Source of the DNA: Liquidambar formosana
Lineage: Eukaryota > Streptophyta > Magnoliopsida > Saxifragales > Altingiaceae
DNA length: 64,000 nt
Reading direction: 5' to 3'
NCBI GenBank assembly: GCA_039720395.1
Contig: CM077821.1
Location: 43,832,792 to 43,896,791 of the forward strand
Part shown: positions 1-64,000 of the stretch, piece by piece
How positions within the stretch are numbered: position 1 is the first letter of the stretch
Layout of the letters: each line of letters begins with the position of its first letter
The notes under the pieces: generated by a model
The model's database searches: none
Told to the model about the DNA's origin: nothing
Seen by the model: only the letters and a program-made list of their open reading frames with translations
Made by a program: the position numbers and the translations under genes

Positions 1-42
1 CCTAAGACACAAACATATTTAGGATAAAGATGGAGTTTATAA

Positions 43-233
43 CCACCGAGCGCGTAGATTAGCTGGTGTGGGGCTGTTTTAGCTTAACCAAGGTTCTGGG
101 TTTGAGACTTGGGAATGCAGCTGCGTTAAATACTCGGTAGAGAGAGCTTTGCTGCCCTTGTGGTCCTACCCGGCTCGAATCTGGATTAGTCACAACCTAA
201 TGTGGTTGTTGGTTGGATGGTTTTCACCAAAAA
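43..233 (+). mobile_element. tRNA-derived SINE
   Basis: The segment lies between two identical 17-bp copies of aaagatggagtttataa (26-42 and 234-250), a target-site duplication. It ends in a short A-run. An A-box-like TAGATTAGCTGG (57-68) and a B-box-like GGTTTGAGAC (99-108) sit about 30 bp apart, as in an internal RNA polymerase III promoter. Size, tail and duplication fit a SINE; the family is not identified. Confidence 0.75.
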
Positions 234-250
234 AAAGATGGAGTTTATAA

Positions 251-1005
251 TTGAGTAACATCACACTGATCGATCTCAACTCTCTAAAATTGACTCCCCA
301 TCCACATCCAAAAAAAGAAAAAAAGGACAAGTTATATTTTTGTAGTAAATGCCAACATTGATAAATAAAAGCAATGTTATATTGCCCCACTACCAACTGA
401 TGTGGCGATCACAAAAGCCGATAAAAAAAATTCTATTAACCAAATAAACTACCCACCACATCTATTATCACAATAGTCAGGTAAATAAATTTTGATAAAA
501 AAATTAGACTAGCATTTGCTCCACTTATATTGCAATGCTAAAATGCTAAATGGCATTGAGATAAGAGAGTCAATCAGCAAATCTAAAAACAACATTCGAA
601 GCCGTGGAACCCATGCATATGTGTAAGTTTATTTTTCAATATTTAAATTTAATTCGTTGTCATCCAATTTTTAGTAGTCACAAAGTATCATTAAGTTATG
701 GCAACTATAATTATCTATATATATATATATATATATAGGGTTGTTCAAGTGCTGGATATCTCTAAGTATCCTGTTCGATCACGGCCATTCGTAGATGACA
801 CGCGCGAATTCACGTGCATGCGCATATTATTTATGAACGACTGTGATCGTACGAGATATCCTGCACATGATCAAAACTTTATATATATATATATATATAT
901 GTAGAGAGAGAGAGAGAGAGGTAAATGAGCATGCGCTGCCACTAGCATGTCGATATGCATAGTTTAAAAAATGTTAGGCCCTTTTGATCTTCTAAATGAA
1001 ATTAA
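251..1005. other. AT-rich intergenic DNA with microsatellites
   Basis: No gene is visible. Two (TA)n tracts (about 714-739 and 877-901) and a (GA)n tract (903-921) flank a short element listed separately. The rest is AT-rich without coding signal. Confidence 0.6.
740..876. mobile_element. Short degenerate inverted repeat between TA tracts (MITE-like)
   Basis: The left end (gttgttcaagtgctggatat) and the reverse complement of the right end share TTCA-type and GTGCnGGATATCTC blocks, and GATCACGG/GATCACAG blocks recur inside. The segment sits exactly between two TA microsatellites, as for a small MITE inserted at TA. Decay prevents family assignment. Confidence 0.4.
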
Positions 1006-1010
1006 ATAGG
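1006..1010. repeat. Target-site duplication (atagg), left copy
   Basis: The five bases atagg directly before the 5' LTR recur at 11910-11914 directly after the 3' LTR. This fixes the ends of the element as TGTGTGGG...CCCCGTACA. Confidence 0.9.
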
Positions 1011-1784
1011 TGTGTGGGATGATTATGAAGAGTAAATGAAACGGCGACACGTGTATGATCTCGGTAATGAGCTCGGGGTACCCTGCTCCATCGGGCAAGC
1101 ACGTCCTCGGAGCATCCGAGCGCTCGGTCCTGCCTGCTTTCGGGCATATGAGCCCTCGGGCCTTAATGCCTCTCGGTCCAATGAACCCCTTTCGGGCCGC
1201 ATAAGCACGCACCCCTCACGTGCGTCGAATTTGTCATACATCTCAGATCCGACAGAGGAAAATCAGACCGGGAGCAGAGCACGCTCCTGGAAACCGAACC
1301 AGGGGAACGACTGTCAGCGGCCAGGCCTGTAACTCCAAAAGATCCGCGATCTGGTCTGAAACCCCTATCTAACCATGGTTAGCTCGGAACCCTAATTTGA
1401 CCACAGTCAGGTCAGAGCATTGGACCAATCCGAAACCTAGCGCCTGCCTATAAAAGGAACACTATTCATGATGAGAAAGGTAAGTTCCTCTAGCACAAAA
1501 CCCTAAAAATTCCTCTCTCTTTCTTTCCCTCAAAATCTGACTTAACCGTCGGAGGGTTTTAGACCGGGAAACCCCTGGTCTCCCCTGACGATCCTCTTTG
1601 ATTTCAGGTCCCCGTTTTAGGCGACGCCCAGCTCTCCTGTTCATCGAGAAGGTTCTGTATCCCCGCATGAGCACGAGCCATCTCAGTCTTTACAACCCAA
1701 TCGGGCCATAGCTGCGTGGCGTTCCGAATCTTCGGATCACTCTTTCAAAGCAACCCGCCGACTGTCCGAACTTTTCCCCGTACA
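1011..1784 (+). repeat. 5' long terminal repeat
   Basis: It begins TGTGTGGG and ends CCCCGTACA and matches 11132-11909 throughout. I count about 22 substitutions, mostly transitions, plus a 4-bp indel in a CT tract. It holds a CCAAT-type palindrome near 1419-1429 and a TATA box, so U3 ends near 1475. CG-rich blocks (CTCGG, TCGGGC) repeat through U3. Confidence 0.93.
1449..1456 (+). promoter_or_regulatory. LTR TATA box (TATAAAAG)
   Basis: CTATAAAAGG lies about 25 bp downstream of a CCAAT-type palindrome (ttggaccaa) and is conserved in the 3' LTR at 11570-11577. Transcription would start near 1475-1485, placing the R region in the CT-rich stretch that follows. Confidence 0.75.
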
Positions 1785-1787
1785 GTT

Positions 1788-1805
1788 TGGCGCCGTCTGT
1801 GGGAA
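1788..1805 (+). promoter_or_regulatory. Primer-binding site
   Basis: TGGCGCCGTCTGTGGGAA starts three bases after the 5' LTR. Its first nine bases complement a tRNA 3' end reading ACGGCGCCA, as in tRNA-Asp-type primers used by Tat/Athila elements. The later bases match less clearly, so the exact tRNA is not assigned. Confidence 0.65.
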
Positions 1806-1865
1806 GCTACGAGCAAGAGGCCTTTATGCTTGCCTTCGCTTGAGCTGGTGTTCCCTTTCTTACAA

Positions 1866-2159
1866 ATGGCGGGGCGAACTAGGTCCGGGGCAATGTACGC
1901 TGGGCCAGAGATGAATGGAGCAAGTGTAGTGCTCCCACCACCACCGACCGGGCGTCCCCCGGCAGGTGCTACCTTCATCGGGGAGACAAGTAGGCCGGTG
2001 GAGCAAACCCAGATGCAAGAAGTCCAGGCCGCGTATGAGCGGGCGGTCGCGGAACATTCCAACCCGGAAGCGGTCACCGCCGTGGTCGCAATGCTCCAAG
2101 CACGGCTAGACGAGGCGAATCGCAAGAAACTCGCCCTAGAACAAGGTATTTCAATCTAA
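1866..2159 (+). CDS. N-terminal gag segment (97 codons), out of frame with main gag
   Basis: The open frame starts MAGRTRSGAM and ends at TAA 2157-2159. It contains a Pro-rich patch and an Ala/Glu/Gln-rich helical stretch with coiled-coil character, typical of the N-terminal leader of Tat gag proteins. The main gag frame is open from 2140 in a different register, so a single indel near 2140-2199, next to a C run at 2181-2188, probably separated the two parts. Alternatively this is an independent short upstream ORF. Confidence 0.5.
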   Translation: MAGRTRSGAMYAGPEMNGASVVLPPPPTGRPPAGATFIGETSRPVEQTQMQEVQAAYERAVAEHSNPEAVTAVVAMLQARLDEANRKKLALEQGISI

Positions 2160-2199
2160 AGGAGCGCAGCCGCCATCAAGCCCCCCCCACCATGGCCGA

Positions 2200-4407
2200 A
2201 TGACAACGGAGGATGGTGGCGACAAGCGAAGCTACACCTCTTACCCCGCCGAATCCCGGCCACGATGGCGTAAAATACATGTTCAAGAAAGGCGGTCTGA
2301 AAGAGGTGAGGATCAGAACTACAGGAAGTTGAAGAGTAAGATCGAGCGCCAAAGAGCTGATAAGGGACGGGTGCATGACTCTTTCTCAAGGGTCATCACT
2401 GCAGCGAGTTCTAGTCGAGTTAGGCGGACCCCCCGGGAAGATAACCAAGGTTGGAGAGGGAGCCAGCGGCACTCCGAAATGTCGGCCCTGAAGGCCAACC
2501 GGAGAGATAGAGAGCGTTACGAGGCAGTAGTCGAGGGCTCGGCGAAGCCAAGTCGATATGGGAAAAGCTCTCGAGAGGAGAGGAGAAGAAGGGTTGGAGA
2601 TTTAACCTCGGATGAATTCGCGAGGAAGATCCGAGAGGAGATCAAGATAATGAGGGAGCCAGTGCGACCGACGCCGAATTATTTGCTAATAGGAAGATCT
2701 CCCTTCGCGAGCTGGATCCAAACCACGCCAACCCCAAAGAATTACAGTGCCGTCACTTTCACACCTTACTCCCCTGTAACGGATCCCGACTACCATCTGA
2801 CGTACTATGTCCAAAAGATGTCCCTCTATATTGACAATGAAGGCTTTATGTGTAAAATCTTTCCGATGAGCCTTGGAGAGATTGCCCTCAGATGGTGGGC
2901 GAAGATTCCAGAGAAATCGATCCGAAGGTGGGAAGATTTGGTCAAGCTCTTTCGGGATCGATTTATAACAAGCAAGAAGTACGCCAAGACCATGCAAAAC
3001 CTGTACGAGATGAGGCAAGGGACGGAGGAGCCCTTGCGAGACTATTCCCAGAGATTCTGGGAGCTTTACACCGAGATCGAGGAGCCAGACGAGCGAAGCG
3101 CTCTCGACATCTTCAGACGAGGACTGATTCGATCCTCTCGGCTATTCGAGCAGCTCACCCTCGACCCGCCGTCCAGCATCGGAAAGCTGCTTGATCGAGT
3201 ACAGAGGTACATACGACTCGATGATGCTTTTCGGGCGGCCAAGCAAACCGAACAGGCGGATAAGAAGAAAGATAAGAATCCCCGAACGGACCGAGCAAGG
3301 GACGACCGAGCAAAACATGAGTCGACAAGAGACAAGGTACCAGCAAATCCAAATCAGGCGGTCCTCACTGTTTTCACTATGCCAATCTACAGACTCTTGC
3401 GAATCGTCGAAAATAAGGATTTCTTCGAAAAACCAAGGCCGATGGGCGGAGACCTCGAAAGGAGGAACAAAAAATGGTTTTGCGAATACCATAAAGATCA
3501 CGGCCATAAAACTGAAGACTGCAAAACCCTAAAGCATAACCTGGAGACCTGGGCAAAAGCCGGACACCTGAGTGAGTTCATAGTTAAGAACGACGATCGA
3601 AAGAAGCCCGAGGACAAAAAGGTTGAGAAACCAAGAACTGAGACCGAGGGATACACCGTTTTGGGAGCCATCGACGTAATTAGCGGAGCATATGACAGAG
3701 CTTCGGTCTCTATAAACGCCCTTCGAGCGCAATATCAGAAAGCCTCCCACCTTCGGGAGGTGTTCAAAGTAAAATCAGAGCCAACGCTCGTGGCTGAAAG
3801 AGGGAAGGATGATCTGAGCTCCGCCCTATTCTTCGGGAGAGATTATCCGACCACGGAAACACACCATCCCCACAATGACGCCCTGATAGTCCGAATGATG
3901 ATCGCAAACTACGACGTGGGGAAGGTCTATGTCGACAATGGAGCCTCGGTTAATGTCATGTTTAAAAAACTCTTCGACCAGTTAGGGTTGAAGAAGGACG
4001 ATCTCTCCCCGAGTAATTTGAGCTTGAAAGCATTTAACGGAAATCTTTCTTACCCCCTCGGGCAGGTCGCCTTAGCCGTCCGAACCGGCCCAGTCCAGAC
4101 CATCCAGCACTTTGTCGTTCTAGAAGAACGATCAGCATACAACGTGATAATAGGAAGGCCCTGGCTCCACGCTATCGAAGCGGTCCCCTCCACTTACCAC
4201 CAGTCCGTCCGCTTCCCGGGACCTGAAGGCATAATGGAACTCCGCGGAAACCAAGCTGTAGCCCGAGAATGTTTTATGTATGAACTTACAGGTCACACTC
4301 CGTCGTCGGCGGCCAAGAAGAAGGAAAAGAGCAACGTTCGGATTGAGATGATGGAGGACTGCTCCGTCGAGCCAAAAAAATCTAAAAGGGACATCGATCC
4401 CTTATAG
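2200..4407 (+). CDS. gag-protease polyprotein of the Tat-lineage element (735 aa)
   Basis: The N-terminal 160 residues are Arg/Lys/Glu-rich. A capsid-type retrotransposon gag domain follows at about residues 190-390 (WW, GTEEPLRDYSQRF and FRRGL motifs). A zinc-knuckle-like C-X2-H-X4-H-X4-C (CEYHKDHGHKTEDC) lies near residue 427. An aspartic protease follows, with active-site DNGAS (Asp near residue 579) and a downstream IIGRPWL block. ATG 2200 is the first in frame, but the frame is open from 2140 and may begin in the upstream segment. It ends at TAG 4405-4407; the same frame continues into reverse transcriptase, so this is a gag-pro product or the first part of a readthrough polyprotein. Confidence 0.88.
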   Translation: MTTEDGGDKRSYTSYPAESRPRWRKIHVQERRSERGEDQNYRKLKSKIERQRADKGRVHDSFSRVITAASSSRVRRTPREDNQGWRGSQRHSEMSALKANRRDRERYEAVVEGSAKPSRYGKSSREERRRRVGDLTSDEFARKIREEIKIMREPVRPTPNYLLIGRSPFASWIQTTPTPKNYSAVTFTPYSPVTDPDYHLTYYVQKMSLYIDNEGFMCKIFPMSLGEIALRWWAKIPEKSIRRWEDLVKLFRDRFITSKKYAKTMQNLYEMRQGTEEPLRDYSQRFWELYTEIEEPDERSALDIFRRGLIRSSRLFEQLTLDPPSSIGKLLDRVQRYIRLDDAFRAAKQTEQADKKKDKNPRTDRARDDRAKHESTRDKVPANPNQAVLTVFTMPIYRLLRIVENKDFFEKPRPMGGDLERRNKKWFCEYHKDHGHKTEDCKTLKHNLETWAKAGHLSEFIVKNDDRKKPEDKKVEKPRTETEGYTVLGAIDVISGAYDRASVSINALRAQYQKASHLREVFKVKSEPTLVAERGKDDLSSALFFGRDYPTTETHHPHNDALIVRMMIANYDVGKVYVDNGASVNVMFKKLFDQLGLKKDDLSPSNLSLKAFNGNLSYPLGQVALAVRTGPVQTIQHFVVLEERSAYNVIIGRPWLHAIEAVPSTYHQSVRFPGPEGIMELRGNQAVARECFMYELTGHTPSSAAKKKEKSNVRIEMMEDCSVEPKKSKRDIDPL

Positions 4408-4413
4408 CAATTA
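4402..4413 (+). promoter_or_regulatory. Candidate stop-codon readthrough site, UAG-CAA-UUA
   Basis: The codons are TTA TAG CAA TTA. TAG followed by CAA TTA fits the UAG-CARYYA context known to drive leaky termination in tobacco mosaic virus replicase. It sits between protease and reverse transcriptase, in frame with pol. A chance TAG from decay of a CAG codon remains possible, since three other TAG codons occur downstream. Confidence 0.5.
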
Positions 4414-7400
4414 AAGCACGGGCAGCTCGGGGTTGAAGATACTCTACACGAGCCCGACGACCGAACGGGTGAAGAGCTCCGCAAGATGATCATTGATGAG
4501 AAATGCCCCGAACGATACTTTCTTCTCGGAAGCTCTCTCTCAGAGGAGGAAGCTTCGGAGTTGTTTCAGTTCTTGAAGAAAAACGCTGATGTGTTTGCCT
4601 AGTCGCCACATGAGATGCCAGGAATCGATCCGAGCATAGTCCAACACAGGCTCAGAGTGAATCCGAGCTCCAAGCCCGTCACATAGAAGCAAAGGAGGTT
4701 GTCCGATGATCGAGCTCGGGCCATAAACGAGGAAGTAAAAAAACTTTCGAAAGCCGGATTCATACGGGAAGTAATGTACTCGACATGGCTCGCCAACCCA
4801 GTCTGTGTTAGGAAGAAAAGTGGCGAATGGAGAATATGTATTGATTTCACGGACCTAAACAAAGCCTGCCCGAAGGATAGTTTCCCACTACCAAAGATCG
4901 ACCAAGTCATAGACTCGATTGCCGGGTACGCTCGGTTAAGCATCTTCGACGCCTTTTCCGGATACCACCAGGTGCCGATGGCTGAAGAGGACCAAGAGAA
5001 AACAGCATTTATCACCCCCACCGGCACCTACTGTTACAAAGTGATGCCCTTCGGTCTCAAAAACGCTGGGGCAACATATCAACGACTTGTCTCTCAGATG
5101 TTCGAGGGACTAATTGGAAGGAATTTGGAAGCCTACGTTGATGACACCATCGTAAAAAGCTCGGCTGAGTGCGACCACATAGCTGACCTGGCCGAGGCTT
5201 TTGGGAGATTGCGGCAATTCGGGATGAAACTCAATGCTAAGAAAAGCTCTTTCGGGGTGCGGTCAGGAAAGTTCCTCGGATACTTGGTTACTCGACGAGG
5301 GATTGAGGCAAATCCCACGAAGATAGAGGCATTGCGATCACTAAAGGAACCGAGCACATACCGAGAGGTTCAGCGGTTGAACGGAATGATCGCGGCACTC
5401 GGGCGCTTTATCTCACGATCGTCGGACAAGTGCCAGCCCTTCTTCCAAGCTCTAAAGAAGCAGAAAACAAAGCACGTTTGGACGGAGGAATGTCGAGTCG
5501 CCTTGAAAAATTTAATAAGACATTTGGAAAGCCCTCCTGTTTTGTCAAAACCAAGACACGGAGAACCATTGTTCTTATACCTAGCAGTTTCCCAGCACGC
5601 GGTAAGCGCCGTCGCGATCCGAGAAGATGGAAAAGAACAGAGACCTGTGTATTACGTAAGTAAGACCTTACTTGATGCCGAAACACGGTACTTGCCTCTC
5701 GAAAAGATTGCCCTAGCACTTCGGACAGCTTCGAGAAAGCTCCGACACTATTTTCAAGCACACACCATCATCGTCCTGACGAACCAACCCCTAAAAGACG
5801 TACTTCGCAAGCCCGACCTTTCCGGAAGAATTTCTAAATGGGGGATCGAGCTAGCGGCATTTGATATACAGTTCAGACCGAGGACGGCAATAAAAGGGCA
5901 AATCCTAGCCGATTTCGTTGCTGAGTTTACCGATTGTAACAGCGAGCGAGATGAGGCAAACCAAAGTTCGCCCGAACAATCGGATACCTCTTCCTCGGCC
6001 GAACTCGGGGGCGAGGATAGTAAGAGATGGGAGCTGTATGTCGACAGGGCCTCGAACAATCGAGGGGCAGGAATCGGGATTGTCCTCCGATCTCCGACAG
6101 GTGAAGTTCTAGAAAGCGCCATCAGACTGCAGTTCTCCGCCTCAAACAACGAGGCCGAGTACGAGGCCACTATAGCAGGACTGAGGCTTGCCCTGGCATT
6201 ATCGGCGACCAAATTAAATCTTTTCAGTGATTCTCAATTGGTGGTTCGGCAGCTGAACGGCGAGTATGAGGCCCGGGATGAAAGGATGAGAGCTTACGTC
6301 GAGCTCACCAAGAAGCTTATTTCGAATTTCGAAAGCGTTTGCATCCAACAACTTGTCCGAGAACGGAACAAGCACGCGGACGCGCTAGCATCTCTCGCGT
6401 CGGCGCTGGAAACAGAATCCCGAAGAACAATTAATATCGAAACTATCCATGCCCCAAGCATAGAGCCAAGCCCGGAAGCCAACGAAATTGTCGAACTTGG
6501 TCCAAGCTGGATGGACGAAATAATCGAATATCTCAAAAATGATGTCCTTCCTGAAGACCACCATCAGAAGCACCGGACTAGGGTCAAATCGGCACGATTC
6601 TGGCTCTCTCCAAAAGGCTTGCTATACAGGCAATCTTTCACCGGAGCGTATTTGAGATGCGTTCATCCGAACGAAGTGGAAGGAGTCTTGCAAGAACTGC
6701 ATGATGGAAGTTGCGGAGGTCACGCTGGGGGATGCTCGCTGGCGCACCGAGCAATAACGCACGGCTACTGGTGGCCGTACATGCAAAAGGATGCCCTTAA
6801 GTACACCCGGAAATGTCCGAATTGCCAATTCTTCTCGGATAAAATCCACCGACCAGCAGGAAACCTACACCCATTATCAAGCCCTTGGCCCTTTGCAAAA
6901 TGGGGTCTTGATTTGGTCGGACCGCTCCCCCGAGCGAGCGGCAATAGGAGATACCTCGTTGTCGCAACCGACTACTTCACAAAGTGGGTGGAGGCCGTTG
7001 CCCTAGCCTCCATCAGGGATTCGGATATCATCAGTTTCCTTTGGGAAAACATCTTCACGAGATTTGGGGTTCCCCAAGCGTTCATCTTGGATAACGGTAC
7101 TCAATTCGAGAGTCAAAGAACTCAAGAGTTCTGCGCACAATTCGGAGCGAAGTTCTTCTACGCTAGTCCGAGTTATCCGCAATCAAATGGTCAAGCAGAG
7201 GCGACAAACAAAGTAATTGTAAAAGGAATCAAGAAGAGGCTGAAGAAAGCAAAAGGGAGGTGGCCCGAGGAGCTTCATGCGGTCCTATAGGCATACAGGA
7301 CGACCTCCCGGAGGTCGACAAACGAAACCCCTTTTGCACTCGCTTTCGGGACAGAGGCAGTCATCCCAGCAGAAATGGAATATCCGACTCTAAGAACAGA

Positions 7401-7749
7401 AGAACTCAGTCAGGAGCAGGACGAAGAGAACATGGCGCGCGAGCTTGACCTAGCCGAAGAAAGAAGAGGCGAAGCAATGATCCGAATGGCGATCTATCAA
7501 CAAGAACTCCGGAAGTATTATGAGAAGAAAATCAGCCCTCGAGAATTTAAAGTCGGTGATCTCGTCCTCAGAAAAGTAAACTTGGGAACTCGGGACCCAA
7601 AGGAAGGAAAACTCGGGGCAAAATGGGAAGGCCCCTATGAAGTCATCGCTGTCGGAGAAAAAAATTCCTATGATCTAAAGCATTGTGAAGACAATAGGGA
7701 CCTACCAAGGTCGGTAAACGTGTCGAACCTTGGAATATTCCACAAATGA
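4408..7749 (+). pseudogene. pol: reverse transcriptase, dual RNase H, integrase; three further TAG stops
   Basis: One reading frame, continuous with gag-pro, runs to TGA 7747-7749 and is broken only at TAG 4600, 4684 and 7288. The longest open part is 4699-7290. In order: reverse transcriptase (about 4760-5290, with MPFGLKNA and catalytic YVDD at 5134-5145); the RT-associated RNase H (about 5530-5900); a second plant-type RNase H (about 6025-6410, acidic residues in YVDRAS, NNEAEYE, LFSDSQ and NKHADAL); and integrase with an HHCC zinc region (about 6690-6840) and a DDE core (Asp in LDLVGPLP, Asp in LDNGTQF, Glu in NGQAEA). The C-terminal tail past 7291 has the KVGDLVLRKV block. TAG 4600 and 7288 replace tryptophans conserved in the family. 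Confidence 0.9.
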
Positions 7750-8294
7750 AGAAAGATGTAATATGAGCGTGGTCGGAAAAACACCAGCTCGACCCAATCA
7801 ATGAAGTCTTTTTGTTCAATGAAAATGCTGCCATTATTAGAAACTCCTAGTCTTGTCATGATGACGAGGACCGATCACCCTAGCCTCACTATGACAACAA
7901 GGAAATGCATACAGAAAACCTTAGTCTCGCCAAGGTGGTGAGGGCCGATCACCCTAGCCCCACTTGGGCGACAAAGGGATACTTACTTAAGTCTCGGATC
8001 CCGAACAGCGACGCCTTGGAACATAAAACAAAGGGCGCAAGCACAAGTGCATCTAAAAGAAGGGAAACATCCGAAGAAAAATAGGTTCTAGCGCTTAAAA
8101 CATGCATTGAAATATAACCAAACATAAAACGAAAAGCCCATCGGGCCGAAAACAAGCATAAACACTCAAGACAAGCATACAAGGGGAGCCCATCGGGCCA
8201 AAAAAGAGCATATATATATTCAAAAATTGAAGTTTTTTACAAATAGATCCCTGTACATAATAAGCCCCTCGGGCAAAAAATAAAAAATAAAATC
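7750..8294. other. Non-coding spacer between pol and antisense gene
   Basis: The pol stop and the antisense gene stop face each other across about 545 bp. The spacer has two imperfect copies of a block containing gatcaccctagcc (about 7873 and 7949), and CATCGGGCC repeats near 8140-8200. No ORF is convincing. It probably carries the 3' end of the antisense transcript. Confidence 0.55.
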
Positions 8295-10521
8295 CTAAGT
8301 GGGACGAGCCTCGGTGTTAGAGTGCTCGGGGTCCTCGACAGCAGGGCTCTGAAGGTCCTCGGGGGCAGGAAGCTCGGTGTTGTTGGTGGCTGGCACGACA
8401 TTCGGGCGCTCGGTTGCCCCAGGCTCCTCAGGTGAGGCCTCCCCATCCTCGACGTCATCCCCTTCCTCCTCTCCCTCATCGTCCGAGAGGGGCAGCATCA
8501 CCCTCTCAAAGGGGATCTTTTCTAAATCCACCTCCGGGTAGGCCTCCTTGACCCGAGCATCGAAGGAGTCCCAACCGAGTCTGTAATTCTTCTCCAAATA
8601 CGGCTCCATCTTTTCGACGTACTCGTCGGCGGCTTTGTCCTCGGCCTGTTTAATCTGGGTCGCCCGAGATTCGACCTCGGTCTGCCATTGATCATACCAT
8701 TCATCGGCTTGCTTCTTCCAGTGAGAAGCATCGCCTCGGGACTGATCAAGCTTGGACCTTAGGTCCTCGGTCAGGGCCTGAGACTTGGCGAGCTCGTCTT
8801 GGGACAACCGAGTAGCCTCTCGGATGCTCTCCAACTCCGACTGCACCTTGGCCAGCTCCTCCCTCAGCTGGCTTCCCTCGGCTTTAAGGTCGGACCTCTC
8901 GGTCGACCATTCAACCACCTCCTTTTTGTACCGGTCCTCGGTCTTCAAGAGGCGCTCGGTCAGGAGCATGGTTTGTTGCGCGGCCTGCGTTCACCGAGCA
9001 CAATTAGTATGTAGATAACAAACTCAAAATTTTCTAAGTGTTGGAAGAACAGAAGCTTACCAAGAGTTGGTGGATGAGCGTCTCGTAGCCCAAGTCCACC
9101 GATCGGTGTTTCTTGTGGCTGGACATGTCCGACGAGAACTTCAGTAAGTTCCCGATGGAATGATACGTGAACTCAGGGTCGGTCATGACCGAGAGCCTCC
9201 GGTCGGTTGGAAGGGGGAACTGGGGCAAGTCCCTCATTATCTCCCGGCGTCCTCGGTCTATTGTGAGGGGCTGGTACTCCGAGGAGGGGAAGGGGTAATC
9301 CATCTCAACCCTCTGCTTTTTCTTTGCCTGCTCGGGAGATTGGTCCTCGATCACGATTGTCTTCCCTGGCTTCTCCGAGGGCCCAATCTCCCGAGGAATG
9401 TTCGGCTCTGAGGACCGAGGAATTTCCGGAGCTGGCCTCTTCTCCGGTACCCTCGGGGTCGTTTCCCTCGGGGCAGCCTTGTCAGGCGGATTAACTGGAG
9501 GGACTCTCCCCTGCTGCTTCCTACGCATAGCCTCTTTGATGGGGTCAGACCCCTTCTGCCTGCTCGAGCCTGCGCCTTTCTTTTTTGGCGCAGGAACCTT
9601 CATGGAAGTTCCTCGGTCAGCCATATTATCGGGCGACCACTCTTGAGGGAAATTTGAACCCTCTCCTTCAGCTCGGCCCTGCTGCGTACCGAGAGCGACC
9701 ACTATGCTCGGTTCTCGCTCGGGAGCCTTCTTCTTCTTTGCTTGACCAAAAGAAGGGTACCCTCTGGGAACGCTCGTGGCCTGGAAGCTTCGGTACCGAG
9801 GAGGGTACTTGAGGAGGACGTGGGCAGCCCGACCAAAGCCATCTTCCCCTCGGTAGTTCAGTACCCTCTGGATCTCTTCCTCCCTAACTTCAAGAGGAAG
9901 CTCAAAGGCAGCCTCAGCTGTGGAAAAAAGAACAAGTCATGAACCGAGAAGGAAGAAAAAACATAAAGAAACAAGTGATTAAAAATACCAAGTGTAAATA
10001 AACTTACGAGGCTCCCTGAGCTCCCGAGGGACTCTTCGCCCTTCTCGCCCGAGCAGGGGAGGCTCAAAATCACCATAGACAAATACTATGTCCGATTGGT
10101 ACCCCTGGCTACTGTCGGGGATGTGAGTAACGAGCACCCGCTCGGGGTTTCGGGATCTGAGATAGAACCCGCTCGGTGACCGAGACAGCTGATAGCAGCT
10201 GAATATCTCTTCAACTCCTAAGTTGGTCCCGAGAATTCTGTTGAGCTCTACAACCCTGAGCACTACTTTGTATGTGTTCAGTTTCAACTGGATGGGTGCC
10301 AAATTGATGAAGTTGAGGAAGTCCACTAGGAGGTCAGGGAACGGGACCCGAACACCACCCTCGAAGAAGTTGATGTTGTGGATTGGAACTCCCCCTCGGT
10401 TGTCGGTGGAACCGATCTCTTCACCGACCTCGGCAGACCGAAACGTTATCTCGGTCCCAAAACCGAACTTCTCCCCGAAGTCCCTCTCCTTGTTCGGGTT
10501 CCCTCGAATTTGATGAGTCAT
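8295..10521 (-). CDS. Antisense spliced ORF of the retrotransposon (about 686 aa)
   Basis: Three coding exons read on the minus strand: 10521-10008, 9917-9061 and 8984-8295. The introns have good GT-AG borders (GTAAGTTT...CCACAG and GTAAGCTT...ACGCAG), and the frame is preserved across both, giving 687 codons with stop. Residues 1-170 contain a domain like the plant 'putative gypsy type transposon' family (VRVPFPDLLVDFL, then a VYGDFE block). The middle is basic and Pro-rich with a KKKQR-type nuclear-signal-like patch. The last 230 residues hold a long coiled coil (EELAKVQSELESI) and an acidic tail. Extra antisense ORFs at this place are known in Retand-type elements; their function is unknown. 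Confidence 0.8.
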
Positions 10522-10838
10522 CTGTTAAGTACAAAGCTCGGTAAGGATAAAATGCCCTAGGACGCATGAAACAAATAATAATCCTATCTTTAAGGGAATC
10601 CCCGGACAATCCTAGGTAAGTTAGTCTCTCGGTTTAAATCCTAGTCTCATCCGAGCACATATGTTGTGCTCGGTTCAAACACATTGCAGGAAACCGAGCA
10701 CATGTGATGTGCTCGGTTCAGACATTCCACAAACAACCGAGCACACAACTTGGTTTTTACGAACGGATTGAAAAAAGGAGATCACAGGCAAATGCATTGA
10801 GAAAAATGAAGAACACCAAGAACAGATGAAGAACTTAC
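10522..10838 (-). other. Predicted 5'-UTR intron of the antisense gene
   Basis: A GTAAGT donor at 10838-10833 and a CAG acceptor ending at 10522 border this 317-bp stretch, and the acceptor touches the ATG at 10521. The exon upstream (10839 to about 10945) has no ATG, so it is leader only. The intron holds two palindromes listed separately. Confidence 0.65.
10651..10716. repeat. Pair of 23-bp palindromes CCGAGCACA-N5-TGTGCTCGG
   Basis: Perfect 9-bp arms occur at 10651-10673 and 10694-10716, and a third half-copy (ccgagcaca) begins at 10737. The spacers differ (tatgt, tgtga) while the arms are identical. Confidence 0.85.
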
Positions 10839-10965
10839 CGGAAAACTCAAGAAGGGCGATTTCCGGCGGCTGTCGACGGTGGAATTCCTTTCTCCGGCAA
10901 ATTCTCTTCGGTTGGCAAGGCTCTGGCTTTGGGAATGAAAATGGGAAAATAAGGGAGGAAAATCC

Positions 10966-10997
10966 CTTATATACCTAGCTTCCCGAGGCTGACGTCA
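10966..10997 (-). promoter_or_regulatory. Antisense gene promoter: TATATAAG box and TGACGTCA site
   Basis: On the minus strand TATATAAG lies at 10973-10966, about 130 bp before the 5'-UTR intron donor. A perfect palindromic TGACGTCA, a bZIP (as-1/CRE-type) binding sequence, lies 16 bp upstream at 10990-10997. The start of transcription would be near 10940. Confidence 0.6.
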
Positions 10998-11121
10998 CCC
11001 CCTCGTGATTTGTGCCGAAAGGCTGCCTCGGGCATACGAAACGGCGCTTGATTGAAAGGCAGTACCACCATGTCAGAACCATCACATCCTCGGTAACCGA
11101 GTGACCGAGGACACGATGGCT

Positions 11122-11131
11122 CGGGGGAAGT
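11122..11131 (+). promoter_or_regulatory. Polypurine tract
   Basis: The purine-rich cgggggaagt run directly before the 3' LTR is where the plus-strand primer of an LTR element is expected. Confidence 0.6.
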
Positions 11132-11909
11132 TGTGTGGGATGATTATGAAGAGCAAATGAAAAGGCGACACGTGTATGATCTCGGTAATGAGCTCGGGGT
11201 ACCCTGCTCCATCGGGCAAGCACGTCCTCGGAGCATCCGAGCGCTCAGTCCTGCCTGCTTTCGGGCATATGGGCCCTCGGGCCTTAATGCCTCTCGGTCC
11301 AATGAACCCCTTTCGGGCCGCATAAGCACGCACCCCTCATGTGCGTCGAATTTGTCCTACATCTCAGATCCGACAGAGGAAAATCAAACCGGGAGCAGAG
11401 CACGCTCCTGGAAACCGAACCAGGGGAACGACTGTCAGCGGCCAGGCCTGTAACTCCGAAAGATCCACGATCTGGTCTGAAACCCCTATCTAACCATGGT
11501 TAGCTCGGAACCCTAATTTGACCACGGTCAGGTCAGAGCATTGGACCAATCCGAAACCTAGCGCCTGCCTATAAAAGGAACACTATTCATGATGAGAAAG
11601 GTAAGTTCCTCCAGCACAAAACCCTAGAAATTCCTCTCTCTCTCTCTCTCTCCCTCAAAATCTGACTTAACCGTCGAAGGGTTTTAGACCGGGAAACCCC
11701 CGGTCTCCCCTGACGATCCTCTTTGATTTCAGGTCCCCGTTTTAGGCGACGCCCAGCTCTCCTGTTCATCGAGAAGGTTCTGTATCCCTGCATGAGCACG
11801 AGCCATCTCAGTCCTTACAACCCAATCGGGCCATAGCTGCGTGGCGTTCCGAATCTTCGGATCACTCTTTCAAAGCGCCCCGCCGACTGTCCGGACTTTT
11901 CCCCGTACA
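11132..11909 (+). repeat. 3' long terminal repeat
   Basis: Counterpart of 1011-1784, with TATA box at 11570-11577 and terminal CCCCGTACA followed by the atagg duplication at 11910-11914. A longer CT tract near 11633-11652 accounts for the length difference. Confidence 0.93.
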
Positions 11910-12107
11910 ATAGGTATAATGTATTTTGGTAAAAATCTATCATAGACTATTTAAAAAATTAGAAGTCATCACTATAATAATGTTATAATGTTTCATTAAA
12001 TACCAATAATCATAATTTTTATTATGGTATGTGATGAATACTGCCATTATCATGATATTTTTCATTCAATTTAATGAAATTGTGCTAAATACTATTCAAA
12101 CTAAGCT

Positions 12108-12670
12108 GTTTCATTTGCGTGGGAAAAAGGTTGGCATAATCTTTGGATTGAGAGTGACTCTTTAGCAGTAATTTGTTGCCTTTAAAATAGAATTTTTAAG
12201 CCACCTTGGCCTCTTCTTAATCGATGGAGGAATTGCTTATCTCTTATCAACAAAATGAATGTGGTGTTTTCTCATATTTTTAGAGAAGGGAATTCAGCGG
12301 CTGATAAAATAGCAAATAAAGCTATTAATTTTTTGACGCTAACTTGGTATTCTACTGATCCTGGTTTTGCCTTCTAAGAAGTTGAGAGGGATATGTGGGG
12401 TCTTTCTCATTATCGTTTTGTAAACTAGTATTGTTTTATATTTTTCTGATTTTATGAGCTGGATTGTGATGTTTATAAGTCACCAAGACCAGACAGTTTT
12501 TGTTATTTTTATTTTTCATTCCTCTTGTCTCAGTTTCTTTTTCTTTTATTAATAATATTCAGGGCTATCAACACATGATTTGGAGGTCTTAGGGTGCCAA
12601 CCTAGTTAGGATGCTAAACTCTTCACTGATGCTTAAGCTCTGCTTTTCCAAAAAAAAAAAAAAAAAAAAA
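12108..12670 (+). mobile_element. 5'-truncated L1-type LINE with RNase H remnant
   Basis: A 12-bp duplication tcaaactaagct flanks the segment (12096-12107 and 12671-12682), which ends in about 21 A residues. Conceptual translation around 12118-12375 gives pieces typical of the C-terminal RNase H of plant L1 LINEs (LWIESDSLAV, HIFREGNSAADKIA), with a stop and frame damage. The upstream ORFs are missing, so this is a dead 5'-truncated copy. Confidence 0.88.
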
Positions 12671-12682
12671 TCAAACTAAGCT

Positions 12683-13068
12683 AGTCAATACGGCCCCTTG
12701 TGTATTCTTCTCTTATAGGCCCATACAAATGCGTATATTGCATCGGCAACCCTTCCTTCACCATTTTATATCTATCCTCTAAATCCACGTGTCCCCATGA
12801 TCCATAGCTTGAAAGCCAATTCAACCATCATCATCGTCATCACTCACACACAAAAAATATACTAAAATCCCAAAATATTTTTCCAGGGTCCAATGCATAA
12901 ACCCTGTAGTCTCCCACCTCATCCCAACGAGCCGCTCTCTCTCACACAAAAACGTCCTCTCTGTAAAACCCTTCGATAGTATCTCCCACCCAACAGCTCG
13001 CTCTCTCTCTCCTCAAAAACTTCTTCTTTCTAAAACCCTCTTTATATCTCACCCAGGAAGGAAGAAAC
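12683..13068 (+). promoter_or_regulatory. Upstream region and leader of the unknown gene at 13069
   Basis: CT-rich leader-like sequence (gctctctctcacac and similar, about 12930-13050) precedes the ATG. I see no clear TATA box. The region begins right after the LINE insertion, so any distal promoter lies beyond that element. Confidence 0.4.
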
Positions 13069-13742
13069 ATGAGTTCATACAACACCGCCACCACAACCAA
13101 TTTTGAGAACCTCCTCCTCCAAACCCTCATGGGCAGGCTCCAAATCCGCCCTCCAAACCCCCTCCTATCCCAAAGCCTAGAAGACCTTCTCTTCGACACC
13201 ACCAACGCCCTCTCCGATGACGATGACGACAACACCACCAAGACCCAGCTCGCCAAAGAAGAGTCCAAGCTCGAAAAGGACATAATCCGAGTCATCCTCA
13301 GTGGTAACACCCAATCCCTCAAACCCAATTCGGGTCAAGCCGTAACGATCGGCGAACACCACATTTGCGTCGGGTTTCACGAGGAGACCGGTTCCGATTA
13401 CCGGGTTTGGGAGTGGCATGGCCATATAATGTTGTTCGATGAAGAGGACGGGTATACGCCTGAGTACATATATGGGAATTACTTCGAGAGAGTGCCAGTG
13501 AAGTCTCGTGCCAGCGGGGAGGGTGAGAAGGTTGAGGAGAAAGAGGAGAAGGCAGGGAATTTGGGATTGAGGGAGCTGATCGAGGGCAGTGATTCGGGTG
13601 GGGCTCGGATTCTTCATCGGAATATGAATGCTGGTTCTCCAAGGTTTATATTAAAAATGCCTTTTCATTTTGCTTTCGAACTTTTTTTTCTATATATATA
13701 TATATATATATATATATTTAAATTTTATATTGCAGAATGTGA
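13069..13742 (+). CDS. Conserved plant protein of unknown function (193 aa, two coding exons)
   Basis: Exon 1 (13069-13643) encodes 191 residues and a split codon. It has an acidic linker (ALSDDDDD) and a compact domain with GEHHICVGFHEE, VWEWHGHIMLF and YIYGNYFERV. The ATG context (aaacATGAG) and the clean start favour 13069. A donor AAG|GTTTAT at 13644 and a TGCAG acceptor ending at 13735 give a second coding piece of only R-M-stop (13736-13742). If the intron is retained, the frame runs to a stop at 13755. The blocks look like a plant-wide unnamed family; no catalytic motif is evident and no function is claimed. Confidence 0.72.
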
Positions 13743-13812
13743 ATTCACTATTTGAGGGTTTTGTCAGTGTCATGGGTCTCATAATTTATTATTATTATTA
13801 TTATTATTATTT
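13691..13812. repeat. Microsatellites (TA)n and (TTA)n
   Basis: A TA tract (about 13691-13717) lies in the predicted intron. A TTA/ATT tract (about 13786-13812) lies downstream in probable 3' untranslated sequence. Confidence 0.9.
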
Positions 13813-14224
13813 TTTGATAACGGGGATCCATCCCACGGCAGAATCATGGGTCTCATAATTTTGGTTTTTTGGTTTGGTTTGGTTTTATGTGGCATTCCTT
13901 GCTCTGTATTTTTACTTTTTTGGTTGGTTTTATGGTGTAGTTGTGGATGCTAGGTAACTTTGCAATACTTTCTTGTTGCAGCTGTGAATTGTGATATTTC
14001 ATTTATCGTTATCGGTCATCTATATATGACAATGTGGCATTCATGAAATTTTACAATCTTGTATTATGTGTTATCTGTAAAATGTTTTGATCAAATTGTG
14101 GTTTGATTTGGGAACCATTTGGTTATGCCTTTTGATTTCACTCTAGGGTGGTGCAGCGTAGCAAATTTCTTAAAAGTCAGTGCGGTTTTTGTTATGTTTA
14201 GGAAACAACATATGCAGAAAACAA

Positions 14225-14795
14225 GTGCAGCATAGATAAGGATGTTAAGATGGATATGTAGTAACTTGCAGACAGATAAAATAAGAAATGAATGCATTTG
14301 TGAGAAGAAAGGAGTAGCACAAATTGAGGAGAAGATGAGGGAAAATTGTTTAAGGTGGTTTCATCCTATGTTACGTGGACACTTAAAAATGTGTGAAGTA
14401 CCCGTGTCGGACACTTGTGACATGGGTGTGGGTTCTCCCTCAAAATAGTGAAAAATCTTTGAAAAGTAGACGAATCTAACACCTTGACACATACCCACAC
14501 TTAACACCCGTACCCAAGTCCATTTAATATAGGTTTCATCATGTGTAACAAAGACCTATGGATGCACTTGTATGTAAAAGTTACTTAATTCAAGTCGAAT
14601 GCCTTAAAAGAATAAGAGGAAGACCTAAGAATCTAAGATAATGTGGTCAGAGGTGATGAGAAAGGATATATGTGCTAAGGATTTAATAGCAAATGCAACC
14701 CTTAATAGAACTGAATAGAATAAGAGGATTCATGTAGCCGACCCTATGTAGTTGTGGGAATGAGGCTTAGTTGAGTTGAGTTGAGTAGAAAGGAA
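14225..14795 (+). mobile_element. RTE-type LINE 3' remnant with a nested insertion
   Basis: Translation gives the end of a plant RTE reverse transcriptase: KIRNECI, GVAQIEEKM, LRWFH, then after an interruption FHHV, RIRGRP, IANATLNRTE and KRIHVADPM, with stops. It ends in the TTGAG repeat tail (about 14767-14790) that plant RTE elements carry. The interruption is a separate insertion at 14366-14531. Confidence 0.8.
14366..14531. mobile_element. 166-bp insertion inside the RTE remnant
   Basis: A 9-bp duplication ggtttcatc (14357-14365 and 14532-14540) flanks it, and removing it restores the conserved RWFHHV reading of the RTE. The insert contains gtgtcggacacttg and acccgtacccaag blocks. No convincing terminal inverted repeat is seen, so the class is open; 9 bp suggests a Mutator-type event. 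Confidence 0.65.
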
Positions 14796-16398
14796 TGGTT
14801 GTTGGCTCTATATGGCTCGTGGGATTATAATTGTAAGACTCATTGAATGTTTCTCAATGATTTATGAGAAATAAAATACCAAGGTGAATGTTTTCTCAAT
14901 AGTTATAAGGAATAAAATAACAAAGATCCCTTTTTAAGGCGCTTGTGTCTAATCTTGGTTGCAAATTTGGGAATGCCAAGTAATTATATTGGCTTGCCTT
15001 TGTGATATAATTTTATGTTGAAAGGAGTGTGGGGATGTGTTATTTGAAGGAGTGGAGAGAAGACTTCATGGGTGGAAGAAATTGTATCTATCAAAAGGGG
15101 TTTAGAGTACGTCAAATTGAACTTCTCTTGCTACTAACTACGGAAAATTTTTGTCTCTTTCATGATTCCGCTCTCATATCACTTTGTGGTTAGAAAAGCT
15201 ACAAAGAATCTTTTTTGAAAGGGTGTTGGCGAGGATTTGAAATATCATCTTGTGGATTGAGAAACGGTTTGCTTGTGGAGGATTGGAAGTTATATCTCTC
15301 ATCTAAGAAGCATGAACACTTTTCCAAAGGTGTCAAGGTGGGGTTAAACACATATTGGACACAACACTTCTCTGACATTCCTGTGACACACACTTGTCTG
15401 TTCGCCTTTTTTTTTTTTTTTTTTTTCCCTTCTTTCATTTCTTTGTTGTCGTATGTTATCTGTGAACAACTCAACTAGAATTTTCAAAAACGATACAGAG
15501 ATATACATTTTGCATTATGTATGTGATATTACATGATATTTTATAATTATATGTATAAAAATATAAGTTTTATTAATGTCATATCCCCACCATTTTGTAT
15601 TGTAAAGTTTGACGATTTGCCGTGTCGACGTGTTTGTATCGTGTTGTAACTGTGTTAGTGCTTTTTAGTCTCGTGCATATGAATGAAGCTCTTCTTGGTA
15701 AATAACTTTAGAGTTTGAGGTGAATAGTGATTGCTTGTGAAAAGATGTGGTGCTGTGGAAGTGTGGTGTTGTTTTGGTTGGATGGAGGACTAAGGAAGTT
15801 CAAAGCGCTCATGGGATTTGTCTTTGGAAGGCAATCATGATGGGTTATCATTCTTTTGAAAATATTATACTTATCATAAATCATCACATCCTGTATAAGA
15901 TTCCATCTCTTATGGAAGCCTGCCAAGCTAATTGAATTATTGTTATGGCACAAATCTGACCAAAACTGAATGATCCAGTAGGCATAGTTGGTAAGATATT
16001 TGAAGTTGATTTGATTCTTCCCTTTGCATAATTGGTGATCAAGTTGCTGCTTCATATGAGGCTAAGTGGATTAATCTCTGGGCGTTTAGAATTCCTAGGT
16101 TTCATTGTTGGTAAGTTGATGTTCTTATCTATTGCATCTGAAATGCACTTCATTTTAGTTAGGGCCAGTGAAATGCGTCAACTGAGACCTTTGCTGTATA
16201 CCCTTGAAGTTCTAAAATTATTCTGCCCACAAAACACAGTGCGAGAGATGTAGTTATTAAGTAATAATGATTCACATCTGATGACAGTTGATTATCTCAT
16301 ACAGTATGTAATTGATTAATTTCCGAAAATGTGGTCAAGAATGTTCAATTCTTTGTGCTGATAACGTTTAGTCAGAGAGGAGCTTGGCTCTACCTGAC
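14796..16398. other. Intergenic or 3' flanking DNA, no gene recognised
   Basis: AT-rich sequence with a poly-T run (about 15409-15426) and scattered short ORFs without family signal. I see no splice-linked coding series. Confidence 0.45.
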
Positions 16399-16406
16399 GT
16401 CCTAAC

Positions 16407-17010
16407 CAATGTTTTTAAAGGCGAAAGCATTAGGTGAGACGATTTACTCCTTGCAAACTGAGGTGTAAGCCTCAAGGCATAAGGTGTAAACCTTTCAATT
16501 AGTACTTCTCATTTTAAAAAAGAGAGAGAGAAAGAAAAAAAGTAGTGGCATTTTGAAAATTAATAAATATCAAAAAGATTAAAAAAGTATATAAACATTT
16601 TTGTGACATGTAAAATCATAGTAGTATAGTTATTTAAAGATAAAGATTCATATTGCATCATGACTTAAGTTATACAAAAATTGTACATGAACATGTAAAA
16701 AATAGTTTGGACATAATTCTACTAATATACATGGTTTGATATAATATGTATAAAAATAAATTAAACATAGTTGAAACTTATTTAATGCATTCAAATAACA
16801 AACAAAAATAAGAATTAAATCAAAAGGTTTAACATAAGGTTGCATGAGGCGTATGCTTGATGTGCTAAGGCTTAAAAACTGCACCTTTGACTATGCCTCA
16901 ACTGGTGAGGTGTATGCCTAATGAGAGCTTTGCTTAATATTTTAAGCCTTAACGCATTTTTGAATAGCCTTGCCCCAAGGTGAGCCTCAAAAGAGCTTTC
17001 TAAAACAATG
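16407..17010. mobile_element. hAT-type non-autonomous element (604 bp)
   Basis: An 8-bp duplication gtcctaac flanks it (16399-16406 and 17011-17018). The ends are inverted repeats: caatgttttta at left, cattgttttag as the reverse complement at right. Subterminal blocks of the aaggcgn/gcctca/ggtgag type recur near both ends. There is no transposase. Confidence 0.8.
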
Positions 17011-17018
17011 GTCCTAAC

Positions 17019-19443
17019 ACTTTCATTAGAGGAAATATCCATCTGTGGTTACCACTTAGATTTGGGTTGGGTCTGAAACCACCCCAAGCTATGCGTATAT
17101 ACTGGGAGCAGCAATAAGTTGGTTCTTCACCCACCTGGTCCATGTATAATCGGGCTGGCAAGCTCAAACCTTTCTCATTTATTGGGAGAATGTCCATCTA
17201 TATTTAGAGCTAGAAATCAGTTGTGGCTTAAAACATGACCTATTTATAATGGGGTTAAAATCTTGAACTGGAACCTGACCATTTAAGACAAGTTTGTGGG
17301 TCTTTGTAAGATCTTGCCAACTTTACTTGAACTCATATTTTGGATTTATTGATATGCTCACACCCAATTTCTGCACCCCAGTTCAGCTGAGTCGTTATCT
17401 AAAAGTTGGGGTAGATGAACTTGTAGACACCCACCAACACTATACCCCCTCTCAATACCATGTAAGCTCGGTTTCCTATACCGACAAGGATTATACTCTT
17501 GATGGGCTTTGCGTCTGTATTATATAGGATCGTCTTTAAGATTTCCAGAAAATGATTTGTTAGTAGGTTGTATTACACTCCACTAGTTGGTTAATAAGCC
17601 CAATTTTTTCCTTTTTCTTGAAAACTCCACTTAGAAGAAAGTTGTTTGTTTGTTTGTTTGTTTGTTTTTTTTTTTTTTTTCCTTCCCTCTTAAGAGATTA
17701 TGGGCATAAGTGCAACACAGTAAACGAATTAATCTGTGTTCAGTTGGATTTTTTGAAATTCTATCATAGGTTGTTCAGTTGAAGATGTCCTCATTGATAT
17801 GGCATGATCAGTCAGTCACATTGTTAACAAAAACCTATGTACAATTTGTAGATTAACATTGTACTGTCTTTCTGCCACTAAACCACTTGCACAAGTTCTG
17901 CTTGTGCTTGGAACAGTGTGTTGTCCTACACTTTAACAAAAGGGTAACTCCATTTGACTGCTGCTCTTGGATTTCTCGGTCTTATGCTGTCTTTCCAGTT
18001 CTGTATTAGTTGTTCTCTATATCATCGCATAATGAATCCTTGTTATAACTTCTCTTTTAGGTAATTCACGATCTTAAACAGCAGTTTGTGTATATGCATT
18101 TATATCATGTCTATTACACTATTTTGTTTTTATGCTATGAACTGCTTTTCTAAGCATTTGTTTTTTATTCTCCCTTCCCCCACCCCCAAAAAAAAAAAAA
18201 AAAATTCTTCTCAGTGACAGGTTTTGAGAGGTTTGGCTAGAGTTTTGAAACATGTCCAAGGAATGGAACAGGCTATACTCAGCTTCTTGTGCCTGCATTG
18301 TCTGAAGATTGGTTCTATTGCTTATTATTTTGTAAGCTTCTTTTGGCATGGTTCCATGGGTATGGATGGCCCCTCTACGTAGTTTTTATATTGAACTTAC
18401 ACAAGTTGGATGGTATAGAAGAAGATCAAGTTGGATTTGTAATGTAAGATTTAATTCTGTTCAAGTAGTTTTCTTTCAACTCACACTAGTGCCTGCCGAG
18501 TTTGTTGGTAGTTACATAGTGACATGTGGTTCTCTGTGATTAGTCGCCACATTCCTGCATATCTGCTGTGTAATGGATTGAGAAACCTTGAATTTTCATG
18601 CTGATGATGGTGCTTTGCTTTATTGAAGTTCCTATGTATTTCCTTTATGCTGATTGAAATGAATAATTTTGGTGGTTAATTCATCATAAAGCTTGACCAA
18701 ACAGATAATAATTTGCATTTTTGGATTGAATGCCAGATTAAAGCACATGATGTTAAATTTCCCTGTATCAACCCTGCCTGACAAATGAGAACTATAATTC
18801 AGAATAATGCAGAAGTGGTTTTGATTTCCACATAGATGTAAGATTTTTTTTTTTTTATTTCTATTCTGAGCAGTCAAATTGGGGGAATGTCAATGTTGTT
18901 AAATGAAGTGTATGTCTTTATGATTGTTTTTATTGCCTTTGTGTGCTGTGACACTAATATTTTTATAGTAATTATTTAGGTTTTCAAAACTATTTCCTAG
19001 ATCACACTTCCAGAAGAGAAAAAGGAGCATAAATGACTTGGATTTCTTTTTGAAAGATTGAAAGGCCTTGAGGCGACAACAAATCAATTTGCCTTTCTAT
19101 GTTTCCTAATTTTTATGTTCCTTTCTTTTCCATTTTTTCTCTTCCCAGTAGAGGGTTGGGAGTTGAATTTTCCTGAAATCAAATCAATTCATTACATGAT
19201 GAGTACTGAATTTTATATATATATAATTATTCAGCAGATTCTTTTCCATTTCTTCTAGTGGTGATTGAAACCTAACTGTGTCATTAATATACTTTACCCA
19301 ATGTATAGCTTCGAATCACCATCAACTCTTCCATGCAGAAAATGCATCCTGCATTTTTTTTTCCCCCAGAAAAAGGCATTACAGTTGTATTTTCTTAACA
19401 GTTTTCTTTTAAACTAAACAGTGATGAAAAACTAAATTCTGCC
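17019..19443. other. Intergenic DNA, no gene recognised
   Basis: Contains a GTTT tetranucleotide repeat with poly-T (about 17643-17680) and an A-run (18187-18204). No coherent coding region is seen. Confidence 0.4.
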
Positions 19444-19727
19444 CTTATCATTTTTCCTTTTCCTTTCCTTTCCTCTCCTCTATTTCATTTTTCTTACATG
19501 AGTTTCTTGATAACAAAACACATCCTAAGAGTTCAGTTGTTCGGAAGCTCCATACCCCCAAAGAAATCTCGAGAAGCCTGAAGAATATCCCCTTTGATGA
19601 TCTCCCAGCACTTAAGAAAGAAGCAGGAATAAAACCAATCTGGACCCGGAGCACTATCCAAAGGAATACTGAAGACTGCCCCTTTCTTTATGGAGAAACT
19701 TATATACATTGGTTGGAGCAACGCCAA
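19444..19727 (-). pseudogene. L1 LINE reverse-transcriptase fragment
   Basis: On the minus strand a short frame reads SIPLDSAPGPDWF, FFLKCWEIIKGDI and FFGGMELPN, the start of the reverse-transcriptase domain of plant L1 elements (normally SAPGPDGF, here W). The remaining domains are absent. It is an isolated decayed fragment. Confidence 0.75.
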
Positions 19728-20074
19728 GTATAATGTTTGAAATTAAGGTGGGCATTTGCATGTTGCTGTGATCTTTCTTTCTTTCTTTCTTCTTTTTCTT
19801 CTTATTTTATTTATTATTATTATTATTATTATTTTTTATCTCAAGATAAAATGACCATCACTGTATTATTGATTTTAATAGCATCATGGGCAAGTGTGGC
19901 CTACAGTGCAATTTAGTACTTCCTCAACATGTTTTCCCCAGTGGACATTGAGAAAACTTGCGCATTTGCACCATTGCACTAGGTTAGTTGGGGGGCCTTG
20001 ATACGTAACCATCAAACAGTTCCACTTTCTCAGATTGTGTTGAGGGCCCAAACTATTACTGTAGCAGAGCCGAA

Positions 20075-20244
20075 CCGTCGACTCGAGTTTCAAATTAAAA
20101 AGTACTCCCTAATAACGAATCTCAACCACCGATTATTACCTTTCGCACGTAAGCAAAAATCCAACGGACAAGGGAACCGCCAAGTCACCAATCCGCGTGA
20201 AACCCCTCTCCTCCAATAAGAATCCATCACCTCTCCCTATATAG
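20075..20244 (+). promoter_or_regulatory. Histone H2B promoter
   Basis: Elements in order: hexamer CCGTCG (20075-20080), an octamer-like ATCCGCG (20191-20197, reverse of CGCGGAT), a CCAAT box (20213-20217) and TATATAG (20238-20244). Hexamer and octamer motifs are known S-phase elements of plant histone genes. The TATA box is about 118 bp before the ATG. Confidence 0.75.
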
Positions 20245-20361
20245 ACCTTTGCTCTCTTCTTCCCCTTTCCACCAAACACCCTCCCAATTCAACCACTGTT
20301 CCATTCTATCGTTCCCTAAAATCCCCCTTTCTCTCTCTCGTTTAATCCCCACACTGTCCTG

Positions 20362-20775
20362 ATGGCACCAAAGGCCGAGAAGAAGCCAGCTGAGAAGAAA
20401 CCGGCTGAGAAAGCACCGGCGGAGAAGAGGCCGCCGAAGGCCGGGAAGAACCTGCCGAAGGAAGGCGGAGAGAAGAAGAAGAAGAAGGCGAAGAAGAGCG
20501 TGGAGACGTACAAGATATACATCTTCAAGGTGTTGAAGCAGGTTCACCCTGACATTGGGATCTCGAGCAAGGCGATGGGGATCATGAATAGCTTCATCAA
20601 CGATATCTTTGAGAAGTTGGCTCAGGAGTCATCGAGGCTCGCTAGGTACAACAAGAAGCCGACGATTACGTCGAGGGAGATCCAGACGGCTGTGAGGCTC
20701 GTGTTGCCTGGCGAGTTGGCTAAGCACGCAGTGTCCGAGGGAACCAAGGCGGTGACGAAGTTCACCAGTTCGTGA
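20362..20775 (+). CDS. H2B: Histone H2B (137 aa, intronless)
   Basis: Core nucleosomal histone that pairs with H2A. The N-terminal tail (residues 1-45) has Lys/Ala/Pro repeats (AEKKPAEK three times, then KKKKK) as in plant H2B. The histone fold follows (about 46-137), with [49 protein letters not shown] and [11 protein letters not shown]. The length is normal and there is no break. The lysine near the C-terminus in AVTKF is the known monoubiquitination site of the family. The single exon and S-phase promoter motifs suit a replication-coupled gene. Downstream is T-rich 3' sequence. Confidence 0.98.
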
Positions 20776-22730
20776 TTGAGTCACTGAGATCGGATTTTCG
20801 AATGGAGGATTGGAGATTTTTTTAGGGTTTGAATGCGAATTGGGGATTTTTTTTTTTTTTTTTTGGCCTTTTTTAATTTCATTTTCTCACAGTTGTATTG
20901 CATGAACAGATTGATCCGAATCAAATTGTTGGTTTGAAAATCTTAATTTGTATTCAATGTTGAGGTTAATTGGGTTGAAAATGCATTCGAAAATGCTTTT
21001 GTGACCATTGACCAATCTGTTTGGTTCTCGGGAAAATGAAGGGAAAAGGAAAATGCTTGAGAAAAGGAAGTTATAGTTGAGGTACCTTTTTTCCGAGAAC
21101 CAAACAGAGAGACAGTGACGAGTGAGGAAAGGGAAATACTGGTTGTTGTTGGTTTTCGCTTTTGTGAAATGCTGGTGAATCTTTTGAATTGAATCAAATT
21201 CCAACTCATAAACCCTACCTGAGAATTCTGAATTAAGTACCTGGGAATAGATAAAATGTCATACTGCCCTCAAACTCAAATTGCTAAAATCAACTTCACA
21301 CTGACGACCATTTTGCCATAAGGTGCTGTTTGGATCTTGGAAAGTAGGGTGCAAAATACTACTTTAAAATGGTTTCCTTCCTCAACTAGTGTCTTGATTT
21401 TTATTTTTATTTTTTTTCCAGTAGTGTCTTGCCCAGAGCTACAAAGAAGCTGGAACCCTGTTCAGTTTTCAAGACAGCCTTTGAGATGTCCTGATAGTAT
21501 TTGTAGATGGGAGAGTTGAATGTATGTGATCTTTGCTCTGGGACCAAGCTATTTTTCTCTGTATGGTTCAATTCTATTGCATGTTTTTCTAAAGAAACTA
21601 AATGGGTGTGGTGTTCCAAAAAAGCTCATTTTTAGCATCTCATATAGGGTGAGATCCAGTATGTCAATTTGTCTAGGATGCAAAATCCAAAAGATGTTCA
21701 AGAAATTAAAAGAAAGATGTTGAAGAAATTAACTTTAGGGGGAAGTATCAAGTTCTTTCATATCCAACCATGAAGGCCGATTGGCCAAACAATATAGTAG
21801 GGACCAAACACAATGTCATGCTCTCAGACATCTCAGCACACAAAAAATTCATAAGCAGCACCACTTTCGCAAGCAATTGGAAAGGAAAAATGCGTACCCA
21901 AATCCTATCAGTATAGCAATGGCCAACACCTGCATGGTAGTCCTTTTTCCGCATATTATTGGCAGAACCATGCGTCTCAAAACACTAGCATCTCAACTGC
22001 AAACTTTTTAAGCTATGGTTAAGAAAAGACGTGGATAAGATCGTATTTGCCCAAAATCCACACTCTACAGTACTATATATCGAACGATTGAAGAGTGGTA
22101 TGGAAGAAAACAACCATAAATGCAGATCACATTCATATACAGAAACGAAACAATATCCAATCATCATCAAGACTATAATCCCTTGACACCCAAGGTTTTC
22201 AATTTCAGCTCTGGCATGGATTTGATCAAGGTTGGGACTAAATTGTTGAAAATCAAAAGGTCTGTCAAAATTTGCAAAAACACTGGGATTTTTGGCCACT
22301 TGACACCAGTGGCGAAATCCACTACCTTCAATTTCCACTAATGCAGCTGTCATAACTGTTTCCATCGACACCAATATAGCCAAGCCTAATTTTCATCTAA
22401 GATCATTAAACAATGAGAATCACCATTGCAGTTTTCTTAAAGAAGCCGTATCATCATCATCATAGTCATATATGAGAATAAGTACTAGTAAAACTGCAAC
22501 AGGTAACAATGAATATATCATAGCGGGAAATTGCTTCTTTTTTTTTTTTTTTTTTACTTTTTTTGTTGTTGTTGTTGTTGAAATACAATACGCAAAGATA
22601 ACAGTGTTTACAATAGAGGGGTCTCTAGCAACCTTACGAGGGGTGGCGAGCCGGACATGGTCATTATACAAAATAAGAGACAAAAAAGCCAGGAGGATAT
22701 TCAGTCACTAGATACAAAGAACTAACTTCT
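20776..22730. other. H2B 3' flank and intergenic DNA
   Basis: T-rich 3' UTR (poly-T about 20848-20864). The inverted pair of TGTTTGGTT-type motifs at 21018-21038 and 21086-21107 may mark a 3' UTR intron. Poly-T plus a GTT repeat (22536-22580) follows. Unrecognised short ORFs only. Confidence 0.4.
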
Positions 22731-23034
22731 CCTGCATAGGAGGCCATGTATCAGCAGCAAAATTTGCCTCACAGTGGCAAAAGGAAATCTTAACCTGCAG
22801 GAAATCAGTCGAAATTTTCAGGCAGCCTTTCCAGCAGAATTTCTTGCAGCTTCATGTGGGTCTTGCACTCTTGCGCCTGTGAAGCAGCATAAAAGATACT
22901 AAGGAGTCCGTCTCCGCATGAATGTGAGAAAACTAGAGATTTTTAGCTAATGAGTATAGCTGATAACTCTGCTATGATGTTAGTTGTTATACCATTGTTA
23001 ATTGCAAAATTATGCTAAAAGATCCCTGATAATC

Positions 23035-23140
23035 TGATCATCTATAATTACACCTCCAATAGCCGCCATTCCTGGATTCCCTTTAGAGGCCTCATCCACA
23101 ATATTTTTCACAAAAGGAGGTGGTTTCCATGCCTGTCTAT
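23035..23140 (-). pseudogene. LINE RNase H fragment
   Basis: Minus-strand translation gives KPPPFVKNIVDEASKGNPG and MAAIGGVIIDD, matching the start of the RNase H domain at the end of plant L1 elements (consensus ...NVDGASRGNPG..GGV.RD). No flanking LINE domains are intact. Confidence 0.7.
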
Positions 23141-25641
23141 AGCTCAATCTTTGCCTTCTCCCCAAATCACCATGGTTTTCCCAAGGTGAGCAGTTTTTGG
23201 TAGCTTACTGAACCATGACATTTTCAACATCTTCCCAAAACACATTGTTACCAACAGGCTTACAGGCGTCCAACACACACAAATAAATCATAAAAGACTA
23301 ATAAAGTGATATTGAGTACTGCATTATGAAAATAGCACATGTAGAAGCCAAGTTCTGAAAAATCTAATGTCCTCATTTTTTGAATTATCTGACTTCCATA
23401 AATTCTCTTGGTTGGTTCATTTCAAATCATTGTGTGCAACTTTTTCACAACATGCATTGAGGGCAAGCAAATGAATCCCTTAAGTGATAATGATATCTTT
23501 GTTGGTACACCCCTACAATTGAGATGTTAATGAGTGCAATTCTACCCTACACAATAATATTGACACTGGCCATTAAAATTAAATGTAACAATTAGATAAT
23601 CATATATATGACCTTACGAAACTAGAAATCCAAATTGCAGTTCATAAGGTAAAACCCGAAATGAAAAATAATAAAAGTTCTTATTGATAGAAACTCAAGT
23701 GGAAGACTCATATCAATTGGCCTCATTTTCAACATGAATTATAGAAGACAAATTGGGAGAATGAACATTGAACCACAAACAAAACAAACTTGTGCATCTC
23801 TAATTGTCAGATGGCATGATGTAAAAGATAGAGAAAATTTAACGTTGAATCTTCAGAAATGGAAGTTAATAACTATTCCATATGCAGGAAAAATTGTGCA
23901 CATTACCAATATGATCAATGTACCTTCGTATATATACCCACATGTATATAACCTTTGTATCATGGAACACTGCAAAGGGGCAAGAAAGTCTACACAAAAT
24001 TCCCCTCCCATTCCAAAGCATACACCAAATATATACACACACACATATATATATATATGTACACAAAAATGATAAGACTGTCCCACAGGAGTCACACCGC
24101 TTTGAGCCATGCAATCAATCCTGGACGTCCAAGAGGTCTCACACTCGATCTCACACTCAATCAGGTTCGTATATATACCCACATCTGTAACACTAACAAG
24201 TTTCTCATTATATACATGGGCCTCGTTTGAAAAAGATATTATGACCAAATTTATAATCATATATGAAAATTTAGTGTTTGATTCCGTGAAACAGTTTTCA
24301 ATTTTTAAACGTCACAAAAGAACCCCTGGAAGGGCGGGAAGAAGGGCCTTGAAAACTCATTTGGAAACACATTAATTCTTTTTGTTTTTTATTTTTCAAG
24401 AAAAATGAAACAACAAAAATGGACATGTTTTCCAAAGGGAAACACTCTTGACACAGCACCACTCCCACATAAGCTTCCTGCACTCTTCAAATGTGAGAAT
24501 GATGACTGAGGAGGGTGTGGGAAGCTTCTTTTGGAATATGCTAATAGCTTTTCCTTTGCAGAAATTCTTTAAACTTCTTGAAAAATGCATGTCCAATAAC
24601 AAATCTATGAAAACAGAACCAAGAAACACCCTAAGTTGTTTACCTAAACCAGTCATCTGGCAATTAAGGTATAGAGGCAAAATTCATAACTCATTCCACA
24701 TTGAGAAACTCTGGTGAACCAATAATTCCTAAAGGCTTACGCATCAAGAACCAAAAGGTCCCAGATTGCACATCCCACTCCCTTGACTAACCAAATTTAT
24801 CCTGAACATTAATCAGTGCAAAGTGATTAATATTTACAAAACGAACGGTGGCAGGTGGCTTTCCCCGTGCAATGGCAGCTGTGCTTAGAATCTAGTCGAC
24901 CAAAGACCTACATCCAAGAAAATGGAACACACACATGTTGGGGAGAAGCTAGAATTGCTCCACTTGGCCATTTCCCAAGTCAACAGCGGTAAAGTTCAAA
25001 GCTCTCCAATTTTACATTCCGCTCACTCCTACACCTCCAACCCTTCGATTTCAGGAACTTCTTAAGGCACATTCATTGTCAGTGCAAAGCATAAATTTCC
25101 CTCCCTTATACCTGGCCCCTCTCACTACATTCAAACAGAACTGCAAAAAATTCTCTAAAATTTATTCAACATTTTTCTTCAGTTAGCATCCATTCAAATA
25201 AACCATTGCCTCAGCAATAAGTTTTCCCGCCTCAAAATCAAACAACATAGAAAAATGTAAAGAAATCAGAGCTTACGACAGATCCACAAAACTTTTCAAG
25301 AGAACCCCAACAACTTCCATTCAAAACCCACAAAGCAAAATGAAAAAACTCCATCAAAATTCTAAACCATATTGCAAAAACACAAGCACACCCCCCACAA
25401 AGAAGTGAACTAAATAAAGAAACCATTTCTCTCCAATGGGCAACAAACGAAATTTTAGAACTGGGGACTTTCATCATTTCATTCATTTCAAACAAAGGAT
25501 GTTCTACCAACAACATAGAAAACAAAGAGTACAATGAACAACTAATTCCTGAGTACATGAAGCCTTGCTACAAAGCTAGAAACAGAACAGGAAATTACAT
25601 ACAGAGAGTAATCTTTAATGGTTTTTTTTTTCTTCTAGAAA
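23141..25641. other. Intergenic DNA between the histone genes
   Basis: AT-rich, with a short TA/CA microsatellite (about 24030-24062) and two copies of tcgtatatatacccacat (about 23926 and 24167). No gene recognised. The 3' UTR of the H2A.W gene lies at the right end. Confidence 0.4.
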
Positions 25642-26553
25642 TTAACCCTTCTTAGGGGACTTGGTGGCCTTGGATGGTGACTTGGGCTCCTTTGCTGCCT
25701 TTTCGGACTTCTTGGGGAGAAGTACAGGGTTTATATTAGGAAGAACACCTCCATGTGCAATTGTCACACCAGCAAGTAGTTTTCCAAGCTCCTCGTCATT
25801 CCTCACTGCCAACAGCACATGCCTCGGGATGATTCTGTTCTTCTTGTTGTCTCTTGCTGCATTACCAGCCAACTCCAAAACCTAATCCAATTCAAACCCA
25901 TCAGACTCAACATCAAATCATACACCATACAAACCAAAATATGCATAGAGAGAGAGGGCGGGAGAGGGAGAGAGAATTGCAGTTGTGCATTGTTTGGTTG
26001 CTGAGAAAAGTTGGAGAAGGAGAAGATTTTAAAATCAAATTCCACTGAACTGAGCCTAATACAGCTACTAGGCATCGTTGATCTGAGTTCTTTATTTAAA
26101 TTTTTTTTTAAAAAAAATGTGTAAGTTCTCTCATTTTCTCAGGAACCAAACGGAGGGTTAGGGCATTTAACGCCATCACAAAAGAACGACACCACAAGAT
26201 CTGACAAAATTCTACAGAGCAACCCTAGAAATCGAACAAACTAACCGCAACACAGTGCACATACATAAATATATAAACATATATACAGAGAGATAGAAGA
26301 GGGGGGGAGGGGGTTGGGGAAGAGGGACACGAGCTATATTCACCTCTGCCGCGAGGTATTCAAGCACGGCGGCGAGGTAAACCGGAGCACCGGTTCCGAC
26401 ACGCTGAGCATACCGGCCCTTCTTCAAGTACCGGCCGATCCTTCCCACCGGAAACTGCAAACCGGCTTTGACCGACCGGGACACCGGCTTCTTCTTCGGA
26501 CCACCTCCCTTCCTTCCTGCGGCACCTTTCTTCACCTTTCCACCAGTATCCAT
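25642..26553 (-). CDS. H2A.W: Histone H2A.W (149 aa, two exons)
   Basis: Exons 26553-26344 (70 codons) and 25881-25642 (79 codons and stop), joined in phase 0 across a 462-bp intron (GAG|GTGAAT...ATTAG|GTTTTG). The product is a core histone: basic tail to residue 22, then [20 protein letters not shown], the acidic-patch region ([17 protein letters not shown]) and an L3 region ([16 protein letters not shown]). The C-terminal tail has [17 protein letters not shown]-type motifs define the H2A.W class, which binds linker DNA in plant heterochromatin. The SQEF-type motif of H2A.X is absent. The intron position after EYLAAE is usual for plant H2A. It faces the H2B gene tail to tail. Confidence 0.96.
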
Positions 26554-26700
26554 GACTCAACACTCAGTCGCCGATAAAAAAATTTAAAAAAAAAAATTTC
26601 CCGAGAAACAAACAGGGTGAATTGATTCGAATATAGCAAAACAGATTTTAGCTGAGGAATCGTTTGGCGTAGATGGGGATTGAGGTGTGTGGTGGTGGGT

Positions 26701-26830
26701 CTAATATATACGAGCTTTGTGTGTGAGGACACAAGGATCTTGGTCTGGCATTGAACGATGGTGACCGTTGGATTCGGACGTTATCGACGGTTGTGGGGTG
26801 ATCATTTGCGATCCGTGTGACGGGGAATGG
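26701..26830 (-). promoter_or_regulatory. H2A.W promoter
   Basis: On the minus strand: an ATTGG (CCAAT) box near 26830, an octamer-like ACGGATCG (about 26808-26816), a hexamer CCGTCG (26790-26785) and TATATATT (about 26703-26711). The same hexamer-octamer-CCAAT-TATA set appears before H2B. Confidence 0.65.
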
Positions 26831-26899
26831 ACCAATCAGGTGGAAGGATGGAGTTAGGATAAAAGGTGTTAAAAAATGTTGGCGGTCGGTAGATGGCAA

Positions 26900-29055
26900 C
26901 GAAAGGGTGGATCGAATGTGTCACTGTGTCAGTGGGATACCACCTCTCTCCCTTATTGGCCAATTTAGTTCCATTTAAATTTGTACATTAGATTTTTATT
27001 ATTATTTTTTTTTTGGCACAAAATTTTTTACGGAAATATATTTGTATATATATATATTTTTTTATAGAATAGATTGTATTATTCTTTAACCCAAAAAAAT
27101 AAAAGATAGAAGAGATTGTTTTATGTATTTGAATATATATAATTAAAAAACACTTGCGGCAAAGGTATATGTGTCAATTGGTCAAACTTGGATCCATTCA
27201 AAATATATCATAATATAATCCGATAATTATAATTTGATATAGATTAATGATATACAAATTCATATTAGAATATGTTAGTTTCATATGTTTGATCTAATGA
27301 TCTGATTCGATCTAATAATTTTTACAGATTGTAAAACATATAAAAAATAATAATAATAAAAATTAAAGAGAGAAGAGACCAAATTATGAATTCCTCTACC
27401 CATGAGAGAAAGAATAAATTTCAGTTAGAAAAGTCTTCCCTAAATGTTTATACTCCCTACCAAAATCTATAATAAACAAATAGGGGATGAAATATATAAT
27501 TTGAGATGTTGTTAAATTTTGTTGATCAAATTATCATCGAATTGGATTACATAATATTCGTATTTAATCTGCTAACTTTTGAAGAGTTGCAATTCTTTAC
27601 CATATCCGAATAATCAAATCGGATACAAATTAAAGTGATCAAGTTGCATGTATGAGTAAAGGATATATGATTCTGCCAACTTATTTTCCTTGGTTGTTTC
27701 TATAACATAATTTTGATTTCTAATTTTTGTATTGCAACCAAAAATAATCCTAATACAATCATATTCTAATTTTCTCGCAATAGCCTAGCTACGATGGAGT
27801 GAGGCGCAATCAAAATTGATGGGATTACATCATTATATCATCAAAATTGTGAAACTTTGAATTAGCCAAAACATTTAAATAGATCTAACCATTTAAATTA
27901 GGTATATTTATAACACGCAATAATTAATGATGCCAAATGTTATGTTCCAAGGAGGTGATCGCACAAAAAAATTTTATGTAAAAAATCCTTAGCCTTTGTT
28001 TGGATGCCAAAAAGAGTAAAGAAAATTAAAGGAAGAAGGATAAAAATTATTAAAGAAGTAGAATATTTGTAAGCAATTTCAAGTATTTTTCCATTTTATC
28101 AACCTTTTTGATGTCCAAAAAATTGAGCCATGGTACCTCCATTTGAAGACAAATGATGGACGGAATTGGTAGGAGTACCATTGCACACACCTTTTGCACC
28201 GTTATCGATCTATACTATTATGAAAAATAAATATAGCCAAAGGAGGGAAATAGTAATATCACATTAGTTTAAATTGAGAAATAAAAGTCAATAACATGAT
28301 AGCATAATTACATCTGTCTTACTTATTAAGTAATAACGAATTCAAGTTTATAAAGAAGTATTGATATCTATTTGTTAATATTATTATATTAAAGAGAGAG
28401 TAAAGATAAATTTTTTCGATTGTCCAAAAATAAAAAGGATAAAAGAAAAAAAAAATTTAGTGTGCACCTTAGCCCTATTGTCTTCTCGTGTCAACTTCTT
28501 ATAATCACCTTCGTACTACTTCTTGGTACTCGTGGAGTTTTAAATTTAAAGAAAGAGCCAAAGGTATTGAAAGCCCCATAAGAGAGTGTGGATCGAGGCT
28601 TCAATGGGCCTTGCATGATGATATTTGACATTTGGGCTTAGGCAGAATCTCGAAGGGGACGGTTATTGCCACCTCTTAATTTTATTTGCACCCTACTTAT
28701 GTTAGTTTTTAAAAGTTTTATAAGATATATAAAATTTTTTAATGAAAAATGATCATATTCTATTAAAAAACATAATTTTGAACAATTTTGCAAGATAAAG
28801 TTTTTAGTAAATCTATTGTTTAAGTGAGTTTTTTTGGCAAAAAATGAAACAGATATTACAAATGACAAAAAAGTCAACTTATGACATATTTTAAAAAAAA
28901 AAAAACTTGTTCAGAATGATGTTTTATATTGGACACCATTGCCAGTTTTCATAAAAATATGTAATATAATATTTTTCATAAAATCTTGAAAAATTAAACT
29001 AAATCGGGAGTGCAAATAAGGACATCCCTTTTCAAATGAGGAGAAATGTTAGTAG
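26900..29055. other. AT-rich intergenic DNA
   Basis: No coding region. About 28665-29025 is a decayed foldback sequence: its left (ttattgccacctcttaat...) and right (...gagtgcaaataaggacatccc) ends and internal gaacaa(c/t)ttt and tttggcaaaaaatga blocks resemble the MITEs at 47750 and 54095. Confidence 0.45.
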
Positions 29056-29064
29056 ACTAAGAGG

Positions 29065-29311
29065 GAATTGGATTCAGTGCTGAATTGATAAAACTCAGAA
29101 CCATGATAAGCTAATCCACATCCTTGAATAAGAGATTGGATGGCTTTGATTGAAAGTTGAAAAAGTTGCCCAGTGAGGTCATTTTGGTAATTTTAGTAGC
29201 ACATTTTCAACTTTTAATCCAAGTCATCCAATCTTTCATTCAAGGGTGTGGATTAGCTTGGTATGGTGTTGAGTTTTATCAACTCAACACTCAGCACTAA
29301 ATCCAAGTCCA
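29065..29311. mobile_element. Foldback MITE (247 bp)
   Basis: A 9-bp duplication actaagagg flanks it (29056-29064 and 29312-29320). The two halves are long imperfect inverted repeats; agctaatccacatcctt at left pairs with agctaatccacaccctt from the right. No ORF. Nine bp suggests Mutator-type mobilisation. Confidence 0.75.
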
Positions 29312-30155
29312 ACTAAGAGGCCATCAGGGCCATTAGGGGCTTGGTTTACCTAATAATCCAACATTTAAGCTAAACCCAGGTTTAACTTATTGGGAAAATG
29401 ATATTCATACCCGTTCCATTTATTAGTTGGTTTTCTAAACTGACGTGATGGTGGATCCATCCAGTAGGTGTAGCATTACTCTTAATTTATTGATATATGG
29501 TAATAATTGAAAAATTATTATGTTTTGGTGCACTTTATTCATGCAGTCATGCTTGATCACATAGAAAGTTAATAAAAGGTTTCGTTTTTTTAGTCCGACT
29601 TAAAATTTATAGAAAAATTATACTTTACCCATCTTTTGCCATTCACCTTTACCACCCACCTTATGTGTTAAAAGTGTATAGGTGCTAGCAATCATGTGGA
29701 GCCAATATCAAATAAAAAAAAACTGCTACATATAGATGGATGTGAGAATGTGGGTGAAATAGATGAGTAAAATAACATAGTCCAAATTTATAATGCTTAA
29801 TTGAGTGTCCTTAATGAGTTAGGACATGCATAATTGCATAAGGTTTTTTATTTACACTAATACACAAGGGGTTAGTTCTTAGAGTATCTCTAGTGATATG
29901 AGCTAAATTACTTGTACTATTGTTATTTTAGTACATGCTACAGTGCCAAATGCTATAATTTAGTACAAGGTGCTCTAATGGTGCAAATGATAAAGTGTGC
30001 TATTTTTTACTACAACCTCAATTCCCTCCATTTTTTAAAAAAACTACCAACTACCATCTTCCAACCTCCATTGTTCTAACCAAAAAAAATAAAAAATTAA
30101 AAAAAAGGGTATGTTTTCTGCTCTTATTATTATTGTTAATATTATATATATATAG

Positions 30156-30522
30156 GGAGGGTTCCGTTGACATCTAGTATAAAACTTTTTACACTTACAC
30201 CAGTCAATATCTTTCTATAGAAATCATATTTCGCCAATCTAACTGCTGGATTATGTATTCCTATCATACACGTCATGCATGCCAAATTTCAACTTAATCA
30301 GAAATTAGGAGCTATGCCATCTATGAAGTAGTTCGAAATTGAAGTTTTATTTATTAAAAGAAATGTAAGTTTGAGAATTAAACACTTCTCGATATCCAAT
30401 TAACTTAAAATTTGGCGTGCATGATAGCAATATTTAATCCAACGGTTGGATTGGCGAAATATGATTTGATATTAATAGGTATAAGTGTAAAAAGCTTTAC
30501 ACTAGGTGTCAACGGAACCCTC

Positions 30523-30523
<1 letters not shown>
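30156..30523. mobile_element. Foldback MITE with full-length inverted arms (368 bp)
   Basis: Left end ggagggttccgttgacatct and the reverse complement of the right end ggagggttccgttgacacct agree over about 46 bp with about four mismatches. Complementarity (tttcgccaatc, ggatta blocks) continues inward for most of each half. It sits in a TA-repeat, and a (TA)n tract follows to 30560. Confidence 0.82.
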
Positions 30524-30560
<37 letters not shown>

Positions 30561-30563
<3 letters not shown>

Positions 30564-31530
30564 ATTTTAGTATTATTTTTGAAAATATTATATTTATTTA
30601 TGGGCTGTTTGGTTACTGAGAAAATTTTGGAAAAGAAATATTGTATTTTTCACAATTGCTAGTGTGTTTGGTTGTTGAGAAATAGAGGGAAAGCTAACAT
30701 AGCAAATATAGCAAAAGGCAGGCTATTGCCACCACTTAAAATACTCTAAGACCCCCACTAATTAAATCCTCTCAAATTTTATTGAAAGCACCCCCTTATC
30801 TTCCTAAAATACCCTAATAAAAAATTCTCTAAACATTTTTCCACCCCACCCCCAAATTGTTCGGTTACTCAAAACCAAACATCTTTATTTGTTCAGACTT
30901 ATTAGTAAGAACAAAGTATATATGTTCGGATTTATTAGTAAAAACAAAGTATATATGTTGGGCTTCAAAGAAAATAATAATATAAAAACGTTTGAACCTT
31001 TAAAACCAAACATTTCTTATTTGTTCCGACTTATAAACACGAATACTCAAAATCCATTCACAATTACATAAACGAACAATTCTCAATTATTGTATAATTA
31101 AGTTGTTCGATGTTTTAAAACGGAACAACACAAGCTTATTCACAAGTGAACAATATCCATTTCTTCGAAGTTGGGAAGTGGAATCAAATAACTTTGTTCG
31201 AACTTAGAAATCGAAACGCATTAAAAGAGTTCGGTGTTACAGAAATGAACATTGTAAACATGTTCAAAGTTGAGAAACCGAACAAAACGAAATTCAGCAT
31301 ACGAAAAACTTAAGTTAAACTCGATAAAAAGTGTATAAATACTTACCTTTTGGTTGCTAATGTCATTTCTATCAATGCTTTTCTTGTCAATTATTCAATA
31401 TAACATGAGAATGACGCGAGAATTCTATGGGGTACCACATTATAGCTAGGTGGAAAACTCTTGGCACTTTAATATTGGGAAATAACAAAGATTTGGTACT
31501 TGTGATATGCCTTTGAAGAAATTAGTATTA
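30561..31530. other. AT-rich intergenic DNA
   Basis: Two sense copies of a TGTTTGGTTnnTGAGAAA motif (30605-30624, 30664-30683), then repeats built on gttcgga/aacaaagtatatatg (about 30889-30962). No gene seen. Confidence 0.4.
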
Positions 31531-31539
31531 TTAATTATA

Positions 31540-32960
31540 GGGCAAACTACATATTAGTTTCACCAACTTTACCCCAAAGTTCAAGTGTGGTGTACGAACG
31601 TTCAATTTGCACAATTTAATGTACTAACTTTGCATATGTGTATCAGCGTGAGAAATTACTGGATGGACGTTTAGTATCTAACGGAGAAGCTGATGTGGTG
31701 GCCAGATGGCGCCGACGTGGCATATCCCTGGTGGCCAACTCACTTAATTTTCCCCATATTCATCTCACGTGAGCTGCACATGAGGATTAGTTGTCATTTA
31801 CTCATTTTACCCTGAATTCAGCTCACATGCTGTGCATGTGATTAGTTGGGATGCTAACATGTGGCGTTGGGTAAGCAATGGACGGGCCATATACAAAACA
31901 GTTTCCAAACTCAGATGTTTCAGCATGATGATTCACTTTCTCTCTCTCGCTTACTCCTGATCCCCTTGCTGTCGGCGGCACTTTTGATACCCTCAACGTC
32001 GGTGACTTCTTTCCCCTATCAACGGGGCAACGCAAACACAACCAGATCCTGACGCCATCGTTGTGAATACGACCAGATCTAGAAAGATTTTCTTGTTTCT
32101 TTGATTTGCTTGGGTTTTCTGGCAAGATTCCATCATTGGCGAACTCCATATTTTCCGACAACTGGCTTCAAATCCGATGAAGGGCAGCTTCTTCACCCCA
32201 TAAATGGGGTGACGTAAACACAACCAGATCTGGTGCATCATCGCTAATACGTCCAGATCTAGCAAGATTTTCTTGGGTTTTTTTCTTTGATTTGCTTCGG
32301 TTTTTTGGCGAGATTCTATCACCGGCGAACTCCATATTTTCCAGAGACAAGCTTCAGATCTGGTGAAGGGTCGATACCTTCCATTCGCAATTAGAATGGA
32401 CGGCTCCAACTGAGTCGATCGCCGTCCTCCTCTTACGCCTCCACTTCTAAGTTCACCGAACATGATGAGACCAGAAATGGCTAAGGGTTAGCCCAATTAG
32501 ATCTTGATCACTTTCTCTTTCTTTATCTCTCTCACGGCTAAGGGATTTATTTGTGTATATAGACATTGCAAAATGTCGAACATTTGGGTGTTTTTGAACT
32601 GTTGCATTTGCAGATGGTAAGGTTTTCAGTTGGTCGGCTATAACTAGCCTCAAAGTGTATCATGTGCACAGCATGTGAGCTGAATTGAGGGTAGAATGAG
32701 TAAAGGCAACTAATCCTCACGTGTAACTCACTGTGAGATGAACATGAGGAAAATTGAGTGAGCTAGCCACTAGGGATATGCCACGTCAGCGTCAGCTCAC
32801 CACCATGTCAGCTTCTCCATTAGATACTAAATGTCCGTCCAGTAATTTCTCACATTGACACACATATGCAAAGTTAGTGCACTAAATTGTGCAAATTGAA
32901 AGTTCGTACACCACATTGAAATTTAGGGTAAAGTTGGTGACACTAATATGTAGTTTGCCC
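31540..32960. mobile_element. Non-autonomous Mutator-like element with ~300-bp TIRs (1,421 bp)
   Basis: A perfect 9-bp duplication ttaattata (31531-31539 and 32961-32969) flanks terminal repeats starting GGGCAAACTACATATTAGT. The inverted repeats extend to about 31850 and 32652. The interior is more GC-rich and gene-like, with two tandem copies of a roughly 165-bp block (about 32022-32184 and 32207-32370) encoding related minus-strand peptides (NMEFA, SKSKK, RSGRI). No transposase. A captured gene fragment (Pack-MULE) is possible; its source is not recognised. Confidence 0.88.
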
Positions 32961-32969
32961 TTAATTATA

Positions 32970-34800
32970 TCTTGTTATTAGAGTCTAGTAAGTTGTGTTG
33001 TTATGTCCTAGTAAGTTATATTTATATTTTGAAAAATGTATTTGACTATTTTGTAATTTGGAGTATTGTTGGAAGTTGTAGAAGGTGTTAGGTATGTATT
33101 AATGGTGGAAGTGCTATATAAAGGTGTAGAGGTCTTATGTAAAAGACAATGTAGAATATTGAATGAGAATTCAGCTTTTGGCTTTCTAAGAAGAAAGAGT
33201 TCTTGTTTCTATTGCTCTTATCTCTTTGGTGGATTTCTTTGGGTGGCGAGTTTTACCAACACTTTTATCCTTTGGGTGAGTTTCTTAGGGCGGCAAGTAT
33301 AAAATTAACTCGATTTTCACTTGTCTGATTCTCGATTTTGTTTGGTTCATATTTGCTTATTTTGGCCTCCATTTTCCGGTGTTAGAGAAACACTAATTTT
33401 TTATGTAAATATGGATTTAGTGTCAAGGTTGTTAGGGTTTATGAGAGTATGAAGTCTATAGATGGTGTAATGTTTTTGGAGTTGGGGGTGAAGTGGGGTA
33501 GGAATAGGAAATTTTTTAAGTCTTTAAGTAGACACGTCATTATTGGTAAATTTACATTTAGATAAAAAGAATTTAACAAATTATTTTAAATAATAGAGGG
33601 CTTAGAGTATTTTGATTAGTGACAATAGTCTGGCCTATATAGCAATATCTCACTTTTGTGCTATATTTGGCACAAGGGTGAACTATTATTATTTTTAGCA
33701 CACCATAGAGACAGCCCAACTTATATTCAATATTATAATACAACAATAGCACATGTTGTAGTTCACGACTGAGATGCTCTTACCCTCACACATAAGTTGT
33801 GATTTGCCCATTGAAATCGAGCAACACAAGAAGATTTGAGAAAAAGAAGCCTTCTTTCTCTTTGTACAAATTACATAAAAAACAAATACATGCATTATGA
33901 TTTATATTTATAATATTTCATTTTACATTGTTGCCTAGTTAACTTTTATGTGATAATCATGCATCAGACCTCTCCTATTATTTATTACTTATTTATTTAT
34001 TTTCCTGTAAATTAAAAGGGTTAAGAGGAGTAGGTGACTAGGTGGTAACCCCTAAGTCATCGAGGCAACCAATTAAAGAAGAATAATACCACCTCATTCA
34101 GCATGGTGGAATTGAATTGGGATCTATTCACAAATACATGTTAGGCTGTTAGCCCAAGCCTAGGCCACTAGTCGCTCTGGGGCATTGGTTGGTAGGCCTC
34201 CTCTTTCCCTAAACAACCTCTTTCCCATCCCTCTTTTATGAGTCATAAGAGGTAAGATATACAATTATGTTTATATCTTATTTTTATACCAAATTGAATA
34301 AATATATTAAAAAAATTAAAGACCTACAAAATAAAAATAAAATTAAAACCAATCACATTCGTGAGGATTTTATGTCTATTAAACAGTTTATTAAATTTGA
34401 TATGGGATTATTTGACAAACTTAAAAACAAAGTTATTTAAAAATTAATAATCAGTTTTGATTTCATACAGTTTAGTAAATTTATTTATTTTATTAGTATG
34501 TCCAGCTTTTTTCTAAAAATAAGATATAAACATAATTTTTTTGAACAAATTTTGAATTGGTTTAGTTGATTTATCTAAAGACCATGTACTATCAGTTATG
34601 AAGTGATTCGATTTTTTTAAATTCCCAAACGAGCCCTAAAACCATTGGACAATTTTAGGCAGGCCCATCATACCGAAAGATCAAAATATCCCAATCCGAT
34701 AAGGAAGAAAAATCCATCATGATTGAAACGTGTACGCCCCAGATTCCTTCTCACAAACCGACATATACCTCGCCATCAATCCATTGACCTAGAATCCGTC
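32970..34800. other. Intergenic DNA with possible LTR-like and SINE-like remnants
   Basis: About 32973-33310 begins tgttattagagtcta, has tatataaagg (33115-33124) and then a leader-like stretch, resembling a copia LTR, but no duplication or end is found. About 34020-34200 has ctagg/gactagtgg blocks with tRNA-like B-box character on the minus strand. Neither is firm. Confidence 0.3.
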
Positions 34801-34806
34801 ATTCTC

Positions 34807-34814
34807 TATAAATA
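34807..34814 (+). promoter_or_regulatory. TATA box (TATAAATA) of the unknown gene at 36207
   Basis: TATAAATA is followed after about 30 bp by a pyrimidine-rich start region and a long leader with several CTAGGGTTT telo-box-like motifs (about 34940-35080). Transcription likely starts near 34840. Confidence 0.65.
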
Positions 34815-35094
34815 CGCATACACAATCCTCTCCCCTCACTATTCTTTAATCCAAGAGTCCTCCCATTCATCCATCGCCAGCCTCTCTCCCCGCTAGGGTA
34901 TAGGGATCAATGGATCGTCTTCTCCTGATTCGCTGATTTCTAGGGTTTTCTCTCTTCGATTCAAAGTAACCAAAAAAAGACACCCTCTTCTTCATCAGCG
35001 TACATTCGATCGATCCTCTTCTCTGTCTGAATCATCGCCATCTAGGGTTTTGTGTAATCGTTTTGAGTTTTTAGGGTTTCGAAGAGCATAAACA

Positions 35095-35226
35095 ATGCCT
35101 TCGTTGTCCCGTGGATTCCTTCTCGTTCTTCCTCTTGTTCCCTCTCTCACATCTTTTAATGGCGGTTCGTCTTCTCACCGTCTGAAACGGCTCGAAAAAG
35201 GTGATCGGCGTGGTAATCTCAGTTAA
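35095..35226 (+). other. Upstream ORF in the 5' leader (43 codons)
   Basis: An ATG in good context (aaacaATGCC) starts a Leu/Pro/Ser-rich then Arg/Lys-rich peptide (MPSLSRGFLL...RLKRLEK). A donor AAG|GTGATC (35201) or GTG|GTAATC (35213) lies inside it. After splicing to the acceptor at 36178 the frame would end at a TGA about nine bases before the main ATG. It may regulate translation; no peptide family is recognised. Confidence 0.5.
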
Positions 35227-36178
35227 CATTCGTTTTTTTTTTTCCTTATTTTTTCGTCTTTTTCCTTGCTTTTTTCTTTCAAGAGGGTTTTGGGTTTTCC
35301 TTTCTTCCTCGCGTCTTAATCTTTGCGAGATAAGGGAATTTGTGGTTGGACTGGTTTTCCGTGATATTGATTTGAGCCTGCGTGGTTGAGAAGGTTCGGT
35401 ATTGTGCGTTGCGGAGGTTTTGGTTGTACTTTTCCTCGTATTAGGTAATTTAGTCGATGCTATAATGTATTTTATTTATTTAAATGCGAATCATACCCAT
35501 ATGTTGATGATTATGTTTTTAGTAGTGTTGGTTGTGACTTTGAATTGGGTTCTGATTTTTCCCACTCATAACCATTGAGGATTGTAGTTTTGGGATCACA
35601 CACACACACACACACACACACACAGGGTCCATTGTCTGCTGCATTGTAAAAGTCTCTGCCTTTGCAGGCGCGAAGGCTCAGGTTTGAGTCTTGAGAGAGA
35701 GGCCACTTTGTACTACAAAACAAACGTATGGAGCCCGACCAATGCTGGGTAACGATTGCCTTTTAGGTATATACCGTTCTGATCACAATTGTGATCGCAG
35801 ATGTTAATTGCATCAGTGCTCCACATCTTAACTGTTTGAGCAGGATGCGGATGGTTGTGATTAAAAAAAAATACATTTTATCTTCCCATGAATTGAATTG
35901 CGTTAGTGTTGTTCTTTTCCATTCAACCGTTTGTGTCTCATTGCGTCTCATTGCTGAGCACTAGTGCAATTCACATTTGGGATAAAATCAGTAGAAATGA
36001 GTAGTTTATGACACAGCTTTTGTAAGGCACCATAATCTTGTAGTTGCTGTTGAATCTCTTCTTACATTACATGCTGTTGACTCATTTTACATGTAGTTCT
36101 TACAATTTCCTCTTTTATTTCAATGCATAAATGGCCAATATATAATTGGGCAAACTTTTCATATGCTTGTTTTGGCAG
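35213..36178 (+). other. Predicted 5'-UTR intron
   Basis: It runs from the donor near 35201/35213 to TTTGGCAG ending at 36178, 28 bp before the main ATG. It contains a (CA)n tract (35598-35624) followed by a short tRNA-like sequence with caggtttgagtcttg (about 35681-35695). Confidence 0.5.
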
Positions 36179-36206
36179 TTTTTTCTCATTTCTACTGATT
36201 TTATCG

Positions 36207-38140
36207 ATGGACATCTGCTCTCATTGCGGCGAGTCTGTTTCTGATGACGTAAGCAGCTTTGAGTCATCTGTGAGTCTGAAGCAATGCACTTGTGCTGCCA
36301 TTGGAGATGGTTCGGTAAATGATCTTGGATACACTCTTGGTGAGTCATTACATATTCAAGATGCTGAAGAATCTGTGAATACATCCAATGTGGATGATGA
36401 TAATGAGTTAGATGAGGGAATTATAGGTGGAGAGCTTATAATAGATGAGACCCAATCTACTCAGAAGCGTCTAGGCAAGTCTGTGACATTCCCATGTTCT
36501 GGTAATATGTTGTCTTCTGATGCGTCATCTACAGATGAAGAAGATGAAACATCTGATACACTATTGCAGAGAAATTGCAACCACTCTCTCCCTCTGGAAC
36601 CAGAACCAATGCGTTCAGCCTTTTCACGGTCAATGTCTTTGCCTGTAAGTTTTTTCTTTATCCATTGGTATAGCCATCTACCATGCCATTTAAATTATAG
36701 AATGGCTATCCTTTGTTACTTCATTTTCATGATTGAACGACCATTTGGTGAGATAAGTGCCGATTACAAATCCATGACGCATTCATAATAGATTTTCGTT
36801 TGCTCTTTTCATTTGCATACAAAAATCTAGTTTGTAATTTTCATCCTCAAGCAAGCTTGGTTGGAAATTCCCTCATAGTGTCATAGACAAACATGATCAT
36901 GCATTATTAGATTGCAACTGGCTAATGGGGTTTGTTCTCTTCTTTCTTTTTCTCAGATTGGCATGTGTGAGCGTTTTTCATGTTTTTTCCCCCCAGTTTT
37001 CATTTGAGCCGGATTACTTAAAAAAATGTTGACCCAAACTTGAAATTTTCCTTTGTGATTAATGGTTGATTGGATTTCTATTTTGAGAACTCAGTAACAT
37101 TAGATTCATGGCGTGTTGTCAGTGACTTTGCAGAAAAGTTGACGTATTATGTAGTTCTGGACTATACTATCATCCTTTCTACTTCTATAGGTGGTTTTGT
37201 TATTAATTCCCAAAATGCCTTCAATGACTCCAGGGTTGTTCCACACAGTGTGCATATCACTTCCTGTAATCTAAAAATTACCTGGATGCGTGTAGTACAT
37301 TTTACTCTACGGGTTATAGAAAAAAAATTCTAGATCATGTCCATCTTTTGTAACTTAGGTTGAAGGATATCCTATAAGTTTTAAAAAGGTAGTTTTGAAG
37401 GTTAATTACTGCTATTTGGTGTTGAGCCACTCTCTGATGTTTAATTATCAATCTACTGAGTAGTTGGGGTTGTTCAATATCACAGCTTTTATCTTAAAAC
37501 AACTTTTAAATTGTTATGCAATAGGTAGTAAAATACCAGCCATGATCACTGCTGAAGCTTGTGTAAGTATGTTTTGGATATGTATCGATCTAGCTAGTAG
37601 ACAAAATAGGCGATTATCCTAGTATTAGTTTAGATTCCTTGAGGTCTTATTGTTGGCAGTGTCATTTGGTCTTCTTTCTTCCCCCCCTTACAGGCTCCTC
37701 CTGTGAAGCTTGTGTCTGCCATGAAAGGTGGCCGTGAAAAGGAGCAGGGGACATCGGCTGTGAAGCTGACTGTGAAGTGGGCCCCTGATGTGTATGATCC
37801 ACCTCCAACGATCTTATTGCCTGCTGCGAAGAGCAAGAACCAGCAACGGTCCAAGGCCAACAAGAAGAATGAGGTTATTTACAAGAAGAATGGAAAAAAC
37901 AAGCAGAAGGGCAATGGCAAAGCATTACGAGGGAGCAGTGGCAAAGACAAGAAACAATTTCGCAGACTTCATGGGAGTTCTGATAGGTGTTATAAATCGA
38001 TTGATGCCAGTGATAGATTGGTGGATTATGATGATCCTTCTGAGGATTTTGATGTTGGCAGCCCAGACTCCTACTGTGGGAGTAGCTTCCTTCGAAAATC
38101 ATTCCCCAAGGTGCACATGTCAGTTGCAGAGGCTTTGTAG
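36207..38140 (+). CDS. Unrecognised plant protein (294 aa, two coding exons)
   Basis: Exons 36207-36644 (146 codons) and 37694-38140 (148 codons and stop) join in phase 0 (CCT|GTAAGT...TTACAG|GCT). The N-terminal part has [14 protein letters not shown], a Cys-X2-Cys that could bind metal only with partners elsewhere, and a long acidic Ser-rich stretch ([17 protein letters not shown]), then SRSMSLP. The second part starts [12 protein letters not shown], has [16 protein letters not shown], a very basic Lys/Asn tract and an acidic, Ser-rich end ([16 protein letters not shown]). No enzyme motif. I know no name; the [11 protein letters not shown] block suggests a conserved plant family of nuclear-type proteins. 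Confidence 0.72.
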
Positions 38141-39073
38141 GCTAACATCTTAAGTTGGTGGGTTATCCCTACTACATGCATTGTGGATAAATAAGTAAAT
38201 GTCTTTAAAGAGTATTGGTGATTAGTGGTGATCATAGAACATGGTCTACTTAGCTATAATATTATGCTACAATATGTTTTTGAGAATGTGGTGATACTTT
38301 TTTCAGAATTTCAAAACTTTGTGGATCCTTGACCTTTTGGGCTAATGAACAACTACCCTTTACTCTTTTTGTACAGAATGTCATGGGTTGGTGTCTACTC
38401 TTTTTTTCTTTGATAACGGGGTTGGTGTCTACTCAGGTCACTTAGCATATGAGTGAGTTGAGTAGACACCAACCCACTTTATATGTTAATCGTGCCCCCG
38501 ATACTTTGTGGGTTTTAGGCGAGTATTCAATAGGAATGATGCTTAATATCTGGTCAATTCCCTTTTTTGGTAATAATCTGTTAAGAGGAAGAAATTCATT
38601 CATCGTTTTGATGTGATCTTTGCTAGCTTTTTTTACTGAAAAGTGGGTGATTGAGTAATTGTCCATAAGAGAAACATGAATGTGAAATTGTTAATAAGAG
38701 AAACATGAATTGGACCACAAATATTTGATGCGGAGGATGTACTTTAGGCTTCAGACAATGAACATTATCTCAACGAGGCAAAGATAGAAATTGATCAACA
38801 GGATAGGATGATCATTTTTGTTTAATATAACCTCAGAGGTCTTGGGTCTTGAGCTTTGGGATTTTTGATGAGGACCTCGTATATCTATTAGAACGCTTTT
38901 GTTTTTCTGATATCATTGTCGTATAGATAAAAACATAATTTCATTTAAAACATGAACCGTGTCATGGAAAGCCCTCTAGGATGAGGGAAATGTGATCATT
39001 TGAATTATCCAATAGGGGAAAGAAAAAAAAAAAAGCGAGATAAACACACTAAATGACAAGCACAATAATCCTT
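38141..39073. other. Convergent 3' flanks
   Basis: Gene-free stretch between the tail of the unknown gene (+) and the tail of ArgJ (-). It includes a short local duplication of ggttggtgtctactc (38384-38398 and 38420-38434), plus an inverted copy (gagtagacaccaac, 38459-38472). Confidence 0.5.
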
Positions 39074-42000
39074 TTACGTTGTGTACTCAGCATTTATTTT
39101 GACATAATCATAACTTAAATCGCAGCCCCATGCTTGCCCACTGCCTGGTCCATCACCTATTGAAAAAAAAGATGCAAGGCAAATCAAATAAATCTATTAA
39201 ACAGTAGGATGTATATTAAGGGGAAATTTTACAGCATTGCCACTAATTGCTGATTGATAGATAGTTATGGATAGTATATTTGCAGATAGCTGCACAACTT
39301 TAGGTTATACAAAACCGAAGTAGATCTAGCAATTGAACTGGCTGATATCAACATTGTTGCAGGTCCTTTTTTATTTTATTTTATTTTTGGGCACAGCTAT
39401 TGCCATGTCATTTGAAGGTGGCCAATGTTGTGAACTTGATTTAACTGACAAGAGCAGTTTCGGTCCAAAGGTAGCAGTTGAAAGGACGGACTGAGAAGAT
39501 GTGAGCAACACTTCTGAGACGCTGACTTGTCCTACTTCCATAAACAGGGCCATTCATTCTAACTGGTGGGGACTCTGAAAAGTACCACAATGAAAGCCTA
39601 ACCTCTGAAGACTTTTCATCTTCCTCCGGGCAGGAGAATAATTTGTACTCCGGTAGCTAGTAAGTTAAAAGGTGGAAACATGGTGGAAAACTTGTTCACC
39701 AGTTTCAAGAATACTTATAGCAACTAAGCAAAGCCCTACTAGCAGCCAGAGATGAGCTTCACCAAAAACCTACCACTCGTGACTTTAAGGGTTACTGGCA
39801 GTTATAATACATTTGGAAGATTTTTGACGATTTGAGTATCTCTCCAGCCGATCCAAATGAGATGCTTCGAAAAACAGTTAGCTATTGAATCAAACGAAGA
39901 GGCAAAAAAGAGAGAATTTTGTAGTCCACTCATTTAATGTGGGACACACTGCCTACAGTAAAATATTTAGAATTGGAAAAAACAACTTCCGCAGTTGTAA
40001 TTTGAAATAGTGAGCAATGGTGAGTTGAGGGATCACTGCTAAACCCCTCTTATTATTTTATATAGATGAAAAGTCCACAGATTTTATTATTATTTTTTTA
40101 ATAATTAGGAAGGAAAAATGGAGGGAATAGAAAAGTGTGGGGATGAAAAGTTTACATTTTGACGATATGTTCTGCATTTTATAGGATAGAATATGTAACT
40201 TTTTCATGGAAGCTTACCAATAGATATGCGAATTTCAACTGTACCATGGGTCTCACCAGCCTTCTTGAGGTAGTCACTAGCCGCAACCCTGAAAAAATCT
40301 TCAGTTACTAGAGAAAATAGGATACTGATAATATGATAAAAAAGGGAAACTGATATAGATAAGATGCTGATGCATCTCTCTGTGAAGCACACAGTAGCAC
40401 ACATAGACTAACCTAGACACAAGAATTTTGTTGTCCATTACATAATTTGCTGCATCCAAATGATGTGTAAGAGGCAACCTTAAGTGGATGCAACAAAATC
40501 ATGCAAGCCACATATTGTTGTGGATATACCGGCTACCTTTGATTTCCAACACACAAAGATGATATTAAAATGATCCTTATTCTGGAGCTCATCTAGCTTA
40601 CAAAACACACATTAGACAATCCCCTGAAGGAAGAGCACCACTTTCTGGCATTTGGAAAAAGGCAATGCTTTTGGGCCATCAAAATCCATTTAGAAAGTGG
40701 TCTAAGAGTGTGAGGTCTTCGTTTTTGGCTACCAAATTTGAAACGATTGTGAAGTGAACACAAAGGTTGAATCCATAAATCCAACAGGAAGGTTAACAAC
40801 CAAAAAGTTATAAATAAAGCCACCCCACACAATTCTTGCAACTAAAGCTAGCAATGGAACTGAAGGCTCAAGGCATGACAGGCTTCAGATCCCAGCTCAG
40901 GAACTTTTTCGGAGAACTGACATTGCCCAAGAAAACCTGACATAATTAGTGACTGGTGCTTAAGCATGCTATTAGATTCCTTTATGAAATGGTTAAAACT
41001 CTCCTCCCATAAAACACTAAAAGTATTTAGTGCATGCTGCTTGGGTGGTTTTGGACAGCAAAAGTAGTCTTGGTTCTGGAACATCAATATAGCAGAGAAA
41101 TTATAGAAGGAAAAAAAACACATAGAAGATCAAATATAAACAACTAAACTAGATTCTTGCCAATGTCCAGATTTTAACCACAAAATCAAGCCTTGTTCTT
41201 ACCTGTCAAATGGAAGTGGTTGCCCACCATCCATGAGCAGAATATCTCCAAGTGATATGCGGAGCTTGTTTGGGTGGAAAGGAATCCCTGCATAGCCAGC
41301 AGCACAAGCAATGCGTCCCCAATTTGGATCTCTGCCGTATACAGCAGCCTAATAACATAATGAACAGTATATTGGAATTAGCTGAACTAAAGCATCGAAT
41401 AGATTAAACTAAGATGTTTCAGCACAGATTTTATGCCTTGGCAAGTGAAGATGATGCCACTGAGCGTGCAATTTTTGCTGCTTCAGCCTCACAGTCTGCA
41501 CCGGTTACTGTGACCTGCACATCTAATTTAGAATTAGCCCGAAAATATTGATATCCTCCAAATGACTTATGGAAGACCTTTAGCCCATCATTCTCAATAA
41601 TCTGAAACACAAACAACTGGCACTTAGTTGCTCATCTATCCAGATTCTGCAATGCACAACAGTAAAATTCCCGTTGGAACATAATTTTAAAACAAAAAAT
41701 GATTGAACGAACTCAGCTTTCATACCCAAATTTTGAAGTCACAGAAAAATTTAGTTAATTTACTAGTTTAGTCATCACTCATCAGAAAAAGGATCAAAAG
41801 ATCCCAGGGCTATCAAGTATTAAACAAAAGTAATATTAAGAAAGGATAAAAGATTGTGCAAAAATCATCCAAGATATTTGACGACAAAAATCAGGTATGC
41901 AATTGTGCCCAAATCACAAGGACAGAATACAAAATCTAGTTTCTCATGCTCATTTGTAAAATAATTCACTGTTTCCTATTTAACTGTTGCTGCCTTCTGC

Positions 42001-45000
42001 ATTGCCTGACTAGGAGAATTGTTTATGACTTAGATTTGCATCTGTTATATCCACTGCCATTAGGGCAGTTACAACTTACAACTCAGAAATAAGAGGGCCG
42101 TTTATTCACTATAGGATATAATCAGTGAATTCTGCCCAGATGTACAAGTTAGGGTTTGGCTCATTAAGTATGAAAAATATTTATCACAAGATGCAGACCT
42201 CAATTAGGCAGGTTGCTCCTTCTCCATCCCATGCGATTGATTTTGCAAGACCCTGCATTACCTGACAAAGGAAATATGTTAATTTAAAATAGATTCAGCC
42301 TAAGGCCCAGCCCAAGTCATGTACAACCCTCCCAAGAAGTAAATTTTAAAGAGAAAACAGGAAGCTATAACTTCCATTATGATGTTTAATCTGAAGATAG
42401 GCTTATTCTTTCGCTAGTAAAAAATTGTAACAAAGAAAAGAAGGCAATGGAGGAATAAGTTGTGAAAATTAATTCCACAGCCATAGCAAATGGTCTCTAT
42501 ACTATGAAAACGCATAAGAACTTATGTCCATGAGAAAGATCGAAGATGCAGAATATGTTAGATTAGACAGTGGGCCATATGCTCGGATCATAGTGTATGA
42601 GAAAATATTTGGTGGCAGCTGAACTTACTGCATCAAGGCATGATTGAAGTTGCTTTGCCTCATAACTGTTCAAGGAAGATATCTTTGTTGATCCAGATAG
42701 TCCACTAGCCAAAGCAATGACAGTATCATTGGTACTAGTATCTCCGTCTACCTACAGCAGATCCATATTTGAACCAGCTTTAGACCTACATAAGTTACAC
42801 GTCTACAAGATAGGGATAATTAAACGATGACAAAAGGGAAAAGAATTGCATGCATGTTTTGGTATCAACTAGCATATCTGAAAAAGGTGATAAAACATGA
42901 ATCATGACACATCGTGTATTGATTTATATGAATACAAGTGACCAAATATGAAAAGAAATTAGGTCTTGCATGTGCATATGCATTAATATATGTATATATG
43001 TATATATTTCTGATAGATGTTGAAACAAAATCATGTCTGTATTGAGACATGTAATTTACAAGTCTGGATAATGGTTCTAAGACTCTGGTACTTTCTCAAG
43101 CAGAGCCATTGGTGACCAAGAGTACAAGGTTAAAAGAAAAAAGAAAGAATCAGTTCATGGGCAACCTGAGGTCTAGCTTAACTTTTCCATGATGTCCACT
43201 AATTAAAACCAAGAAACCTTTAGAAACATATTATAAAAGCAATCATGTTACGTACAGTAATTTGGTTGAAACTCCTGTTCACAGCAACCTGCACCATCTT
43301 TCTCCAAACGTCACTGGCAACCAGTGCATCAGTTGTCACCACCTGGAACAAAGGAAAAGATGAAATAAGAATATCCACTTTCCAAAACAACAAAAGAGAA
43401 GCATCAAAAGAGTCATACACCAAGCAGGGTAGCCATATTTGGGTGGATCATTCCAGAACCTTTCGCCATTCCCCCAACTTTTATAAGTGTCCCCCCAACC
43501 TGTGCAATTTTCCAACGCCAGAGAGAAAAACATAATAAGGACCTGTCTATTTACTGAGGGTTTCAATTCCCAAGATCTGCAAATTTTAAAAGTCTAACGC
43601 TTGAGGGTTGACATTTTAGAGAGTTAAGAATATGCTATTGTCAATTTGTGATAATATTGATCATTTAGTGTTGAGTACTGTTGATTATTGTAGATTTAGA
43701 TAGTAATTGTAATAAAGATGTGAAATATAGTCAACTAGATAGCAGAGATATGCAAATTCACCATTAAACCATCTGTTATTTAACAAAACAAAGCCCAATC
43801 ACAACCTTTTGAAGTTAGCTGACAATGCATCGGAATTTAAGAAAATAACAAGAAATCAAGCAAGGAATATGCACTTTGCTCCTGTCTGGGATATCAATCA
43901 TGTACCCATATCAATTTACACTAACAAAGAAATCAAGGAAGTAATGTGAATATTGGCCTGTATCGAATCACAAGCCATATGAATTCACATAATATAGATA
44001 CTTGGGCTGGCTGATATTTAAAACTGTGGCATGCATGCAAACTTTGAATAAGAAACAAGTTCTTGCATACCTCAGACTCAATGGACACACTCTTGCTCAC
44101 AAGGTCCGTTGTTGTGATTGCCACTGCTGCAGAATCTGCCCTGCGCACCCGCTGATGAGATTCGACAATGTTTGAATGGAGGACATAAAAGACGACAAAA
44201 AGAACAAATCATAGAGAACTCTTAAAGCTGCATGATTTCAACTAAAGAAGAACCAGAACCAAAATGATTTTATGTAATTTTAATTTTTTATTTACAATAA
44301 AGGACTGAAGATGTGAAAAATCAATACAAGCAGGCTTGTTCTTTATTTTCTATTTTTCTACAAGAAAGGACCATGAAAATGTCATAGAAAAATCTGATTT
44401 TCAAAATCAATAAAAGCAGAATTTTTCTTTAACATGGATGCATTTCAATTTGCCAAGTTACGAATTAAATGATAGAAACACGAGAAATACCCCTCAATAG
44501 TTGATGACAGAGAATCAACTAGCTTTGGAAGCGAACTAATAAGAGCCTCCTGCATATAACATTATTACAAAAAATATCAATCTTGAGAAAATTTTAAAAG
44601 CAACAGACTACAAGTCTACATTAAATACATCCAGTCAAACAATTATGCTGTGAAACTGTCCAGTAGGCTTTTTTGAACTTTCAAGATGGTATAATTTACA
44701 TTCATCTAACCAGTATCACAAGTAGTAACATGCATATGAACTCTGTATTTACCTTCTTTATCCTGTGACCAATTACCCCAGTGGACTCAATCAACACTTC
44801 CTCTGGCCTCATTTGCAGTAGCTGCAAAAATAAGACAATTGTAATAACAAGTAAGCACAGATCCACCCCATGCATGACCATTTATGAGAATGAGGCATTC
44901 AACACTCTGAAAGTTTCCATACCTTAGCCAGGGCATTTGCACAATCTATCACATCCTGGTAGCCTGCATCACCCTAGAAATCATTGGAAGGTTTCTTAGC

Positions 45001-47551
45001 CACAAAACAGAGTTCTCTCTGTACCGAGTAATGGTACATTATAGGGATAACTCCAAGAAAAAGTTTTCAGGGTTCAGAACTAGACAATGAAAAACAATCT
45101 AAATTATTTGATGTCTAACTGTATTTATATTGAATGTAGCTTAGTAATGGAACACATCGCGATATACACTTGGACAAGCACGAGGTGTTGGAACAAGTGA
45201 TAAACAAAATACATACCTATTCTCTTATAAAAATAAAAATAAAATACATAGCTATTCTGACACAGCTTACCGTTGCAGCATTTGCCTGACCAGCATTTAT
45301 CAATACCGCACGTGCCTGTCAAGTTGCAGAATTCACTTATTAGCAGACAATTAAGAAAATTGAACTGTGGTACACTGGATTAGCTAATTCATTGGCCATG
45401 AGGACAGCAAAATTGAATAATTCAAAAGGCAAACTACGTGTCAAATGTGAAGTGGTCCTTGATACAGAAAGATTAAAGGTAGCTGCTGCGCAACAAAATC
45501 AAAGTATGTTACTTTAAATTCCTTTTATATTAAATTTTATTGGTCAAGATTCATTTTCCACTACATATTAAATTCCTTTTATATTAAATTTTATTATTGG
45601 TCATGATTTATTTTCCACTATATATACACCTTCACATACCATTGATAGACACAAATTGACCCACACATCATCATCATCACTACCACCACTAACAATCATC
45701 ACAAGCACATTGTTTTCCAAGTTCTTGTAAATAGCATGTTTTGCCTGTGCCCAGATATGCAAAACTCAATCCTACTGTTCTAAAGGGAAAATCTATAACC
45801 TAATAGTCATATACAGTAATAATTCCTGTGTGGAGTTTTAAGAAAACATGCGGGTTAAAGAGGTGAACACCAGTTGATGATTTACAACTAAGATATCTCC
45901 AAAAGAAGCAATTGACCTAATCAAATAACTTTATAAATCCAATGTAGCTCATTCTTTTGTGTGAACAGTAAACACTGGTCACTGGTAGGAAAAAGTAATA
46001 TTGATTGGGAGATCAAAGTATATATATTCTAATCAACAATATGTGGTTATTGTACAAAATTAGCATCATTCTTATTATTGGACACTCCAGTGTTTCTTAC
46101 AGAATTATTTAATTAAATAGCCCAGACATACCGTTTTTGTAATGTCTAATGCACTTTTACAGTACATCACTGGCGCAGCTGCAACAACATTTGTGGTAAA
46201 TGCCCCTATACATAGATGGATATGAAAGGGTTAAAAGGTGGAATATCAAAAGTTACTGCCAATGAACTCATTTCCTCAATCAACTTTCGAAATGATGATA
46301 ATTTGTAAAAAGCACATAACTATAGCTGGAAAACATGATCACCGCAAGGCATCTGAACTCCATAAAAAAGAAAGCTAACCTGCAGATGTAGCATCTACAT
46401 CACAAGTGACAAGCGCAAGATCAGGCTTCTCTCCCTTGGCACGTAGTCCACCATACATGCCTGCAGCTTTGAATCCCTTTGCAGCAGTAACTCCCCCAGG
46501 AATCTACAAACTTACAGTTATTAAATTAATACGAAGATTTCGTAGGATAAATTGCATCAAATCATATAGAGTACCAGTCAAATGGAATCATAAATTGCAA
46601 ATTTTTTAAGTATTAAGATAATATTAATTAATGAGTTCCACAATAGACCACAACAAGAGAAAACATTCAGAATAAAATACAAAAATACAAAAATTTATGG
46701 CATGTTTGAGAATCCCTTGGAAATGAAATAATTTTGTTAAATGTACTTAGCATTTGAAGGCACAAATCCATCATCGACGAAGGCACCACAATAGATAAGC
46801 ACAACCATCATCACAAATGATAGTAAGAAATTAACTTTGCAGGATTTCATGAAATGTCAAAACTTATCCCTTGGGTCCAATTTTCATTAGTGGACTTATC
46901 CTAGATGATGACTATATACATCCATATTATTCCATATAAAATACAATGAAACCATTCAATATATGTGGAACATCCAAACATATTCTCACTTAAAAACAAA
47001 AATAAATAAAAAAATCCACATACACCGTAAATGGATGAAATTCATATTTTCAAAAACTAAAAATTCTTATTCATATTGCAAAAAATGGTAATTAAGACAC
47101 AACCAAAAAGTTCCTCACCTGTTTCCAGGGTCCTTCGGGAAGAAATATTGGAGCTGCCGGGATGTAAGTCGACGCCTCATTCACACTCGACGAAACGGCA
47201 AATATCCTAAAATCCATCCGAGAAGAACCCAACGAGCTCCAAATCTGCAAAACAACTTTCTTTCTCAATAGTCTGTTTGGTTTTCGAGAAAAATGCACTA
47301 AAATAAAAGAAACTGAGATTTTATATCAATTGATACCCGAATACACTTGTTTGGCTAAACTGATCTAAGACACTCGCTCTTCAAGGACCAAAAATAACAC
47401 AAGAACATAAGATTATTAAAAGAAAAATCATAAATTTCTTTCCCATTTTCCTCATTTTTTCAGCAACCAAACACAAACTACTGATACTAACCTTTGGGCT
47501 ATTAACTTGTGGGAATCCGATGTAGACGTGATGAGGAACACATGCATACAT
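39074..47551 (-). CDS. ArgJ: ArgJ: glutamate N-acetyltransferase / amino-acid acetyltransferase, chloroplast (469 aa, 17 exons)
   Basis: Moves the acetyl group from N-acetylornithine to glutamate, the cyclic step of arginine synthesis in plastids. Exons: 47551-47492, 47244-47119, 46503-46380, 46205-46132, 45315-45271, 44973-44923, 44821-44753, 44549-44491, 44140-44071, 43499-43419, 43342-43256, 42751-42629, 42261-42199, 41514-41437, 41348-41203, 40288-40218, 39156-39074. Phases agree throughout and total 470 codons with stop, the family's usual length. The first 40 residues look like a transit peptide. Family blocks are present: [51 protein letters not shown] (its Thr is the self-cleavage nucleophile), [22 protein letters not shown] and [17 protein letters not shown]. 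The intron after exon 14 starts GC. The gene appears intact. Confidence 0.96.
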
Positions 47552-47749
47552 GTCTGCAACTGTGTATGCTAAAGTTGATACGGAGATGGTGAAATTAGGG
47601 TTCTGTCCTGAGGAGGGTTGGTGTCAGTTAAGGTTTTGTACTTTTGTAGGGGTTTCGACCCAGAGAATAAAAGGCGGGCAACGCCATCTTTGTCCTGAAT
47701 CCAATTCCTTGGGTTGGGTTAAAAATCAGCCCAGGCTCAATAAAAAGAT

Positions 47750-49309
47750 GCGAGCCTCTATTGGCACCAAAGACTTACTTTTCATCTCCACTTATTTTAT
47801 ATTTTAAGATTTTATAAAAAATATATAAGGGTTTTATAAAAACTGATCATACTATTTAGGGTAAAATACATCTACACCCCCTGTGTTTACTGACTATTAC
47901 ACTGACACTCCCTATCCTTTCTGAAAATACACTACCCTCTCTTACTTTAGAAAATAATCTACATTTTCTCCCATCCGTCAATCAACCGTTGAGAGACGTT
48001 AACAGCTGTGGCTGACGTCATATAAAAGTAGGGTTAAAATACCCACTTTACCCTTATTGAAGCCAAAATGCAGCGTTTGGTGTGGAGAAGAGCTGTGGCT
48101 GCTTCACCCAAATCTGGGTTTCGCCCAAAACCCCAAAATTGGGTTTCCAGCAAGTTTGGGTTTTTTTAGGGATGAAAAGAAGCAAATCAAGAGGGGAAAA
48201 AAACAGAGAAAGGGAGGATGAGGAAGAAGATGCAGCAAGAAGAAGATGCAGCAATAGGAGGGAAAAAAAAAAAAAACTGTGCGTGTCGCCAAAGTTGGTT
48301 TTGGGTGAGGCAGATTCGGTGAAGTGATCATTCTTGATCAAACCGTTGACGAAGAGCGTGAGATTCAAATCTGCTTGAGATTCACCTCTATCGTCGCCAT
48401 ATCTGATTGGGGTCCTCCTTTGATGAATCTGATGGTTATCATCGTCAAATCTGGAGGGGGGTTTACCTCATATGGAAAATTGATGGTGTTGCCAGCGAGG
48501 ATGAGGAGAGAAGGAGGAGAACTGAGGGGAGAAGGAAGGATAACGAGATGGAGGAGTTGCGGCGGCGGGCTTTTGGTAGGTGGGGGAGGCACGAGGGTTT
48601 GAGTTGCGTTGACGGGCTTCACGCAATGTGGGGAGGCACGAGGGTTTGAGAGGAAAAAAAAAAAAAAAAAAAAGAGGGAAGAAGATGAAAACAAACAGAG
48701 GGGAGAAGGAAGGATGACGAGAGGGAGGAGTTGCGGCAGCAGGCTTCCGGCATCATCCATGCCAAGTGCATCTCCGGTGGAGATGGAAATGACGGCGAAA
48801 CCTTCTTCGGCCCCTCCTCTCGCCGCTGCTGCTTCTTCTCTTCCTCTTTTTTTATTTATTTATTTATAAATAGAAGGGCATCTTTGTCATTTTATATTTC
48901 CGTTTACTCCGTTAACTTTACCGTTCTAACAAGGGAGGTCAGTGTAATTTCAGAAAACATAGGGGGGTCAGTGTAGTAGTCAGTAAATACAAGAGGTGTT
49001 GATGTATTTTACCCTACTATTTATTAGAAATTATCTTTTTGAACAACTTTTTGGAAGAAAGTTTTTTCAAAATCTATCATTTAAGTGAACTTTTTAGTCA
49101 TTTATGAAGCTAAGACTATAAATGGCAAAAAAACCTACTTAAACGATAAATTTTAGAAAAAATTATTTTAAAAAGTTATTCAAAATAATGTCTTATAATA
49201 GAATACGCAATCAATTTTTATGAAAATCTTCTATATTTTTCATAAAATCTTAAAGTATAAAACAAATGGGGGATGAAAAACGAGTGTTGGGGTGCCAATA
49301 GAGGCCCCT
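47750..49309. mobile_element. MITE (about 400 bp) split by a Mutator-like element
   Basis: A 9-bp duplication taaaaagat (47741-47749, 49310-49318) flanks inverted ends built on GCCTCTATTGGCACC. The two pieces (47750-47858 and 49015-49309) make a foldback unit whose interior (gaacaacttt, aaatctatc-ttaagtg, aaacgataaatttt) resembles the MITEs at 54095 and 63081. The 1,156-bp insertion inside is listed separately. Confidence 0.75.
47859..49014. mobile_element. Non-autonomous Mutator-like element (1,156 bp)
   Basis: A 9-bp duplication tactattta (47850-47858, 49015-49023) flanks inverted ends starting GGGTAAAATACATC, about 60 bp or more long. The interior (48060-48880) is gene-like, rich in GAGGA/GGCGG, with a local duplication around gagaaggaaggat..gaggagttgcggc (about 48529-48560 and 48703-48738). 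No transposase. It could be a captured gene fragment; the source is not recognised. Confidence 0.82.
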
Positions 49310-49318
49310 TAAAAAGAT

Positions 49319-50268
49319 TCAGGCCCAGACCGCTAGGCCCAACCCAAACCCGAAGGTGGGTGGGGTTTGTTGCGAACAAAATAATACATTTGTTTGCACA
49401 TCCTATTTGCTTTGTGTTACAATTTAGTGAATTTACCGTTCAAAACCAAAAAATTAACACATTTTGCACCAAATAAAAATAAAATAAAACACGCTGAAAA
49501 TATACATACACCTTATAAGATGTGCTATTTAACCTATATTGCAGACTCATTTTTTCATATGAAGGTGGGACTGACTTAGCAATTTCTAATATTGGTGGAT
49601 CCTATCTCTCATATAAGGGGGTGGAATTCTCATAATGTATGTTAAATAGCATTTTCGTGTATATATATATATACACATATGAAAATGCTATACTTCGAAT
49701 GGGTTTTTCAAACTTTTTTTCCTATGCATGGGGCGACCTTACATTATATCAATTGCACATTAAGTGGTCAGCTAATATGAAACACCACATCGATTGTTTT
49801 TTAACTTTTTCTTTCTCAAGAAAAAACTGCGAGGGCTTTCTTTTTATAGGTTTATACATTGATTGTTTTGATTATAGAAGCTCTAATTTTATTTTCTGTT
49901 CAGTTGTGTTATTTCTTTTCGGTTGTTAATGACAATCATTAGAATGAAAATTTGAGAACCAATGTTAGTCTCTAGTGGGCTAAAAGAAATAAAATCTCTC
50001 TCCTTGGGGCTTTCTTTACACCACAATGTGACTCAACAAACCAAATAATTTTGTATTGCTTATGGAGTTTTTATTTTTGCCAAAGGGACCGGGCATGCCC
50101 ATCCAATGCAATATGAAGAAGAAATGCTAAAAAATCCCAAACCAGTCGGATATTTGCAAAATTTCCCAAAATTAACAAGCAACTTTATTTAATTATTTAT
50201 TAAAAATGTATTCTACCACAATGTTGCTCCTTACAGAAGAAGGAAATAAAGATGATGTTTCTGAAAAT
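49319..50268. other. Intergenic DNA left of the tandem duplication
   Basis: AT-rich without a gene. It contains an inverted (TA) hairpin gtgtatatat...atatacac (49657-49676). It ends where similarity to 55678 onward starts. Confidence 0.4.
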
Positions 50269-50382
50269 ATATCAAAGCTTACAACAAACCAAATATAAGA
50301 ACTCAATGACAACTGAAAACCCACAATATTAATCATCCTTATCCAACCATAAAGCTTGCCACACTCCAAGGAAACAGAAATT

Positions 50383-52291
50383 CTAAGAGCTAAAGGGCTT
50401 CAATGTGTTCCCAATATCGATTACGAATCGATATCTAACATCACCCTTCACCAGACGCTCCATGGCAGTGTTTACATAGTCCATCGGAATAACCTCAATA
50501 TCTGCTACTATTTTGTGTTTTGCTGCAAAATCAATCATCTCTTGCATCTCCTTCATTCCCCCACCAGCACTCCCAGTTACCATCTTTCTCCCTGTTGATC
50601 CACGTACATTCACTGTTAGCTATAGTTTCTAACTCAAGTTTAATTATGTGAAATCCTCTAAGAGGGCACCTCTTAATGAGATTGAGAAAGATGAAAGAGA
50701 CAAATACATGAATGGCAACCTCTCAAGTTTACTTGTATCCTTGTCGATCCACAGGCAAGGGTGGAATATATAAATTCTTCTCATATAAGTGAGCAATGCT
50801 ATATATCTCACAATTTTCCCACAAATTCAAAATCCCAAATGAGGTGACATCTTAGTATCAGATTTATTTTTGGCTCATTATTCAAATTCAAATTTTAAAA
50901 TCCAAAGTCGTGGGTTGTTACATTGCCATATCATTATGGATGTTGAATTTCAGAAAAAATTTTTTTGAGACAAGGAGCATATTAACTACCTAAGTAATAA
51001 AGCCATGTTAACCTAAGCCATGTTAACTGATGAAAAGTGTTTGATGTCATATGCTTACCCATAAGCAAAGGAATAATTGGTAGCTCAAGCGGCTTCTCTG
51101 GTACACCAACCATTATAAGTTTTCCATGAGACTTAAGAAGGCCAATCAATGGTAGGAGAGGATGAGTTGCGGAGACCGTATCGATAATACCATCCAGTGA
51201 GCCCATAGCAGCCTAAAAAATTCAACATAATAGCATTAGCAAATGAGGTTAATATCTATAACAGTATAGTCTAAAGTTGTCACCTGCATCTGCTCTGCAT
51301 CGTGGCTGACCAAAAACGAGTCCACACCTAGATTTTCTATAGCCTCATTCTTCTTGCTAGGAGAAGTACTGATCACTGTCACTTTACCCCCAAACGCCTT
51401 TGCAAACCTCACGGCTACATGGCCTAGCCCACCTAGTCCCACCACACCCACATGCATACCAGGTTTGTCAAGTCCGAAATATTTCAAGGGGCTATACACT
51501 GATATCCCAGCGCATAGAAGAGGAGCACCAGCATCCAGAGGCAAGCCGTCAGGAAAACGAATCACGTAGTGCTCATCCGCGACCATGATGTTGGAGAAGC
51601 CTCCATATGTGGTGGTCCCATCGTCGTAAGTGGAGCTGTAGGTGAGTATAAAATTTGGGCAGTAAGTCTCAAGATCATTGGCACAGTTATCGCAAGAGTG
51701 GCACGATCCAGCCAAGCCCCCCATGCCCACTTTATCTCCAACTTTGAACTTTTCTACCTTGTTTCCCACCTCCGTCACTACGCCCACAATCTCGTGCCTG
51801 CATTGGCCATTTTTTGTAACATGGATTAAAGTTGTGAGTAACGAAAAAATGGACCACCCATCCTCGAAGTAATTTTCTCTCCATGGAAAAACCAATCAAT
51901 TAATTGAAAAAAGTGAGGTTAAGGTTGCATAGGTACCCAGGGACGAGAGGGTATGTGGACATGCCAAATTCGTCCTTAACAAAGTGAAGATCAGAATGAC
52001 ATATCCCACAGTAAAGCACTTTAAATGTCACGTCTTTTTCTCCTATTGCCCTGCACGTAACCATCATATATCAATTATTACAACATAAACATTGTTAGTA
52101 ACTTTTTTATCATTATTATCATGATCATCGTTTTTTATTCTAAGAGCTAGCACATAGAACTGCGCAGAGAAGTAAGAATTAAAACAGATTTACCTTCTGG
52201 AGAATTTGAAGTGGGAGAGGACACCAGATGTGTCTCTGGCTGCCCATCCTAGGGCCTTCTGCGGGTGTTCTGTCTCTGGCGATTTAGACAT
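50383..52291 (-). CDS. CAD: Cinnamyl-alcohol-dehydrogenase-family enzyme, copy 1 (362 aa, five exons)
   Basis: Zinc- and NADP(H)-dependent medium-chain dehydrogenase interconverting alcohols and aldehydes. Exons 52291-52194, 52050-51937, 51797-51284, 51212-51059 and 50591-50383; phases fit, 363 codons with stop. Residues seen: catalytic zinc ligands in [14 protein letters not shown] and LLCAGI; structural zinc cysteines in [17 protein letters not shown]; Rossmann loop [11 protein letters not shown]-terminal [12 protein letters not shown]. It starts [20 protein letters not shown], without a targeting peptide, so cytosolic. The [15 protein letters not shown] start is of the mannitol dehydrogenase / sinapyl alcohol / 8-hydroxygeraniol dehydrogenase type; the true substrate cannot be told from sequence. 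Confidence 0.94.
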
Positions 52292-52860
52292 TTTTTTTCT
52301 TTCTTTCTTACACGTAGCAAAGGTGCGTGGAGAGAGAGAGATCTTATAAGCTGGTGGCTGAAGGTTGTGGTGGTGGTGGCAAGAGCTTTAATAAGAGATG
52401 GGGTTGACTCTTCTTGGCTGAATTGTTTTTCCCCCAAGAAAGCGCACATCTACACGCAACAATTTTTTCAGGGATGGGGCGGTCCACTTTCGACTGCTGA
52501 CCACGACATTATGTATATACTTAATAGGGAATAGACAAAATCTAGCCCAATTTTTTTGTGCTTGCATGTTGGCCAAGCATACATGATGTTGAGCACTTAA
52601 ATATGTTGAGCACCTAATAATATTCAAGTATTCAATGATGTACATCTATAACAATGAATATCATGAATCCGCTTGGGTCCCAATCGACGTCGTACATACA
52701 TGATGTTGAGCATCTAAATATGTTCATCATGCTCTCAAAAAAGAACATCCTTTTATATCTCCATCAAATATGGGTCACAGATGTACTGTGTACATGTTGG
52801 TTGCGAAATAAATGGGTGATAGAGATGAGAGTCCAAAAGATGTTTGCTTAGAAAACCTAC
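52292..52860. promoter_or_regulatory. 5' flank of CAD copy 1
   Basis: Reading toward the gene on the minus strand, a GTATATAC TATA-like box lies at about 52513-52520. A single leader block (gcaaaggtgcgtgg...gctgaaggttgtggtgg, about 52317-52378) follows, then the ATG. In copy 2 that TATA-like box is changed and the leader block is triplicated. Confidence 0.45.
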
Positions 52861-52863
52861 TCA

Positions 52864-53059
52864 TCCCTTCAGTAACTCAATTGGTAAGAGAGAACTTGTG
52901 ATTGTGTGGTTGGGCGCATGGTCACAGGTTTGATTTCCCACAAAGATAATCCAAGATTTAAGTGAAGGGTTGTAGTGATAGATTGCTGCGCTAGTCTCCC
53001 CAAACCCAAAGATTTAAATTCTATGAGTGGATCCCTCATTTAAAAAAAAAAAAAAAAAA
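52864..53059 (+). mobile_element. tRNA-derived SINE in unit 1
   Basis: An A-box-like TAACTCAATTGGTA (about 52873-52886) and a B-box-like GGTTTGATTTCCC (52928-52940) are spaced as in tRNA-derived SINEs. A run of about 19 A residues (53041-53059) ends it. The counterpart in unit 2 lies at about 61850-62055. Flanking duplications are not clear. Confidence 0.65.
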
Positions 53060-54094
53060 ATTACTCCTGTTTCAAATTGACTGTCCTCTTTGAAAAAAAC
53101 ACGCTTTTTAAGGAAACCCTATTAAATGTTTTCACATTAATGCATATGTTTTGAAATTCTAATTTTGCCCTCAAATGTGCAAAACATTAGAGAAAGAGGA
53201 AATACCTTTTTAAAGGTATTTTAGGAAATGAATCAAAAAGAATTAATGATTTTTAAAATGTGACAATAATTTCGAAACATCCAAAAATAAAAAAAGTATG
53301 CCACTTATTTAGAAAACCTTGGTCGACTGTAGGCAGTGCAAAAATGGGCCCGTTAATACTAGTAATCAAGCACACGTGATGCATGTGCAACACATCTTTT
53401 CAAGTTTCCACTCTATTAGTGAAACTGCTATGTTAGTTTTCAAGTTTCTTAAATCGCATGTGTGTGTGAGAGAGAATTAAAGGAAAACAGATTGTACGTG
53501 GATTTTTTAAAATTGGTAAAATGATCAAATCGTCTCTTAACTTTATAACTTATAAGGGTATTCTAGTATTTTCAGGTGCAATCCAACCACAAAGGATATT
53601 GGCTTTATATGGCAGTATAGATTTATGTGCTGTGTCCGAATCCGTGCACATGTATGAATAGGGAAAGTGATCAAGGGTATTTTGGACAAAAGAAAATCCA
53701 ATGTCATGAACCATTCCAACCACTATGGACGGTTTTAACTTTAAACCTTGGACTGGAATGTTTCAAAACCCAACTCATTGTTCCACATTTTGTCACCATT
53801 TGTCAACCTAATCATCCCCTTTTACACTTACATCTGCAGAGATTTCTCATTTTATTCTTTTATTGAGTTTTTATATTTTTTTTGGGGAGGAAAATTTATT
53901 TTTCATGAGTCTTATTATGCATTCCCGAAATAAGCTCCATTGACTGGGGCAAGGTATTCACTAGCCATAGCAGCCAATCAGAAAAATCTATAGTTGGGCC
54001 AACCATTGCAAAAGTGCCTTTACTAAAAATGGGCTTGTATTGGGCTTGGAGGCCCAAATTCCCAAATTCATATTAGTGTCCATATTTAAATTAA
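53060..54094. other. Unit 1 intergenic DNA
   Basis: No gene. A ctcctgtttcaaattgactgtcc block just after the SINE resembles the CTCCNTCTGTTTCAAATTG ends of common plant MITEs, but no matching right end is found. Confidence 0.4.
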
Positions 54095-54499
54095 GGGAAC
54101 AGCTATTGCAACCCCCATTCTTATAACCTCACCCATTTGTTTTTGGTTTTCAAGATTTCATGAAAAATATAAAAGGTTTTTGCAAAAACCAACCGCTTGG
54201 TCCTACTAGAAAACATCATTTTGAACAACTTTAAAGGAGAAGGTTTTACTAAAATCTATCGTTTAGGTAGACTTTTTGGCAAAAAATGAATTAAATGCTA
54301 TAAATGGCTAAAAAGTATATTTAAACGATAGATTTAGGAAAAACTTTTTTTTACAAAGTTGTTCAAAATGGTATTTTTTACTGGATATCACGGCCGATTT
54401 TCATAAAAACCTTTTATATTTTGCATAAAATCTTAAAAGCCTGAAGAATGTGGGCTGGGTAGTAACTAGTAAGAATGTGGGGTTGCAATAGCCGTTCTC
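54095..54499. mobile_element. Foldback MITE (405 bp) in unit 1
   Basis: A 9-bp duplication ttaaattaa (54086-54094, 54500-54508) flanks inverted ends GGGAACAGCTATTGCAACCC and GAGAACGGCTATTGCAACCC. The interior is palindromic (aaatctatcgttta and taaacgatagattt). Its copy in unit 2 lies at 63081-63484. Confidence 0.85.
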
Positions 54500-54509
54500 T
54501 TAAATTAAA

Positions 54510-54840
54510 AACAGCCCAAGGGGCCCAAACTCCAGAACCATCCCGAGAGTTCAGGACATGTCCTCCACATGAATAAAAACCCACCTTGATGATGTCATAC
54601 CTGGCATTAGCAATTACATCTCCACTGTTACCTTTTGCTGAATGACTCAACATTAGGCCACATAGCTTCTCTGGAATCTTCCTATCCACCAATTTTCCAA
54701 CTCGGTTGTCCTCATCATAACTCGGTTTATTCCACTGAGTTGACTCGTCACCAATTGAGTCACCCGGAGTTACAACACAATGACCATAGCCACCACGGCT
54801 AAAAGCTTCCCATGAGGCGTATCGAAATGATCCGCCCTGC
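54510..54840 (-). pseudogene. Unrecognised exon-like ORF, unit 1
   Basis: One minus-strand frame is open for about 110 codons: FRYASWEAFSRGGYGHCVV, STQWNKPSYDEDNRVGKLVD, KIPEKLCGLMLSHSAKG and on. Acceptor-like TTAGCAG|GGCGG (about 54837) and donor-like AAAAG|GTAACA (about 54634) bracket the best part. Composition and conservation in both units suggest a coding exon or gene fragment. I do not recognise the family. It ends into the MITE without other exons in view. Confidence 0.45.
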
Positions 54841-55677
54841 TAAGCCCTCCATGTGCATTTTTCCAAATATCCTCAATTTCCATTTAGTCCATTAACTTAC
54901 AAATTGTGTGATTTTGGAACACTTTTAAAAATATTGATTCAATGTTGGTCAGGTACTGACGACCATCTCTTAAGTTGACATGAAAATGCACGTGTTCGTC
55001 TATGTGGCACTAATATGGCATGAGAGCCCACATTACCTGCCCAAATAAGTGTCATGTGAGCTCACGTGACTTCATCTCCAACTAAACACCCCCAAATCTA
55101 CTTCTTTGCCCTGATTTCTTTGACATTACAGAGATCAAATTACGATTTAGGGAGAGATGACCACAATTAGGGTTTTCAAGCAGACTGATCAATCAAGTTA
55201 GAGACTTCTTACTCGAGTATTGAATGTTAGAATTATTCTCCCGTGGCTAGTATTTCACATTTTGATCAATAATTTAAATATAAAAAAAAAAAAGCTCAAA
55301 GTTCCTATTCCGCTATATGTGTTATTGTTAATGGTATCAGAGCTTTTAGGAATTAATAACTTTTAAAGTTAGCTTGAGCTTGCAATTTAGTCGATATATC
55401 TTGTTTATTTGATAAATATTTTAATTATTATTTAAATTATTTTAGTTTATTTGCACACTTTGAAACAACCTTGAGTAAGAAATATCGAGACCTTGACTTT
55501 ATTGAGAGATAATTTGTTGAACATAAATCCTTTCATTTAAGTCAACAACTTTGTAAAAAAACCTAATCATGAAAAAATTAAAGTGCGTAGGTGAATTGTA
55601 TAATTAACCTATATGATTTTATATCATATTATTCGCGTATCGACAAGCATTCATCCACGGACCACATATGATTTCAT
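54841..55677. other. Unit 1 right end, intergenic
   Basis: Contains catgtgagctcacgtgac (55062-55079), a short palindromic stretch, and AT-rich DNA up to the start of unit 2. No gene seen. Confidence 0.4.
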
Positions 55678-55789
55678 ATCAAAGCTTACAACAAACCAAA
55701 TATAAGAACTCAATGACAACTGAAAACCCACAATATTAATCATCCTTATCCAACCATAAAGCTTGTCACACTTCAAGGAAACAGAAATT

Positions 55790-58700
55790 CTAAGAGCTAA
55801 AGGGCTTCAATGTGTTCCCAATATCAATTACGAATCGGTAGCTAACATCACCCTTCACCAGACGCTCCATGGCAGTGTTTACATAGTCCATCGGAATAAC
55901 TTCAATGTCTGCTGCTATTTTGTGTTTTGCTGCAAAATCAATCATCTCTTGCATCTCCTTCATTCCCGAACCAGCACTCCCAGTTACCATCTTTCTCCCT
56001 GTAGATCCATGTACATCCACTGTTAGCTATAGTTTCTTACTCAAGTTTAATTATGTGAAATCCTCTAAGAGGGCACCTCTAAATGAGATTGAGAAGAATG
56101 AAAGAGACAAATACATGAATGGCAACCTCTCAAGTATACTTGTATCCTTGTCGATCCATAGGCAAGGGTGGTTCAATCATATATAAATTCTTCTCATATA
56201 AGTGAGCAATGCTATATATCCCACAATTTTCCCACAAATTCAAAATTCCGAATGAGGTGACATCTTAGTATCAGATTTATTTTTGGCTCATTATTCAAAT
56301 TCAAATTTTAAAATCCAAAGTCGTGGGTTGTTACATTGCCATATCATTATGGATGTTGAATTTCAGGAAATTTTTTTTGAGACAAGGAGCATATAACTAT
56401 ATAAGTAATAAAGCCATGTTAACCTAAGCCATGTTACCTGATGAAACAAAGTGTTTGATGTCATATGCTTACCCATAAGCAAAGGAAAAATTGGTAGCTC
56501 AAGCGGCTTCTCCGGTACACCAATCATTATAAGTTTTCCATGAGACTTAAGAAGGACAATCAATGGTAGGAGGGGATGAGTTGCAGAGACCGTATCAATG
56601 ATACCATCCAGTGTGCCCATAGCAGCCTAAAAAATTCAACATAATAGCATTAGCAAATGAGGTTAATATCTATAACAGTATAGTCTAAAAGTTGTCACCT
56701 GCATCTGCTCTGCATCGTGGCTGACCAAAAACGAGTCCGCACCAAGATTTTCTATAGCTTCATTCTTCTTGCTAGGAGAAGTACTGATCACTGTCACTTT
56801 ACCCCCAAACGCCTTTGCAAACTTCACGGCTACATGGCCTAGCCCACCTAGTCCCACCACACCCACATGCATACTAGGTTTGTCAAGTCCGAAATATTTC
56901 AAGGGGCTATACACTGATATCCCAGCGCATAGAAGAGGAGCACCAGCATCCAGAGGCAAGTCGTCAGGAAAACGAATCACGTAGTGCTCATCCGCGACCA
57001 TGATGTCGGAGAAGCCTCCATATGTGGTGGTTCCATCGTCGTAAGTGGAGCCGTAGGTGAGTATTAATTTTGGGCAGTAAACCTCAAGATCATTGGCACA
57101 GTTATCGCAAGAGTGGCACGATCCAGCCAAGCCCCCCATGCCCACTTTATCTCCAACTTTGAACTTTTCTACCTTGTTTCCCACCTCCGTCACTACGCCC
57201 ACAATCTCGTGCCTGCATAGGCCATTCATTTTAACATGGATAACGAAAATGGACCACCCATCCTTGAAGTAATTTTCTCTCCATGGAAAAACCAATCAAT
57301 TAATTGAAAAAATGAGGTTAAGGTTGAATATATAGGTACCCAGGGACAAGAGGGTATGTGGACATGCCAAATTCGCTCTTGACAAAGTGAAGATCCGAAT
57401 GACATATCCCACAGTAGAGTACTTTAAATGTCACGTCTTTCTCTCCTGTTGCCCTGCAAGTAACCATCATATATCAATTATTACAACATAAACTGTCACG
57501 CCTCGACTCGAAGAGTCGACACGTGGATAAAAGTCAAAGTAAAAAGGTGTACATGTAGATAAGTCAAGAGTATAAAAGTTGCGAAAGACTTAGTCAAATC
57601 CATGTGTATTTTTTTTTTTTTAATAATAATAAGTGTATCAGCTCATCAATAACACTCAAATAATTAACATGAAATGTTATGCTCACACATCATGTCCATA
57701 ATAATATATGATCCTAAAATAATGCCAACATCCCTGGCACATAGGCTAAATTCAAACTATTCAAAGTTTATTAAGTAATAATTGTAATGACAATAATAAT
57801 AGTAATGTCTACGCATCAAAATAGCATAGTCTCTATGCAATGCACGTGCATCTATCCTCATCCATGACTATACTAGTACGTGACCTTCTAGATAGGGGTG
57901 TTCAGTGGTTTGGTTTGGTTCGATTTTAGGGTAGATTTTGAACCAAACCTATTATACTTTGGTTTTTGTTTTCTTGAATCAAAACCAAACCATACTAGTA
58001 AAAAAACCAAACCATAAAATTTCGGTTTGGTTCGGTTCAGTTTCGGTTTTATCCTATCAAATAACAACAAATAATTAAAAATAAAAAAATAACAAGCCAA
58101 ACTCTAAATAAAAACATTTTTAATAAAATCATTACATTAGCAATTAAAAAAATATATTAAACATTGTATCAAAATGGAAAAGTATTAACTTATGTCAATC
58201 CAAGTTCAAATCTCCGATCTAATACGTGTCAATATCCCATACAACAATAATAGCTAATTTAATACATGCCAATCTAATAAAGAAAAAACATTAAGAAAAT
58301 TTACAATCTATTACCTATTATGCCCTTATTAGAATAGAAAATTTACAAACTAAATTTAATATATAATATATAAAATTATATATATTTATATTATATTTTT
58401 TTGGTTTTTTCGGTTTTTCGGTTTGGTTTGGTTTTTTAAACATAAAAACCAAAACCAAACCAATTTAATTCGGTTTTCTAAAATTAGAACCAAAACCAAA
58501 CCTAAGGACAAAAAAACCAAACCAAACCAAACCAACCGATTTGGTTTGGTTTGGTTTGGTTTTCGGTTTTAACCTAAACCATGGACACCCCTACTTCTAG
58601 ATCCAAGTCCTTAGTTCATGCAATTAGGCATCCGCCATCGGCGAACCTTCACTCATCACCTGATCATCTGAAATAATAATAGGATGAGTTACGAAGCCCA

Positions 58701-61101
58701 ATAGAAAATATGTGTGGATTCCATACAATTAATATACGTGCAGATACATGGTATATAAATTAAAATCATTTAATAACTCAAAATCAAATATCAGTCACAA
58801 ATCAGTACTTTGTGTGGGTTTTAAGTTAATTTCCCCAAAAATTCTCATAGTATCTCCAATTCCCAAGACTATGGGATCAAACCATGCATCAACCGTCACT
58901 GATCACAGGTTACGTTGTCACGTCAACCCCTGGCTTAGCCAAGCACGAAAATAACCAACACCTACGCGGAGTTCTTCCTCGAGGGCATTAGGGTCTTTCA
59001 CCCAAGGGCACTTTACCCTGCTTGATATTCGCGGAGTATTCTCAAACACAGGACACTACGCCCTTGTGATACCCCCACCCGTTTGATGCATACCAAGACC
59101 CAAGGTCCACAAATCCAAAACATTTTCCATTATTCATATAAATATCCGAGTGTCCAAAAGTATCCATAAACACATTTGATAAATTTCTGGAATTCAAGTA
59201 ACATTTCTAAAGCATTTCCAAATAAACAACATTTATAAAGCATTTTTCCATAATCCAAGTATGATGAAAATTCCACACATTTAACAGATATTTCACAATA
59301 ACATTTAATTGAGTATATAACCATGTATCTTTAAGCAATAATATAAAACAGTCGTATCAAATAATATATTGAAGGATTCCCTAAATTTTGAACAAGTAAT
59401 AAAAATATTTTGTTATAAATCAGAGGGAAAATCCAACTATATCATTAAGGCATTTTAAAATCACATTTATAAAAAAACACTATATTAAATGTAAAGAAGC
59501 CACATTTCCTACCTCAATCGTGAGCAATACCAACCCAAAACCACGTGATAGACATTGACAATGCGAATGCAGCGTTACTGCTCCCTAGGGTCCTCCCGAG
59601 GACCGATAAAATCTGATAATTATGCATACGTAATATTTAAGTAAATTTCAAAATAAATATAACGTACTCAAAAATTACTATTGGCCTTCTAACAGTGAAC
59701 TATGGTCCCAAAATGATCAAAATAATTTTTTAAAACATTCTCTATAATTTCTAGGAATTTCTCATATTTTTTTGGGAATTTTCTGTAATTTTTGGAATTT
59801 TCTGGAATTTTTAATAAATATTAATTTGGCCAAAAAGTCAAACTATAGTCAAACTTGGTCAAAATGGTCAACTAAGGGTTCCACATGGTAGGGCCTGCCA
59901 AGACGAGTCCGACGGTCAAATTTGGAGTTCATATGGTTATCGTATGGCTTTTAAATGCGTGAGAACACAGTAAGGTATACGGATGCACCCACACAGGATC
60001 ATAGTCCTATGAGGTTCTCTTCAACCTCCCGCGGGTTGAATTGTGTAACCGGTTACACCGTGTGTTCAACGGGCCAACTTCGACGATTAATATCTCCTTC
60101 TTTTCTTGACCATTTTCAGTGATTCAAGTGTCAAATCGAAGCTCATGTAGAGTACTACATGCGCGTATAAATTGTTCATTCAGAATCCTATAAAATCATA
60201 TTCGTTTTTAAGCCTAAAGTTTCTGATTTTCATGATCCAAAATTCTAAAATTTCTAAAACTTCAACCTATAGTCAATTTCTCTGAAATTTGATACTACCA
60301 TGGTGATCCTTGGTCCCAAAAACATAAATAGGGTCATCCTTTCTAAAAATAACACAAGAAAATAAAATTGCATATACATTTATACATATACACAGTACGT
60401 GACATATATATATATATATATGAAATCAACAATAGAGGAGGTGAGGTTTTTACCTCACTAAGAGAGCTCTACGAACTCAGCCAAAAATCTCCACCAGACC
60501 ACTCTTTTTCTCCTTTGTTCTCTCTCAGTTTCTCTCTCTCTCTCTCTGTTGCTCTTTCCCTAACTCTCTGTCTTGTGTCCCTTTATGCATATATATATAC
60601 ACATATCCGAACTAGATGCAAATGGGAATAGAGATGGGAGTCAAGGTGAGTAGGTGTGGTTGAAGTATGGCCTCTTAATTGCTAAAGGAAATACAGGGCC
60701 AGGGTTATTATGGGTTGCAGAGTTGCAGAATAGGGGAGGAAAATGGGTAGTCCGTTCACATTCATCTCCATGGTTTGGGCTATGGTGTGGTTGGGTGCAT
60801 GATTTTATGCTATACATGCCTAAATTATGGTAAAATTGCATACATAGGATCAAAATAAATATTATATATATATTTATAAAATTCAGGTCATCACATAAAC
60901 ATTATTAGTAACATTTTTATCATTATTATCATGATCATCGTTTTTTATTCTAAGAGGTAGCACATAAAACTGCGCAGAGAAGTAAGAATTAAAACAGATC
61001 TACCTTCTAGAGAATTTGAAGTGAGAGAGGACACCAGATGTATCTCTGGCTGCCCATCCTAGGGCCTTCTGCGGGTGTTCTGTCTCTGGTGATTTAGACA
61101 T
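55790..61101 (-). CDS. CAD: Cinnamyl-alcohol-dehydrogenase-family enzyme, copy 2 (362 aa, five exons)
   Basis: Paralogue of 50383-52291 with identical exon sizes and phases: 61101-61004, 57453-57340, 57212-56699, 56626-56473 and 55998-55790. All zinc ligands and the [10 protein letters not shown] loop are kept. I count 18 amino-acid differences (about 95% identity), nine of them in exon 3 (for example [10 protein letters not shown] for [10 protein letters not shown]). Intron 1 is about 3.55 kb instead of 143 bp because of a solo LTR. The reading frame is intact, so it may be functional if the long intron is spliced. Substrate range is not predictable. Confidence 0.92.
57893..58593. mobile_element. 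hAT-type MITE (701 bp) nested in the solo LTR
   Basis: An 8-bp duplication cttctaga (57885-57892, 58594-58601) flanks inverted ends TAGGGGTGTTCA and TAGGGGTGTCCA. Subterminal GGTTTGGTTTGGTTTT repeats at both sides are in opposite orientation. The middle is AT-rich with no transposase. Confidence 0.88.
60400..60605. repeat. Microsatellites near the end of the solo LTR
   Basis: (TA)n at 60406-60421, a TCTC-rich tract (about 60520-60550) and a short atatatata tract (60589-60598) occur within LTR sequence. The leader-like CT-rich run may be the LTR transcript start region. Confidence 0.6.
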
Positions 61102-61130
61102 TTTTTTTTTCTTTCTTTCTTTCTTATACG

Positions 61131-61350
61131 TTGCAAAGGTGCGTGGAGAGAGAGATCGATCTTATAAGCTGGTGGCTGAAGGTTGTGGTGGTGGTGGTGT
61201 TGCAAAGGTGCGTGGAGAGAGAGATCGATCTTATAAGCTGGTGGCTGAAGGTTGTGGTGGCTGAAGGTTGTGGTGGTGGTGGTGTTGCAAAGGTGCGTGG
61301 AGAGAGAGATCGATCTTATAAGCTGGTGGCTGAAGGTTGTGGTGGTGGTG
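61131..61350 (-). repeat. Leader minisatellite of CAD copy 2 (three copies)
   Basis: A unit of about 68 bp (gttgcaaaggtgcgtggaga...gctgaaggttgtggtggtgg) occurs three times: about 61131, 61199 and 61284. The second copy carries an extra ggctgaaggttgtggt. Unit 1 has one copy (about 52317-52385). It lies 30-250 bp upstream of the copy 2 ATG. Confidence 0.88.
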
Positions 61351-61849
61351 GTAAGAGCTTTCATAAGAGATGGGGTTGACTCTTCTTGGCTGAATTGTTT
61401 TTCCCCCAAGAAAGCTTACATCTACACGCAACAATTTTTACAAGGATGGGTGGTCCACTTTCGACTGCTGACCACGACATTACGCACGTACTTATTAGGG
61501 AATAAACAAAATCTAGCCCAATTTTTTGATACTTGGTTCCAAATCCTTGCCTGTTGGCCAAGCATACATGATGTTGAACACCTTAATATGTTAAGCACCC
61601 AATAATATTCAAGTATTTGACGACGTACATCTATAACACGGAATATCATGAATCTGCTTGGGACTCAATTAGTGTCGTACATATATGATGTTGAGCATCT
61701 AAATATTTTCATCATACTCTCATAAAAGAACCTCTTTTATATCTCCATCAAATATGGGTACCAGACGTACTGTGTACACGCCGGTTGCCAAATAAATGGG
61801 TGATAAAGATGAGAGTCCAAACGATGTCTGCTTAGAAAACCTACTCATC

Positions 61850-62055
61850 CCTTCAGTAACTCAATTGGTAAGAGTGAACTTATGATTGTGTGGTTAGGCG
61901 CATGGTCACAGGTTTAATTCCCTGCAAAGATAATCCAAGATCTAAGTAGAGGGCCATAGCGATTGATTGCTACGCTAGTTTCCCCAAACCCGAAGATTTA
62001 AATTCTATGAGTGGGTCCAAAGGATTCTACAGTAGATCCCTCGTTTTAAAAAAAT
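61850..62055 (+). mobile_element. tRNA-derived SINE in unit 2
   Basis: Counterpart of 52864-53059, with TAACTCAATTGGTA and GGTTTAATTCCC boxes. The tail is shortened, and an extra ccaaaggattctacagtag segment is present before it. Confidence 0.62.
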
Positions 62056-63080
62056 AAATACTCCTTCTGTTTCAAATTGACCGTCCTCTTTGAAAAAAAC
62101 TCGTTTTTTAAGGAAATCCTATTGCATATGTTTTGAGATTCTAATTTTGCCCTCAAGTGTTCAAAACATTAGAAAATGAGGAAATACCTCTTTAAAGGTA
62201 TTTTAGGAAATGAATAAAAAATGATTAATGATTTTTAAAATGTGACAATAATTTCGAAACATCTCCCAAAAAAAAAAAAAAAAAAGTATGCCACTTATCT
62301 AGAAAACCTTAGTCTACCATAGGCAGTGCAGAAATGGGCCCGTTAATACTAGTAATCAAGCACATGTGATGTGTGCAATACATCTTTTCAAGTTTCCACT
62401 CTATCAGTGGAACTGTTATGTTAGTTTTCAAGTTTTTTAAATCGCATATGTGTGTGGGAAAGAATTAAGGGAAAACAAATTAGTGGTAGATTTTTTAAAA
62501 TTGATAAAATTATTAAATCGTCTCTTAACTTCATAACTTATAAGGGTATTTTAGTATATTTAGGTGCAGTCCAACTACAAAGGATATTGGCTTTATATAG
62601 TAGTATAGATTTATGTACTGTGTCCGAATCCGTGCACGTGTATCAATAGGGAAAGTGATCAAGGGTATTTTGGACAAAAGAAATCCAACTTCATTAACCA
62701 TTCCAACCATTATGGACGATTTTAACTTTAAACCTTGGACTGGAAAACCCAACTCATTGTTCCACATTTTGTCACCATTTGTCAACCTAATCATCAACTT
62801 TTACACTTGCATCTGCAGAGATTTCTCATTTTATTCTTTTATTGAGTTTTTATTTATTTATTATTTTTTGGGAGGAAAATTTATTTTTCGTAAGTCTTAT
62901 TATGCATTCCCGAAATAAGCTCCATTGACTAGGGCAAGGTATTCACTAGCCATAGCAACCCATCAGAAAAATCTATAGTTGGGCCAACCATTGTAAAAGT
63001 GTCTTTACTAAAAATGGGCTTGTATTGGCCTTTGGAGGCCCAAATTCCCAGATTCCTATTAGTGTCCATATTTAAATTAA
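62056..63080. other. Unit 2 intergenic DNA
   Basis: Matches 53060-54094 with small indels. No gene. Confidence 0.45.
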
Positions 63081-63484
63081 GGGAACAGCTATTGCAACCC
63101 CCATTCTTATAACCTCACCCCTTTGTTTTTGGTTTTCAAGATTTCATGAAAAATATAAAAGGTTTTTGCAAAAACCGACCGCTTGGTCCACTAGAAAACA
63201 TCATTTTGAACAACTTTAAAGAAGAAGGTTTTACTAAAATCTATCGTTTAGGTAGACTTTTTGGCAAAAAATGAAATAAATGCTATAAATGGCTAAAAAG
63301 TATATTTAAACGATAGATTTAGGAAAAACTTTTTTTTACAAAGTTATTCAAAATGGTATTTTTTACTGGATATCACGGCCGATTTTCATAAAAACCTTTT
63401 ATATTTTGCATAAAATCTTAAAAGCATGAAGAATGTGGGCTGGGTAGTAACTAGTAAGAATGTGGGGTTGCAATAGCCGTTCCC
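63081..63484. mobile_element. Foldback MITE in unit 2
   Basis: Duplicate of 54095-54499, carried along by the segmental duplication. It is flanked by ttaaattaa (63072-63080 and 63485-63493). Confidence 0.85.
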
Positions 63485-63494
63485 TTAAATTAAA

Positions 63495-63825
63495 AACAGC
63501 CCAAGGGGCCCAAACTCCAGAACCATCCCGAGAGTTCAGGACATGTCCTCCACATGAATAAAAACCCACCTTGATGATGTCATACCTGGCATTAGCAATT
63601 ACATCTCCACTGTCACCTTTTGCTGAATGACTCAACATTAGGCCACGTAGCTTCTCTGGAATCTTCCTATCCACCAATTTTCCTACTTGGTTGTCCTCAT
63701 CATAACTCGGTTTATTCCACTGAGTTGACTCGTCACCAATTGAGTCAACCGGAGTTACAACACAATAACCATAGCCACCACGGCTAAAAGCTTCCCATGA
63801 GGCGTATCGAAATGATCCGCCCTGC
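63495..63825 (-). pseudogene. Unrecognised exon-like ORF, unit 2
   Basis: Counterpart of 54510-54840. The frame stays open with a few replacements (for example LRGLMLSHSAKGDSG for LCGLMLSHSAKGNSG). The shared open frame favours a real or recently real exon. The family is unknown. Confidence 0.45.
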
Positions 63826-64000
63826 TAAGCCCTCCATGTGCATTTTTCCAAATATCCTCAATTTCAATTTAGTCCATTAACTTACAAATTGTGTGATTTT
63901 GGAACACTTTTAAAAATATTGATTCAATGTTGGTCAGGTACTGACGACCATCTCTTAAGTTGACAGAAAATGCACGTGTTCGTCTATGTGGCACTAATAT

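Follow-up and report, generated by a model that had tools for sequence, protein, structure and literature searches.

In a Ty3/gypsy element of Liquidambar formosana, the minus strand of the region from pol to the 3' LTR very probably carries a complete spliced gene, maintained in evolution as a coding unit under selection, judging from its layout in the window (the whole stretch of 64,000 nucleotides analysed) and in its copies. Its spliced CDS has 687 codons including the stop and encodes 686 amino acids; promoter signals, exons, introns and stop all lie where a sequence-only reading of the same DNA had placed them (Table 1), down to the acceptor of the 5'-UTR intron, whose CAG ends at 10522 and touches the ATG. 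The claim of that reading that a Retand-type element bears a spliced antisense gene finds support in the copies and in divergent families, whose introns sit at matching positions. An own promoter and antisense TRP28 ORFs are already published and are not new; new are the excess and the conservation of a short motif, CTCGG/CCGAG, on the element.

Table 1. Features of the element and of its antisense gene in the window (n/39, copies other than the window copy).
Feature	Position	Strand	Remarks
Target site duplication ATAGG	1006-1010 (left), 11910-11914 (right)		Sequence reading
5' LTR	1011-1784	+	
PBS-like stretch, starts GTTTGGCGCCGTC	1785-1805	+	
gag-protease ORF	2140-4407	+	PF03732, 60.0 bits
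pol ORF	4687-7749	+	RT, RNase H, second RNase H (RVT_3), integrase
Polypurine tract (PPT) GGGGGAAG	11123-11130	+	Sequence reading
3' LTR	11132-11909	+	
TGACGTCA, putative antisense promoter	10997-10990	-	Identical in 37/39 copies
TATATAAG, putative TATA box of antisense promoter	10973-10966	-	39/39 copies
Non-coding exon 1	10940-10839	-	Start site inferred from TATA box
Intron 1 (5' UTR)	10838-10522	-	Acceptor CAG directly abuts ATG at 10521
Coding exon 2	10521-10008	-	TRP28-like stretch, residues 49-83
Intron 2	10007-9918	-	90 nt, phase 1
Coding exon 3	9917-9061	-	Basic clusters
Intron 3	9060-8985	-	76 nt, phase 0; retention gives a stop after 8 codons
Coding exon 4	8984-8295	-	Predicted helix of ~147 residues, then acidic tail; stop TAG 8297-8295
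CTCGG/CCGAG motifs	1011-11909	both	114, dispersed; densest from antisense gene to PPT

The host element

The stretch that starts with GTTTGGCGCCGTC is a putative PBS. Protease matches in the gag-protease ORF stayed under the Pfam cut-off, and the gag-pol frame of the window copy is broken by in-frame stops at 7288-7290 and within 4405-4686. The LTRs, of 774 and 778 bp, differ by a K2P distance of 0.0278 (774 sites) and enclose an internal region of 9347 bp, of which 3382 bp separate pol from the 3' LTR; all of these sizes fall inside the ranges reported for Retand elements (LTR 315-1194, internal 7380-12869, pol to 3' LTR 2933-6566 bp; PMC11963269). Within the pol ORF, residues 293-392 match PF17917, 457-570 PF13456, 660-715 the integrase zinc domain and 735-830 rve, and the second RNase H sits between RNase H and integrase, an arrangement (aRH) that marks the Ogre/Retand elements of the Tat clade of Ty3/gypsy (PMC6317226). 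A plant mobile domain, which the same source gives for the extra ORF of 57% of Ogre elements, was not among the Pfam hits of the antisense protein down to an E-value of 1, so this Ogre feature was not found. Taken together, the sequence features fit the Retand lineage of Ty3/gypsy. When viral_contigs was searched with the RT-RNase H stretch, 250 relatives were returned, and the best 80 of the 250 were all short matches, at 28-41%, that fell in the part with the second RNase H; the antisense protein gave five pattern matches there, none of them confirmed.

Structure of the antisense gene

Three GTAAGY donors exist on the minus strand between 8200 and 11000, and they are exactly those of the three introns. 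Starting at an ATG, spliced chains here extend to 686 codons, whereas none exceeded 238 in any of 200 dinucleotide shuffles. In the promoter, the block 10990-10971 between TGACGTCA and TATATAAG shows a conservation of 0.997-1.000 among copies. Intron 1 harbors a 43-bp tandem repeat (10651-10745) that carries the CTCGG/CCGAG motif, with CCGAGCACA-N5-TGTGCTCGG palindromes. The gene would be transcribed by RNA polymerase II and spliced, and if intron 3 is retained, a shorter protein devoid of the coiled coil may arise as well.

Conservation and selection among copies

We scored 40 copies, the closest of 166 candidates in the same genome, 39 of them beyond the window copy. Both the ATG and the TATA box are kept in all 39, the GT donors of the three introns in 38, 36 and 38, and the AG acceptors in 39, 38 and 39. 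Splice dinucleotides are only modestly better conserved than intron dinucleotides drawn at random (400/20000). Joining the exons gives an open frame in 21 of the 39 (22 of 40 counting the window copy). Among the 22 intact copies dN/dS is 0.153 for the whole CDS (208 of 231 pairs, 23 with dS <=0.02 having been dropped) and 0.115, 0.123 and 0.171 for exons 2, 3 and 4 (194, 207 and 206 pairs), with the qualification that values around 0.15 are likely too low owing to CpG-rich exons, which are probably also why divergence is lower in introns (pi 0.077-0.108) than at synonymous sites (dS 0.30); with introns as the yardstick the ratio comes closer to 0.4-0.5. On gap-free columns the value is 0.149 in frame, the two alternative frames of this strand give 1.79 and 1.88, and pN/pS over all copies (40/40) is 0.168. 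Indels are multiples of three in 98 of 144 cases in exons and in 23 of 238 in introns. The antisense frame is under purifying selection, and the random decay among related copies that the sequence-only reading had named as its own refutation was looked for and not encountered (dN/dS 0.15, layout kept in 39 copies). A frame on the opposite strand with a dN/dS of 0.228 was discarded as a shadow, as it has third positions in common with the gene and 20 stops in the window copy.

Exon phases fit in 22/22 intact copies, a fit that is inherited and so does not amount to 22 independent tests. The length of intron 2 modulo 3 is 0, 1 and 2 in 9, 4 and 9 of these copies, so that the frame would stay open despite retention of the intron in only 8/22. 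No copy without intron 2, which would have been an independent witness of splicing, was matched genome-wide, allowing up to three mismatches. The family of loci L140-L142 shares both coding introns at a protein identity of ~37% (36.7% over residues 1-458), and splicing at the homologous sites yields the same two phases and an end-to-end alignment; L141 is then open over 640 codons. A further divergent family has intron 2 in common with the window gene, and L143 has no GT at the end of exon 3. The acceptor abutting the start (CAG|ATG) was found at 4/4 loci from two divergent families.

In published surveys the antisense ORFs, one for TRP28 and one for the coiled coil, are drawn as two or three unspliced units apart from each other, and the Retand survey counts 104 antisense ORFs in 63 clusters (PMC11963269). 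In keeping with such a picture, the sixth codon of exon 4 is an ATG and read-through meets a stop within intron 3, each in 39/39 copies. However, the five codons upstream of that ATG are in frame and read AAQQT or GAQQT in 38/39 copies, the phases fit in every intact copy though intron 2 length takes all classes modulo 3, donors and acceptors are conserved, and the family at 36.7% protein identity has the same two phases and positions; separate ORFs were rejected on these grounds as very improbable. Even less is to be expected of an open frame and splice signals arisen by chance as a GC-rich repeat decays. An unspliced run as long as the best one here (300 codons) appeared in 1/500 shuffles and is less decisive alone, but the 686-codon chain set against shuffles, the layout kept in copies, dN/dS, the phases and the divergent family make chance practically inconceivable, and on the copies it is refuted. 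A function of the antisense RNA itself, as dsRNA or siRNA with the sense RNA, was raised as a possibility in PMC7264820; it was rejected, and we give it hardly any credit, because selection acts on amino acids, and for an RNA both introns and reading frame would be irrelevant.

Protein product

The gypsy-type domain that the sequence-only reading had joined to a long coiled coil and an acidic tail proved weak in the window copy. PF04195 (TRP28, "putative gypsy type transposon") scores 14.7 bits with the full protein and 17.4 with exon 2 alone, under the curated cut-off of 26.2, as does P0001 (19.1 bits), which with P0002 represents another family of the genome (matches on contig C2). Place and orientation match the TRP28-type antisense ORFs of Retand elements. 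At its N-terminus the predicted product has a TRP28-like domain; basic clusters, a long coiled coil and finally an acidic tail follow. The basic clusters of exon 3 are presumably NLS-like. TRP28 is a predicted DNA-binding domain (PMC11963269); the mean pLDDT of 40 for the predicted structure of exon 2 leaves DNA binding without structural support.

The CTCGG/CCGAG motif

The 114 motifs on the element compare with 34.0 +/- 6.2 in dinucleotide shuffles, while the 52 kb downstream have 21 versus 21.7. Most sites sit in coding sequence, where density is highest: the antisense CDS holds 44, compared to 16.7 in synonymous shuffles, none of which (0/1000) held as many. The motif is also in excess in intron 1, promoter and LTR; in gag no excess beyond codon usage was found (183/1000 synonymous shuffles). 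Among copies, 46.1 of 55 sites are kept versus 32.7 expected at 90.0% identity, and four-fold sites inside the motif are more conserved (p = 1.2e-5; within CpG 0.873 versus 0.746). The z value of CCGAG is 14.6 in the second half of the element and 5.0 in the first; across 18 control chunks of 5 kb, which stand for a part of the genome, it is at most 2.7, and -0.9 in the chunk with an unrelated gypsy pol (L147). The best non-simple 5-mer of these chunks reached 6.8, k-mers built of period 1-3 repeats having been left out of this control ranking alone. Two other families have CCGAA and CGACC as top words (z 7.3 and 6.9, barely over the controls), and CCGAG is enriched in the C1 element as well (z 6.3), so that one word per family is not established.

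Possible function and comparison with known systems

What Retand antisense ORFs do is posed as an open question in PMC11963269 and PMC7264820; the possible joining of ORFs in one gene and the existence of a candidate target word render it testable. Of the Retand clusters with recent activity, 97% have antisense TRP28 ORFs, and antisense ORFs with Smc-like domains are reported too (Vicient 2025, PMC11963269). Our gene resembles them in its place from pol to the 3' LTR, orientation and sizes, and its TRP28-like stretch is a match under the Pfam cut-off; it differs in that TRP28 and coiled coil appear as exons of one gene, whereas that survey took ORFs of at least 600 bp and the words intron and splicing are absent from its text. 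Antisense ORFs reported apart may belong together as exons of a single spliced gene; if so, surveys of uninterrupted ORFs (at least 600 bp, or getorf with at least 250 codons) would see pieces of the protein only. Splicing and an independent promoter had been called rarely described; as for splicing this held, since our literature search, with most subscription papers outside it, found none published for a Retand-type antisense gene, but not for the promoter, as maize Grande gene23 is likewise antisense in the 3' internal region, with its own upstream promoter and a nuclear product (Gomez-Orte 2013, as reviewed in PMC7264820).

We propose that the antisense gene would be transcribed from its TATA promoter, which lies within the internal region shortly before the 3' LTR, and that its product is most likely a nuclear, self-associating, DNA-binding protein. 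This protein would recognise CTCGGT/ACCGAG scattered over its own element and regulate it in trans, the likeliest mode being to counter silencing, as VANC does for VANDAL transposons; the dispersed CCGAG motif gives a concrete form to the earlier suggestion that the protein may act in trans. That a spliced gene encodes a protein acting in the nucleus on the element we consider probable, and this part is in common with a nuclear role that does not involve CCGAG. Binding of CTCGGT/ACCGAG is a tentative proposal, with a chance not far short of even. Anti-silencing, drawn by analogy, is rather unlikely, and slightly more so is the full scheme, a Retand counterpart of VANC in which the antisense TRP28/coiled-coil protein binds a CCGA-core word sown element-wide, coding sequence included, keeps the element expressible, and co-evolves with the motif between families.

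VANC is similarly the product of an accessory gene of the element, and its short motif is enriched on its own element (PMC5735166, PMC10398659), as ours is in comparison with the control chunks. VANDAL is a DNA transposon, VANC has DUF1985 and DUF287 (PMC5735166) and no domain common with the antisense protein, and its motifs are found for the most part in non-coding tandem repeats with a single orientation, whereas ours are dispersed, in both orientations and mostly coding, and are a putative target. Neither DUF had a Pfam match up to E 1 in our protein, and its identification as a VANC was discarded. A nuclear product could also act otherwise, in nuclear import, integration or RNA handling or as an HBZ-like LTR repressor, the motif excess having come about through mutation, codon context or earlier growth of repeats, and to this we attribute a real though lesser than even probability. 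The Grande product is nuclear (PMC7264820), as are HBZ and APH-2, both spliced antisense products (PMC10186651), and motif binding by our protein is only putative. On the other side, the motif exceeds both dinucleotide and synonymous shuffles, its excess extends to intron 1, promoter and LTR, four-fold sites are more conserved, and CCGAG is not in excess in the 18 control chunks (z <=2.7). HBZ of HTLV-1 and APH of HTLV-2/3/4 come likewise from spliced antisense genes with a regulatory product at the 3' end of a retroelement; their promoter lies in the 3' LTR (PMC10186651), unlike the internal one here, and homology is not claimed.

The element would multiply through its sense RNA, where the antisense introns, lying on the other strand, would not be recognised and would be inherited by every new copy. 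This would be a simple route for a retroelement to keep introns, on a strand that is never its genome. Spliceosomal introns in LTR retrotransposons are also known from Ogre and EVADE, where they are reported for the gag-pol sense RNA (PMC12786077, PMC6317226).

The antisense gene and its host element

On re-reading the minus strand, the promoter motifs, introns and exons of the sequence-only reading were found at the correct coordinates. As far as the DNA tells, its claim of a complete spliced antisense gene with its own promoter inside a Ty3/gypsy element (687 codons including the stop) describes a real gene, rightly read.

Features of the antisense gene and of the Retand-type element carrying it
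Feature	Coordinates	Strand	Basis	Details
LTRs	1011-1784 and 11132-11909			K2P 0.0278 over 774 sites
Target duplication				ATAGG, 5 bp
PBS-like stretch	at 1785			
gag-protease	2140-4407			
Promoter motif TGACGTCA	10997-10990	-	sequence	
Promoter motif TATATAAG	10973-10966	-	sequence	
Intron 1	10838-10522	-	sequence	donor at 10838; acceptor at 10522 abutting ATG at 10521
Coding exon 2	10521-10008	-	sequence	
Intron 2	10007-9918	-		90 nt, phase 1
Coding exon 3	9917-9061	-	sequence	
Intron 3	9060-8985	-		76 nt, phase 0
Coding exon 4	8984-8295	-	sequence	stop TAG 8297-8295

The spliced frame comprises 686 codons before its TAG, and this is the length of the longest ATG-started chain when up to two introns are allowed, against a maximum of 238 in 200 dinucleotide shuffles. 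Coding exons have a GC content of 54-59% and introns of 30-42%. The minus strand of 8200-11000 has three GTAAGY sites, one at each intron, and the plus strand has two. A codon-usage score trained on the element's own gag and pol ranked the claimed frame top of all six in every coding exon (0.040 in exon 3, 0.120 in exon 4), although in exon 2 its 0.058 is barely over the 0.055 of one sense frame holding 3 stops. Downstream of the gene, 7839-7986 consists of two tandem units of 74 bp, 73% alike.

Pol domains of the element are ordered RT, RNase H, a second RNase H of RVT_3 type and integrase, an order ascribed to Ogre and Retand (PMC6317226). Gag-pol of the window copy carries four in-frame stops, all TAG, within 4405-4686 and at 7288-7290; the antisense frame is open. 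At a substitution rate of 1.3e-8 per site and year the copy was inserted about 1.1 million years ago, or about 2-5.6 million at the slower rates of trees.

Conservation among copies and selection on the protein

A genome search with a 903-base antisense probe returned 166 candidates, of which 40 were scored (86-100% identity); 39 loci besides the window were fetched as the copy set. BLAST matches run through the stop codon in 37 of these 39, and in the other two (L097 and L124) end inside exon 4, where the multiple alignment extends further. The ATG and TATATAAG are present in all 39 copies and TGACGTCA in 37. The block between the promoter motifs (10990-10971) has a conservation of 0.997-1.000, compared with 0.73-0.96 for the other ten-base blocks of 11000-10839. 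Donor GT is found at introns 1, 2 and 3 in 38, 36 and 38 of 39 copies, and acceptor AG in 39, 38 and 39; the first donor reads GTGAGT in 26 copies and GTAAGT in 12. The six splice dinucleotides are only modestly better conserved than intron dinucleotides drawn at random (400 of 20000).

Spliced at homologous sites, 21/39 copies (22/40 including the window) have an open frame through the last codon. Among these 22, intron 2 length modulo 3 is 0, 1 and 2 in 9, 4 and 9 copies; the frame stays open in 8 when intron 2 is retained, and stops within 500 codons in all 22 when introns 2 and 3 are both retained. Of the indels relative to the window, 98/144 in exons and 23/238 in introns have lengths divisible by three, counts that tally copies and not independent events, with some one-base exon indels paired. 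A search of the genome for a copy of the gene lacking intron 2 found none.

The 22 intact copies have a mean dN of 0.0456 and dS of 0.2976, with a ratio of 0.153 over the 208/231 pairs with dS > 0.02; by exon it is 0.115 in exon 2 (194 pairs), 0.123 in exon 3 (207) and 0.171 in exon 4 (206). Over all 40 copies, stop codons omitted, pN/pS is 0.168 (780 pairs). In gap-free columns the gene frame gives 0.149, compared with 1.79 and 1.88 in the strand's other two frames and 1.44, 0.23 and 2.42 on the opposite strand; the opposite frame with 0.23, which has its third positions in common with the gene, holds 20 stops and was rejected. Introns diverge less between copies (0.077-0.108) than synonymous sites of exons (dS 0.30). 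Synonymous sites probably outpace introns through the CpG richness and CpG decay of the exons; constraint on the introns could conceivably also be the source of their low divergence. Taking introns as the reference, the ratio for protein-changing sites is about 0.4-0.5, also far below one.

Protein features and related families

PF04195 (TRP28) matches residues 49-83 with 14.7 bits, under the curated cut-off of 26.2. Exon 2 alone scores 17.4, and 19.1 is reached by P0001, a public L. formosana protein of another antisense-gene family; P0002, a second such protein, and P0003, from a single 1824-base contig, gave no PF04195 match. The structure model of exon 2 was too poor for use. Exon 3 has basic clusters that we take to resemble nuclear signals. 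Exon 4 is predicted by a single-sequence model as one helix (residues 2-148, block means 85-96 up to residue 130), followed by an acidic tail of low model confidence. Retention of intron 3 would end the protein after VS(F/L)CS(S/F)NT in 38/40 copies, including the window. Those 27 nt (9060-9034) are more conserved than the intron middle (0.960 vs 0.789), a trend weaker in introns 1 and 2, and a short isoform through intron 3 retention is therefore possible.

With P0001 as query, three related loci were found on contig C2, which also carries the window (43832792-43896791), and further ones on C1 and C4. The three (L140-L142, at C2 11.38-11.66 Mb) resemble each other closely and represent a divergent antisense gene; L142 has 36.7% identity with residues 1-458 of the window protein. 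At homologous places they carry CAG|ATG, CCTC|GTGAGT, TGCAG|CT, donor GTAAAT and acceptor TATAG|GCC. Spliced there, exon 2 has 520 nt and exon 3 827 nt; introns of 95-99 nt (intron 2) and 305-309 nt (intron 3) have the window's phases, 1 and 0, and the product can be aligned with the window protein over its full length, coiled coil included. L141 is open over 640 codons; L140 and L142 have one in-frame stop each. The models of P0001 and P0002 lack the last exon because they end inside intron 3, and P0003, matching exon 3 at 62%, ends in nearly the same read-through. On C1, L143 has CAG|ATG and the intron 2 sites of L140-L142, an exon 3 end without GT, in-frame stops, and pol on the opposite strand (88% identity over the pol end). 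The best argument for genuine introns is that families this distant have the intron positions in common.

Two of L140-L142 match public host-gene records (P0001, P0002), and only eroded integrase fragments (L145) adjoin L142. The three may be non-autonomous relics or candidates for host domestication. L144 (C4:7540600-7545000) contains the antisense exon 2 region twice, in opposite orientations, within 4.4 kb.

A dispersed CTCGG/CCGAG word

The element contains 114 CTCGG/CCGAG words vs 34.0 +/- 6.2 in 200 dinucleotide shuffles, and the 52 kb downstream within the window 21 vs 21.7 expected. It is the top 5-mer of the element (z 15.3), and ACCGAG the top 6-mer (48 vs 6.1, z 19.5, 60 shuffles). 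By region, intron 1 is enriched 27-fold for CTCGG/CCGAG (7 vs 0.3), the stretch from promoter to polypurine tract 6-fold (6 vs 0.9), 8295-10521 5-fold, the 5' LTR 3-fold (8 vs 2.5), pol 2.6-fold and gag 1.6-fold; z is 14.6 in the second half and 5.0 in the first. Against a Markov model knowing tetramers the excess is small (114 vs 93), as repetition of the entire word would produce. Synonymous shuffles preserving protein and codon usage (1000 each) gave 16.7 for the 44 words of the antisense coding sequence and 9.8 for the 21 of pol, both reached by 0/1000, and 9.9 for the 13 of gag (183/1000). Within intron 1, 10651-10745 is a 43-bp tandem repeat of operator-like CCGAGCACA-N5-TGTGCTCGG palindromes.

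Across the 39 copies (mean identity 0.900), 46.1 of the 55 window sites persist, where identity alone predicts 32.7, and with 12.9 gained the total stays near 59. Among the 40 five-mers that have 12 or more sites, median retention is 0.633 and the 0.837 of this word ranks third; only CCTCG and CGGTC, which both overlap the motif, are retained better. Four-fold degenerate sites are more conserved inside motifs (p = 1.2e-5), also within CpG (0.873, n=29, vs 0.746, n=47), as are non-coding bases (0.970 vs 0.902, p = 0.042), p values that are rough since columns are not independent.

Eighteen 5-kb control chunks (10 from the window, 8 elsewhere in the genome) gave a highest z of 6.8 for any non-simple 5-mer and of 2.7 for CCGAG; in L147, holding another gypsy pol (38% identity), the z of CCGAG is -0.9. 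Leading words are CCGAA among non-simple words (z 7.3, CCGAG also up at 6.3) in the 8.6 kb C1 element, CGACC (6.9) in the L141 gene, and CCGAG (9.2) and CCCGAG in L144. The CCGA core is common to the families and its neighbouring bases differ. That each family has a word of its own is no more than a suggestion, the z of CCGAA and CGACC being barely above controls.

Relation to known elements and putative mode of action

Antisense ORFs are reported in all recently active Retand clusters and TRP28, of predicted DNA binding and unknown function, in 97%; 63 clusters have 104 antisense ORFs and 11 Smc domains (Vicient 2025, PMC11963269). In the text of that paper "intron" and "splicing" are absent, and "spliced" appears twice, at least once in a reference title. 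Grande gene23 is reported to have its own promoter and a nuclear product, in a paper that also calls for examination of antisense and spliced transcripts (PMC7264820). Introns are generally absent from plant LTR elements, with Ogre and EVADE as exceptions (PMC12786077). Our literature search, mostly outside subscription papers and thus no proof of absence, turned up neither a spliced antisense gene nor a dispersed word in Retand elements. The kind is known; as far as searched, what is new is its spliced architecture and its motif.

Comparison of the copies shows that the antisense gene is kept as a spliced coding unit behind a conserved promoter, and that the element around it keeps its word. 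Polymerase II would transcribe it from the internal promoter and splicing would yield the 686-aa protein; the introns would persist because the sense RNA is the element's genome. The protein would enter the nucleus, self-associate via its coiled coil and bind the word through the TRP28 region. The nearest working model is VANC, an element-encoded protein that recognises a short word in which its own element is rich and causes silencing marks to be lost (PMC5735166, PMC10398659). The antisense protein is not classed as VANC because no domain is shared and the word is here mostly coding, whereas that of VANC lies mainly in non-coding tandem repeats. A parallel between VANC and LTR-retrotransposon proteins has been drawn for non-Retand lineages, without a motif (PMC12844716). 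Another model is HBZ of HTLV-1, which is spliced, antisense and nuclear, and reduces expression from the 5' LTR (PMC10186651).

Elsewhere in the window, 50269-57493 and 52314-64000 form large duplicated blocks, 91-95% identical. They hold two minus-strand copies of one reading frame (51236-51895 and 56663-57295), presumably alcohol dehydrogenase-like.
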